Shown in pieces: positions 1 to 64,000 of a stretch of DNA of 64,000 bases. A model generated the notes under the pieces. The model ran no database searches. It had not been told where the DNA came from and worked only from the letters and a program-made list of their open reading frames with translations. The stretch spans positions 1,550,001 through 1,614,000 of the forward strand of contig OZ024928.1 of assembly GCA_964017235.1 (NCBI GenBank). Reading direction: 5' to 3'. Numbering within the stretch: the stretch's first letter is position 1; each line of letters opens with the position of its first letter. The DNA is from Sabellastarte sp. h YS-2021. Its lineage: Eukaryota; Annelida; Polychaeta; Sabellida; Sabellidae. The position numbers and the translations under genes were made by a program.

Positions 1-99
1 GACACCTCACCATGATATAGTACATGAAGGAGTTGTTGAACAACATATTTCAGGCCAATATTGTAAGTAACAGTTACAAAGACAAAATCAATTTACTCA

Positions 100-300
100 T
101 TTTGCTCATTGTTAATAACCGAAAATAGCTATTACTCACTTAGCTATGAAGATAGAACCCTAAAAATGGTACCATCTTGTAGGCATGGAGAAAGTAGCTG
201 AACAACGTATTTTACAGAAATAAATGCAATCGTTTTGGAGTTATGAGCACTTTACTCAAAGTAGCCACCATTGCTATTACTCACTTATCTATGGTCCTAG
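100..300. repeat. dispersed repeat family C
   Basis: GAGAAAGTAGCTGAACAA and CTATTACTCACTTA segments that recur near 59250-59360, 59980-60120, 61430-61600 and 62920-63010. Non-coding; borders unclear. Confidence 0.55.
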
Positions 301-479
301 GTGTGAAATAACAGCATCAAATGAAAGGACATAAGCAATAAGGTCATAAAAAACATTGAAAAGGCCAAGGAGAAACAACCAGTGTGATGTACAGCCCTTT
401 ATAAAAGCGTGACACACACTCAATAACACACCAACACATGCACACACGCACGGAATGCGTTTTATAATCTCCCGCCCGG

Positions 480-860
480 CCGGCGGGAGATAATTATGGG
501 CTGGGAATCTGTTGATGTTGTCCGATTTGACCTTGGACCCCTTGTTCAAGGTCAAACAAATATAGCGAAACTTAAAAGTGCCTATAACTCGCTTATTATT
601 GGTTCTAGAGGTTTGGGATGGTAAACCATCCTATAGGAAATCATGGGCTGGGAATCTTTTGGTGTGGTCAGATTTGACCTTTGGACCCCTCCTTCAAGGT
701 CAGATAAGGACAGCCAAACTTAAAAGTGCTTATAACTTGCTTATTATTGGTCCTAGAGGTTTGGGATGGTAAACCAACCTATAGGAAATCATGGGCTGGG
801 AATATTTTTGTGTGGTTGGATTTGACCTTGGACCCCTTCTTCGAGGTCGTACGAGGATAC
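480..860 (+). repeat. about 148-bp tandem repeat, 2.5 units
   Basis: GGGCTGGGAAT recurs at about 498, 643 and 794, each followed by TTTGACCTTGGACCCC and GGTTTGGGATGGTAAACC. Small plus ORFs across it are incidental. A GC hairpin (CCCGCCCGGCCGGCGGGA) precedes it at about 472. Confidence 0.75.
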
Positions 861-2820
861 TGCATTTGCAGTATTTCTTTAAATATGTTTTAACCTACTC
901 TTTACACTTAAACAGTTACCTTGTTACTTTCCTTCATAATACCATTTGCAAGGCACAACGTTTTGGTCCTTTTCTTCTGTCAGGTTCAGAATTTCTTTTG
1001 AACATGCTGTTCAATTACCATTTACTGTACTTCTGCACAGCACTTTCCCTGATAATTATGCTTTCCTCTCATTATTACCTTCACAAATCAAAAACACTCA
1101 GTCAGCTGACACAGTGCCTGTTCACGGGCACTCTCCTCTTGTTTATTTAAGGGCTAAACTCTTTTTCAGATTTAACTTATGCCACATATTTGCTTCAGTA
1201 TTTTCCAAAGTTATCTGAAATAAACCGTCACCATACACTACAACCTTGGTTATCCAAACTACCTGGAGAACTCAAAATTTGTGTCAATAATAAAGACTTA
1301 TGAAGAAAAGCTGACAGGATTGGAGTCCTTTACTGAATTGCATCTAAAAAACAAAAATCAATAATTTAACATTCAATATTTGTTAATATTGTCCTTTTGG
1401 TTTTTAGACCTCTTCTGAATTTAAAACATAGTTTTATGGTTTCTGTGGAGAAGCTGCCAATACTGTTGTATTTTTTTACTCATTTTTATGAATTTAGACA
1501 ATGTTTATGTGTGACTTTGTTAAAACCAATGTCTTAGCTAAGTTTGGGTCTGAATCCTTAGCAATCTGGCCTGGAAACACGTGGACGTAGTGGCAATTCT
1601 GTACAGAACATTACTGATTATACAGCATGAAAATCAATAACAAAGAAATGATAAATACAAAGTGTATTGAATACTTGATGTCACAGGTTTTCCGTATTAT
1701 GGCAAATAACACATGCCTTGACTGTACCAATGTCACCAGAACAGTCAACAAAAGAGATATAAACAAAAAACCTCATCAGTTTCTACTCAGACTTTTTCTG
1801 CCATTTAGAAATGAATGGCAATTGTACATGCAAAACTGCATGAAAAACAACAACAATGGCGAACTGTGTGTGGTTAGAATTGTTTACAGACAAGTAACAA
1901 TGACACTGATGGTGCGTGGACTCTGTAACATTTGTCAGCACAGTCTTACAGTCCTTTCAATGTACAATGTGTCTGAATCAGAAGAGTGACGTCTTATACA
2001 ACACAGTATCACAGATACTGGGCTCCATGTATTAGTATTTGCATGTACAATTTGCATGAAGAACATGCTATACACACAACATATGTCACAGATAATTCCC
2101 ATCATGCATTAGAATTGAGAATTAGTTAATCATTCCATCTACAAGCTTGCATGATCTTCGAAAGAAATGTTTTCTTATATTCTCTGAACTCTTGTGTCTG
2201 TTACAAATTACAAACTTTTTCCCCAAATATAATCTCCCTTTTTCTCTTATAGAAATTCATTAATGCTAGTATTTACAGCATGCAGTATTCATTTTAACGG
2301 TTATGCAGCAAATTTGCAAATGGCAAATCCCATTGTGAGAAACATAGACTTGGGGGGAGCTTTGTGTAAATATGCTGTACTTAAGAGATTTTCATGAATA
2401 AAAACAGTTTTCCTCTAAATCTCATTTATATTTTTCTGTAATACAATTAAGGCCAGTTAAACAAAAGCAATTTGCAAATGTTATCTTAAATGTAGCTTGG
2501 AACCCAATACCAATAGGAAGTCACTGGTACACTAGTTATCAGCCTAGCGATTAGACACCATATTTGATAAAACTTCGTGTCAAGTTTTACACCAAAAGGT
2601 GTCCTTTATAAAGATATTTGTAAAATATGGGAAGCCTGTTGAGGCATTTCAACAAAAAAATGCATGGCGATGTATTCTTGCAACTTTCTTTTTAAAATTA
2701 TATCTCAAACCCTTGGTCTGAACTCTGTTTTGTGCAGTTAACTTCTCAATCAGTTCAGTGACTTTCCCAGACCCATGTATAAGCTGTTAATCCTGATATC
2801 CTCTAGTCAGGCGGCCACTG
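861..2820. other. 3' flank of the NRF-6-like gene, no gene recognised
   Basis: AT-rich. The part next to 2821 should include the 3' UTR of the gene, but I could not place a poly(A) signal. A partial pogo-like end (TACACTACAACCTTGGTTAT) is at about 1231. A 120-codon plus ORF at 1627-1989 has no recognisable motif and no supporting signals. Confidence 0.5.
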
Positions 2821-2940
2821 CTAGGAATTTCTTTTCTCCCAGAAAATCTTGGACAAATTGTCAGCAGGTTTTTCCACAAACACCCACACAGCACACGACA
2901 GAATCACGGAAATAGTAACAAAGGCACAGGTATCGAACAG
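2821..2940 (-). CDS. exon 16 (terminal) of NRF-6-like gene
   Basis: The acceptor is TTTTCTGTATTTCAG|CTGTTCG, phase 0, then 39 codons and a TAG at 2823-2821. The peptide AFVTISVILSCAVWVFVEKP then LSKIFWEKRNS is the typical last helix of the family, ending in the conserved E-P pair and a basic cytoplasmic tail. The upstream intron starts with a 49-bp tandem array whose unit copies this acceptor and the first exon bases. Confidence 0.8.
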   Translation of the reverse strand: MFDTCAFVTISVILSCAVWVFVEKPADNLSKIFWEKRNS

Positions 2941-5900
2941 CTGAAATACAGAAAATAGGTGTAAAATATATAAAACAGGCATCCAACAGCTGAAATACAG
3001 AAAATAGGTGTAAAATATATAAAACAGGCATCCAACAGCTGAAATACAGAAAATAGGTGTAAAATATATAAAACAGGCATCAAACAGCTGAAATACAGAA
3101 AATAGGTGTAAAATATATAAAACAGGCATCAAACAGCTGAAATACAGAAAATAGGTGTAAAATATATAAAACAGGCATCAAACAGCTGAAATAAACAAAA
3201 CAGGACTCTGTTGAAACAAGAATGAAAAAGAATTGTACTGTGTCACCAGCTTTGGTTAAAGACTGAAGGGAATGAAATTCAAAAGGACTAAAATTATGCT
3301 GGACATAAATAGTCCGCTGACTGGCAGTACTTTTGTAGATCCAGACCATCATTGAGAAGTACCTAGCCATGGTGAGGCTCCAACTTCTTAAAAATATGAC
3401 CTAGATCCAATGTACAGGATATGACAAATGGCAAACATATGAAGTTATCACTTACCAAGTTTTTACTAGATGTCAGCACTCAGTAGGAAATTCAATAAAA
3501 TATCTTTTGGGTAACCTACCATTACACTGCTAGTCATATGCCCATATAAGTTAATGCACTGTGCAACATCGTTCCTGTTTTGTCTGCCTCCTCTGTTCAC
3601 GGAGGAAAGAAGGAACTACTTATATGTGTCAGCTATTTTGTGGGACAGCAAACAAACCAGATCATTGTCTAATCTTGTGGAGTGAAAGGTCACTTAACCC
3701 TACAGATCTTCTTCAGGACTGTTTATATCCACAACCTAAAACCAGAAAAACAGTGTTGCAAAGGCAATAGTTGTCAGGTACTGTCAAAAATCTAATCAGC
3801 TCCAATCTGTGCAGGGGTATGGAATGCATAGAACCCATAAAAATATTTATAAGTCCAAGAAACAGAAAGAAAGTGATGCCGTGGCAACACTTGTTGCAAG
3901 TTATTGCCGAAAACTAATCAGCTCCAATCGATGCAGGGGTATGGAATGCAAAGAACCCATCAAATTATTTATAAGTTCAAGGAACAAAAAAAAGTGTTAC
4001 CATGGCAACACTTGTTGCCATGTACTGTAAAAAAAAACTAGTCAGCTCTCATCCATGCAGGGGTTTGGAATGCAAAGAACCCACAAAAATATTTATACAT
4101 AGGTAAAAGAAACAGAAAGAGGTGTTGCCATGGCAACACTTGTTGCCAGGTATTGTCGAAAAACTAGCTAGCTCCAATCTGTGCTGGGGCTTGGAATGCA
4201 AAGAAGAAACCACAAAAATATTGCCATGACAACAATTGTTGCCAGGTATTGCCAAAAAAACTAAGCAGCTCCAATCCGTGTAGGGGTATTGAATGCAACC
4301 CACAAAAATATTTATGTATAGGTCCAAGAAACAGATAAAGTGTTGCCATGGGGTTTGGAATGCAAAGAACCCATAAAAAGATTTTTAAACCCAAGAAACA
4401 TGAGAAAGTGTTGCCAAGTACCCACAAAATCGCAATTTGAAAAGCAATACAGAAAAACTATTGCCATGGCAACAGCTGTTACCAAAAACTTGCAAAAAAG
4501 CATCATCACTACTCTTGTAGTTCCCCTTGCAAGAAATATATCCTGAAAATACTGGTTAAAATCTTTGCATGGGTTTTATTTATAAACATCCCACCAATTT
4601 AAAAGTATAAAACAACAGGAAAAGGTTGCCATGGCAACAGCTGTTGGCAAATGTTGCCTAAAACCAAATCACAAGTTCCTCTTGTAATGAACATATTTTG
4701 AAAGTTTTGAATAATGTTAAATGCCCACAAAATAAAAGACCAAGAAACAGAAAAAGTGTTGCCATGAAAACACTTGTTGCAGAAATTGCCAAGAAAGCAA
4801 TCACATACAAGTTCTCATGCCATTAAACCTCCATAGTTATATATACATGCAAAATTTTATTGAAATTTCTTAAGTTATCTTCAGTATACGCTATACTATA
4901 CTATATACTAAATAAAAAACTGAAACTCAGCATAATTCTTTTATACATGGGAGTTTAAGGTCATCTTAAAACAGGACACACCTTGAATACCAGTTACAAT
5001 CACATGCCCAATTTGAATTGAATCTGTCAACCCATTTACGAGATACTGTCTGGAAACGGAAAAACTTAAAATCAATATAAGTATGCTACTAGTGGGAGTT
5101 TAAGGTCATCTTAAAATAGAGCAAAACCTGAATACCAGTTACATCCACATAACAAATTTGAATTTAATCCATCATGCCATTTTTGAGATACTGCCTGGAA
5201 AGGAAGTGTGACAACGACACTGACAATGTGTTATTACTGAGAATTTAAGGTCACCTTAATGTGTGGTACTTATCTATGGCCAGTTACATATACATGCAAA
5301 AGTTGAATGAAATTTCTGAAGTTATTTTCAGTATACTCCATGGAAAAAACACCATAAACTGGACATAAGTTTTTTATACCTGGAAGTTTAAGGTCACCTT
5401 AAAATAGGGCACACCTTCAAAACTAGCTACAACCACATGCCAAATTTGAATTGAATCCATTACGCCATTTTTGAGATACTGTCGGGAAACGAAAAAACTT
5501 AAATTGAGTTTAAGTATCTTACTAGTGGGAGTTTAAGGTCACCAAACTATAAAGCACACCCTCAGGACCAACATCCACATGCCAAATTTGAATTAAATCT
5601 GACAAGCCATTTTTGAGATACTGTCCAGAATACAAAGTGTGACGACGACAGCGATGACGGTGAAGCAATCCCTATATGCCACGCAGCATAAATGCTGGTG
5701 ACACAAAAACAGGTGTAATGAAACTGAAACCTACAAAACAGATGTCAAACTGTTGAAACATATAAAAACAAAAAATTGAAACATAGAAAACAGGTGCCAA
5801 TTAGCTAAAACATACAAAACAGGTGTCAAACTGTTAAAACATAGAAAATAGGTGCCAATCACCTGAATAGTACAAACATGTGCCAGACAGCTGAAACACA

Positions 5901-8900
5901 GAAAATATGTGTTAAATTGTTTGAACATAGAAAATGGGTTTGACTTGTCACATTAAAATGCATCCTCAGGGCATATGTTGGCTACATTCAGTCACATCTT
6001 TTAGTCACAGACAAGCCTTGGATCTCTCCTTGCATACATACATGTTAGTTTATGACCCTGTCAGACTGACCCTTAAGTGGACCCATCATACTGCAATGCA
6101 CGGGGTTCAGTTCCATGATTACAAACATTACTAAATTTGTTAACACGGTTAATGGGTCCATGTCGTGAAGATTTAAATGTTAGGATTATCTACACACATA
6201 CCAGATGTAGTGGATGCCAGATGACGGGCCAGTCTGCATCCTGCACATACACAACTCTCTGTAGCACACAGCTCACCAAAAACACACTGTATGACAGGCG
6301 AGATAAAGGCAGCCAAACTGGACTAGATAACAGCTCAGCAGTGACACCTAGGAGTAAAAATACAGAACTACATAAACATCTAACAATGACACCATGAGGT
6401 AGAACACAGATATAAACAAGATCACCAGGTCAGGTTGAAAACTATTGTATTTAGAGTATTTTGTTAAAATATCTTATTCACCTACTTTTGAGTCAGCTAT
6501 AACATACACTAAAACCTCAATTATCCGAACCCCATGGGGGACATACAATTGAATCGGATAATCGAGGGGTTCGAATAGATGAAGGAAACCAAAATTCACC
6601 GTCTATGGGTTACCATGTGGGTGATAATTGAAGGCACTACAGTTTTAGCTTTAAATGTACATGTGGGTAGTCATTGATAAGGCAGTTTAAGATATTTATG
6701 TAATACAATATTACTGACCATCTAATTTCAACAGATTCGCTTCATTTCTATGGATATTGTTATTTTTGTTGAAAATATTACGTGGATCTGAGCTGGGTGT
6801 GTTTGGTTGATACTGCACTCATCATTGATGTTTTATTTTTGATAAATGTCGTCATACATTTTTGTCGTTGGAACACTCCGGGTATTATTAACTGCGAAAT
6901 TCTCACCGAGCATGTCTTTCTATTTGTGTGTGTTTGGTTGGTAATGTATTGTTGACATTTTTTCTTTTAATGCACGTCAGTCTGTGCAGAGCCGACTCCC
7001 GGAGATTATAAATTGGAAATCACAATCGAACATGCATTCAGTAATTGGCGCATTATCAAAGAAGTTGTGTAGTGGGGTGGTGTACATGAATTAATCCCTC
7101 CCCAATTGAAACAATGGCATTAAAGATCAAAGAAGTTAGGCGCTTGTGTTGACTGTATGTTTTATGGTGTACTAGAATTAATGCTTTCCAAGAATGTGTA
7201 AAACCCTGCATTATCGCTCGGGCTAGACCGTGCATTATACATCTATGTAGGGAGACAAGGTTTCGGATCAGTTAATCCAGAGATAGAGGGCCGGTTAATC
7301 AAGGTTCTACTGTAGTAAGATTGCAAACCTGTAGCTCATTGCATAGCTGAGCAACAACTATTTTGAAATGCTCACTGTTGAATAAGTCACTTGTCACTCC
7401 TTTCATCTTCCTTACTATTTCTCCTTGTGCTTTGAACCATTTTTTTTGTTCTCAGATTACTTGCATTTCTCTTTAATATTTGGCGGGAGATAAACACTGC
7501 GACAGTGGTCTTGTTTTATACATGATTTAAATATGTAACTGTCAAATCCCATTAAGCAGAACTTTGTTTTGCAGAATTACCTTTTATCTGATGAGGACTA
7601 TCAGTTTCTAAAATGGCCCGTTCACTGACATTTATTATTATTGATAGATTTCTGTTAAATTTTTTTGACACAGCTATTAGATTCAAATGAACATAAAGCA
7701 GATGTATTTTGATTTCAGGAGTTGCCGCTCACATTGTGGATACACCAGACACAGGTAGATGCAGATGGCCACCATGACACCATAGCAGCTTCTCCAGCAT
7801 GTAAACAGCAGCACATCCCTGAGACTGGCAGCAGACGCCACCTTGCCATCCGTACTGGTGTGAACCAGGTACAGGCAGAGACTGAACACCATGGCTAGAC
7901 AGAACAGCACTCGCTACAAATACACCAACAGCTTCGGCAAGTTAGAAGATACAGGGTTTGTTCAATTGGAAACAATCAGAGCCACCATCAACACTGGTCA
8001 AATTAATGTTATTTCACTTTGGCTTTTACTGACACGGTCAAATTTCAAGTCAGGGGCAGAATGCAATATTAATACTTGTTTCACAGCACGGATCCTGAAA
8101 CTTTCTGGTGGTCCTTGAAGTACAAAATTAAATTTAAAACATCCCAACATGCAAGTGTACTTCTATTACTGTAATTCACATATTATCATAATAATATTGG
8201 TCTTGACAAGACATCTGAACATATTTTTTAAAAATAAAATAATAATAAAATAAAGTATTTCTTGACGTCTCAATATTAAATCCTTTTCAGCCTTCAAGTC
8301 AAAAAGTCTGCTAAAACCTTTGAGGGTTGGAAGTTAACTTTTTTCAGCACTTGCCAGGAAGGGCAAGTGACATCAAGATTAATCTTCCTGCACAAATTCC
8401 ACTTGCCCTGACTGGAAATTCACTTGCTGTGGGAAAGCTGGCAAACGTTAACGTCCAGACCTGCCTTTACCTGTGAGCCTCCGTGTCCTGACTACTTGCA
8501 TCCGATCCTGTCAGTGGTAACTGTGTACTACATATGTTATAGGTCATAACACCTACAAATATGGTCGTACAACTCATCTTGTCTACTTTTTACATGGCTA
8601 ATCTTCCTGTGAAAAGAGATCTAAGATATCTAGTCCAATGAAAAGATAGGTTTCATGAGTCTATTATCTTCCTTGCTTTCCAGGACTGATTGTGACTTTG
8701 GGTTACAATTTATTTCTCTGAATCATGGCTGTCAGGACCAGGTCATACACTTATTGTTCCAGTCAGATGACTTATATTTTCAGTCTTAATGCAATATAAG
8801 TGGAACAGATTACTTACATTGTTCCTTTTTCCCCCTCAATTGGTTAGAGCAGGACCAGTTCATTAAAAAAAGGCCACGTCTTACTATTGGTCTTGTAAGT

Positions 8901-11900
8901 TGAGCAGTGGCATTAGTGTTGATCACTTATGTGTTTGTCACTCACATTTCCCATAATTCACAAAATAAAGATGAAGAGTTCACAGAATTCTAATTTAATG
9001 ATCAAAGATCATGTTACAGCCCTGGAAACAAATTTCAGCTATGGAGTGGTTCAATGTTCAACAAATAAAAGTGGGTTTTGTGTAAACGTTCAGACAAATA
9101 CTATTAAAAAAGACCACAAAGGAGTTAAAAACTCAGGATTTTCAAAACTAAATAGAAAGCAAATTTTTGGATTAGAGAGGCTGTATTTTATTCATGGGAG
9201 TACCTACCCGGCAAGGTCTGAGGTACCTTCTGTGGTACACTAGTCCCAGGAGTACCCCACTGGTGTAAGAGTTGATGTGTTCTGGTAATGAGTACATCAT
9301 CCAGGTAGCATTCCAAGTGTTCACACTCCTACAAAGGTGGCCTGAGTACAGTAAATAACATCATAAATTAGGCCTGAGTAAAGTAATAAAGTAGACCAAA
9401 CCACATCAACTTTTCAACATTTATATTCATCTTTTGCTAATTTGTTGTAAGTTAGTGTCTAAGACACATCTTATGATGCAAACATTTCAATTTCCATCAA
9501 TATATATAAAGAGGAAGATGACGTGGTTACTCTGTCCTGTGAGATGCCCAGTATAACCTCTAGACCTTACATGCTGGGAAACTCCCACGAGTATCTCATA
9601 AAACCATCCTTGGTTTGAGCCACTAAAACCCTGGATGTAAAATCATTCACCACACACACCAAGCCCTGAGACACTCACTTAGACACATACTATTACAACA
9701 ACATGGAGTTTAGTAGTAGCCAAATGAGATCAAAGCGTATACAGCATTATTTCTGAAAGTCAACTCAGTGTTTGATATAGTATCAGGAATTGTGTCTCTG
9801 TCCCACCTTGCTGACTCACTCTACATGCTGACTTACTTGTAGTAAGCAAGAAGACTGACTAGAAGAAAACACAGCACAGGAAGTGAAGTGATCGCCAATA
9901 CACCGCCTCGTCTGCTTCTGTGATAAACCATACAATGGATATTTAACACAGTTATATGCATCACATAATTCTTGTACTTCCAGAGATCTCATGAATGTGC
10001 AGACTTTAAATCACACTAAGATACATGCAAACACTTTGTAACATTTTAGAAAGACAAAAACAATGGCTGTTACCAATTGTGGATCACAAATCAAGAACAC
10101 AAAATCAGCATCAGAGATGCCCATACCCCACAGCCCAGGAAAACAAGTTTTGACACCATGAGATATAGAAGAAGTGAAAGAGAAAGATCAGGAGACTCTC
10201 AGAGAAAATAATGTTAGTTATATAAAGATCCAAGTAATGTTTAAGTAGAGAAAATAACTTCTAAGAAAAAGAAAATGTATGTAAAGATAAAGTATTAAAA
10301 TAAGTCAGTTCAATGGCAAGATGACAGCAGTAATCGGTATACTAAAATTATGAAGCTGTAAAATTTATTAACAAGAGAATAACTGTCAATGGAAATATCA
10401 CAAATATGTAAAAGTACATATAATAATCAGTTGCAGCAATCCATATATCTCTGTCATAAGAGAAACATGTCTTAAATATGGCAGGTGAACACACTTTGGC
10501 AGAGCAAAAGTTAAAGGTCACACCATGATGCACACCTACACGCCCTAACCAATATCCCTACCAAGTGTCAACACTCTACACCTTACGAAATCCAAGAAAT
10601 AGCCCGGACAAGATTTTCAAGCTCATGGTCACTACGACAAGGTCAAAGGCAAAATGAAGATCCCACCATGATGTTGCACCCCTACAAACCCAAAGCAATG
10701 TCTCTACCTAGTATCAACTTCCTACACTTAATTTTTTCCACATATATCCTGGACAAAATTTTAAAGGTCAAGGTCACTACGGCAAGATCAAAAGTCAAAT
10801 CAAGGTCACACCATGACATTGCACACATACAACCCCAAACCAATGTCCCTACCAAGTATCAACTTTTTACACCTTACAGTTTCCGAGATATAGCCCTGGC
10901 AGGATTTTATAGATCAAGGTCACTACGGCAAGGTTAAAGGTCAAGTCAAGGTCACACCATGATGTTGCACACCTACAACCCCCAACCAATGTCACTACCA
11001 AATATCAAACTTCCTACACCTTATAGTTTCTGAGATACAACCCGTACAAACTTTTTCCCACCGGCCGCCCCCCAACCCGCTAGCCCATCCGGACACCATG
11101 GGTGAAAACAATACCATGACAGTCTTTAAGGGTTGTGAATTAAAAACCAGAAGTGAAACCAAAAAACAATTTAACAAGACTATTTCCCGAGAATATATTG
11201 ACTTTAAAAATAACATTTTACTAAAATGAACTATGAAAACTGCATTAGTTAGGCATTTCCACATCCAAATTTGTTGTCATTTTTTCTTTGTTATAAAGCC
11301 TAGCTTTCTGATGTAATACTGTTTATACAAGCAATGTTGCTTTGGTTTGCACTCACTGACCTCCTGTAGAGTAGAGCCAGCCAGGGAACCAGTAAGAAGA
11401 GCTGTGTGTCTGCCCCCAGGTACCAGGCTTGTGGAACGCACTGGACAACAGAAATAAAACAGCGAGAGTTCAACGAGAGTGTCATACCAGACTCTGTAAT
11501 GTGTGATATGGTAACGTAACACATACCTTGTCATAAAACACAACATAGAAAACTGACAGTTGTCCCTGACAACACTGACACATTTCTATATTCAATTTGA
11601 TATATTTACCTTAGAGTCTGTCAACTGATGGAGATTAAGTGCTTTAAAAGTCCATATTAGATTGGATTAGGTTTTATCATACCATACAAGGTGCAGGAAG
11701 TGGCAGCTAGCAGAAATAACTGTTTTCAGGAATTTCCTAGTACAGATTGTATTTTTTCTTGCCCAAATCAAGGCACTGATTTCACATAGAAAATATACTA
11801 TCGCCCCTAAAAAGCATCTTAAAATTACTTGGCAAACTCATTTTGGTGTAGGTCTGTAACTTGTACTTGTGTCAATTCAACGCATGTTTCTATGAAGAGA

Positions 11901-14900
11901 AATCCACGCTAATTTGCAATTTGCTAAGTGGAGATATGGATTTTGTGTTGAAGTTGTGTCAAGTTACAATCACACGCAGTATCACTCAGAATGTGTAAGT
12001 ACACAATGGGAAAACTTCCTGCATGAGATATACAGAAAAAAAAATATCATGATTGAAGATAACAATATTATACCAGTGTGTAGTACGAGTGTTATACTGT
12101 CTAATGAGGGATGTTTTACTTTTATTATCCACCATTTTGTATGTTTTATGACTTAAATAAATCCATATTTAAAGAAAGACTGTGAAAAAGGCTGTCATAT
12201 ATACAGGAGCACCGGTGAATATAAAACCTCGTCTTTAACTTGCAATTTCTCAGCCATTTCTGTTTGGATATTTATGCAACAAACACCAGCAGAAGTGCTA
12301 TAAAAAGACCTTTCTAATGATATATAATACATATTTGTAGATTACATAGTTTTCAAGATACATGTAAAAAAGCAGAAGTTATTGACACTAATTATCCATG
12401 GTCAGATGGCACCATTGTATACAAAAAGAATATATCCCGCTGTGTATATCCCCCTGTACAAGTTAAATACAGTCCATGGTGGATGATAAATAACTGGCAA
12501 TCTGATGTCATATTGTGTATCCCATGCTAGATGTTGCTTTTTTTTACTCATTTCGCATCCAGTAAAGGGTCTCAGATGGAGTTTTCACTTACAAATAAGA
12601 CTGTCATAAGAGTGATTTAAGTTTTTCACTGTTTGACAGTGCTTATTTGAAAACGTCATTAGCTTTTGATCGACAGGTTACATCTCGGCCCAGTATATTT
12701 ATCAGGGGTCGGTTTCACAAAAGGACTATGCCTGGACCTAGACTTAAAGTTAAGACTTTTGCCTTAAACTCAGGTTGAGTCTATGGTCTCAGACTAAGAG
12801 GGTTTCACAAAGCTGCTAAGTCTAAGCTTTGGCTAAGTCTACCTAGGAGTGGGCTTAACTTTTGTAAAGACTTAAATATGGCTGCCATTTATTTTTATCA
12901 ATTAAAATTTGAAATGCCCGGAAATAAGAAATAAATATAGACAGCACCTCACTAAACTAGTCTTTTGACATAGTTACGTGGTTATAGGGTTTTCCATTGA
13001 AAACCAGCATTTTTCCAGAGATAGTCTCCAGTTGTATGTACAAACCAAACAAGGGGGAAAGTGGGATAAAGTTGATGTATACATGTATTTTTATTCCAAG
13101 CTGTGATGTCATAATGCAAAGAATGAGAACACAGGTGTAATATGATATCACTGATATATCACTGATGTAGGTAAAAAGTGGACACTAGCGTATCTAGTTC
13201 TACCAAAATCTAGAAACCTTTCTCCAAGAAAAAACTCCAAATCAACCACATTTATGATTAGTCAAGACACAACTGAACAGCTTAAAATATTTGAGGTGAA
13301 TTTTGTTTTGGACTGAAAGCTATCTGATAGTAATTTTATAAAGCACTCGAAAGGAGTATTCATCATATGAACATCACAAAACAAATGTAACCATTCCATA
13401 GCACGCCATCAGTATCCTCAGTCAAAGAAGATCATGAAGATCTGATAGTACAAGTTCTGGTCACACTAATGTTGCTTTCAATAACAAACCTGGCAATGTT
13501 AGAGATACTGGTAAGCCTTAACTATCATCAGTGACTTAAGTCTTGACAACGCAAGACACATTGTTTTGAGAGAAAAGTCTTTGGACATACAGCCGGGCAA
13601 AGGAATGAGGTTTTTATTAGTGAAGTTTGTCACATGAGGGTTTTAATACATAACTATGAGATCAGTTTGACACACATCCCCTGCTGAATGTGATGACACT
13701 AGCTTGCATGAAGATCTTTGATGCACAAGTAGGGGTCTGAACCCAGTAAGTGACCTGTACTGACTTAAGTATTTATATATATACTGGTTTAAGTGAGTTT
13801 TTTATAATTGCATACATGGGTTCAAATCCAGTGAAAGTGATAAGCATTGGTTAATGTGAATGTTTCACACTATGATACATTGGTTATACTGAAAGCTTTA
13901 CATACTCTGTAAACTGGTGTTTGTGAAGGCTTTAGAAACTCACGTGTATGGGTTCAAGTCCAGTAGTGGCTATATGCAGGTTGAAGGTAAAGGAGAGGTG
14001 TGAGGGGAGGGAGGTCATACAGCGGGACTGTTGTGTGTGTCCATACAGAGGGGTGTCACTCCAATAAGGGAACAGGTATGTCTGAGACAGGACCACAAAG
14101 TAGTAGACTGGCGCCAACCTGAAACACAGTGTCATATAATAAGTAACTGACACTGGGGTCAACCTGAAACACAGTGTCATATAATGAGTAACTGACACTG
14201 GGGTCAACCTGAAACACAAGGTCATACAATAAGTAACTGACACTGGGGTCAACCTGAAACACAGGGTCATACAATAAGTAACTCATAATGGGGTCAACCT
14301 GAAACACAGGGTCATATAATATGTAACAGACACTGGGGCCAACCTGAAACACAGTGTCATATAATAAGTAACTGACACTGGGGCCAACCTGAAACACAGG
14401 GTCATATAATATGTAACTGACACTGGGGCCAACCTGAAACACAGGGTCATACAATAAGTAACTGACACTGGGGCCAACCTGAAACACAGGGTCATATAAT
14501 ATGTAACAGACACTGGGGCCAACCTGAAACACAGTGTCATATAATAAGTAACTGACACTGGGGCCAACCTGAAACACAGGGTCATATAATATGTAACTGA
14601 CACTGGGGCCAACCTGAAACACAGGGTCATACAATAAGTAACTGACACTGGGGCCAACCTGAAACACAGGGTCATACAGTAAGTAACTGACACTGGGGCC
14701 AACCTGAAACACAGGGTCATATAATATGTAACAGACACTGGGGCCAACCTGAAACACAGGGTCATATAATAAGTAACTGACACTGGCGCCAACCTGAAAC
14801 ACAGGGTCATATAATATGTAACTGACACTAGTGCCAACCTGAAACACAGGGTCATATAATAAGTAACTGACACTTGGGCAAACCTGAAACACAGGGTCAT

Positions 14901-17900
14901 ATAATATGTAACTGACACTAGTGCCAACCTGAAACACAGGATCATATAATAAGTAACTGACACTGGGGCCAACCGAAAACACAAAGTCATATAATAAGTA
15001 ACTGACACTGGGGCCAACCTGAAACACAGGGTCATACAATTAGTAATTGACACTGGGGCCAACCTGAAACACAGGGTCATACAGTAAGTAACTGACACTG
15101 GGGCCAACCTGAAACACAGGGTCATACAATATGTAACTGACACTGGGGTCAACCTGAAACACAGGGTCAAATATAAGTAACTGACACAGGGGTCAACCTG
15201 AAACACAGTGTGATATATTATGTAACTGACACTAGAGCCAACCTGAAACACTGGGTCATATAATAAGTAACTGACACTTGGGCAAACCTGAAACACAGGG
15301 TCATACAATAAGTAACTGACACTGGGGGCAACCTGAAACACAGGGTCATACAGTAAGTAACTGACACTTGGGCAAACCTGAAACACAGGGTCATACAATG
15401 AGTAACTGACATGGGTCAACCTGAAACACAGGGTCATACAATTAGTAACTGACATGGGTCAACCTGAAACACAGGGTCATACAGTAAGTAACTGACACTG
15501 GGGTCAACCTGAAACACAGGGTCATACAATAAGTAACTGACACTGGGGTCAACCTGAAACACAGGGTCATACAATTAGTAACTGACATTGGGTCAACCTG
15601 AAACACAGGGTCATACAGTAAGTAACTGACACTGAGGTCAACCTGAAACACAGGGTCATACAATTAGTAACTGACACTGGGTCAACCTGAAACACAGGGT
15701 CATACAGTAAGTAACTGACACTGGGGCAAACCTGAAACACAGGGTCATGTAATATGTAACTGACACTAGTGCCAACCTGAAACACAGGGTCATATAATAG
15801 GTAACTGACACTTGGGCAAACCTGAAACACAGGGTCATACAGTAAGTAACTGACACTGGGGTCAACCTGAAACACAGGGTCATACAATAAGTAACTGACA
15901 CTGGGGTCAACCTGAAACACAAGGTCATACAATAAGTAACTGACACTGGGGCCAACCTGAAACACAGGGTCATATAATAAGTAACTGACACTGTGACCAA
16001 CCTGAAACACAAGGTCATGCAATAAGTAACTGACACTGGGGCCAACCTGAAACACATCCCCGACCTCCGTGAATGAAAAGGAGGTCATATTACTCACTAA
16101 AGGTCTCAGTAAAGGCTTAACTTCTGTCAAAAAGAAAACCAACTTAAGCCTGAGATTTGACTAAGTCCTTCGGTGAATATAACTAAAAATAAAAACCTAG
16201 CAAGGTACTGATAGTACAACATATCACTAATCAGCAAAATACAGCAGTGTCAAAAGTAAATAAAAAAACTGGAGAAGTCTGTATTTCCCTGCCAACTCAT
16301 CGTCGCAAATAAACAGCGACCAGAGTTGTCCAACCTGCTATTATCTGGAATCCTAAGTGTAAGTGGAAAAGTAATGGAAAAAAATGCACCTACCTCCACA
16401 GTCTTTTGAGATAGGTTGAGCAAATGTAGCGCATTGGACTCTTAACTGAGTCTACTGCAGATAAAGCCTGTATTGTAGCCAGCATAGCACTGAAATAAAA
16501 ATGAAAAAACAGGAATTAGATAAAACAGGTCTGTCAGTCAAATAATACGTCCAAGACCTTCTGGAGGACACAAACTCCGATTATGCCCTCATGTGTGGGG
16601 ATTTTAATGTAGTCTTAAATCCAGATTTGGACTCCTGCAATTATAAGCACATTACTAACCGTAGGGCAAGACAAATAGTACTAAACATGATGGTTGATTG
16701 TTATTTATGTGATGTATACCGCCAGTTTAATCCGGACCGAAGGCGTTTCACATGGAGACGGAAAACCCAGTGAAATAAGCTAGGCTCGACTACTTTTTAG
16801 CCTTGTCAAATATGCTTGACATAATTAAAAATAGCATCAGAGATGCCCGTACCCCACAGCCTGGGAAAAGAGATTCAACACCATGAGATATAGAAGTAGT
16901 GAAACAGTACACAGATTGGGATACTTTCAGAGCAGTGTCAGTGTCCAAATAATGTTTAAGTAGAGAAAATAACATCTAAGAGAAAGAAATTGCATATAAA
17001 GAATAAGTATTAAAACAATACAATTCAGTAAACTAAAAATTATGAAGCTTTAAGACTTCTCCCATTTTGATTTTGATTTGTATGGTCGAATTATGGTTTG
17101 GATGTTTTGAATATTACCCATACATACAGATGTAGCAATACATGCTTTTATGTGGAATTGGGGCAAAACCTGTGGCTCACTTGATGCAATACCATCTGTT
17201 ACAATGGGAAGCTGCAAAAGTAAAACAGTTAATGACTTCTAATATGACTTTAACAGTGCTTAATCTACACCAAAAGAAACCCAAAGGTGCAACAATCAAG
17301 ATTCAAGTACAAAGATATAAGAGAGATATAAGAGAGATAAATAGTATCAGATATCCTCGTAGAGACATAAAATAGCATCAGATATGCAAGATCAAAGGTC
17401 AAATCCAGATCGCACCATGACTTTGCACACATATAACCCTTGACCAACGCCCTACCAAATATCAACTTCCTACACCTTATGGTTTCCAAAATATATCCCA
17501 GACAAGGCATTATAGGTCAAGGTCACTACGGCAAGGTCAAAGGTCAAATCAAGGTCACACCATGACGTTTTACATCTACACACCCTAGCCAATGTCCCTA
17601 CCAAGTATCAACATCCTACACCTTACAGTTTCCGAGATATAACCCGGATAAGGTTTTATAGGTCAAGGTCACTACGGCAAGGTCAAAGGTCAAATCAAGC
17701 TCAGACCATGATGTTGAACACCTACACCTCCTAACCAATGTCCCTACCAAGTATCAACTTCCTACACATTACAGTTCCTGAGATACAGCCCGGAGAAGCT
17801 TTTTCCCACCGCCCACCCACCCACCCATTGGGACACCATGGGTGAAAACAATACCCCGACAGGGCTGTGGGGTAAAAATTGTGATATAAGCTTCTCAAGT

Positions 17901-20900
17901 TACAGATTGGATCACTCTATACAACATTTGGATATTATACTCAACAATTTCAATCGTGGAAAGGGACTGTGGAAATTTAACAATAGTCTTTTAGAAAATA
18001 TAGATTTCCTAACAATGATCAATTCTGTCATTGATGAAGAAAAAGTTAAATATGCACTTCCAGTCTATGATCTTAAATTTTTGGAAAAAAACATGTTCTT
18101 CAATCTCTATGACAATAGAGCCTGATGCATTTCTTGAAGTACTTTTCCTTAGAATTTGTGGGGAAACTATTAAATTTACGTCTACCTTGAAAAGGAAACA
18201 ACTAAATATGGAAAAGAATGTAATAGCTGATATAAAAGCCCTAGAATCTGTACCTCAGCTGAATTCCATAAATTCTGAACTCCTGTTAGACAAAAAAGCA
18301 GAGCTAGAGCAGTTAAGAAAGGTTAAAATGAAAGGTCAATCAGTTAGAGCACGATTGCAATGGTTACAAGAAGAAAAGCATTCTAAATACTTTTGCAACC
18401 TTGAAAATAAAAACTACATTGAAAAAAACATAAGAAAACTTAAGCTTAGTAATGGTTCTATTGTCACCAAACAAGAAGAGGTGCTGGACCACATAAGATC
18501 GTTCTAGGAGAATCTTTTCAAAAATCGAGATGATAATTTATTAGATATGGATTTTAAAAAAATGGGGTTGGAACAATGGAGGCCTTTAGAGGAAATGGGA
18601 ACTTTAATAACAGTTGAGGAACTTGGAGTAGTACTAAAGAGAATGAAATCAAATAAGACCCCAGGTATAGATGGGATTACCTCAAAATTTTTGAAAGTCT
18701 TTTGGGGCAAAATTAAATACTTTGTAATGGAAGCCATTAACTGTGGCTTTCATAAAGGTAGTTTATCTACTTCAATGCACCAATGCATAATAACTTGTTT
18801 ACCAAAACCTAATAAAGATTGCTCATTCATTAAGAACTGGCGGCCAATCTCCTTGCTATGTGTGGTGTATAAATTAGCTTCGGGTGTTATAGCAGACAGA
18901 TTAAAGCCTTCTTTGAACCAAGTTATTTCAAAATGCCAAACAGGTTCTTTTAAAGGAAGACAAATTAACGACACGACAAGACTGGTGTATGATCTATTAC
19001 ACGTAACTGAAACTAAAGGAATCCCAGGTTTATTAATGCTAATAGATTTTGAAAAGGCCTTTGATTCGTTGTCATGGAATTTCCTTTATAAAGCATTGGC
19101 CTTCTTTGGGTATAGTAAAAATTTGATCAATCGGATAAAAGTCTTTAATAAAGATATTAAAGCTTATGTTTTACAATGCGGGGTACTTTCAAAGGGGTTA
19201 CCAATAACCAGAGGGTGTCGTCAGGGAGATCCTATATCTCCCTACCTGTTCCTAATTGGTGCAGAAATACTATCACTTTTGATTAGATTGAACCCCCAGA
19301 TTGTTGGTATATTAATCGATGGGATAGAATTTAAGTCAACACAGTTCGCAGATGACACAACATTGATACTGGATGGCAGTCAGCATTCCTTACAGGCAGC
19401 ACTAAATATACTGGAAATATTTGGTAATATGTCTGGTCTTCATATGAATAAGGACAAAACAAAGATGATTTGGATTGGCAGGAAAAGATTTTGTCGAGAG
19501 AAGCTTATTACCTCTGCTAATCTTAATTGGGATGACACTGATTTTATGTTGTTGGGCTTAAGGTTCTCCACAGATTTTAATAAAATTCCAGAGATGAATT
19601 ATCATCAAACACTTCAAAATATTAAACGAGATATAAGAAAATGGAGCAGTCGCTATTTAAGTCCCTTTGGAAGAATAACTGTGGTAAAGACAAATATTTT
19701 GTCAAAATGTATTCATCTATTTTCCTCACTACCAAGATCAGATAATTTTCAAAATCAATTAAACCAAATATTATTTAAATTTGTTTGGGATGGTAAGCCT
19801 GACAAAATAAAAAGAACAACTATATGTCATGACTATTTGGAAGGCGGTCTAAAAATTTATAAATATAAAAAAGTTTGAGCAGGCCTTAAAAGTGAGTTGG
19901 GTAAGAACATTTTTATCCAGTTCTGATTCACAGTGGTACAGACTCTTTAAGAAATCATATGGAAATCCTGATAAAATTTTGAGCTTTGAGGAAGACTTTA
20001 GTATTTCTGAAAAATATGACAAACCCTTTTTGGCATAATGTGATAAATAACTGGATAGATATACATCATCAAATTCCTATAAGGACAAATAATGAAATTC
20101 TTCAAACCTGTATTTGGTACAACTGTCAGATCTTTAAAAGCCCAACATTTTCCCCAGATTGGTTTAAACAAGGAATCCACTTAGTTAGAGATATCAGTAA
20201 TACAGATGGTGAACTGTTAAAGTAGAAGATATAAACCTAAAATTTAATACTAATTTAAACATCTTAAATTATTATACAGTGTATCAGAGTGTGAAAAAAT
20301 TTATTGCAAAACATAAAAACCCGAGAAACCATGGATTTTTTAATCTCCTTCTTGCCCACTCCACTTAAAATATGTATTAGAAACCAAAAAACCCTGCAAA
20401 ATTTTCTACAGTATTTTAAACAGCACACAGGAAAAAGAGACGCCATTGTGTGAATTTATATGGAATGAATTTTTGTTATCAAGATATCCCGATACTGAAT
20501 TGAGAGATAAATGGGCTATGATTTACAAAATATGCTTTAAAACCATTCAAGATAATAACGTAATATGGTTCCAATACCGCATCCTCTATAAAATTTTGGG
20601 AACTAAGGAATATTTAAAAAGGATAAATCTATCTCTTGAAAGCGACTGTAATCTTTGCAAAAGAAATATTCAAGTGTGAACCATCTGTTTGCTGAATGTC
20701 CTAGTGTTGTCCACCTGTGGGAAATTTAGGTAAATGGATACTGCTGTTTTCACCTGTGAATTTGTGCTTTCAAGGAAACAAGAATTCATTAGAATTGTAC
20801 TGTGTCACCAGCTTTGGTTAAAGACTGAAGCGGATGAAATTTGAAAAGACACAAATTATGCTGGATAGACAAAAATAGTTAGCAGACTAGCAGTAGTTTT

Positions 20901-23900
20901 GCAGATCCAGACCATCTTTCAGAAGGATTGAGCCATAGTGAAGCCCCACCTTGTTGAAACATACAACCTAGATCCAATGTAGAGGTTGTAACAAATTCAC
21001 CCAGGCACACTGTGAGGCAAACACACAAAGTTATCACTTTTCACAATTTCACCAGAAGTCAGCAGAAAATTCAATAAAGCATCATTTTGGTAACGTACTG
21101 TTAAACTGCTAGTCATATGACCATACAAGTTTATGCAATGTTCAAGATGGGTCCTGTCTTGTCTGTCTCTTCTCTTCATGGAGGAAAGAAGGACTTCTAT
21201 TTGACCTCCTCCTCTCTTGATGGAGGAAAGAAGGACTTATATTTGTCCCACCATTTTGTGGGAGAACAAACAAGCAAGATCATTGTCTAATCTTGTGGAG
21301 TGTTAGGTCACTTTATCATACAGGTCTTCTTCAGGACTTTTTATATCCACAACGTAGAAAACAGAAAACACTTGCTGTCAGACATTTCTGCTATTCATGC
21401 AGGGTTTAAAATGAAAAAAAAAACACAAAATGTAAGTCTAAGAAACAGAAACAAAAATTCAATAGAATTGTACTGTGTCACCAGCTTTGGTTAAAGACTG
21501 AAGCAGATGAAATTCGAAAGGACAAAAATTATGTTGGATAGACAAAAATAGTTGGCTGACTGGCAGTAGTTTTGCAGATCTAGACCATCTTGCAGAAGGA
21601 TTGAGCCATGGTGAAGCCCCACCTTGTCGAAAACATGACAAATTCAATAAAATATCATTTTGGTAACCTACTGTTAAACTGCTAGTCATATGGCCATACA
21701 AGTTAATGCATTGTGCAAGATGGGTCCTGTCTTGTCTGCCTCCTCTCTTCATTGAGGAAAGAAGGACGTATATTTGTTCACTTCCTCTCTTCAAGGAGGA
21801 ATGAGGGACTTATATTTGTCCACCATTTTGTGGGAGAGCAAACATGCAAGATCTTTCTCTAATCTTGTCGAGTGTTAGGTGACTTTACCATACAGGTCTT
21901 CTGCAGGAGCTTTTATATCCACAACGTAGAAACAGAAAAAAGTGTTGCCATTGCTGAAAAGCTAACCAGCTCCTATTCATGTAGGAGTTTGGACTGCAAA
22001 GAACCCACAAAAATATAAGTCTAAGAAATAGAAAAAAGTGTTGCCATGGCAACACTTGTTGTTAGGTGTTGCTGAAAAACTAATCATCTCCAATGTGTGC
22101 AGGGGTTTAAGAATGTAAAGAACCCCAGGAAAGGTTTTTAAGCCCACGAAACATAAAGTGTTGCCAACACTTATTGCCAGGTGTTGCCAAAAAACTAAGC
22201 AGCTCCAATCTGTGTAAGCTCATCAGCTCCATTTTGTGCAGGGTTATGGAAAGCAAAGAACCCATAAAAATATCATGAGTCCAAGAAACAGAAAAAAGTG
22301 TTGCCGTGGCAACACTTGTTGCCAGGTATCGTTGAAAAGCTAATCAGCTCCAATCCATGCAGGGGTTTGGAATGCAAAGAACCCCAAAAAAGATTTTTAA
22401 GACCAAGAAACATGAAAAAATGTTGCCACGGCAATACTTGTTGCCAGATATTGCCAAGAAAGCAATAACACATAAATTCCCATGCCATGAAACCTTCACA
22501 TCAATTTTAGCTGAGACACATAAACAACTACCTGTAAGTGAGCAGCAATGAAGGGTGATTCAAAGGGAAAGGCAAAATAATATCCATGTCCAGCAGGATG
22601 GATATAACAATTAAAATAAGTTGTAACCTTAAACTCATTTATTTAATGAACAGGTTTTTATGGTAACATTACAATAAAGACCCTGTTTTGGTCTGGATAC
22701 ATGTACATGTTCAATTTAAATAAAAAGTTTAATATTGCCAAAATATCATAAAAAATTGTCCTAACCTTAAACTGAATGTACGTCAATGCAAATGTTAAGA
22801 GTTTAAGGTCACGTTAACCATGTAGACTCTGTTCAAGGTTACTTTTATCCAAAATTTAAATGTGCTTAAAATCTATTGCACATAATTTAAGATGTTATCC
22901 AAAATTTTAAAAGAAAAGTAATTATAATTATGCCATTACTGAGAGTTAAAGGTCACCTCAATGTAGTCTTAGGGCATTTCTGTAACATAAGTTACATCTA
23001 CCTGCAAAATATAGATCAAATATGTCATGTCATTTTTGATATACTTTGTGGAATCATAGAAAAAGTTGAGCTCAGTAACATTCTTTTACACATGGGAGTT
23101 TAAGGTCACCTTAAAATAGGGCACACCTTCTGGACTAGATACATCAATATACCAAATTTAAATTAAATCTGTCATGCAGATTTGAAATACTCTCCAGAAA
23201 TTGAAAATTTAAATTCTATGTAGATATGTTATCACTAGGAGTTTTAGGTCACCTTAAAATAGGCCACACTTTGAAGACCAGTTACACCCACATAACAAAT
23301 TTGATTTGAATTTGTGAAGCCATCTTTAAGCTATTGCCCACAAATTGTAAAAGTTAAATTCAATATAGATGTGTTATTAGTGGGAGCTTAAGGTCATCTT
23401 AAACTAGGGCACATATTGATGACCAATAATATCCACATTCCAAATTTTTGACATATTTTCCACAAACAAAGTGAGATGACGATGCTGGTCCTATATGTGA
23501 TCCATCACAGCTGAGTGACACCAAACTGTTACAACCTTAAACTCATAAGTTTCTAAAATATCAGCAATTTATTGTAACCTTACAAAATACACCTTTTTCT
23601 TTTTGTCTAAATATATGTACATGAAAAAAATTTCAATTAGCACATCAAATATCTTTGAAAGACCAAAAAAATTGTCCCAACCTTAAACTCAATGGTAGTT
23701 TACAGTTGTGATGAAGTTTAAGGTAATATTTTACTGAAGGTTCTGTTCAAGGTTTGCTAAAATTGCATAGTATTTGAAATACTGTTCAAAAATGGGCAAA
23801 CTTAAAGTGAATATAATTCAGTTATTACTAAGAATTTAAGGTCACCTCAATGTGTGTCTCTTATCTATGGCCAGTTACATATACATCCAAAATTTATTTT

Positions 23901-26900
23901 CAGTATACTCTATGGAAAAATAAAATTTGTATACTGAACATAACTTTTTAATACATGGGAGTTTAAGGTCACCTTAAAATAGAGCATACCTTGAAAACTA
24001 GTTACAACCACATGGCAAATTTGAATTGAATCCATCAACCTATTTTTGAGATACTGTCCGGACATGAAAAAAACCTGAACCTCAATATAAATATGTTACT
24101 ACCGGGAGTTTAAGGTCACCTGAAAATAGGGCACACCTTTAGGATTAGATACACGCATATGCCTAATTTGAATTTAATCCATTATGCCATTTTTGAGATG
24201 CTGTCTGGAAAGGAAGTGTGATGACATTGACTATATTTATTGATCATCATAGCTGCTAGTGACACAAAAGTAATGCAACCTTAAAGTCATATGTTTATAA
24301 AATATCAGCAATTTACTATAACCTTACAAAAGAGCCTTTTTGGTGTAGATAGATGTACATGATGAATATCAAAGAATAAAGTCTTAATTAGCACATCAAA
24401 TATCTTCCAAACTCAAAGTTACTTTGCAACTATGAGGGAGTTTAAGGTAATCTTTTTCTGATGGTTCTGTTCAAGATTTGTTACATCACACAACTGAAAG
24501 ATGCTTAGAATTGCACAGTATTTGAAATATTGTTCAAAAATTGCCAAACTTAAAGTGAATATAATTCTGTTATTACTGGGAGTTTAAGGTCACCTTATTG
24601 AATGGCACTTAATCTATGGCCAGTTACATATACATGTAAAATTTGAAAGTTTAAGGTCACCTTAGAATAGGGCACACCTTGAAAACCTGTTAAAACCACA
24701 AGCCAAATTTGAATTGAATCCATCAACCCATTTTTGAGATACTCTCTGGAAACGAAAAAGCTTAAACTCAATGTAATGAAATTTCTCAAGGTATTTTCAA
24801 TATACTCTATGGAAAAAAAAACATAAACTCAACACACTTTTTAATACATGGGAGCTTAAGGTCACGTTAAAATCGGGCACACCTTGACAACCAGCTACAT
24901 CCACACAATAACTTTGAATTTCATCCACCAAGCCATTTTTGATACTCTGTCTGGGAACAAAGTGTGATGACGACACAAAGCATCTATGTCCTCCATCATA
25001 GCTGCTGGGGACACAGAACTGTTGCAACCTTAAACTCATAAGTTTTAAATATCAGTAATTTACTATAACCTTAGAGAAGAGACCTTTTTTGTCTAGATAT
25101 ATGTACATGACATTTTTAATGTGTCATTTTTAAGATGAAAACTGCATAAAATCCACTGAAAACACTTCTATAAATATTTACAGAGATGTACGATTGAGCT
25201 CTTTTCTGTCCCTGGAAAATGAAACTGGATGACCATCCTGGTGCTGTTGTGCTTTAGAGTCCCCTTCGTAAAGGAGAGATTAAGTGCTATAAAAGTCCAA
25301 TTACAATACAGATTTATTTATTTATTGAAATGATGAAGTTACCAATGGATCTCAGCTGTAGATTCTGACTGCTAATAATTACTTTCAAATTAATTTTCAT
25401 AAGGCACCCAAAGGAATTCAATTAGAGATGTGTGTGATGATATCCATTTTGGATCCACAACAGAGTAGCCCCACATATTTTAAACTGTTCAAAGCTGTTC
25501 CCACAAAAGCCCTGACATGGCTGATTTTCAGTGCAGGGACGTTCATATTTCCAGACTTACCTCATACTTAATCCAGAGCCCTAACTTATATTTTTAGATC
25601 TGACCAATTGGACAGGTGACAAGAAATTTTACTTTTCCTTAATTTTACTTGTCCTGACCATGTAATTGAATTTTACATTTATTTCAAACTGCGAGACTGA
25701 ACTTTCACTATGTATGTGTCTTTGAGACAGGGTGACCTTCAAATCTTTGCCAGTATTGTTGCCGTTAAGCTAAATATTAAAACTTTAAAAGCAACCTAAG
25801 TTCACCATTATGGCTGACATAGAGTTCTTGAATTAAGTATTGTGCTATTGATAATCACTAACTGCTGTTAGTGCAATGTTGTGTATTAAAATCAAAACAA
25901 TTTAACATAAAAAAATGATTTTAAGTTGAAAATATTCATATTGTATTCAACCTGAACCACCAAAGTCTGCTTTTTTAAGAGTTTTTCCAAGAACTAGCCT
26001 ACAAGTGCGTAAGTGTGGAAATTATATTTGTCAAAGAGAAGCTGTGTTGTGAATAACTAATGATGTAATGACCAGCAATCTGCCGGCCTATGGGAGAATC
26101 ACCAGACTGTGGCCAACTGTCAGTCAATGTCTGTATTTGTATTTTTGTATTTTTCATTTATACTCAGCACAATATCACCATGTACAACTGGAGTCAAAGC
26201 CCTATATGACTCATCTGACTGTACAAGTACAGTCCAACTCTCAAATCACTGACATTCCTCTAACTGAAAGACAGAGGCTCAAGGATGACCATTCATCAAC
26301 GTCCTTGAGGTTCTTAAACATGCCTCTGGGGATAGGACCCAATGACAGAGGACTGCCATTTTAAGTGGTCATCTGAGTCACTATGTATCAGCCTGTATCT
26401 GGGTTTGAACCCACGTCCTCTGTGCTCCTAAGCAAGTGTGTTACCCACTAGGCCACAGTAGCACGATGTCACTGTGTGTCACTATAAAAAGTTTCATATT
26501 TTACCGTATAAAATGCCCTGCGGCGATGTATTTTTCAAAAAAAAAGGGGGCTAACTATTAAAAACCTTAAATCTGAAGAAATAATAAACTTTTATACTAT
26601 ATTTTTGTAAATTTTGTGACTTTTTATGGGAATTTCATTGAAGAACTGCTGTGTGTCACTTCCTGTCAGTTGGCCTATTTGGCTGGGCATGGACTAAAAT
26701 ACATCTTTTTCTTTATCCCAGAATCAGAGATAGTTTGCATTGGCAGGACATGGGGGAGGGTGCATTTAATAGGGAGAGGATATTTATGTAGTGAAATACG
26801 GTAAGTCAATGCAAAGCAATTAACAATGGTCTGGTGTATAAAGACGTTTCACTCAAGTTAATTCTGCGTACAGGGATGTACAGCAAGTTGATCTAATTAC

Positions 26901-29900
26901 TCAGGACAAATAAGTTTAAAATCTAATTTTAGACCCGAATCCCTTTTCTGACAAGACTTCACAAAAGAGACTGAGACTTCACAAATCTTTGCAAAATACC
27001 AAATAAATGCCAATAGATATTGAAAAAAATTGAGAAAAGAAACATTTTAAAAATATGTCCAAATAAGCGCTTCTTATGTCAATTAAAAAATTAAAACTAT
27101 GATAGATGCAACTATCAATCAGATCTCACAGTCCATGACATTTTCCAGGGAGGAGATTTTGAACATCTCTACAAAACTTCAAACACAACAAATTAAAAAT
27201 CTGACGAAATTTGAAAATTTTAATTACTTAAATGTAGCTTTTATAAGCTACAAGCTTACCATGTGGGACTGAATGCTAAATCAGGAGGCTGCAGGACTCC
27301 AGCCAACGACCAAGCAAAATGGACGTTTGGATTTGGCCGAGTCCGTGGTTTAGTATGTACCATAGCACTGTCGTTTGGTGATTTGTTCTTCTTCTCTCGT
27401 GGTAAATTTAGCCCACACCCCCTCAGCTGAAATATAGCGGGGAGGCAGGGTGGGACTTTCCTCAGTCCCACATGATAAGCTTGTAGCTTTTTAAAGCTAC
27501 ATTTAAGTAATTAAAATTTTTAATTTTATTGTGCTACAATAGCTTACCATGTGGGACTGAATGTTGAATTCAACCGCCCGGTGGCGGGATTACAGCTGAG
27601 ACTGGAAGAATATTGTCCATTTTTCTTGAATTTAGAATAAAATATACCAAAAAATTGACAAAATACCAGTCTAAGTCCCAGTTACAGAGCCCCAGTTCTA
27701 AAATCGGGTCTGTAAGTAGCCAAAAACCAAAGTTTAATGAATGACAGTACGGGTACTGTCTGGATGTTTTGATAGAAGAGAGTGCAGCCGTGCTCACTCA
27801 AGATAGTAGCCGCTAAAGGCATCACTGCTATAATACAGCCCTAGGCTTGAATCTCATCAATTTTGCCACCCTAAATATGAGATTATGGTACACTGTTAAA
27901 CACTAAATATTACTAAATACATTATACAGTTAAAAATATAAGAGACCTTACCATCTGGAGAGGTAACCAATACCTGGACCCTGGGATAGACTCCTGAAGA
28001 CTTGGCTGCAGCGGGTGTGCCCCCCCTTCTTTTCTTCCCGAAGATGAGTATGCTGAGGGGATGGGTCTAGGACTTGTTGTGCCGCTACTACTGGTCCCAG
28101 ATACATATTGTTGTCGTTTTCTGACCAAGTAAGGTCTTTTAGGTAAAAATTTGAAAATGTGTTGTGAGCTTTCCAATGAAACGCTTGCATGATTTGGTCG
28201 ACCGATACCCCACCGTAAAAGGCCTTAGAGGCCGCGAAGACCCTAATGTCATGCACTTTGACTTGGACCAGGTCCAAGGCTTGTTGATCTGATTGTTTAT
28301 AGCAAAGTAGGATAGTTGGTTTAGCCAGGAAGAGAGTGTAGCGGGTCTGATGTCTGAGGTATGTCGTTTCTTAAAGGAGATGAAAAAAGGGATCGAGACC
28401 CTCTTAGGTCTTTGGTTCGATCCAAATAATACCTCAGGGCCCGTACCAGACACAAGGTCCTGTCTTCCTTGAATTGTCTATCTGCAATGGTAGTTAGAGC
28501 AGGAATAGTCACCAGAGACACACTTTGAGAACCTTTTCTTGCTAGTTCAGAGCATCTATGTCCCAAGCATTTTGGTCTGGGACTGGAGACACGTATAGTG
28601 GAACTTTGTGGTTCAGGCGAGTGGCAAAAAGATCTACGTGAGGAGTGAACCACTTGAGACTGATCTGTTTGAACACCTGGAGATTCAGTGACCATTCTGT
28701 TGAATGGACTTGGTTCGACCTGGACTGAAGGTCGGCCATCACATTCAGACACCCTGGAATGTGTCTGGCTTTTAAGGTTATCTGGTAATGATGGCACCAG
28801 GTCATGATCTCCCACAGGAGAGCGTACATCTCCGCTGAGTGGGTTCCTCCTTGTTTATTTATGTAGGCTACTACTGTTAAGTTGTCTGTAGCAACCAACA
28901 CTGTTTGGCTTGACACTGGTCCTTGAACCTTTGAAGGGCCAGAGAAACCACCTTCAGCTCTAGAACATTTATGTGTAGCCTTATTCCCCGGTCTGACCAC
29001 AGACCCTTTGTAGAGGTTTGCTCTAAGTGAGTGCCCCAGCCTTCGTTTGAAGCGTCTGTAAAGAGTTGGATACTGTGGTCTTTGGGATGAAGGGCTGTGC
29101 CTTTCATCATGTTTGTGGGATTCTGCCACCATTCTAGGTGTGCTGAAATGCTTTCTGTCTAAGGGAGGAGGCTGTCCAACGACTGAGGACATCTCCAGTG
29201 CTCCTTGAGGTGAAACTGAAAGGGCCTCATGTGAAGGTGTCCCTCTGAGACCATTTTCTCCATTGAGGCAAGCAACCCAATTAGCGACATCAAACATCTT
29301 GAAGTCAAAACATGTTTGACTTGAGTCGTAGGAACAAATCCTGAAGTTTGAGCCATCTCTCTTGAGTGGGTTTTACAAGGGCTGAATCTAGATGGTATCC
29401 GTAGCCCACGAACGAAAACACTTGAGTAGGTTTTAGTTTGGACTTCTCCTGATTTATTATCCACCCTAGGGACAGGGTTAGGTCTACCACTGTCTGAGTG
29501 TTTATTTGTGCTTCTTCCTGAGACTGGGCCCTATCAGCCAGTCGTCCAGGTACTGGTGAAGTCTGATTCCCCTTGTCAGGGATATCAGCTTCACTTCTTT
29601 TACAATTATTGTAAACACCTGAGGGACTGTGGCCAGCCCGAAGGGGAGGGAGGTGAACTGAAACACTTGTGACCTGTGGCAAAACCTTAGGTACTTCCTT
29701 GAGTTTTGGGAGACTGCATAACCCGAGAGATTTAGATTTTTCACCCTTTCTATTGCGTTCCTTGACAGTAAAGACTGGATACAAGAGGTCAGAGCTTGTT
29801 CTTTGAAGGGCCTTATAACCTGATAGAATCAGAGGAGCTCTGACCAAATTTGGTTTTGAGATGAATGGAAGAACGTAACTATTGGGGGTAATGTTTAACA

Positions 29901-32900
29901 CGTTGTGTGAACATTTGTTTGTGAGCCAGTCTTTTCTGAAAGAACGGAGGCGACCTCCTACTGGTGGACTGAGGGAGGCTTGAAAGGAGTCATAGGGGGA
30001 GGGGTTTCCATGCCCTCGTCCCCTTTAATGGGGTCGAAAACGACCCCTGAAGCCTCTTAAGATTGATTTCCCCCTACCTGAGGAAAACGATTGGTTACTG
30101 CTTTGAGAGGAATTTGCCCCCATAGGAACACAAAAGGGGTATTGAGATAGGGTCTAAAAACCCTGTGGGTCTATGGGGTGCCTTTAAAGGAGGAAGTCTT
30201 CTCCATCCTTGACTATTTGTGACTTGAAGAGGGGAGAAGGCCAAAAAGGGCGAATTCCTGAGTTCTTGATATCTAGAATCCCTTAGATGTGATTGAAGGA
30301 GGGTCTTTGCCCCGCATCTTAGCAGGCCAGAGTTTGCCCATTGTATACAATTCCCTCTGGAGGATATGGGCTACAGATTGTTTAGGCAGGATAAGGATTA
30401 GGCACCCTTCTGAATCTGGCTTTTAACCCTCTAAGGGCGGCCTTAATAGTGTGACACTTTACCAAAGAAGTTTTACAGGAGGAAGTAGTCTTGTAAAAGT
30501 AGCTGTGGGATGAAGGTAGAGAGGTTCTGCCTAGTTTGGTGCTCAAGTTCCTTAGAACTTGTAGGAGAACTTGCCCATAGGGGCTCCAGAGGGTTTAGGA
30601 GAGATACAGATCTTGGCAAAATCTATATTGAGCTCCTGAAGATTGTCCTCAAAATTGCAAATTTTAATTAGTAAATTAAATTTTTATTAGTTAATACCTT
30701 ACCTACCAGACGATAGCTATAGCCCGGCGCCAGCCGGTCCCGCCAAACGAAAGAAAAAGACGTCCCGGGTTTCACCCCCGGCAGGACCGGCACACTACAA
30801 TCCACTCGCCAGGTGGCCTAGTTCCTGCCTCACTCGCCAGAGGGACGTGACGTCATAGCATCTTTTTCGTCCCTAAGATTGAATGATGAAGGCTGGAAGC
30901 GGGGAAGGCCGGGTGGGAATTTCCCGTCTGGTAGGTAAGGTATTAACTAATAAAAATTTAATTTACTAATTAAAATTTGCAATTTCATTGCGTTAATACA
31001 TCTTACCTACCAGACGATAGCTAGAATAACTACCCAGTGGAAGGAGGGCAGCCTTCTGAGGATTGGGGAAACTCTTATATTATACCTAGGTGTGAGGTTC
31101 TAGTCCTTTGAGGAGACATGTTAGTCTCAAGGGTAACTAGACCCACCTGCCCCCCCCCCCTTTTTGACTGCTCTGAGGGGAGGAAGAGAGTAAGAGTTCA
31201 AGTCAATGATTCCCACGGTTAACCTGGAAGAGTAGGGAAAGTCCTATACCCAGAGGATTACTCTGAAGTAAAAGACTTTGAGAAGCCAAGGCCTAGGCTA
31301 AAAGTGAGCCTACACCTAAAACTAACTAGTATGTACACTATATATAATTATATACAAAGAAGCTTAGGGGACTAGTGGTGGATTTGTTGGGCAGCCACCA
31401 CATGACCCAAGTGAAAAAGCTCCTTATCTGCCCAGGCAACATCCTTAAGGTAAAACTGTGTAAAGGTGTTGTGGGACTTCCAGTGGCATGCTGCTAGGAT
31501 CTGGTCCAGAGATATGCCACCTTGAAAGGCTTTGGAGGCCGCAAAGGCCCTAACATCATGGGCCTTAACCTGATGTAAGGTCAAGGAATCTTGGTCAGAG
31601 AGATCATAACACAACACTACTGTTTGTTTGATCCAGGACGAGATAGTGGCAGGAGAGATGTCCTTGTTAAAACCCTGTTTGAAAGAAACAAAAACTAACT
31701 CCTTTCCCGTTCTTAGGTCCTGCGTTTTGTCCAGGTAGTAGCGAAGAGCCCGAATGGGGCAAAGGGATCTGTCTTCCTTTAAAGACTTATCCAGAGTGGG
31801 GGCTAAGGCTGGAATGACCACAGGGGCCACGCACTCTGGTATCTCTTTTGCCAAGTGATTTTTCGCCAAGAAGCTTGGTGAAGGGTAGAGGGAAACTTTG
31901 GACCAGTCAGCTTGGTGTCTGATATTTTTGTTTAACCAAGCGTGAATCTCACTCCTGCGTTTTCCTGAAGCCAGGGCTAGGAGAAAAACAGTTTTGAAAG
32001 TAAGGTGCTTCAGAGAAGCCTTTCTGAGTGGTTCAAAAGGCGCTTTTGTAAGCTGGTGTAAAACCAGGGAGAGGTTCCAAGCAGGAACCCCCCGGCGCCC
32101 TTTGGGTCTATCTCTGTGAAAACTGTCTAACAGTCTAGTCAAATTTTCATCCTTGCCGACATTAACCGAGGTATTTCCCAGTTTGTCTGCAATGGCTGAC
32201 CTGTAACCATCAATAGTGCTGGGCTGGAGATTCTTCTCCTGGAAAAGGTGCAGGAGGAAATCTGCTATTTGTTTTATAGATGGGTTCCTGAAGTCCACCT
32301 GACTTGTTTCACACCATCTGACAAAAACGGCCCACTTCGCTTCGTAGACTGTTCTGGTTGAACGTCTTTGAGGCGCCTCAATTCTTGACGCCACTGGGCT
32401 AGAGAACCCCTGCTCCTTGATTGTCTGGGCTCTAGGAGCCAGGCATGGAGATTTAGGTTTCTCAGATCCCTGTGACGTGCCTTGTTGAAAGGTTGGGTCA
32501 CTAGATCTGGGTGGTGTGGAAGACAAAGAGGAACCCTCGCAGATAGTTCCACTAGGTCCCAAAACCAAGGCATGTTGGGCCATCCCGGGGCAATCAGGAT
32601 TGCTCTGCGATACCAGTGATCTGACAGCTTGCTGACCACCTTCCCCATCAGAGACACTGGGGGGAAGAGGTACATGTCCAGGTCCTCCCAGGACAATGTC
32701 AGAGCATCCACTGACCAGGCCTTTGGGTCTGGAATTGGGGACACAAATTGAACTAGCTTGCAGTTGTACCTTGTTGCAAACATGTCCACTCGGGGATAAT
32801 GCCAGGTTTGACAAAGGAGGTCGAAGGTCTCTTGATGGAGGGACCACTCCGTCTGAATGACCTGCCTTTGGCGAGACAATTTGTCTGCAATTACATTCAG

Positions 32901-35900
32901 ACGGCCTGGAATGTGCCTGGCCTTCAGTACTATTTGATTGAGGCTGCACCAACATAGGAGCCGCCAAAGAAGGGCACAGAGTGAGCCTGACCTCATACCT
33001 CCTTCCTTGTTGATGTATGCCACAACCGTGGTGTTGTCTGTGGCAATCAGGACGACCTTTCCTTGCACTAAATGTTGGAATCTTTTTAGTGCTAACAACA
33101 CGGCTTTTAGTTCTAAGAAGTTTATGTGCAACTTGCTTTCGGGCACTGACCAAGTACCGCTTGCTGTGAAGTCGCCTAAGTGAGCACCCCAGCCTTCTTT
33201 TGAGGCGTCTGTAAAGATTTGAACTGCGTGTCGCAGGGGGTGTAAGGGCTGACCCTTTAGGACATTTTCCTCTTGGGTCCACCACTGCAGGTACTGATAT
33301 AGAGACCTCGGAATTGGGATCTCCTTTTCCAGAGATTCTGGGACTCTCCAGTGTTTCTTGAGGTGCCACTGAATAGGTCTCATGTGCAGTCTGCCTAGGG
33401 TCACCTGTTTTTCTGTCGCAGTGAGAAGACCTATAAGAGACATGAAAGTTCTCACTCGGCAAGATCTGTTCTGTAAAAGCACTGTTATTTTCTGTTGAAG
33501 GGTTTCCCAACGATTTTGAGTAGGCCTGACTACTCCGTTGAGTAGGTCGTACTGGTAGCCTACGAAGTCGAAGACTTGTTGGGGTTCCAGTTCTGATTTT
33601 TGCATGTTTACCATCCAGCCCAACTCCTGGCAGAGGGCTAGGAGGGATTGGGTTCCCTGGTGGCAAGATTCTTTGGTAGGGGCTCGAATCAACCAGTCGT
33701 CTAGGTACTGGTGGATTCTTATACCCTGTGACTGAGCCATTAACTTGACCTCTTTGACCACACCAGTGAACTCCATGGGAGCTGTTGACAGGCCAAAGGG
33801 AAGTGCCCGAAACTGGTACGACTGGTTCTGAAAGTGGAACCTGAGGAATTTTCGGGATGTGTAGTGAATTGGGATGTGGAAGTAGGCGTCGCTGAAGTCT
33901 AGCGATGTCACCCACTCCTCTTGTTGTAGAGAGGTCCAGATTGTCTCTGGAGTCTCCATTTTGAATGTTTTTACGCATAAAAACTGATTTAGAGTACTGA
34001 GATCCAAGATTGGCCGCCACTTGTGGTTCGGCTTTGGGACAATGAACAGTCTGTTGAAAAAGGCTAGTGAGGTTTGAACCCTGACCCTCTCTACTGCCTT
34101 TTTCTCGATCAGAGCTTGTACAGCTGCTTGCAAGTGGGAGTCTCTGATGGGGTTTGCATAGCCACTTACTATCAGGGGATCCCTTACTAAGGGAGGTCTT
34201 ACTTTGAAGGGAAGAACATAACCCTCCTTTAATATGGACACTACTTTTGGGTTTGCACCCATGTGAGCCCATATTTCCCAAAAACTCTGAAGACGTCCCC
34301 CCACTGGTTGGACACTTGCAACATTGGGGACATTTGGAACATTTGGAGCAGAAACAAAGTGACCGACAAAAGAAGCACTTTTCACACACTTTATTTGACT
34401 TTTGATCTTTAATTTTGGTCTTACGTCTTTCTTTTGCGACTGCCACCTTGTTACAGTAGGTACACGACATACAACATGATAGGAAACATTTGTTGGAACA
34501 GATACAAAAGAGTTTCTTGTTATGACACTTTGTACAGAACTGACTGGCCGGGCCACCGGCACCGGACTTGACTTGCAGTAATTGTCATTTATACTGTGTC
34601 TTCTCATGAGCCATCTTGGTACCACGTCCGGGTTGACCACCCCGGCCTCTGCCCCGGCCTCTATTGCGGGAACCAAACGCTTTCCAAGCTGGTAGTTCCT
34701 TTCCGGCTTGAGAAGTTGTTTTAGCAGTGTCTTGAGGTTTCCAACCAGTACTGTAGGGTTGGTATCTCTGTTTTCTGCCTCTACCGGCGAACCCCCCGCG
34801 GCCCGGGCCGGGCTGGGAAGTACGTCGGAAAGCTTCTAATTGGTTTATTTCATCCTCAGCTTTTCTAATAGCAGCATCTGGAAATAGCCCATATCCATTC
34901 AGGGGGCAATTTCTCAAGGAATTGAAAGTATCTGGTTTAATCCCCGGTTTCACAGCTTCCAAGTATGAATCCCTACGGAGTAGGGTCAAATTTGCCATCT
35001 GCACAAATGTAAAGTCTGCCAAATGTTGTAGAGATTTACCCATGGCGAAACTGACATTCTGGTTAAATGAAGATAAATACAAAAGTTCATCCAATGCACC
35101 TTGAGCTTTGACAGAAGACTTGCCTTTCTTAAGTTCACTTTGTAAAATATGCAATTGTTCTTGGAAGGCATCCTGTATTTTGGTAATACAGCGATTAAAC
35201 CCCGCTGACTGGTTGCAAATATATGAAGACTCTTTTGCTGCTTTCTCCCACTTACGCATAGTGTCTTGTGATAGTGGGCGGGATGGAGGCTGAGGAGATG
35301 CAGAAGATATGGTTGAAATCCTGGGGAATGAACTATTTATCTTCGCCGCATCATTTGGCCAAGAATTCACTGATTTACCCGGCCTAGTTGGATCTGTAGG
35401 CTCCGCCGGGTGTATCCCATACCATCTGCTCTGGGATTTGGGGGGTCTGAGGAATTGGTCCACATGCAGGCCACCTGGATCACTAGATTTTGAAGGATAA
35501 CCTTCTATCAGTACAAGGTTTAGAGTCTCTAGTTTTCGGCACAACCAATCTTCCGGAGGAAGATCCACAGAAATCTTGCCCACAGGTTGAGAACGGTGAC
35601 CTGCCCAAGGATTATCAGTGCGGGATTGAGGAGAAAACTCCAGGTCAGGAATGTGTGTCCATCCCATGAACGCGCGGACGCCTCTCACAGTCTCGCGGTA
35701 ATTTTGATCTTCACTGAGGACCCGGTCCGGGTCTGAGGTTTCTAAGTCTGGGGATTCCTCTGCGTCAGATAACTCACCCTCTTCAAATGTTTCCTGAGGA
35801 TTGACATCGCGGAAGGTGACCGGCCCGGAGCCGGAAGAAGGTTGTTGAAATGCAGCTTGAGAGGAAGCAGACATAGCAGCTGACGACACAGTAGCCACCG

Positions 35901-38900
35901 GAGCAGGGTGTTTAAACATAGGTTCTGCTTCCGGGTAGAGGTTTTGAAGTGGAGATTGTCTGTCAGCAATTGAAAAATCCTGATCTCTAGGCTCATCCGG
36001 GCCAACAGCCGGACCGGCTGGGCCGGAAGAAGCCGAAGTAGAGACAAAAAAGGGTGTCTGGGAAAGAGCACCTGCTGGAGCAGCATGAGAGACCGGTACT
36101 TTGACCGGAGAAAATGTTGGATTTTGTACAGAAGGTGAGGAGCGATGTCCTAAAGTGATAAGCGCCTCAAGCCTGGCCATACGAGTGGCCCACTTTTCGT
36201 CCAGTTCCTGAAGATCTTTCTTAAACTGAGGCACAGGAAGGGACAAATCCGGAGCAGAGGAAACAGATACAGCAGGTTCTTGTTCTGGCTGGGCATCAAG
36301 TACTACCACAGAAGACGGATCGACTAACACTTCCTTTGCTTTAGCCTTTTCCTTTCTGAGTTTATAGGTAGGAGTACTTAACTTGAGCACTTGCTCCGGG
36401 GTAAGGACACTGCAAAAGTCACACTGCAGATTCTGAACACAAGGGTCATCACCCTGTCCTTTCTCGCGACAACGCGCACACCTACTATGTTTGTCAAATG
36501 AAGCCATAATATGGCCACACGCACCCTTTTTCTGTCCTGGAGATGCCATGATAGAACAGTTAACTAATGGCAACACTTCCGACACAAATTAAACAGATAT
36601 AACACAATATAAAAACTAAAGAGTTCACAGATAAAAATCCACAACTTTAAATATCGCGCCAAACGAAAAAGATACTATGACGTCACGTCCCTCTGGCGAG
36701 TGAGGCAGGAACTAGGCCACCTGGCGAGTGGATTGTAGTGTGCCGGTCCTGCCGGGGGTGAAACCCGGGACGTCTTTTTCTTTTGTTTGGCGGGACCGGC
36801 TGGCGCCGGGCTATAGCTATCGTCTGGTAGGTAAGATGTATTAACGCAATGAAAATATGTATTTACTGTTGAAGTAGGGGGTTATAAATTTACCCTCAGG
36901 TAAATTAGAGGCCAGGGAGTCCTATTCAAATTTCTCAAAGATACCTTTGAGGTATGGACTTGAGGGAGCATAGCTAAAGGGCCTCTTGGCCTGAGCTCCT
37001 GTTGGCCTTTCGTCACCCAGGACCAGCACGGTAGACGAGGACCTAGGCAAAGTTTTCCTGGGTCAAGAATGTGCCGAAGGTCTACTTCTGTATGCTATGA
37101 AGGGAGGTCAGACATATCTACCTCCCTGTTGTTGGTCATGTTCAGCAGGAGCCTGTTGAGGCTTAGAGGAACGCACCCCTTGAGGTCGTTCCGAGTGATC
37201 AGATTGAGGATCCGAGTGCTGGGAGATTATTCAAATAACATGCCAATTGGGTCCGACCATCTGAGTGATTGGATTCAGGATCCGAGTGCTTGGAGCCATG
37301 GTCGGATTGAACACTCTGGGTGATTATGCAAGTAAAGTTGCAAGTTGGATCTGACCATCCGAGTGATTGGATTCAGGATCTGAGTGCTTGGAACCATGGT
37401 CGGATTGAACACTCTGGGTGATTATGCAAGTAAAGTTGCAAGTTGGATCCGACCATCTGAGTGATAGGATGCAATCGGAAATTAAACCAGGCATCATATT
37501 GGAAGGGAGATCTGGTCCACCTCCCTTTCAAAGTCAAAGGTTGACTAGCCAGGATTAGGGTTCGAAACTCTGAACTAATGCAGAGAATAAGTTAAAGGGG
37601 AACCCCATTGAAAGCAAATAGGAGGACAAAGCAATAAAACGTGAAGACAAGTCACTTCCTGAAAGAGTGGATTAAATAAATAACATAATAAATATACATC
37701 TTCTCACCAAGAATTGTACACACAATATTCTAGTTATTGATATTTTTAAAATATCTTATAAAAATGCACAAGGAAAAGGACCTGCTATTGCCTAACCAAT
37801 GTCACCCAAACAGAGTTGGTGACCCTAGAATAGCAAGCACTCTTTGTGCAGAAGAAGACGTTGAGAACAAATATTCGTATTTGTGCTTTATTTGAAATTT
37901 AAACCCTTTAAATGGCCCAATAATGTAGTAGATAGGGGATAAACCCTCAAAATATTTTATTTTATTCTATTTCGACAGGTACTGATCCTGTATATAAGCT
38001 ACATGTATGAGTCATCATGTTCAACTCTTTCTTCACGACTTGACCCGGAAGTGGATTAAAACTGTAAAATATGTAAGATATACTTATCTGTTCTGTGACT
38101 TGTCACCAAAAAACAATTCTATATATATAAAGAAGGAAACTGATGTAGTTTCAGTATCCAAAGACAAGGATATCTAGAGAAAACAGTAAAATATTGTGAA
38201 TTTATTTCAAATTCTTTTCGAGATGGCGGCCAACGAGAGAAGAAGGACAAATCACCAAACGACACTGCTATGGTACATACTAAACCTCCCGAGTTAGCAT
38301 TCAGTCCCACATGGTAAGCTATTGTGACGCAATAAAAATGTTTTTTCTGGAGATCGGTGTACACTTACACTGATCTTAAAAGTAAGATTTAACCATGACA
38401 AACCTGTTGGTGATTTCCAATATATCTGCAAAATTTCAAATAAATGGCTAGAAAAAACTATGACAACAAATTAAAAATCTGACAAAAATATAATGCTTTT
38501 ATAGTGATCTATGTACTCCTACAATGATCAAGGAAACAAGATTGACACATGACAGACCTATTGGTGAATGCAAGTTGTCGTCCAATTTGGAAGAATTCAG
38601 TGCAATTTGAACAGCTAGTCCAGACTTGGAATCTACTAACTGGGACTTGCTATATGGTCTGCCCTATATGGGCAATGGCAATGTCTCACATTTTTTTTGT
38701 TTACGTTTAGCCAATTAACCAATTCTAGTAACATATTCTAAGTTGTTAGAACTATGTGGATTTTCATGTAACAACTTAAATATAAAGCAAGTTGTTTGCT
38801 GTGGTTAAAATCTGAAATAACTTCGGCCATTAAAGGAAAAACTTATGAACAGTTATCTTAGGTTGCAGGACATCTGGACCTGTAACTCCAGAGAGCTACA

Positions 38901-41900
38901 GGTCTGTGAGAATAGTTACAGACAAGGTGGTAGGTTTTAATTTCATACTCTGATTACAATACCTCACCACCTGACTCAATCACTTCATCTTTTCCTGTCA
39001 CATACTGACCTGACCACAAAAAACGCCTCCACACACACATTACTTTTGACGACGGCAATTCCTTCCCCACTGGAGAAAAAAGCACTGTGGTCATTTCTGT
39101 TGTCTGCAAGTAAATCACATATTCAATGATGTAGTTAACATGTTTAACTAAACAAATCTAATCTTCTGGCACCCAACTTGAGATTATCAGCTATGATTTA
39201 CAATTGTGTTTCAACAAAGGTGAATTTTCAGTGTGACTTTTACCCCAATAAACAGGCAACACCCCTCAAACACATAAGTAACAATGTTGCTTTAGGCAGG
39301 GAGTAGACCAGATACATGGAAACATACACTTAGTTTACTCACCTTACAGCACAACAACCAGTATTTTTGTAGGATTATAACAAAAGGGTGCAAAATACTG
39401 AAACATTGGTAAGTCATTGGACTACAGGGGTGGGCAGAACAGAACACTACAACAGAAAGTAAAATTTCATTATGTCCATTATGACTGTCCTGCCCTTCAG
39501 AATGTCCAGTCCCTTGTATAATGTGAAACCATCTTATACAATATCTTCAATGTTTATTTCTGTTTGTGGAGAGTGACTGTGTCTCACCCCCTATGGAAAG
39601 GTATATACTAACGTATGCAGTGAATTTCTGTTAAATATGTGGTGACTTCACACACAAATAAAACATATCACTCCGTGTTTATTTGTCCTGTGTGCCTTCA
39701 TAATAAAGATGAAGTAATGAGGCTATTTACAGTGACAGACCAGTTTATTTGGTAAGATTTTACCATTACAAATTTAAGGGGATTCAAATAGACAGTAAAG
39801 TTGTTGTAAAGTTCCGGATGTTCCACGGAAGGTTTTTTTCCATCAGTATGTAATTTTACCAAGCAGTTTTGTTTCACGTTTGAGACACTCCAAAACATTG
39901 AAATAAATTGCCTTACGATATTCAGTCAACTGCATTTCCTTCCTTATTGTAAAAGATGCTGAAATCCTTTGTCTTTACAAAAATATATTGTAGGTCTGAA
40001 GTGTCTTAGAATCTGTCTTTTGAGGAATATCAAATGCTATAAAATAGCATCAGAGATGCCCGTACCCCACAGCCTGGGGAAATAGTTTTCAACATCATGA
40101 GATATAGAAGTAGTGAAACAGTACAAAGTTCCGGATACTTTCAGAGCAGTGTCAGTTATATTAAGGTCCAAATAATGCTTAAGTAGAGAAAATAATATCT
40201 AAGGAAAAGAAATGCATGTAAAGATGAAGTATTAAAACAAAACAATTCAATAACAAAATGACAGCATTTATCAGTAAACCAAAAATGGCCGAATTATGGT
40301 TTGGATGTTTTGAATATTACCCATGCATACAGAAGTGGCAATACATTCAATGAATGCTTATGTGTGGTGTTGGAGAAAAGCCTGTGGCTCACTTGATTGA
40401 AATTAAATCTGTTACAATGGGAACTTGCAAAAGGAAATTGTTAATGAATTCTAATATGACTTTAACAGTGCTGAATCTGCATCAACAGACAGACTTAAAG
40501 GTGCAACAAGATTTTAAAGGTCAATACAGCAAGGTCAAAGGTCAATCAGTGTCACACCATGACGTGGCACACCTAAAACCCTCAACCAATGTCCCTACCA
40601 AGTATAAACTTCCTACACCTTACAGTCTCTGAGATATAGCCTGGACAAGATTTTATAAGTCAAGGTCACTACAGCAAGGTGAAAAGTTAAATCAAGGTCA
40701 AACCATAATATTCCAAACCTACGCCCCCCCCCCCCCAACCAATGTCCATTCCAAGTATCACTTCCTACACCTTATGATTTCTTTCTTTTATGAACTTTTC
40801 CTGATACACATCCGCTCGCCTATCCAGACACCATGGGTGAAACAATACCCCAACAGCCCTTCAGGGTTGAGGGGTAAAAAGCATTAACAACAGGACACGA
40901 CCCATGCTTTTTATAAAGTGCTCATTACATTATGTCACCACGCCCTGATAAGTAGAATTGTAAATATCATAAGCACATTGAAAAGGTATGTTTTGACTCA
41001 TTTTGTAAATTTTAGTAGTGATTATGAAGATCTTATATCCATATGTAACATTTTTCCACAAAGTGAGTGCAGCGTAGACAAAGGCCTGATTGCCATTATG
41101 ACAATGTAAGACCATTAAAGCCTCTGGTAAGTCTACGTGGCACTGAAACTGAATGAAGCTCAGTGATGATGAACTATCAAAATTCTAAGATGCTCATTTA
41201 CAAAGCACTGAAATAACAGCTGCATATTAACTTGTTCAATAACACAGCCGAACAATAGAAATGAAACATCAGTGAATTTCATATGGTTGTGAACCATCTC
41301 ACTTCTGACTCTCCTTGCGAGTGGAAACCCAGCACTCCTGTACATGTTTGTGTCACAACGGTATCACATATACGTACAGTGAATGGAAAATACTGCTTCA
41401 AATATAAAATACATCACTATTACTTAAGACTTGGGCTGTGATAAAGCTATAACAAACATCTCCAACATTTCTGATGCACAAGAGTATGGGATTCATCAAA
41501 TCATCGAAAAGTTCTGTGGTGTTAATTTTACAGGCTGTTTCAAAATGGCCAGTGACCATTTTGAAATTAAAAAATAATAAATCTGGCCATATGAAAACAT
41601 CATTTGGTTTCGAAACAGCCTGGCCATTTGGTACACAAATCTGATTTAGCCTTGGAAAGATTTAAGCAGTCATTGGGCAATTAGTGGAGTAGCTGTAATT
41701 GGGTAAAATGATAAAAAGGGTAAATATCAATCCTGATTAATTGATGAATTGAAGCAGATTGGCTCAACTGTAATCAACTGAAATCAACTGACTTGATACT
41801 GACACAGGGCTTTTATTATGCTTATTCTTTTTAAACAACAAATAAATAAATCAATTCTCAAGCTTTAACTGCCTAATTTTTTTAAACCCTTAAAGTTGTG

Positions 41901-44900
41901 TGTCAAATTGCATTTTGAAGATTACAAAAAGTATAATACCGATTATATATTAGTGTAGGTGCAAATTCATAACAATATAAAAATATACTTTTAAACAACC
42001 TGGCCAGTTAAAATCAGTTGAGATGGAGTTGAAATAGCCGAAGGTTTATTTGGCCTTTTTGATAAAGCCATGAAAAATCAAAACTTGCCCTAGGGTTGAA
42101 ATGGCTCTCAGATTTAGTTGGCCATTTCTAAACGGCCAATGGTTTCAAAATGTACCATTAATACACAGGAATCTTCAAGACACAATGAGTATGGTACTTA
42201 CATATGTTCCTGCCATTGTAGTAATACACAGTATGAAAAAACACCACCATATTCATACTGATGGCCCTTACTGCCGGCACGTACTGGATTGTGTTTCTCT
42301 GAACGTCCACTGATAACAACGTACGCAGGTTGTTTGTAACGTGAAAACAGCGCAGTAAGCGCACACTCAGCGGGGTTGTGGGCAGGTCTGAAATATACAG
42401 ATGATTTAAGTTAGACTTTATACCTCTCAATGCTAAAGCATACAGACAGTGTTGTACCGGAGCTAGTGAACATCATATGAGTTCAAAGACTGTCACCCAT
42501 GCTGCAAATCGGTTAAAACAAACATTAGATTAGTACATAACTGACACATTGGAATAGTTTATAACTGACTAATTGTTTATCCATCACATATCTAAGAACT
42601 GTAGATGCACTGCATGACTGTAACCTGTGTTCTAAAGTGCCAAATTAGTTGAAGATATTAAGTGACTTCATCCAAGAACAATAGGCAGTAATAACCTTAC
42701 CTGGGTAGTGTGTAGGCAAAACACTGGGCATTAAAATACAGCCATGACACTGCCACTATATGACAGATTTGTAAAATCTTACAAATATAATTTTTAATCT
42801 GGATTGTATGGCTTCCTTTGGGTCATCAGACAGAAATAAATCATGCCGGGTAACTCATACAAAGGCTCTCAATTGTCCATTTGGAGCATACTAGACTCGT
42901 ATCAGTGATTATCCACATAATGTTTCGGAAATAAAATTCAGCGAAAAGCTGCAGATATCTAATTGAAGGATTCTTTCTGCTCAGTAAAGATTACAGGTCC
43001 TGCTGCCTTGAGGACTATTGACTCTCTCCTCAGAGAAACACATGTTTTTTATGCTGTAGAATCATTGTAAAACATAATATAATTCAAATGTTTTTAACAA
43101 AAATTAACAATAAAAAGCTTTCTAACTCTCTGTTATGTACACAACAATTTTTTTTTCAGTTCTCAAGGATATTGATCGATTGATATGAATTTAACATGGC
43201 TTTTAAAACACTTAACAGGTCACACTACAACCTTTCAATGAATCCATTTAAATGTGTTGTATAATTTTATTTAGTACAATATGTCCTTCACAGCCACCCA
43301 GTTACTGAGGTATTGCATGTTATCTTTGTGACAATGAAATCCTCCACAAACCTCATACTTACAGCCTACATGGTTATTTAAGGATGTTTAGCTTCACATT
43401 CAGTAGAGGAATTAATAATTCTGAACAATCTATACCCTTTTAATTTTAGACTTTAAATTTGGGGAGAAGACTGCAAGGTGAATGTTGTTGTCCCTTTAAT
43501 AAGAATCTGGAAAAGGTTTGTCTCAAGATTCGAATGCTTAGATTGGAACCTATGTCCTCTTACAATGTAAAGCAGTCACTGTGACCTGACCTCTGTTAGC
43601 TCTGTTGTTTACAGCTATGTCTGCAGTAGTCTTCTCATTGCTTTCCTCTGATTGGTTGTTGTGGATCATGTGACACAGTGTCAGACAACTTGACCTTGAC
43701 CCTGGCCAACCCAGTTGAAGGTACCTGGAGATCCAGGGTCTGGAGGGAAGTTCCAGCCAGACTGTGGAGGCAAGGTTGATGAGCAGTACTAGTACAACAG
43801 CACACCTAAAACACAGTGTAAACAGCCACAATGTCAACTCCTGTCATCTCACATTGTGGTATCTGTGTATTCTATGAACTAAGTTTTACACTCCCAAATA
43901 TGTAGTTTTTGTAATGCTTTACAGTAAATGGCTTTGTGTACTCGATGAACCTTCTATTATCTAATCACAATCCTACATTGTTTTGAAAATGGAGATTTGA
44001 ATCTTCATCATGTGAAAAGCAGTTTTTTGTGTTATATGGTTGTAAATGTCATCTTTTAAACAAAGAAAATCATTTGAAAAATCAGAATGTTAAATTGTCT
44101 AAAATCCCCAACGAGTTCCGCAGCCTTATGTTAATGATTAAACAAGGTCTTGTATAGTTGTTATATATATGTTACAAGAACTATTGATCCACCACAGGAA
44201 ACCACAATTAACTTAAATCAACACAGTAACTGAATATTACACCTGTATTACAGCAGTGCTAGGCCTGGTTTTATATATCTGCCATACTGATTGGGTCAAG
44301 TTTCTATTGGTAAGTACTTTCTGTTTATGTTGATTTATGGCATATGAAGAATTACAATTACAATACATTACAGCTAGTAACAAAAAATGGGCAGATCTCT
44401 AAATCACTGGAGATGATTCATTTACCCCCTCCCCCGGAGTGTTTAACATACGTGACATTCATTCCACTCTCAGCCTGTAGTGGTGGGTTCAAGTCCTATG
44501 ACAACATATGGAATGCACTGTCCTGGAATGACCTTTGCTTATGAAATTGATTTCGGACCCAGCTTGATTCTTGTTTAAATGATACACAACACGGTGGTAA
44601 CTCTGCTACCTCTGGTCAAGGGTTCAAGTCTCCACCAAAGTTATAATCAGAAGAGTTAGGAGTAATTGGTCAACACTTGACAGTTAACAGTGCAAAGTAT
44701 TGATTAATTGGTATATAATGCTCTCCTCAACCCGTAAAGCTGGGAACATGACCCAATGTCACTGTATTGACAAGAACATTAAATATTCAAAAGAAATAGT
44801 GAAATAAAATTGCAAGTAATAAAAATAACATCAAAGATGCCCGTAATCCACAGCCTGGGGAAATAATTTTCAACACCATGAAATATAGAAGTAGTGAAAC

Positions 44901-47900
44901 AGTACAAAGATCTGGATACTTTCAGGGCAGTGTCAGATATATAAAGCTCCAAATAATGTTTAAGTAGAGAAAATAACATCTAAAAGAAAGAAAAGGTATG
45001 TACAGATAAAGTATTAAATCAAGACATTTCAACAGCAAGATGACAGCATTAATCAGTAAACTAAAAATTACAAAGCTGTAAATTTTATTAATTGAAGGAT
45101 TGCTGTCAATGGAAATAGCACAATTATACAAAAGTACATAAACTAATCAGTTGCAGCAATCTATATATCTTTGTCATAAGAGCAACATGTCTCAAATATT
45201 GTGAACAAATCTCACAAACCTCAAATCAGGTGAACACACTTTGTCAAAGGTCAAAGTTAAAGGTCACACCATGCTGCACACCTACACCCCCAAGGTCCCT
45301 ACCAAGTGTTAACCTTCTACACCTTACTGAATCCAATAAATAGCAAGTATCAACTTCCTACACCTTAGAGTTTCTGAGATATAGCCCGGAAAACATTTTA
45401 TAGGTCAAGGTCACTACAGCAATCAAAGTTCCAATTCCAATTCAACTTTTATAGCGCTTAATCTCTGCCGAAGTGACAGACTCTAAGGCGCAACATCATA
45501 AGCATAGTTACAAAAATCATTGTCCTTGTCCATAGCTATGGTCGACATCACGGAGAACGCCATATGAGGTGGAAAATACTAAGGAGGATAAGCTTGGCAG
45601 AACAGGTATGCCTTAAGTTTTTTTCTGAAGGAAGCAATGGAAGTGGCAGATCGTACATTATCAGGTAGTTCATTCCATATTTTGGGAGCATCATATGCAA
45701 AGCTTAGACCAAACTGCTTTGTGGATTTGTAAATAGATGGTTGGTATTGAGGAACATGTAGAATTATACCATCAGATTGACTCAACCGAGTATTATAGGC
45801 ACATTGTCTAACTTTGAGAAATGGGCTGAAATATTTTGGACAGTTAGTATGTAGGTATTTATATACCAACAAGGCAGTCTACAAGTCACTACAAAGTCCA
45901 AATCAAGGTCACAGAAAAAGTTTGAGAAAAGTTCTGGTGCAAAATGAAAGGTTGGCTTTATAATATTTCTGTAAAAATCATTCTCTCAGTGTGTGAAATT
46001 CTGTTTGGTATAATGAACTTTTCATATGGTGAACATAATGTTTTTCTTTAATAAACTTGATAATATTGCTCGGAAAATGGTTCCTTAATAGATCTTAAGT
46101 CTAATGGCAAACCCATTGTACTTTCAGATTTTTTGAAAATGTTTAAGGATAAACTGGAAAGTATCAGAATGTGTCACAGGCTCAATAATGAGTTAGAAAA
46201 TTTTAACAAAAAATTTGGAATATTATATGATAAATTTCTGGTATAGGAACCTGGATTTGGTGATAGATAATCTTAACAAATACAAGATTTTCTTCTTAGA
46301 TATAGAATTCCGAGATTTAGCCCAGACAAGATTTTACAGGTCAAGGTCATTACAGCAAGGTCAAAGCTCAAATCAAGGTCACACCATGACTTTTCACACC
46401 CACAACTCCAACCAATGTCCCTACCAAATATCAACTTCCTACACCTTACAGTTTCTGAGATATAGTCCAGACAATATTTTATAGGTCAAGGTCACTACAG
46501 CAAGGTCAAAGGTCAAATCAAGGTCACACTATGACGTTGCACATCTACACCCCCTAACCAATGTCCCTACCAAGTAACAACTTCCTACACCTTACGGTTT
46601 CCAAGATACAGCCCGGACAATACTTTATAGGTCTAAGTCACTACAGCAAGGTCAAAGCTCAAATCAAGGTCAAACCATAATGTTGCACACCTACACCCCC
46701 TATCCAATGTCCCTACCAAGTATCAACTTCCTACACCTTACAGTTTCTGAGATACAGCCCGGACAAACGTTTTCCCGCCCGCCCATCTGGACACCATGGG
46801 TAAAAACAATACCCCAACAGCCCTTAAGGCTTGGACAAGATTTTCAAATTCAAGGTCACTACGGCAAGGTCAAACCATGATGTTGAACACCTACACCGCC
46901 TATCCAATATCCCTACCAAGTATGAACTTCTTTCACCTTATGGTTTCTGAGATACAGCCAGAACAAACTTTTTCCCGCCTCCCACCCAACCGCCCGATCA
47001 AACGCCTGCCCACCTATCCGGACAGCATGGGTGAAAACAATACCCCGACAGCCCTTAAGGGCTATGGGGTAATAAAAGTATTTACAACCCTTCATTTGTT
47101 TTGCTTTCAGATTCATTAAATCATGTTTGAATATTTATTTCCCTTCCACAAGTCAGATATTGGACGGAATGCCTGGATTGTCATGACTAGGCACAAATCA
47201 GACTCATGGTGAGAACCATTTGACTATTGAATATTCACTGATTAGATTAAATCCTTGTTTCATTAAGACAGTATATACAGATGTAACATCCTGTGAACTG
47301 TGTTCTGATATTTATAGTCACTGCCTTGCTTCATAGTTTGGCAGAGCTAGAACATCTTCATGTGTTCTTGCTTTGAGTGAATCAGAGTGTGCTTCTATAA
47401 GAAAATCAACTGACACAATGACAACTCAAAGCTAGATAGGTCTTCAATGAAAATTATTATACAGTAGAACCTCTATTATCCAAATTTTCAATTATCTGAC
47501 CTCAAGCCCACTCTCCCAACTCCATTTAAAGCTGTTATTTTAGGCTTTCTATTATCCAACCCTACTATGATCTGACCTAATTGTTACTCTCCCAAGAGGG
47601 GCGGATACCAGAGGTTCTTTTGTACTATGGCTGTAATTAACCTTCTAGTGGTCTTTTTATGTGGTTATCATACAATATATTTTCAACATGAAACCAGCAC
47701 CTCCAACTGGCACTTGACCAGTAAAATAGACAGTGAACAAACAGTTGCTGTAATAAAAGCATTCCTCATCACTCAGAGTTTGAAATCATGTGCTCTGATT
47801 TAGATTATTTCTGCCAATTTGGGGCAGGTGCCACATTCCCTGTTGGCAGTACAAGCCATAATTCTTATGGCCAATTATTTTAGCACTGACATAATGTACT

Positions 47901-50900
47901 AGTTTACTGTACTTATGGCTCAGTACTTCTGCTATAGTACATTCCATCTACATCATCCTGTCCTTGCTATACAGATGTCCTCTTAGTGGCTGAATAGGTT
48001 AGCAAGTTTGGAATTTAATCATTGGCTGTCATCTCAGTATGGGTTCACCTGCCACTAGCTTGTAATGCTGAGGTTCTGTCTCAATATGACCCATGTCTGG
48101 CTGTTGAACTGGACTTAAATTACACCTGAGAGTTTTTCTTTTGTTAAACATGTCCAATAGTTATCTTTAAAATCAGTGCTGTGTGGGTCTCACATAAGTG
48201 GCAAATGCCGAGTTCCTGTCCTAATATAACTTTGACCTTTGCACTTGTAAAGTACACTGTACTTGCGCCATTATTCTCTACTTGTTACACAGCTGTACAC
48301 TGTACTTACATATAGCTCTGTACTGGTTACACAGTACACTGTACTTACACCATTTCTCTGTACTTGTTACACAGTACACTGTACTTTAAATTATCACTCT
48401 GTACTGGTCGCACAGTACACTGTACTTACACCATTATTCTGTATTTGTGATCTTTCTGTAGCAGTAAATGTTTCCCACACACCAGTGACCTCGAGTAGGA
48501 CATTGGGAAACCTGAAAGAAAGTGGCAAACTATGTAGCAAACCTGGGCCGGGATTCACAAAAGGGTTTAAGCAAAAATTGTCATAACTTTAAGAGAAAAG
48601 TCTTAACTTTGTAAGAATTTTGTCATAAAGTTAAGACTTTTTTTGCTTAGACAAAATGGGATTCACAAAAGGTCTTAGACAAAAATTTGTCTTAGATTTT
48701 GTCATAACTTTAAGACCACTGCAGGGCAGACGTAAATCATTTTAAAAATATTCCATTGCATGTATTTACATTTTACCCTTTGTTATGAAAACAACATATA
48801 TACTATTGGGATCTATACTTCCTATAAAAGTAATTTCTGTGGATTGTAATAGAAATTTACATAATTTAATTACATAAATTTCCACATTTTACCTTCTTGT
48901 GGTAAAAATATTGTCATAAAAATGGCTGACTCACAATACAACACAAAGACTACTATTTTTACATAATTTTACAAAAAGTAAGTAACAAATCTGTTTTATA
49001 ATTTTGAAGAGCATGTTTGGTGTATTTATTGATGAAAAATGTTTTTGTTTTACTAAAATTTGTTAATTTGAATTCAAAGTAGTTAAGACTTTTTGCACAA
49101 ATTTTGTCTCAGCTAAGATTTTGCTAAGCACTTTTTGTGAATCCCAATTTAAGAGAAATCTTAGCTAAGACAAAAGTCATAACTTTAAGACTGGTCTAAG
49201 CAAAAAAAATGCCTAAGACTTAGGACCTTTTGTGAATCCCGGCCCAGACATTACTATTGACTCATAGTTGCTGAATTATCAGACTGTTCTGTATGCCTTA
49301 GAAACTGCCTGGGCAGAGATTAAGCACATTGAAAGTCTGAATAGGTGAGAATAGTAGGCAGTGGACCAGTTTGTGGACATGCTGATCTATATTTACTTTT
49401 TAATTATATCGTTCTATACATTCTTAAAGATATTTTTATTCAATACAATTAGCAACCAATAAACACTGGTTATTATACATTCACTCTCACACAGCCATCA
49501 CACTCATTTACTACTTTCACATAATTACAACACAAACTTTTCACACTGTTCCTTATGTGTAGAACCAATTCCAAATGTAAATAGAGCATATGGACTTATC
49601 AAGTTCTTTAAAGGTTTGACCATAACAGACTACTAGTGTAGCATTCCAGTAGAAAGTAAACATATGTTAAAGGCAAAACACAAACATTTCCCGTGTTTAC
49701 TGTTTACTGCTGTACAAGTGACTGAGACGTGAACAGGGTGTATAGGTGTACTTACAAGACATCTCAACATACTGGAGTGACTTCACTTAATAAAAAAACA
49801 AACATTCTAAAGTCCACAACTGGTGTCAGGTCAGGACGGTATTACCATATTCATTCTACTTTATGTTAGCCAAACTGACATCATTATGTCAATTTGGCAT
49901 TTTATTTGACTTTTGAATATGTTTATCGGTCATCAAGAATACAAGGGACGATCAATACATCAATACATATAATGTACATCAGTCATGCATCAAACAAAAT
50001 ACAGCCACAAGACACAACTGACAAATCTCACTACTGAAGTCATCTGCTCAACCCTCAAATATCTCACAATTAACTTTATACCATCTTCTTCATTTCTGAA
50101 TGTTCAAACAGCCTTATGCTCTTTTGAATACCATAAAGTGATTGACTGTAAATCCAATACCTTCTGGATCAAATGCTATCCAAATAGACTTCAGAAAATC
50201 AAACCCTAATTTCCAGGGCCTTGATTCAGGGTTTTGACTTGTCATTGATTTGGTGAAAACACTTACTCACGTTAGTCAAAAGGATGTGAAATGCCTTTGA
50301 AGATGAAGTATGATATATTTAAAGTTATTAAATCCCAATGTTCACCTCATATTATGTCCAAAATCTGAGATATCTCAATAAATTTAAATTATTTCTCTAA
50401 TGATTTCATAAAACTCAGCCATTGACAAGTTATATTAGCAGGTACAGGTACACACACAGGCATGGAAGTGTTAAGTTTTGGAGACATCTGATTGGATGAC
50501 TCACCTCGTATTAAGACATAATTCATGTCGGCATAGTTACAGGACTGAGGGATGCAGAGTCCGATGTGGTCAACTGTCTGAAAACAGAGAGAAAAAGTCT
50601 AACATTTTAAGTAAAAATCTCTCTTATACAGTAATCTCTTTGTCACTGAAATAAATCCTGTAATGCAGGAAACCTGGCAGAAGTACAAGCATTATCTGCT
50701 GTTTGAAATCCAACAAAATTTTTCGATCACAAAATCAACAGGGACAAAAATCAACACCAAGTATAAATTGAGGAAATTTTCTTGTTTAATTAGTTCTTGT
50801 AAGTTAGCTTTTTGCAGTGGGATTAATGGTTATAAAAGTTGGTCAGAATTAAAAAGAAACAGAAGGGGATTACTTGCAGTAAGCTGCTGAACAGTTCTAG

Positions 50901-52861
50901 TGATTATATGTATGGACACTGATGCAGTCTGAAAAGCTACACAAGTATGTTGTATTTAAAACAGCATCAGAGAAATCCATGGCACACAGCCTGGGGAAAT
51001 AGTGCAGGACACCATACAACACAAAACAGGTGAAAAAGGACAAAGACAGCCAGTCCTTTCAGAACAGTGTGCGTTATGTAAAAGTACAGCAAAATAACAT
51101 GCAAGAAAGAGAAAAATGTATGTAAACATAAAATATCAATTAAGTGGAAAGATTATGACATTAATTTTAGGTAAAAGTTATGAAGCTGTCAAATTGATTA
51201 AATGATCATTTATTAATTGAAGTTATAGCTGGTAATTGAGATAGCACACAATAAAGTTAAAAATAAATAATATAACAAGTTGCCTGAAGTCATATAGCAT
51301 TGTGACAGGAGGAATAGATCTGAAATGTGGCAACAGAAAACATTCTGGCAGAGCCAATATCAAAAGTCACACCAAGAACACAGCATTAAGTTACAAACCC
51401 ACACACTCCAAGCAATATACATGCCATGTACTAACTTCTTACACCTTACAGTTTCCGAGGTATAACTCTGACAATATTTTCAAGGTCAAATCAAGGTCAC
51501 ATCATGACATTACACCCTTACAACCTCTGACTGATGTCCCCACCAAGTATTAATGTCCTGTACCTTAGTTTCTGATGAGATACAGCCCGGACAATATTTT
51601 TCCAGCCAGCCCAGTTGGACAATATTGGTGAAAGCAATACCATTACTGTACAGCCTAAAGGTTGTGGGATAAAACCTATACAATTCTCAGTTGCCAGGAA
51701 AAGAACAATGAATTTAAATGCTCAAGAAAACTGGTTGTACCTGAAATTGTGCTAGGCAAAACTGGACTGAAAAACCGCTGTAGTTTGCTGATCGGCTCGA
51801 AAGAGTCTCCGGGTTAAAGAGGTGGAGCTTATGTGTTGACTGACAGGTCTGGTACACTCCACTCTTACTGTACATTCTGCCTTGAGAGGAAAGCACTGAA
51901 AACACAGAGAGGTGAAAGGGTTAAACACGGAAAATTAAACATATAAAGTAATAATGGTGTCAACATTGAGAAAATAAAATATAAAGTATTAATTGGGTTA
52001 AGACATAGCACTAGCATGATTGTATCACAAATAGTCAACACAAGTGGAATATATACTGTGAAAATAACATAAATAATAACACTGAAGAAGGACACGTTCA
52101 GCAAAAAACCCAAACTGCAGTTTGTAATGTTTTGTTTCCATACTTCAGTAAAATGATCTGGTCACTGTCAACTCACCCATAGTCCATATTGACAAATATT
52201 AATTTTTGACATAAATATATGAGGCAAACATTAAACTCTGACAACTTTTCACTTCTCCAAAACCTGAGTTACCTCCGAGTACATCTGTATCCCTGGCTGT
52301 AACTGCTGTGCGTAGATCCAGTAGATCCAGAAGACATTCCCCCCTCACCAACCCACCCAGTCCCTCCCTCCTGTATATGTCTGGCACAGCCCGGAAGTAG
52401 TCCACTGAACCCTTAAAGTAGCTGTCAACAAGCAACCTCTGAAGGCTGCCAATAGACTCAAATACTCGGTTTGGGGCTAAACTGGGCAGTTTTTCTTGTG
52501 CAACAGCATCAAAAGCCTTGTGACTGTCTAGTTTTCCAGACACTTGTTTTGTGTCTTGTTTCAAGTGTGATGGAAGTCTGTGGCCTTCACTGTAAGCTGA
52601 TTCCCAGTCAATGCTAGCACTGGGTTTCTTTTTGCGGTCAGTAATTTTGGCCAATGGTTTGCTTTGGCCATTCTGTGATATGGTTTTCTCATTAGGTTTA
52701 AGGTAGTATCTGTCTCTCACATCCTCTTGTACCCGATCTGTTTGTCGTATTGATGTACTGTGTACAGTTTCCTGTAAACCTCTCCCCAATACAATGACTG
52801 TATCCAGCATAATACAGACAGTCAGGCAGTACCTAGACACATGTTTGGTAACTGTAGTCAT
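2821..52861 (-). CDS. nrf-6-like: NRF-6-like membrane acyltransferase-3 family gene, 16 exons over about 50 kb
   Basis: Assembled from splice sites and family motifs. Exons in transcript order: 52861-52273, 51895-51741, 50577-50505, 48511-48490, 43805-43564, 42387-42202, 39103-39010, 16489-16394, 14118-14021, 11552-11527, 11440-11361, 9917-9837, 9622-9571, 7913-7733, 6254-6202, 2940-2821. Every phase fits its neighbour, and the total is 2148 nt (715 aa plus stop), the usual size for nose-resistant-to-fluoxetine proteins. The N-terminal part is hydrophobic at the start and then Cys-rich (GLCIPQSCN). The membrane part has ISMNMVVFFHTVYY, VCVEAFFVVS, YLKRLWRLAPVYYF, QAWYLGADTQLFLLVPW and a final VEKP segment, matching the order of acyltransferase-3 helices. 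In C. elegans, NRF-6 relatives act in gut lipid or drug handling; substrate here is unknown. Introns are packed with transposons. Weak parts are exons 4, 10, 13 and 15, which rest mainly on splice signals and phase. No transcript was available. Confidence 0.8.
2941..3190. repeat. 49-bp tandem array, five copies, at the acceptor of the last exon
   Basis: CTGAAAT recurs at 2941, 2990, 3039, 3088, 3137 and 3186, exactly 49 bp apart. On the gene strand each unit ends TTTTCTGTATTTCAG and begins CTGTTGGATGCCTG, matching the first 15 bases of exon 16 with a few changes. All three frames are open on the gene strand, giving hydrophobic accidental ORFs. Confidence 0.95.
3190..5690 (+). repeat. composite repeat family B, copy 1 (X-box segment and GTTTAAGGTCACC segment)
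   Basis: Three blocks in the same order as at 20790-25120: a leader with CACCAGCTTTGGTTAAAGAC (3245-3780); irregular units of about 100-120 bp centred on GTTGCCATGGCAAC (3780-4830), with CCATGCAGGGGTTTGGAATG; and units of about 150 bp with GGGAGTTTAAGGTCACCTTA, CCAAATTTGAATTGAATCC and TTTTTGAGATACTG (4930-5690). No ORF of note. It lies in introns of the host gene and is probably a large non-autonomous element; its ends are not resolved. Confidence 0.75.
3996..4638. promoter_or_regulatory. RFX X-box palindromes in family B copy 1
   Basis: GTTGCCATGGCAAC at 4124-4137 and 4625-4638, GTTACCATGGCAAC at 3996-4009, plus several decayed versions between. This is a full palindromic match to the RFX-factor X-box consensus. 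Others occur at 22040, 22300 (one change), 54961, 55115 and 55270. Binding is not shown. Confidence 0.5.
5700..5940. repeat. decayed tandem array related to the 49-bp array
   Basis: Irregular repeats of ACATAGAAAACAGGTG-type segments. On the gene strand they include TTTTCTGTGTTTCAG followed by CTGTCTGGC, resembling the exon 16 acceptor unit. Units are diverged and partly deleted. No exon was found next to it. Confidence 0.5.
6202..6254 (-). CDS. exon 15 (tentative) of NRF-6-like gene
   Basis: The donor CATCTG|GTATGT is strong; the acceptor (CTACAGAG|AG then TT) is one of three overlapping AGs, and only this one avoids a stop. Phase 1 in, phase 0 out, as needed between exons 14 and 16. The peptide DADWPVIWHPLHL ends like the family YL.HPL.L helix start. 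It is the least supported exon together with exon 13. Confidence 0.3.
6505..7314. mobile_element. pogo/Tigger-like non-autonomous DNA transposon
   Basis: The left end TACACTAAAACCTCAATTAT and the reverse complement of the right end TACAGTAGAACCTTGATTAA form imperfect terminal inverted repeats of pogo type, with TA at both borders. No transposase ORF in about 800 bp. Confidence 0.7.
7733..7913 (-). CDS. exon 14 of NRF-6-like gene, late membrane helices
   Basis: The acceptor is GGTGTATTTGTAG and the donor CACAAT|GTGAGC. Phase 0 in, phase 1 out. A stop lies just before the exon in this frame, so the acceptor is tightly bounded. Two hydrophobic helices (FCLAMVFSLCLYLVH; CYGVMVAICIYLCLV) flank a loop with CWRSCYGV, like the R..W.+++A....C segment of the family. 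Confidence 0.75.
7914..9570. other. intron sequence, nothing firmly identified
   Basis: Between exons 14 and 13. On the minus strand at 9250-9330 a short piece reads EHLECYLDDVLITRT, reminiscent of a Ty3/gypsy RT catalytic box, but there is no flanking RT sequence. The rest is unique AT-rich DNA. Confidence 0.4.
9571..9622 (-). CDS. exon 13 (tentative) of NRF-6-like gene
   Basis: The acceptor is CAGGGTTTTAG and the donor AGCAT|GTAAGG. Phase 2 in, phase 0 out, which links exons 12 and 14. The peptide NGSNQGWFYEILVGVSQH could cover the short region before the later helices, but the usual Y.KP...+GPY+.G motif is not evident. Confidence 0.4.
9837..9917 (-). CDS. exon 12 of NRF-6-like gene, membrane helix
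   Basis: The donor CTACAA|GTAAGT is strong and the acceptor is GTTTATCACAG. A second AG six bases in (exon start 9911) keeps the same phase. Phase 2 in, phase 2 out. The peptide GGVLAITSLPVLCFLLVSLL is a membrane helix that follows WYL..D in the family. Confidence 0.7.
10105..11141 (+). mobile_element. family A non-autonomous element, copy 1
   Basis: The head (CAGCATCAGAGATGCCCATA, then CCCCACAGCC) is followed by a unique part with a decayed AT-rich stretch, then about four tandem units of roughly 146 bp with AAGGTCAAAGGTCAA and CCTACACCTTACAG, then a GC-rich CACCGGCCGCCCCCCAACCC spacer, GGACACCATGGGTGAAAACA and a degenerate terminal hairpin. It has no coding capacity. Confidence 0.85.
11361..11440 (-). 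CDS. exon 11 of NRF-6-like gene, WYL..D motif
   Basis: The acceptor is TTATTTCTGTTGTCCAG and the donor AGGAG|GTCAGT. Phase 0 in, phase 2 out. The peptide CVPQAWYLGADTQLFLLVPW matches one of the best conserved family motifs (C...WYL.ND.QF.+..P). High confidence in identity. Confidence 0.85.
11527..11552 (-). CDS. exon 10 (26-nt micro-exon) of NRF-6-like gene
   Basis: The donor GACAAG|GTATGT is good; the acceptor CAACTGTCAG is ordinary. Entry phase 1 and exit phase 0 are the combination needed between exons 9 and 11. It would add FYVVFYDK. The family usually has a WW.N+LY segment here, not seen, so either the gene is divergent or the true exon was missed. Confidence 0.4.
11612..11675 (+). repeat. 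LINE/SINE 3' tail fragment
   Basis: CTTAGAGTCTGTCAAC and GAGATTAAGTGCTTTAAAAG match the 3' UTR of the LINE at 45424-45888; ATTGGATTAGG follows as a simple tail. Similar tails are at 25256-25310 and about 49290-49345. Confidence 0.5.
11900..12560 (+). repeat. repeat family D copy without the central array
   Basis: It shares with 53940-55620 the segments GTCTAATGAGGGATGTTTTA, GATTACATAGTTTTCAAGAT and AATATATCCCGC. It has no X-box units and no gene. Confidence 0.7.
12561..14020. other. intron sequence with a decayed MITE-like stretch
   Basis: 12706-12860 has GGTTTCACAAAAGGACTATG and many AGTCTTAA/CTTAGACT-type motifs, similar in style to the MITE at 48543. Nothing else recognisable. Short GGTTCAA(A/G)TCCAGT pieces near 13810 and 13955 look like stray tRNA B-box-like motifs. 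Confidence 0.4.
14021..14118 (-). CDS. exon 9 of NRF-6-like gene, abutting a minisatellite made of its own splice acceptor
   Basis: The acceptor is CCTGTGTTTCAG|GTTGGCGCCAGT and the donor CGCT|GTATGA. Phase 2 in, phase 1 out. The peptide is LAPVYYFVVLSQTYLF then PYWSDTPLYGHTQQSR, matching the family helix R+.P.Y...L. The first dozen exon bases and about 33 bases of the upstream intron form the unit of the 45-bp array that fills the rest of the intron. The reading frame stays open through three upstream units. Confidence 0.85.
14119..16060. repeat. 45-bp minisatellite, about 43 copies, filling the intron upstream of exon 9
   Basis: Units are spaced exactly 45 bp near the exon (AACCTGAAAC at 14116, 14161, 14206, 14251, 14296) and drift by 1-3 bp further away. 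On the gene strand each unit ends in TGTGTTTCAG followed by GTTGGCCCCAGT, a copy of the exon 9 acceptor and first exon bases. Since 45 is a multiple of three, long ORFs (up to 390 codons, 15-aa repeats) run through it; these are not independent genes. The block 14281-14460 recurs almost unchanged at 14461-14640, a higher-order unit of four. Confidence 0.95.
16394..16489 (-). CDS. exon 8 of NRF-6-like gene
   Basis: The acceptor is CATTTTTATTTCAG and the donor GGAG|GTAGGT. Phase 2 in, phase 2 out, 96 nt. The peptide ends MRYICSTYLKRLWR, matching the family Y..+R+LR+ cytoplasmic loop before the L-P-A/V-Y helix. It joins exon 9 to give KRLWRLAPVYYF. Confidence 0.8.
16591..16825 (+). pseudogene. 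LINE endonuclease fragment
   Basis: CGDFNVVLNP is the APE-type endonuclease GDFN motif. Downstream, RRFTWRRK is the family F.TW motif, then after a frameshift RLDYFLAL. The frame runs into the inserted element at 16832 and resumes at 17879 with NCDISFSSYRLDHS, which includes the catalytic D-H pair. The N-terminal part is absent. Confidence 0.8.
16832..17873 (+). mobile_element. family A element, copy 2, inserted inside the LINE
   Basis: It runs from TAGCATCAGAGATGCCCG to GGCTGTGGGGT with AAAAA on both sides. Joining the LINE flanks with a single AAAAA gives an uninterrupted reading I-I-K-N-C-D-I of the endonuclease domain, so the borders are precise. It contains the standard head, about two to three tandem units and the GC-rich spacer. 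Confidence 0.9.
17879..18507 (+). pseudogene. LINE ORF2 linker between endonuclease and RT
   Basis: Two frames. 17879-18125 ends the endonuclease (YRLDHSIQHLDIIL, GLWKFNNSLL). After a frameshift near 18100, 18130-18507 is a lysine-rich helical linker (RARLQWLQEEKHSKYFCNLE is the typical L1-group segment). A TAG at 18505 separates it from RT. Confidence 0.8.
18547..19878 (+). pseudogene. LINE reverse transcriptase domain, 443 codons open
   Basis: Motifs in order: NKTPGIDGITSKFLKVFW, NWRPISLLCVVYKL, FKGRQINDT, LMLIDFEKAFDSLSW, RGCRQGDPISPYLF, FADDTTLILDG (catalytic FADD), and the thumb with GLRFSTDF. It reads as an L1/Tx1-group RT. The frame is open across the domain, but flanking stops mean it cannot form a full ORF2. 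Confidence 0.9.
19880..20740 (+). pseudogene. LINE ORF2 C-terminal remnant
   Basis: Pieces in changing frames after the stop at 19876: SWVRTFLSSSDSQWYRLFKK, KPFWHNVINNWIDIH, then 20446-20679 ending with CNLCKRNIQ and, after one frameshift, HLFAECPSV. This is the Cys/His cluster found at L1-like C-termini. Confidence 0.75.
20790..25120 (+). repeat. composite repeat family B, copy 2
   Basis: The leader is present twice (20795-21340 and 21470-21930), then the X-box block (21950-22500), then many 150-bp GTTTAAGGTCACC units (22800-25120) ending with GTGTGATGACGACACAAAG-type text, as in copy 1. Same orientation and order as copy 1. Confidence 0.75.
25256..25310 (+). repeat. LINE/SINE 3' tail fragment
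   Basis: AGAGTCCCCTTCGTAAAG then GAGATTAAGTGCTATAAAAG, the same 3' end as at 45424-45888 with a short AATTACAATAC tail. Confidence 0.45.
25311..26069. other. intron sequence, no feature recognised
   Basis: AT-rich, no ORF with motifs, no tandem structure. Confidence 0.5.
26070..26470 (-). mobile_element. tRNA-derived SINE
   Basis: On the minus strand from about 26468: an A box TGGCCTAGTGGGTAA and, about 40 nt later, a B box GGTTCAAACCC, spaced as in a tRNA. The acceptor stem does not pair and there is no clean cloverleaf, so it is a SINE head and not a tRNA gene. A body of about 300 bp follows down to about 26070; the tail is not certain. Confidence 0.6.
26471..27213. other. intron sequence up to the outer DIRS border
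   Basis: AT-rich single-copy-looking sequence; nothing identified. Confidence 0.5.
27470..27565. repeat. internal complementary region of outer DIRS
   Basis: GCTACATTTAAGTAATTAAA is the reverse complement of the element's low-coordinate tip (27221-27240). The following CAATAGCTTACCATGTGGGA matches the reverse complement of the high-coordinate tip (38305-38324). Confidence 0.8.
27948..28545 (-). pseudogene. outer DIRS tyrosine recombinase C-terminal remnant
   Basis: It starts at about 28545 with IPALTTIADRQFKEDRTLC and RALRYYLDRTKDLRG. It continues with the H-x-x-R segment VHDIRVFAASKAFYGG and the Tyr-bearing end HNTFSNFYLKDLTW. The recombinase N-terminal half is missing: the RNase H-side sequence (PVPDQNAWDIDALN) passes straight into it, so one internal deletion joined the two genes. 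Confidence 0.8.
28545..29901 (-). pseudogene. outer DIRS RT / RNase H remnant
   Basis: Fragments in several frames. Near 29870 there is an RT N-terminal piece (VLPFISKPNLVRAPLILSGY), then a deletion, then the RT core with LPFGLATVPQVF and YLDDWLIG (29502-29744), then FVGYGYHLDSALVKPTQ (29305-29500). RNase H lies at 28800-29300 (IQLFTDASNEGWGTHL, VATDNLTVVAYINKQGG, HIPGCLNVMADLQSR). Frameshifts between the pieces make it inactive. Confidence 0.85.
30692..30871 (-). repeat. right inverted terminal repeat of inner DIRS
   Basis: Inverted partner of 36663-36845. It begins TTAATACCTTACCTACC and ends at TTTTTCGT. TGACGTCA occurs at 30848-30855. Confidence 0.9.
30925..31024. repeat. internal complementary region of inner DIRS
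   Basis: The first half (to about 30985) is the reverse complement of the low-coordinate end of the element (30652-30706). The second half (about 30980-31022) is the reverse complement of the high-coordinate end (36812-36854). The halves overlap on TTT. This is the DIRS hallmark used to template the terminal sequences during replication. Confidence 0.9.
31372..34470 (-). CDS. DIRS tyrosine recombinase ORF (ORF3), 1032 codons from first ATG
   Basis: The C-terminal 370 residues are the recombinase. The N-terminal SAM-like part includes VYEAKWAVFVRWC and STIDGYRSAIADKLG. The catalytic core has the first Arg in LASGKRRSEIHAW, the H-x-x-R in AHDVRAFAASKAF, and the final Tyr in HNTFTQFYLKDVAW. It is the integration enzyme of DIRS elements. 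The N-terminus is a dense Cys cluster (CEKCFFCRSLCFC, KCPQCCKCP). The middle 2.2 kb overlaps RT/RNase H in another frame yet has no stop. The frame is the gag frame and has no stop between the gag TGA and this ATG, so the product may be a gag readthrough. Confidence 0.85.
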   Translation of the reverse strand: MSCTYCNKVAVAKERRKTKIKDQKSNKVCEKCFFCRSLCFCSKCSKCPQCCKCPTSGGTSSEFLGNMGSHGCKPKSSVHIKGGLCSSLQSKTSLSKGSPDSKWLCKPHQRLPLASSCTSSDREKGSREGQGSNLTSLFQQTVHCPKAEPQVAANLGSQYSKSVFMRKNIQNGDSRDNLDLSTTRGVGDIARLQRRLLPHPNSLHIPKIPQVPLSEPVVPVSGTSLWPVNSSHGVHWCGQRGQVNGSVTGYKNPPVPRRLVDSSPYQRILPPGNPIPPSPLPGVGLDGKHAKIRTGTPTSLRLRRLPVRPTQRSSQAYSKSLGNPSTENNSAFTEQILPSENFHVSYRSSHCDRKTGDPRQTAHETYSVAPQETLESPRISGKGDPNSEVSISVPAVVDPRGKCPKGSALTPPATRSSNLYRRLKRRLGCSLRRLHSKRYLVSARKQVAHKLLRTKSRVVSTKKIPTFSARKGRPDCHRQHHGCGIHQQGRRYEVRLTLCPSLAAPMLVQPQSNSTEGQAHSRPSECNCRQIVSPKAGHSDGVVPPSRDLRPPLSNLALSPSGHVCNKVQLQASSICVPNSRPKGLVSGCSDIVLGGPGHVPLPPSVSDGEGGQQAVRSLVSQSNPDCPGMAQHALVLGPSGTICEGSSLSSTPPRSSDPTFQQGTSQGSEKPKSPCLAPRAQTIKEQGFSSPVASRIEAPQRRSTRTVYEAKWAVFVRWCETSQVDFRNPSIKQIADFLLHLFQEKNLQPSTIDGYRSAIADKLGNTSVNVGKDENLTRLLDSFHRDRPKGRRGVPAWNLSLVLHQLTKAPFEPLRKASLKHLTFKTVFLLALASGKRRSEIHAWLNKNIRHQADWSKVSLYPSPSFLAKNHLAKEIPECVAPVVIPALAPTLDKSLKEDRSLCPIRALRYYLDKTQDLRTGKELVFVSFKQGFNKDISPATISSWIKQTVVLCYDLSDQDSLTLHQVKAHDVRAFAASKAFQGGISLDQILAACHWKSHNTFTQFYLKDVAWADKELFHLGHVVAAQQIHH
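32274..34676 (-). CDS. DIRS reverse transcriptase / RNase H (ORF2), 800 codons
   Basis: RT motifs in order: LFIVPKPNHKWRPILDLS, SLDFSDAYFHIPI, ALPFGLSTAPMEF, YLDDWLI (catalytic YLDD) and FVGYQYDL. RNase H follows: IFTDASKEGWGAHL, FLELKAVLLAL, IATDNTTVVAYINKEGG and HIPGRLNVIADKLSR, with the acidic residues in place. A domain common in DIRS pol comes next (PRVDMFATRYN..., ALTLSWEDLDMYLFPP). No frameshifts or stops. It starts inside gag in the +1 frame, so expression may use frameshifting or internal initiation. Confidence 0.95.
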   Translation of the reverse strand: MVPAIEAGAEAGVVNPDVVPRWLMRRHSINDNYCKSSPVPVARPVSSVQSVITRNSFVSVPTNVSYHVVCRVPTVTRWQSQKKDVRPKLKIKSQIKCVKSASFVGHFVSAPNVPNVPNVASVQPVGGRLQSFWEIWAHMGANPKVVSILKEGYVLPFKVRPPLVRDPLIVSGYANPIRDSHLQAAVQALIEKKAVERVRVQTSLAFFNRLFIVPKPNHKWRPILDLSTLNQFLCVKTFKMETPETIWTSLQQEEWVTSLDFSDAYFHIPIHYTSRKFLRFHFQNQSYQFRALPFGLSTAPMEFTGVVKEVKLMAQSQGIRIHQYLDDWLIRAPTKESCHQGTQSLLALCQELGWMVNMQKSELEPQQVFDFVGYQYDLLNGVVRPTQNRWETLQQKITVLLQNRSCRVRTFMSLIGLLTATEKQVTLGRLHMRPIQWHLKKHWRVPESLEKEIPIPRSLYQYLQWWTQEENVLKGQPLHPLRHAVQIFTDASKEGWGAHLGDFTASGTWSVPESKLHINFLELKAVLLALKRFQHLVQGKVVLIATDNTTVVAYINKEGGMRSGSLCALLWRLLCWCSLNQIVLKARHIPGRLNVIADKLSRQRQVIQTEWSLHQETFDLLCQTWHYPRVDMFATRYNCKLVQFVSPIPDPKAWSVDALTLSWEDLDMYLFPPVSLMGKVVSKLSDHWYRRAILIAPGWPNMPWFWDLVELSARVPLCLPHHPDLVTQPFNKARHRDLRNLNLHAWLLEPRQSRSRGSLAQWRQELRRLKDVQPEQSTKRSGPFLSDGVKQVRWTSGTHL
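34585..36585 (-). CDS. DIRS gag-like protein (ORF1), 666 codons
   Basis: Probable structural/nucleic-acid-binding protein of the inner DIRS element. A second Met at 36549 (MASPGQKKGACGHIMASF) may be the real start, because a Cys/His cluster follows at once (C-G-H, HSRCARCR, DPCVQNLQCDFC), typical of DIRS gag N-termini. The middle is Pro/Ser/Ala-rich and probably disordered. The C-terminus is Gly/Arg-rich (RNRGRGRGRGGQPGRG), likely RNA-binding. It ends in TGA at 34587-34585, followed directly by CAATTA. The RT ORF overlaps its end by 92 nt in the +1 frame, while the recombinase frame continues in the same frame after the TGA. Confidence 0.85.
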   Translation of the reverse strand: MSEVLPLVNCSIMASPGQKKGACGHIMASFDKHSRCARCREKGQGDDPCVQNLQCDFCSVLTPEQVLKLSTPTYKLRKEKAKAKEVLVDPSSVVVLDAQPEQEPAVSVSSAPDLSLPVPQFKKDLQELDEKWATRMARLEALITLGHRSSPSVQNPTFSPVKVPVSHAAPAGALSQTPFFVSTSASSGPAGPAVGPDEPRDQDFSIADRQSPLQNLYPEAEPMFKHPAPVATVSSAAMSASSQAAFQQPSSGSGPVTFRDVNPQETFEEGELSDAEESPDLETSDPDRVLSEDQNYRETVRGVRAFMGWTHIPDLEFSPQSRTDNPWAGHRSQPVGKISVDLPPEDWLCRKLETLNLVLIEGYPSKSSDPGGLHVDQFLRPPKSQSRWYGIHPAEPTDPTRPGKSVNSWPNDAAKINSSFPRISTISSASPQPPSRPLSQDTMRKWEKAAKESSYICNQSAGFNRCITKIQDAFQEQLHILQSELKKGKSSVKAQGALDELLYLSSFNQNVSFAMGKSLQHLADFTFVQMANLTLLRRDSYLEAVKPGIKPDTFNSLRNCPLNGYGLFPDAAIRKAEDEINQLEAFRRTSQPGPGRGGFAGRGRKQRYQPYSTGWKPQDTAKTTSQAGKELPAWKAFGSRNRGRGRGRGGQPGRGTKMAHEKTQYK
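36663..36845 (-). repeat. left inverted terminal repeat of inner DIRS (upstream of gag)
   Basis: Reverse complement of 30692-30871 apart from about two substitutions and a 2-bp difference near the tip. It presumably holds the promoter. It contains a perfect CRE palindrome TGACGTCA at 36678-36685. Confidence 0.9.
37186..37475. repeat. 98-bp tandem repeat, about three units, in the outer DIRS
   Basis: GATTGGATTCAGGATC recurs at 37267 and 37365, with a partial unit at 37463 and a diverged one near 37186. It lies in the gag-side remnant of the outer DIRS and is non-coding. Confidence 0.7.
38337..40044. other. intron sequence around exon 7
   Basis: Apart from exon 7 (39010-39103), no gene, array or clear mobile element is visible. 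Confidence 0.5.
39010..39103 (-). CDS. exon 7 of NRF-6-like gene, second core helix
   Basis: The acceptor is TTTACTTGCAG and the donor GTCAG|GTCAGT. Phase 1 in, phase 2 out. The end reads SNVCVEAFFVVS across the junction, corresponding to the family motif SVDTFFxLSG, with Glu where Asp is usual and Ala after the Ser. The next intron (16490-39009) is about 22.5 kb and holds the LINE and both DIRS elements. Confidence 0.85.
40045..40875 (+). mobile_element. family A element, copy 3
   Basis: Head TAGCATCAGAGATGCCCGTA preceded by AAAA; tail TTGAGGGGT followed by AAAAA. It has one to two tandem units and a C-rich run near 40725. The unique part includes GTGGCTCACTTGAT, shared with copies 2, 7 and 9. 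Confidence 0.85.
40876..42201. other. intron sequence with a possible MITE
   Basis: Around 41530-41640 GGCTGTTTCAAAATGGCCA and TTTCGAAACAGCCTGGCC form an inverted pair, and GGCCATTTCTAAACGGCCA recurs at about 42119. This suggests an old foldback element, not delimited. Confidence 0.35.
42202..42387 (-). CDS. exon 6 of NRF-6-like gene, start of acyltransferase-3 core with conserved His
   Basis: The acceptor is TGTATATTTCAG and the donor AACATAT|GTAAGTA, both strong. Phase 1 in, phase 1 out. The peptide runs LLRCFHVTNNLRTLLS, then RAISMNMVVFFHTVYYYNG. This matches the family pattern FS.YTN..+LLS ... G+R.LSM.WV+.GH, and the His of that helix, important in acyltransferase-3 proteins, is present. 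Confidence 0.85.
42388..43563. other. intron between exons 5 and 6, nothing identified
   Basis: AT-rich; no repeats or coding signal seen. Confidence 0.5.
43564..43805 (-). CDS. exon 5 of NRF-6-like gene, first membrane helix of the acyltransferase part
   Basis: The acceptor is CACTGTGTTTTAG and the donor CATT|GTAAGA. Phase 2 in, phase 1 out, 242 nt. It opens with a strongly hydrophobic helix (CAVVLVLLINLASTVWLEL), followed by a polar linker with possible N-glycosylation sites (NQSEESN). In the family a single helix after the NRF domain precedes the catalytic core, which fits. An earlier GT at the Ser-Arg codons would give the wrong phase for exon 6. Confidence 0.65.
43806..44825. other. intron sequence, possible tRNA-like fragment
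   Basis: 44591-44637 has GGTGGTAACTCTGCTACC, then a B-box-like GGGTTCAAGTCTCCACCA. The spacing is too short for a tRNA gene. The rest is unremarkable. Confidence 0.3.
44826..47070 (+). mobile_element. family A element, copy 4, interrupted
   Basis: Head at 44826 (TAACATCAAAGATGCCCG), tandem units to about 45423, then a LINE insertion to 45888, a stretch of unrelated sequence to about 46305, and more tandem units to the tail CAGCCCTTAAGGGCTATGGG before 47070. A second, cut-off tail (ACCATGGGTAAAAACAATAC) at about 46795-46826 is followed by another unit, so two copies may have been fused. Confidence 0.75.
45424..45888 (-). mobile_element. 5'-truncated LINE (CR1/L2/Jockey-like) inserted in a family A copy
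   Basis: The ORF at 45579-45872 is an RT C-terminus (KYLHTNCPKYFSPFLKVRQC, FGLSFAYDAPKIWNELPD, ASFRKKLKAYLFCQAYPP, stop). A short 3' UTR follows with GAGATTAAGCGCTATAAAAG and a TTGGAATTGGAA-type tail. It interrupts the 146-bp array of a family A element. Flanks show an imperfect duplication (AAGGTCACTACAGCAA against AAGTCACTACAAAG), consistent with target-primed insertion. Confidence 0.8.
47071..48253. other. intron sequence, one short MITE only
   Basis: Apart from the MITE at 47460-47624, no feature recognised. Confidence 0.45.
47460..47624. mobile_element. short pogo/Tigger-like MITE
   Basis: Begins TACAGTAGAACCTCTATTAT and ends GAGGTTCTTTTGTA, giving inverted ends with TA borders. 165 bp, non-coding. 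Confidence 0.65.
48254..48450. repeat. about 41-bp tandem repeat with palindromic AGTACAcTGTACT
   Basis: ACACTGTACT occurs at 48254, 48297, 48336, 48376 and 48417. Each unit carries the inverted pair AGTACA / TGTACT separated by one base, plus CTCTGTACTTGTTACACAG-like text. It is intronic (between exons 4 and 5). Confidence 0.75.
48490..48511 (-). CDS. exon 4 (22-nt micro-exon) of NRF-6-like gene
   Basis: The acceptor CCACTTTCTTTCAG is excellent; the donor CGAG|GTCACT is weak. Entry phase 1 and exit phase 2 are exactly what is needed to link exon 3 (exit 1) with exon 5 (entry 2), which cannot join directly. It adds about 7 residues (GFPMSYSR across the joins). A 705-bp MITE starts about 30 bp from the acceptor. 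Support is only splice signal and phase. Confidence 0.45.
48543..49247. mobile_element. 705-bp MITE with 22-bp perfect terminal inverted repeats
   Basis: Starts CTGGGCCGGGATTCACAAAA and ends with its reverse complement (TTTTGTGAATCCCGGCCCAG). A second inverted pair lies inside (GGGATTCACAAAAGGTCTTA at about 48658; TTTTTGTGAATCCCAATT at about 49133). Many AAGTCTTAACTTT/TAAGAC motifs in both directions let it fold into a long hairpin. No ORF. Confidence 0.8.
49248..50504. other. intron between exons 3 and 4, little identified
   Basis: A diverged LINE/SINE 3' tail (GCAGAGATTAAGCACATTGAAAGTC) lies at about 49313. Otherwise AT-rich without recognised features. Confidence 0.4.
50505..50577 (-). 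CDS. exon 3 of NRF-6-like gene, Cys motif
   Basis: The acceptor is CTCTCTGTTTTCAG and the donor is CGAG|GTGAGT, both strong. Phase 0 in, phase 1 out. The peptide contains HIGLCIPQSCNYADM, the most recognisable NRF-domain motif in the gene (family pattern G.C.P.SC...D). This exon and exons 6-9 fix the gene identity. Confidence 0.85.
50962..51670 (+). mobile_element. family A element, copy 5, diverged
   Basis: Head CAGCATCAGAGAAATCC preceded by AAAA; tail GGTTGTGGGAT followed by AAAA. About two diverged units. It lies between exons 2 and 3 of the host gene. Confidence 0.75.
51741..51895 (-). CDS. exon 2 of NRF-6-like gene
   Basis: The acceptor has a long pyrimidine tract ending TGTGTTTTCAG, and the donor is TTTCAG|GTACAA. 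Entry phase 1 joins the G left by exon 1 to make a Val codon; 51 more codons follow and the exon ends in phase 0. Its end reads SGFSVQFCLAQFQ, comparable with the F.G.YCLA motif of NRF domains. Confidence 0.75.
52273..52861 (-). CDS. exon 1 of NRF-6-like gene: start codon, signal segment, NRF domain start
   Basis: The ATG at 52861 has an in-frame TGA nine codons upstream, so it is a credible start. The first 30 residues include a hydrophobic run (YCLTVCIMLDTVIVLG) that looks like a signal peptide or anchor. A polar, Lys/Ser-rich stretch follows, then a helical segment with FESIGSLQRLL and ECLLDLLDLRTAVTARDTDV, which resembles the Cys-containing first part of NRF domains, where C...DL...L precedes the conserved W/D-rich segment. 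The exon ends GGAG|GTAACT, leaving one base (phase 1). A 33-bp GATA-motif array lies 220-620 bp upstream. An extra non-coding exon further upstream cannot be excluded. Confidence 0.8.
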
Positions 52862-53084
52862 TCCTGGTATAAATTCTGGTGAATTAAAATCTAAATCAAA
52901 CTATCACAAGGAGAAGTATGAAATCAGTGCAAGTAGACACGTTATGCCTCAGGTTGGTAATAACACTGGGAATTAGTTGTCTGGATACACCGTGTTACTC
53001 AACATACAATGTTTTAAATGTTGTATTGAATCTTTTGATGACTGTACATATTGACAGAAGCACAAGTGACCATGTTGTTATGAT
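52862..53084 (-). promoter_or_regulatory. presumed 5' flank / 5' UTR of the NRF-6-like gene
   Basis: This is the sequence between the ATG and the GATA-motif array. I see no clear TATA box or initiator. It may contain 5' UTR or a small upstream intron. The call rests only on position. Confidence 0.35.
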
Positions 53085-53480
53085 AATCCAATTCTGTCTT
53101 ATCTTATATTACAAGACACACCAATTCAGTCTTATCTGATATTATAAGATACACCAATACTGTCTTATCTGATATTATAAGATACACCAATTCTGTCTTA
53201 TCTTATATTACAAGACACACCAATTCTGTCTTATCTGATATAACAAGACACACCAATTCAGTCTTATCTGATTTTATAAGATACACCAATTCTGTCTTAT
53301 CTGATATTAAAAGATAAACCAGTCCTGTCTTAGTTGATATTATAAAATACACAGATCCTGTCTTATCTGATATTATAAGACACACCAATCCTGTCTCATC
53401 TGATATTATAAGACACTCCACATTCTTTGTTATCTGAAATTATTAGACAGCAATTTGATTAAATCTGATATTATAAGACA
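53085..53480. repeat. 33-bp tandem array, about 12 units, each with GATA-factor motifs
   Basis: The unit includes CTTATCTGATATTATAAGA and drifts along the array. Read on the gene strand, most units carry AGATAAGA, often as TATCAGATAAGA with a second GATA core in the opposite direction. The array starts about 220 bp upstream of the exon 1 ATG, so it is promoter-proximal. 33 bp is 11 codons, which explains the accidental minus-strand ORF through it. It is not protein-coding. Confidence 0.8.
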
Positions 53481-53939
53481 CTCCAACTGCTGCTTGATGC
53501 TCCAAGATGAAATACTTGGTGCATGTTTTGTTGTACAGTGTGAAACAGTCTAAGACGCTACACTATATGAAACCTTACATTCTGTCCTCAAACAACATTT
53601 GTACATTGGACCGATTTACAGCCAATAACAATGAACTTTTGACAGACCAAGAATTAATGTGAATTCAAAACAAAAAACTTCACTGTACAGTGAACACCAC
53701 ATGGGTCTTAATTGCAAACAAGTAGAATGCTATCTTTAACATGGGGATGTTATTAGCTACCATTAACATCTTTTCATCATAAAAGCAGCAATCAATTATT
53801 CTACAATACTTAGATACAGTTGATGATACTTTCATCCCCCAATCTTTTCATAAACTCTGTCTTTGAGAATATCTTATTGATCACTCATCTCAATTCATTG
53901 AAATGGTTTTCACGACCTGTTCAAGATACTGTTTTACAT

Positions 53940-55620
53940 CGTCTTAATGATTGGTGTGTTTTGGCTTTTCAAATTTCTGTGATTTTTACAGTAGGAAAAC
54001 TTCCCGAATGTCATATACAGAAAAAACATATCATGAATGAAGATGACAATATTATATGAATGCGTAGCACGAGTATTATGTTGTTAATCTTCATGAGTGA
54101 TATATTTTTTTCTTTATATGTCTAATGAGGGATGTTTTAGTTTTAGTATCCAGCATTTTGCATGATTTAAAGGTTAAATAAATGAATATTTAATAAGGGA
54201 ATGTGAAAATGAGTGTCAAAAAGCATGGGCAACAGTGAATATAAAAACTTTAATCTTAAACTTACAATATCTCAGTCAGTTCTGCATGGATTTTTTTGCA
54301 ACAAATACGAGCGCTGTATAAAGACCTTCTAATGATATATAATAGATATCTCTAGATTACATAGTTTCCAAGATATTACTCAAAAATAGCCAGCCTCGGC
54401 AGGCAAGAACCCAAGCCCGCAGGTACAGCTAAATGGCCAACAACATTGAGATTTGGGAAAATCTTAGGAATAACTTCTGTTGTAAGAAGTATAGCGAACT
54501 CATGAGATGTTCTACAAAAGATTCACAGGCCATGATTTCTTACAAGTAGTTTTCATATTTTGAAGCCCAAGAAACAATTATTAGAGAGATATAAGGCCTT
54601 TTTGATATGCTGACCCTCCTATTTTGCATTAAAGATATGATATGGCGGCCATTTTGTTTCCAAAACAAGGACACTATTACTCTCAGGCAAGCTTTCCTAT
54701 CCATTAACATTTTGTGCAAATCTGATGAAGCTAGCTACAATATTTTAGGTTACAGAAAAAAAAAGATTTTAGAACAAACTTTAAGACCCGAAAATTTTAA
54801 AAGTGTTGCCATGGCATCAGTTGCCACTGAATACCCCCCAAAACCTAACCAGCTGTAGATCCTCTTGGGGTAAACATATCCTGAAAATTTGGTGAAAATC
54901 CATGCATGGGTTTAGGCTCTGAAACACCCAGAAAGTTTAAGACTTGAAAATCTTAAAAGTGTTGCCATGGCAACAGTGGTAGCCGGATACCCACCAAAAC
55001 CTAATCAGCTCTAGATCCTCTTGGGGTAAACATATTCCGAAAATTTGGTGAAAATCCGTGCAGGGATTTAGGCTGTGGAACACCCAAAAACTTTAAGACC
55101 CCAAAATTTTAAGTGTTGCCATGGCAACAGTTGTTACAGATAACCCCCAAAACCTAATCAGCTCTAGATCCTCTTAAGATAAACATACCCTGAAAATTTG
55201 GTGAAAATCCGTGCAGGAGTTTAGTTTGTGGATCACCCACAAAGTTTAAGACTTGAAAATATTTAAAGTGTTGCCATGGCAACAGTTGTTACTGGATACC
55301 CCCAAAACCTTATCAGCTCTAAACCCTTTTGAGGTAAACATTCCCTGAAAATTTGGTGAAAATCTGACAGAGGTTTAGTCTGTGGAACACCCACAAGCTT
55401 TATGCCCACTGACGCAGCTGACGCCAAGGCGACGGGGACGACTATAAAAACCAAAAGTTATTGGCACTTATTATCCATGATACCGAGGCACTGTTTTATA
55501 CAAACAAAATATATCCCGCACTGTATATCCCACTACGTGGTTGAATTATCGCGCAAGGTGGATAATACTGTATCCAACAGAAATCATGAATTAAATGGGT
55601 ACTTTTATACCACCCACCTC
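53940..55620 (+). repeat. repeat family D copy with central 155-bp X-box tandem array
   Basis: The outer parts (53995-54385 and 55450-55610) match 11990-12530: TGTCTAATGAGGGATGTTTT, CTTTCTAATGATATATAAT-like text, and ATATATCCCGC. The centre (54600-55440) is a tandem array of about 155-bp units with GTTGCCATGGCAAC at 54961, 55115 and 55270 and a variant at 54805. The other copy lacks the central array. Confidence 0.75.
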
Positions 55621-56577
55621 TGATGACAGATTACTCAGCAATGAGATTGTGTCATTTTCAATAAGTGGTTGCCTAATCCTGATGTACATTTTGGACTGAT
55701 CCTAGTCACCCTTCCATGTACCAAAAAATTGGCGATTAGTAAATAAAAAACAGATAAATATCAAGAAAGCTGAATATGTCTTTCAACATAAAAAAGTGTC
55801 ACAATATGCCATAGATAGAGTGAATGATCAACATCTGTCAGCAAATAAGAATCTTTGTGCTACAATTTTCTCTCATCTGCTGAAAATGTGATATTTTGGA
55901 TCACTGAATATTACTGGGTTGTAAAACAGTAGGCTGTATATAGGTGTTTTTGGTGATAAGAGAATTATGTTTCACAGGGTATTTCCGAGGACTGACAAAA
56001 ACAAAAGTGTTAACATATTATCCAAATTTCCTGTATTTTTCCATGAAAACTTTTATCAATTTTCCTTGATTGTGTCTAGCTTGTGTAATTCCTGCTGATA
56101 TTTGTCCAACGGCTGATATTTTTATTTTACCCACAGATTAGGCACTATAGTGATCTGATTAGATTGGGTGTCACAAAAAGGAGTGTATCGAACAAACTTA
56201 TGTGCAGCATTTATATGTCATATCTTTGGCATTAAAATTCAGACAAAAGTCATTATACAACATTCACACTTTCCAGACAAGCTGCCCAAATGGACCCACA
56301 GTTGTAAATGTGTGTCCAAAGTCACATTATTTACAAAGATTTGGAACGGCTGGATTTGGATCTATGATAAAAGTCTCCAGAAATATAGAAACCTTCAACG
56401 ATTCATTTAGAGTGACATTTCCCGACTTTCCTGGTTTTTTAGGAATCCATTGCAGCTACGGGTGGTCAAGCTTTATCCGTGCATTGATATATTCTCCGAA
56501 GTTAGAACCACAGTGATATAGATTGTGATAGAACAACATAAAAATAGAGCAAATACTGATAAACTGGAGACTTTCTC
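55621..56577. other. upstream of the gene, nothing identified
   Basis: No arrays or motif-bearing ORFs. Two overlapping plus ORFs near 56168-56516 show no recognisable domain. Confidence 0.45.
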
Positions 56578-56581
56578 AAAA

Positions 56582-56950
56582 TAACATCAGAGATGGCCGC
56601 ACCTCACAGTCCGGGGAATTAGCTCTGAACACGTGACATATAGAAGAGGTGAAACAGTGTAAAAGTGAGGAGACTTTCAGAATAGACAGTGTAAAATATG
56701 TAAAGGTGCAGGAAAATAACATGCATGAGAGAAAAAAGTGTGTGTATACCAAGTATCAAAACAAGGCAATTTAATACTGACAGCATTAATTAGTAAACTA
56801 AAACTAATGCAGCTTTAAACATTCTCAGTTGAAGTATAGCTGTCAAAGAAGACAGTACAATTAAGTAAAAGTACACATAATAATCAGTTGCATCAATCCA
56901 TTTTCCACCGCCCATCCACCCAACCGTCCACCCATACAGACACCTGTTTC
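56582..56950 (+). mobile_element. family A element, copy 6, 3'-truncated
   Basis: Head TAACATCAGAGATGG and the unique part only. A GC-rich spacer piece (CCACCGCCCATCCACCCAAC) follows directly, so the tandem units are deleted. Confidence 0.7.
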
Positions 56951-57250
56951 ATATAGGTGAATGAATCCACGAACCGCTTTACTAAATGGTGGGGAGCAAA
57001 TTCTCATGTTTGAGCTGTCCTATCATATTTTGGTGTTACTAATTTGGAGGTAAAACCCAATAGAACTCATGTTACAGTCTTCTTGTTTCCGTCAGGACAG
57101 ATTGTACAAATTCTCCTCTTGGTCGTAATACAACCCATGTTTAGTTGGTATGTCACATTATGTCTGTTTATTTATCACATGACCAGATGTACCAGTGTCT
57201 CTGATTTTAAAATCAACTGGGCCTAACAATCAATCACAAGACATTAAAAA

Positions 57251-58851
57251 TAGCATCAAAGATGCCCGTACCCCACAGCCTAGGGAAATATTTTCAACAC
57301 CATGACATACAGAAGTACTGTACCAGTACAAACTTCAGGATACTTTCAGAGCACTGTCAGTTATATAAAGGTCCAAACAATGTTTAAATGGAGAAATAAT
57401 GTTTAAAAGAAAGATAATGCATATAAAGATGAAGTACTAAAACAAGATAATTCAATAACAAGATAACAGCATCAATCAGCAAACTAAAATTCAACACTCT
57501 TTATCTACACCTGCATGGCCCAATTATGGTTTAGATGGTTTGAATATTATCATGCATACAGAAGTGGTAATACATTTAATGAATGCTTATGTGTGGTGTT
57601 GGAGCAAAATCTGTGGCTCACTTGATGAAATTCTATCTCTTACAATGGGAAGTTATGAAAGTAAAATTCTTAATAAATTCTAATATGACTTTAACAGTGC
57701 TAAATCTGCATCAAAAAAACAGACTCAAAGGTGCAACAAGATTTTATAGGTCAAGGTCACTACAGCAAGGTCAAAGGTCAAATCAAGGTCAGATCATGAC
57801 ATTGCACAACTACACCCCCTAACCAATGTCCCTACCAAGTATCAACTTCCTACACCTTGCGGTTTCCGAGATATAGCCCGGACAAGATTTTCGAACTCAA
57901 GGTCACTACGGCAAGGTCAAATCCTTGTCAGACCATGACATTGCACACCTACACCCCCTAACCAATATCCCTACCAAGTATCAACTTCCTACACCTTACG
58001 GTTTCTGAGATATAGCCCGGACAAGATTTTATAGGTCAAGGTCACTACGGCAAGGTCAAAGGACAAATCAAGGTCAGACCATGACGTTACACACCTATAC
58101 CACCTAACCGATATCCCTACCAAGTATCAACTTCCTACACCTTACAGTTTCTGAGATATAGCCCGGACAAGATTTTATAGGTCAAGGTCACTACGGCAAG
58201 GTCAAAGGTCAAATCAAGGTCAGACCATGACGCTGCACACCTACACCCCCTAACCAATATTCCTACCAAGTATCAACTTTCTACACCTTACGGTTTCCAA
58301 GATATAGCACGGACAAGATTTTATAGGTCAAGGTCACTACAGCAAGGTCAAAGGTCAAATCAAGGTCAGACCGTGATGTTGCACACCTACACCCCCTAAC
58401 CAATGTCCCTACCAAATATTAACTTCCTACACCTTACGGTTTCTGAGATATAGCCCGGACAAGATTTTATAGGTCAAGGTCACTACGGCAAGGTCAAAGG
58501 TCGAATCAAGGTCACACCATGACGTTGCACACCTACACCCCCTAACCAATATCCCTACCAAGTATCAACTTCCTACACCTTATGGTTTCCGAGATATAGC
58601 CCGGACAAGATTTTCAAACTCAAGGTCACTACGGCAAGGTCAAAGGTCAAATCAAGGTCAGACCATGACTTTGCACACCTACACCCCCTAACCAATGTCC
58701 CTACCAAGTATCAACTTCCTACACCTTACGGTTTCTGAGATACAGCCCGGACAAACACTTTTCCCGCCACCCGCCCGGACGCCCGCCCGCTCGCCCATCC
58801 GGACACCATGGGTGAAAACAATACCCCAACAGCCCTTAAGGGCTGTGGGGT
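57251..58851 (+). mobile_element. family A element, copy 7, full-length
   Basis: The best copy: head TAGCATCAAAGATGCCCGTA, unique part to about 57740, then seven tandem units of 143-146 bp, GC-rich spacer, ACCATGGGTGAAAACAATAC, the palindrome CAGCCCTTAAGGGCTG and end TGGGGT, with AAAAA on both sides. Perfect DR1 motifs (AGGTCAAAGGTCA) are present in several units, for example 57768-57780. Near-identical in its head to copy 9, so recently active. Confidence 0.9.
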
Positions 58852-59454
58852 AAAAACTCTCATTAATTATAGATTTCCCTCCAATGACATTATCAGAATG
58901 CACACTGCAGAGTTATTTCCTTACAATGTACACATATGAGGTTTGCATTGTAACAAACCAAACCACTTCAAATGCCCACATTAGAGCACATGGCAAGTAT
59001 TGGATCTGTAAGATCCCACAGAATTCTATACAAAGGCCAAATACACAGTAAAATCAATTGCAAATATGCTTGTGTATAATTTTTATATGATATGAAATTA
59101 TTATTGTGCGAATATTTTGATATATTTTCAATCAGACATAAAATAATACTTCCCATTAATACCATTATCGCTCAAAACAGACACAGCAAGTAATATTATT
59201 GAAAGTAGCGAGTATTGCGATGGGACTATCAAATAAACAAAGACATTTTCAAGAACCTTTCGACGCCATCAATGAGGTGCTGTAAACACATCATCTGTAA
59301 TGATAACATTAATTTACTCAACTGTGAAGTTCTAAAAGTAGCCATTACTCATTTGTGCAGTAAATAAATCATCTAAATCTTCACTACGGTACAGGTTATT
59401 AAAAGTACACATTTATCGAACAAACTGTATACCTGCATTGCTGTTTAATACACC
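58852..59454. other. intergenic, mostly unassigned
   Basis: A family C piece lies at about 59250-59360; the rest is AT-rich with no signal. Confidence 0.4.
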
Positions 59455-60215
59455 TTTCACACTACAGGCACTACATTCCGTGGTTACAGGTATTCCTCGG
59501 CGGAGGAACCACCTCCAAGGTCGTCCCATTTCATCTGAGTTATTCTCACTACAGGCAGTGTAATTTGTGGTTATACACATTTGGCAAAACACCCGTCTTT
59601 CAACTACTGTCCTAGATTCGTATGTGACCTCATGCCAAAAACTTCCGAGTACCTCCATTTGCCTTATGTCACTTTTTACACAGAAAGACGACCAAATCAC
59701 AACCTTATACACACCTTGGACCACACCTTCAGTTACCATAGTAATTCATCTGTGCATGCTGGGAATTGTCTGCGCATGCCCACGGTACCAAATTCAGAGG
59801 CAGAAATTTTAAACATTTTAAAACTTCCATAGAACCCACAAGCTAACGGACACTTTTTACAGGTTTGCAAACGGACATCAGACGGTGATCCAAGAACAGG
59901 GATGTTTCCTAAAACACCTATAACTGTGGGTGAATATTGAGCCAATAGTTGTAACTCACCTTTTGTGATAAGCATCCCAAATATTTACTATGTTATTGCT
60001 AAAGAGAAAGTAGCTGAACAAATTATTTTCTATAAATGCTATAGAAGTATTTGTTTTCAAGATAGAAACAATTTACTCAACTGAGACAATGCAAAAGTAT
60101 CTATTACTCACTTATACCCCTTTCACACTATAGGCAGTATAACAAATGGTTATAGGCATTCAACAAAACACCCCTGTTCTTCAACTACCGTCTTACATCC
60201 GTATTAGAACATGTG
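59455..60215. repeat. dispersed repeats with TTTCACACTACAGGCAGT motif
   Basis: The segments at 59455-59640 and 60118-60215 share TTTCACACTA(C/T)AGGCA, GTGGTTATA and AAAACACCC(G/C)T. A family C copy lies between. The 108-codon minus ORF here is repeat-derived. Confidence 0.5.
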
Positions 60216-60462
60216 AAATTGTGACCCACAGTCCCATTCCTTGAGCGTTCCACAGAAGTTTAGAAATGTTCAACCATCTCTAAATTTCTGACCATTACTG
60301 ACCATCATTCATGTCCTTCCCTGTCTCTTTTCTGCCCTATCACCGTCTTTTGACACATGTCTCCATCCCTGTCCATCCATTTCAGTGACCTTCCATAGAT
60401 GCATGTTTCATTAACTGAAGGTTAAAGAAGGTATGATTCACACAGCCACTGATGGCACAGAG

Positions 60463-60750
60463 TGTGTAACCATCAGTAACAGTTGCATGAGAGTAGTGGA
60501 AACATCTGTCACCATGAGACAACCTCCGGCACACAGTGTGTAACCATCAGTAACAGTTGCATGAGAGTAGTGGAAACATCTGTCACCATGAGACAACCTC
60601 CAGCACACAGCATGTAACCATTGGTAACAGTTGCATGAGAGTAGTGGAAACATCTGTCACCATGAGACAACCTCCAGCACACAGCATGTAACCATTGGTA
60701 ACAGTTGCATGAGAGTAGTGGAAACATCTGTCACCATGAGACAACCTCCA
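60463..60750. repeat. 74-bp tandem array, about four copies
   Basis: TAACCATCAG/TAACCATTGG recurs at 60467, 60541, 60615 and 60689, 74 bp apart, and units are over 95% alike. As 74 is not a multiple of three, overlapping minus-strand ORFs of similar sequence appear in different frames; they are artefacts. The array ends about 15 bp from a possible splice donor at 60765. Confidence 0.9.
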
Positions 60751-60765
60751 TTTACCTCCACTCAC

Positions 60766-60828
60766 CTTACATAGCTGCAGGACGAACACCCAATACAGAA
60801 GCACATCTGAGTCACAACCTTCTATAAA
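60766..60828 (-). CDS. possible orphan exon of another minus-strand gene
   Basis: Bounded by a plausible acceptor (CATGTCCGCAG) and a good donor (GTAAG|GTGAGT), 21 codons, phase 0/0. The peptide has GCDSDVLLYWVFVLQLC, a hydrophobic stretch. I do not recognise it and found no partner exons. It could be an upstream exon of the NRF-6-like gene or chance. Confidence 0.2.
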
Positions 60829-61633
60829 CTGCGGACATGAAATCCTGGAAGATGTGGGATGTCCTGGAAGGCTGCCACCGAGTAAAACTTCTAACCTTTG
60901 GTAGTGCCGCCTGTATTGTGAAAAGTGTGTTATGCATTGAACGATTAGTTCAACATTTCACTTTGCTGTAGTACAAACATTAGTTTAAGAACACCTTTAA
61001 AAAAATGAATAACTAATCTAATATACTGTTTAGCAGATACAACATTTTCCACACAAGGAGGAGCTCAGCAAGCTAACCAACAAAACAACTGACAAGAGAT
61101 AGTCAAGGAATGATGCAGGTCAGTCATCCTGGGTTGTAGGCATGAACAGTGGGGAGAATAAAAAGTGGGGAACCTTGAGTTGACATGCTGAATCTTAATG
61201 CTGAATCGCAAGATATTTCCTAAAGGATATTTCTGAGACACTAGTTCCTGTGTGGAAAGAAAGGGAGTTTCAGAAGTTTTATGCATATTAGCTGATGGAG
61301 TTGGAAAAATATGTGTGTGATTTGTGGAATTAAAGTCAAAAGAGGGGACCTTCTCATTATACTCACTGCTGAAGTAGATATAACTCACTTAGTATTTGCA
61401 GTAAGCATCCCAAATTTTAGAGCACCTATGGAGACAACCTATTTTTTTAAAATGCTAAATACATTAGAAGTTTAGATATAAGCAATCTACTCAACTGTGA
61501 AATTATAAAACTAGCTATTACTCACTCATATATTGAGTAATGCTAACTGCTTAAAAATGAGAAAGTAGCCACTCAAAATGTTGATCAATTAGAAGCCAAA
61601 GAGAAAGTATCTGGAAAACCTATTTCATGAAAG
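60829..61633. other. intergenic, mostly unassigned
   Basis: A family C piece lies at 61430-61600. A 107-codon minus ORF at 61065-61388 has no recognisable motif. Confidence 0.4.
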
Positions 61634-62907
61634 TAGCATCAGAGATGCTCATACCCCACAGCCGAAGAAACAATATTTGACACCATGAGATACAGAAGAA
61701 GTGAAACAGAAAGATCAGGAGACTCTCAGAGCAAACAATGTTAATTATATAAAGTTCCAAACAATGTCTAAGTAGAGAAAACAATGTCAAAGAGAGAGAA
61801 AATTATCATTAAAACAAGAAAATTTAAAAGATTAACCATTAAACATTAATGAACATTAATCAGTAAGCTAAAAATTATGAAGCTGTAAGATTTCTTAATT
61901 GAAGTATAGCAGTCAATGAAAATAGCGCAATTAAGTAAAAATATTTATAAAAATAAGTTACAGTAATCCATGCATCTTTGTCATGAGAGAAATATGTCTC
62001 AAATATGGCAGGTGAATACACTTTGACGGAACCAAGGTTAAAGGTCACACCATTAGCATACCTGTACTCCACAACCAATGACTCACCCAAACATCAACTT
62101 CCTACACCCTGCAGTTTTTAAGATATTGCCCAAACAAAATTTTTAAGATCAAGGTTACTACAGCAAGGTCAAAGGTTAAATCAAAGTCACACCATGATGT
62201 GCACCTACCCTCTCTGACCAATGTCCTTATCAAGTATCAACTTCCTACTACTAGTAGTTTCCGTGATACAACCCAAACATGATTTTAAAGGTTAAGGTTA
62301 CTATAGCAAGGTTAAAGGTCAAATCAAGGTCACACCATGATACTGCATCCCTACAGCCCCTAATCAATCTCCATACCAAATATCTACCTTCTACACCTTA
62401 CAGTTTTGAGATATAGTCCAGACAAGATTTTAAATCTCAAGGTCACTACACCAAGGTCAATGATCAAATCAAGAGCACACCATGGCATTGCTCATCTACA
62501 CCCATCAAACCATGTCCCTAACAAACATCAACTTCCTATACCTTACAGTTTCCAAGATATAGCCCGGACAAGATTTTAACGGTCAAGGTCAAAGGTCATA
62601 TCAAGGTTAAACCATGACACTAAACTTACATCCCCTAACCAATGTCCCTACTAAGTATCATTTCATACACCTTACAGTTTGAGATACAACCTGGATAAAA
62701 TTTTCAAAATCAAGGTCACTACAGCAAGATAAAAAGTCATATCAAGGTCACACCATAACACTGCACAGCTACTGCCCCTAACCAATGTCCCATCAAGTAT
62801 CACTTCCACCTCGTGATTGCTGAGATATAGCTCGGACAAACTTTTTTTCACTGCCCACCCAACCACTGCCCGTCCATCTGGACACCATGGTGAAGCAATA
62901 CCCAATG
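61634..62907 (+). mobile_element. family A element, copy 8, diverged
   Basis: Head TAGCATCAGAGATGCTCATA; about five degenerate tandem units (some shortened); a spacer with CATCTGGACACCATGGTGAA. The terminal hairpin is lost. Confidence 0.75.
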
Positions 62908-63042
62908 CTATAAATGCATTAATTTTGAAGATATAACCAATTCACTCAATGTGAAATTATAAGAGCAGCCATAATTACTCATCCATACATTGAGAAACTG
63001 AAACATTACTATGTTGTGGTTCACAAAACAGTAGATGAAAAA

Positions 63043-64000
63043 TAGCATCAGAGATGCCCGTACCCCACAGCCTAGGGAAATATTTTCAACACCATGAGAT
63101 ATAGAAGTACTGTAACAGTACAAACTTCAGGATACTTTCAGAGCACTGTCAGTTATATAAAGGTCCAAACAATGTTTAAATGGAGAAATAATGTTTAAAA
63201 GAAAGATAATGCGTATAAAGATGAAGTATTAAAACAAGATAATTCAATAACAAGATGACAGCATCAATCAGTAAACTAAAATTCAACACTCTTTATCTAC
63301 ATCTGCATGGCCGAATTATGGTTTAGATGGTTTGAATATTACCATGCATATAGAAGTGGTAATACATTTAATGAATGCTTATTGTGGTGTTGGAGCAAAA
63401 TCTGTGGCTCACTTGATGAAATTCTATCTCTTACAATGGGAAGTTATGAAAGTAAAATTCTTAATAAATTCTAATATGACTTTTGCTTAATCTGCATCAA
63501 AAGACAGACCCAAAGGTCCAAGAAGATTTTAAAGGTCAATGTCACTACGAAAAGGTAAAAGGTCAAATTAAGGTCACACCATGATAATATACACCTATAG
63601 CCCCTAACCAATGTCCCTACCAAGTATCAACTTCCTACACCTTACGGTTTCCGAGATATAGCCCGGACAAGATTTTATAGGTCAAGGTCACTACGGCAAG
63701 GTCAAAGGTCAAATCCTGGTCAGACCATGACGTTGCACACCTACACAGCCCAATCAATGTCCCTACCAAATATCAACTTCCTACACCTTACGGTTTTCGA
63801 GATATAGCCCGGACAAGATTTTATAGGTCAAGGTCACTATGGCAAGGCCAAAGGTCAAATCAAGGTCACACCATGATGTTGCACACCTACACCCCCTAAC
63901 CAATATCCCTACCAAGTATCAACTTCCTACACCTTACGGTTTCTGAGATATAGCCCGGACAAGATTTTATAGGTCAAGGCCACTACGGCAAGGTCAAAGG
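63043..64000 (+). mobile_element. family A element, copy 9, runs off the window
   Basis: Head TAGCATCAGAGATGCCCGTA after AAAAA. The first 450 bp differ from copy 7 by only a few percent. At least three tandem units are visible before the window end. Confidence 0.85.

Follow-up and report, generated by a model that had tools for sequence, protein, structure and literature searches.

The acceptor of exon 9 in a long minus-strand gene is present in 44 copies, in a minisatellite (array 1) whose 45-bp unit consists of the last 33 nt of the intron and the 12 nt that begin the exon. We consider array 1 to be probably a splice-junction minisatellite that is maintained by local tandem duplication, with the copy nearest the exon, at position 14118, probably serving as the main acceptor. 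All coordinates refer to the window, that is, the whole stretch of 64,000 nt that was analyzed, which sits on a 190.5-Mb contig of a 1.786-Gb genome assembled in 647 contigs. A COI sequence on contig C647 resembles those of annelids most: among the best 120 matches listed, the top 21 carry annelid names (with the lineage looked up for the best match), and the highest identity is 78%, scoring having covered the 7,999 candidates with the most shared words. The animal is accordingly placed in Lophotrochozoa and is probably an annelid.

The host gene extends from 50.6 kb or beyond down to 2.8 kb of the window. Its exon limits were placed by inference from the sequence, and the features on which the argument depends are as follows.

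50505 to 50577, minus strand: exon matching the final part of an NRF N-terminal domain (Pfam PF20146, E 0.0014, 19.5 bits, curated cut-off 27)
42202 to 42387, minus strand: exon opening the acyltransferase domain, with a match only once joined with other exons
16394 to 16489, minus strand: exon 8, 96 nt, AMLATIQALSAVDSVKSPMRYICSTYLKRLW, donor GTAGGT
14107 to 16056, minus strand: array 1, 45-bp minisatellite with 44 acceptor copies (TRF and motif scan)
14021 to 14118, minus strand: exon 9, 98 nt, (R)LAPVYYFVVLSQTYLFPYWSDTPLYGHTQQSR, donor GTATGACC (GTATGA)
6202 to 6347, minus strand: exon preceding the last intron, donor GTATGTGTG
2821 to 2940, minus strand: last exon, LFDTCAFVTISVILSCAVWVFVEKPADNLSKIFWEKRNS, followed by a stop (sequence reading)

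The joined exons score 28.9 bits (E 7.5e-7) against Acyl_transf_3 (PF01757), just below the curated cut-off of 31; none of eight single exons matches this domain in a Pfam scan, nor does the piece from exon 8 onward when taken alone. Protein searches found no homologue, and a search between 42.2 and 16.5 kb did not find the exon, or exons, that the model lacks there. Because the matches lie below cut-off, the single exons are silent, no homologue was found, and one or more exons are missing from the model, we hold the family name, NRF-6-like acyltransferase, to be likely yet short of proven. The earlier note's view of the product as a likely membrane protein is supported, and the loop that it placed next to RLAPVYYF is putative. 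The joined protein has nine matches in the genome at E values up to 1, all within the host gene; a genome search with the family model detected no paralogues, although that model also missed the host gene and is thus weak for split exons. The intron between exons 8 and 9 (16393 to 14119) is 2,275 nt long, and the two exons are predicted to join in phase (...YLKRLW-R-LAPVYYF), as had been proposed.

TRF delimits array 1 to 14107 to 16056 (period 45, 43.5 copies, 91% matches), and a motif scan allowing up to 3 substitutions places the first exon-like base of its acceptors from 16046 down to 14118. The array occupies about 85% of the intron. Its distal end lies about 10 nt ahead of the first acceptor, and its final 12 nt (14118 to 14107) are coding and open exon 9, which starts at 14118 directly after TGTGTTTCAG. 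Unit length is 45 nt in 38 of 43 cases, 44 nt in 3, and 43 nt in 2, and TTTCAG|GTT is kept in 43 of the 44 acceptors, the exception (at 14973) reading TTTTCG. These values bear out the earlier description of a 45-bp minisatellite derived from the exon 9 acceptor, with about 43 copies across most of the intron and a long run of near-identical 3′ splice sites. The exon bases then given for every unit, GTTGGC(C/G)CCAGT, stand as a general pattern only, in that the fifth base is A in 15 of 43 units and the fourth is T in 5 of 43.

We propose that a short segment spanning the exon 9 3′ splice site was tandemly duplicated, giving rise to a minisatellite of the kind termed a “mirage,” and that unequal exchange or slippage of multi-unit blocks would then have lengthened and homogenized the array. 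One such block can be delimited exactly:

14298 to 14657, minus strand: perfect four-unit tandem duplication, with 14298 to 14477 identical to 14478 to 14657

This duplication, part of an exact repeat of 202 bp at an offset of 180, shows a recent expansion of array 1. When a 180-bp query from the array was compared with the whole genome, it returned at least 12 matches; all 12 listed lie within array 1, and one is a perfect neighboring copy. Given that copy and the 202-bp repeat, array 1 appears to be young or still changing. The array 1 repeat was not found elsewhere in the genome among the matches listed, and the 16-mer TGTGTTTCAGGTTGGC, matched exactly, has 20 occurrences inside array 1 and 2 in the rest of the 1.786-Gb genome. 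Beside array 1, no further decayed units were clear (the score was reached by 107 of 200 shuffles on the distal side and by 22 of 200 on the exon 9 side).

Joining exon 8 to the acceptor at 14118 yields the expected protein, and the copies immediately upstream are also compatible with translation:

14119 to 14253, minus strand: three exon-nearest units, with acceptors at 14163, 14208, and 14253 that add 15, 30, and 45 residues, in frame and stop-free

The reading-frame check thus agrees with the earlier note on these three insertions, and the TGA that it reported for the fourth unit is located in the unit at 14298. From the remaining 40 of the 43 upstream acceptors (including that at 14973, which has no AG), a stop is reached ahead of the end of exon 9. 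The 15-codon unit is indeed open in the exon 9 frame, yet this is true of two of its three frames (ORFs of 391 and 327 amino acids). An open frame is therefore a feature of the unit itself and no evidence of selection, and the three open copies are unremarkable.

Any preference for 14118 would have to be sought outside the splice site itself. Its crude pyrimidine score of 1.3 is equaled or exceeded by 40 of the 42 other AG-keeping copies, and the AG-proximal sequence, judged by this score, cannot account for such a preference; since the score fails to separate 14118 from the copies, use of the extra acceptors is plausible. The spacing between acceptor and exon 9 donor could account for it by way of exon definition, an established principle that pairs the donor of an exon with an acceptor at short range, and for this reason we expect splicing to occur mostly at 14118. 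The three next copies would produce exons of 143, 188, and 233 nt, which are of ordinary exon size, and could contribute minor isoforms with 15, 30, or 45 further residues; more distant copies would be out of reach or would yield stop-containing transcripts. The Acyl_transf_3 score of the joined exons changes from 28.9 bits without an insert to 29.9 with 15 added residues and 20.2 with 45, values that cannot decide the acceptor, being confounded by at least one missing exon, the gap of which the 15 residues may simply fill. Predicted RNA hairpins between acceptors are weak (z scores of −1.91, −0.70, and −1.02).

The same anatomy recurs at the other end of the gene, in the last intron, which also contains a decayed block of related repeats.

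2926 to 3204, minus strand: array 2, 49-bp minisatellite over the last-exon acceptor, with acceptors at 2940, 2989, 3038, 3087, 3136, and 3185
5706 to 5939, minus strand: decayed 29-bp array in the same intron, about 70% identical to array 2 over 141 nt

The unit of array 2 (TRF, 49 bp × 5.7) comprises 34 nt of intron and 15 nt of exon. The last exon starts at 2940 after CTGTATTTCAG, and five further acceptors follow upstream at 49-nt spacing (2989 to 3185), each carrying CTGTTNGATGCCTGT, the first 15 exon bases in slightly changed form; splice signals are kept in all six. The sole in-frame upstream copy is that at 3087, which would add 147 nt (49 residues) and is open. All five matches of an exact-pattern genome search lie inside array 2. 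Both arrays have a minisatellite-sized unit that combines an intron end with an exon start and, in nearly all copies, retains its splice signals, three of the features by which mirages are recognized. Array 2 was overlooked in the earlier note. Shuffles of its flanks reached the observed score in 162 of 200 cases distally and in 5 of 200 on the last-exon side, with no clear further decayed units. Downstream exon sequence was considered as a source of the spacers and rejected, because it fits no better than shuffles do (an equally good fit came from 255 of 500 target shuffles in one comparison and from 138 of 500 in the other).

The 29-bp block, about 2.5 kb upstream of array 2, matches it with a score of 57 (shuffle maximum 32, reached by 0 of 200; E values of 7e-13 and 3e-11). 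The sequence that separates them resembles 20.8 to 25.0 kb of the window and is taken to be a dispersed repeat, the insertion of which the acceptor-derived array of the last intron would predate. Between the 29-bp and 45-bp units there is a short, weak similarity (score of 19, reached by 3 of 200 shuffles), possibly just the branch-site and acceptor pattern common to both. Since the exon bases of arrays 1 and 2 differ, we take the two arrays to have been seeded separately.

Several observations favor local duplication of the splice junction: the 44 copies of array 1 combine intron end and exon start; the repeats reach into exon 9 by 12 nt and into the last exon by 15 nt and end there; the sequences of both arrays occur only here among the matches listed, with the exact 202-bp repeat inside array 1; and, by analogy, amphioxus offers a precedent with the same anatomy and undisturbed splicing. 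Counting against this reading, with 14118 as the main acceptor, are that few copies have a pyrimidine score as low as that of 14118, that the protein with 15 added residues scores as well against Acyl_transf_3, and that the acceptor core varies less than other parts of the unit. This 12-bp core, GTGTTTCAG|GTT, is the least varied block, with 2 of 39 distinct variant states, and compared with random placement its low variation has a P of 0.0006 as a preset block and of 0.016 for any 12-bp block. The test assumes independent variants, a condition that does not hold under tandem turnover, and the low variation is taken as a hint only of something that simple neutral turnover would not predict.

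That hint bears on the possibility that the acceptor copies are both used and selected, giving in-frame length isoforms from the nearest units and stop-containing transcripts from distal ones, with copy number tuning output. The near-complete retention of TTTCAG|GTT and the preset-block P value speak for it, as do the scores of the copies, which resemble that of the exon 9 site, and the three exon-nearest units, open and in frame. We nevertheless consider it unlikely: the P value weakens once any 12-bp block is allowed and comes from a test that takes variants to be independent, open units are expected when two of three frames are open, 40 of 43 copies run into stops, and published mirages are described as splicing normally (PMC3087553, PMC3902484). 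Less probable still is a stronger form, in which array 1 would be a working, length-variable splicing device with selected cores that places 15-residue modules before a membrane helix, its copy number shifting isoforms between individuals, in a lineage whose introns may repeatedly grow acceptor arrays.

We also judge it unlikely that the repeat came first, beginning as a common intronic minisatellite or a dispersed repeat, then extending across the acceptor and replacing the initial bases of the exon. The related array upstream of array 2 in its own intron, and the faint resemblance of the 29-bp and 45-bp units, speak for such a history, but arrays of these units were not found elsewhere in the genome, and the exon part of array 1 encodes L-A-P-V after an R that is presumably conserved in the family.

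The arrays have close parallels in amphioxus, in which mirages are minisatellites over an exon-intron boundary, found in Adh3 and the globin genes BflGb6 and BflGb9 (PMC3087553), with TnC and PGBD5 mentioned as additional cases (PMC3902484). Regular splicing is reported there as undisturbed (PMC3087553, PMC3902484); for BflGb6, RT-PCR suggested normal splicing, and the units are 150 to 160 bp, present in 6 or 3 copies depending on the haplotype, whereas units in Adh3 are 10 to 72 bp, and homogenization inside the cluster is described (PMC3087553). BflGb6 is like array 1 in that the duplicated segment joins an intron 3′ end to the beginning of exon 2; here, by contrast, 45 bp × 43 and 49 bp × about 6 lie over two acceptors of one lophotrochozoan gene, and the copy number of array 1 is far above that of the amphioxus globins. 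Having the same anatomy, our arrays would be a further example of an arrangement already described, with copy number, phylum, and the pairing in one gene as its notable points. In human IFI6 (6-16/G1P3), a minisatellite likewise supplies repeated copies of a single splice site, according to what is cited of it, although there the sites are donors whose units are reported to be used in transcripts (Turri et al. 1995, cited in PMC4526556) and here they are putative acceptors. An earthworm metallothionein paper reports intronic minisatellites, with no splice-junction units seen in its available part (PMC12783039). A literature search reaching few subscription journals returned acceptor-spanning minisatellites in lancelets only and the donor type in human IFI6 only. 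The presence of two arrays in one lophotrochozoan gene suggests that the acceptor type is not peculiar to lancelets. Some forty near-identical acceptors before one exon allow exon definition, and the spliceosome's choice between equal 3′ splice sites, to be tested on a natural example, and such arrays may bear on the growth of introns and exons.

It is very unlikely that array 1 represents intron creation under way, in which an AGGT duplication turns a copy into a new exon/intron boundary. This follows the Rogers model of intron gain via tandem duplications containing AGGT, and the amphioxus authors propose such a use of mirages (both in PMC3087553). Array 1 resembles the model in having AG|GT inside its units (43 of 44), but, so far as the model is summarized there, differs in that the exon 8 donor stands outside the array and the units have no donor consensus: in all copies AG is followed by GTTG or GTTT (GTTGGC, GTTGAC, GTTTGC, etc.) and not GTRAGT, as judged by reading and not by a donor score. 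A 45-nt unit is also below the usual length of animal introns. An assembly artefact or wrong copy number is the least probable explanation, for although tandem arrays are often assembled with a wrong number of copies, the units differ at many columns, the contigs are chromosome-sized, and array 2 shows the same anatomy, leaving just the exact count doubtful.

Two comparisons indicate how unusual the arrays are, and both favor local duplication of the splice junction. TTTCAG is present, on either strand, in the consensus of none of 12 minisatellites from 20 genome stretches of 10 kb (18 spaced and 2 flanking the window) and within the window in 2 of 9, which are arrays 1 and 2. Along the host gene, in 4 kb either side of each splice site, 2 of 10 acceptor positions, again those of arrays 1 and 2, have junction-spanning copies that score above the shuffle maximum, against 0 of 9 donor positions (note that two acceptors were set about 2 nt off and that one, at 9.9 kb, is uncertain). 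At 9.3 kb, the acceptor has a copy restricted to its intron side, which scores 27 against a shuffle maximum of 24 and does not cross the junction.

The two units closest to exon 9 (14119-14207, minus strand) in array 1, the 45-bp minisatellite in the intron between exons 8 and 9, carry GACACTG, as do two further units, while the majority read GACCCTG; at 14119-14207, this change completes an 8-bp stem between consecutive acceptors. A mid-array unit contains, at 14793, GTTGGCGCCAGT, the same sequence as the start of exon 9, and differs from the neighboring units.

Other repeats and open frames in the window are as follows.

28000-36600, minus strand: large, putatively DIRS-like element with long open frames, its content judged by eye
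17700-19900, plus strand: open frame of 456 aa, reverse-transcriptase-like by eye
48251-48448, minus strand: 40-bp array whose unit contains GGTGTAAGTACAG
10514-11037, 17386-17803, 46308-46766, 57736-58754, 62087-62790, and 63523-64000: 143-146 bp tandem repeats

The apparently DIRS-like element, situated within a large intron of the probably NRF-6-like gene, has open frames of 1070, 853, and 667 aa. By eye, one part of these frames resembles a reverse transcriptase/RNase H and another resembles a recombinase. The 456-aa frame, which looks LINE-like by eye, sits in a different intron, on the strand opposite to the gene.

In the 40-bp array, GGTGTAAGTACAG is donor-like; a family search with the open frame there returned no family, and no adjoining exon is shown. 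The 143-146 bp tandem repeats have consensus units that appear alike by eye across all six sites.
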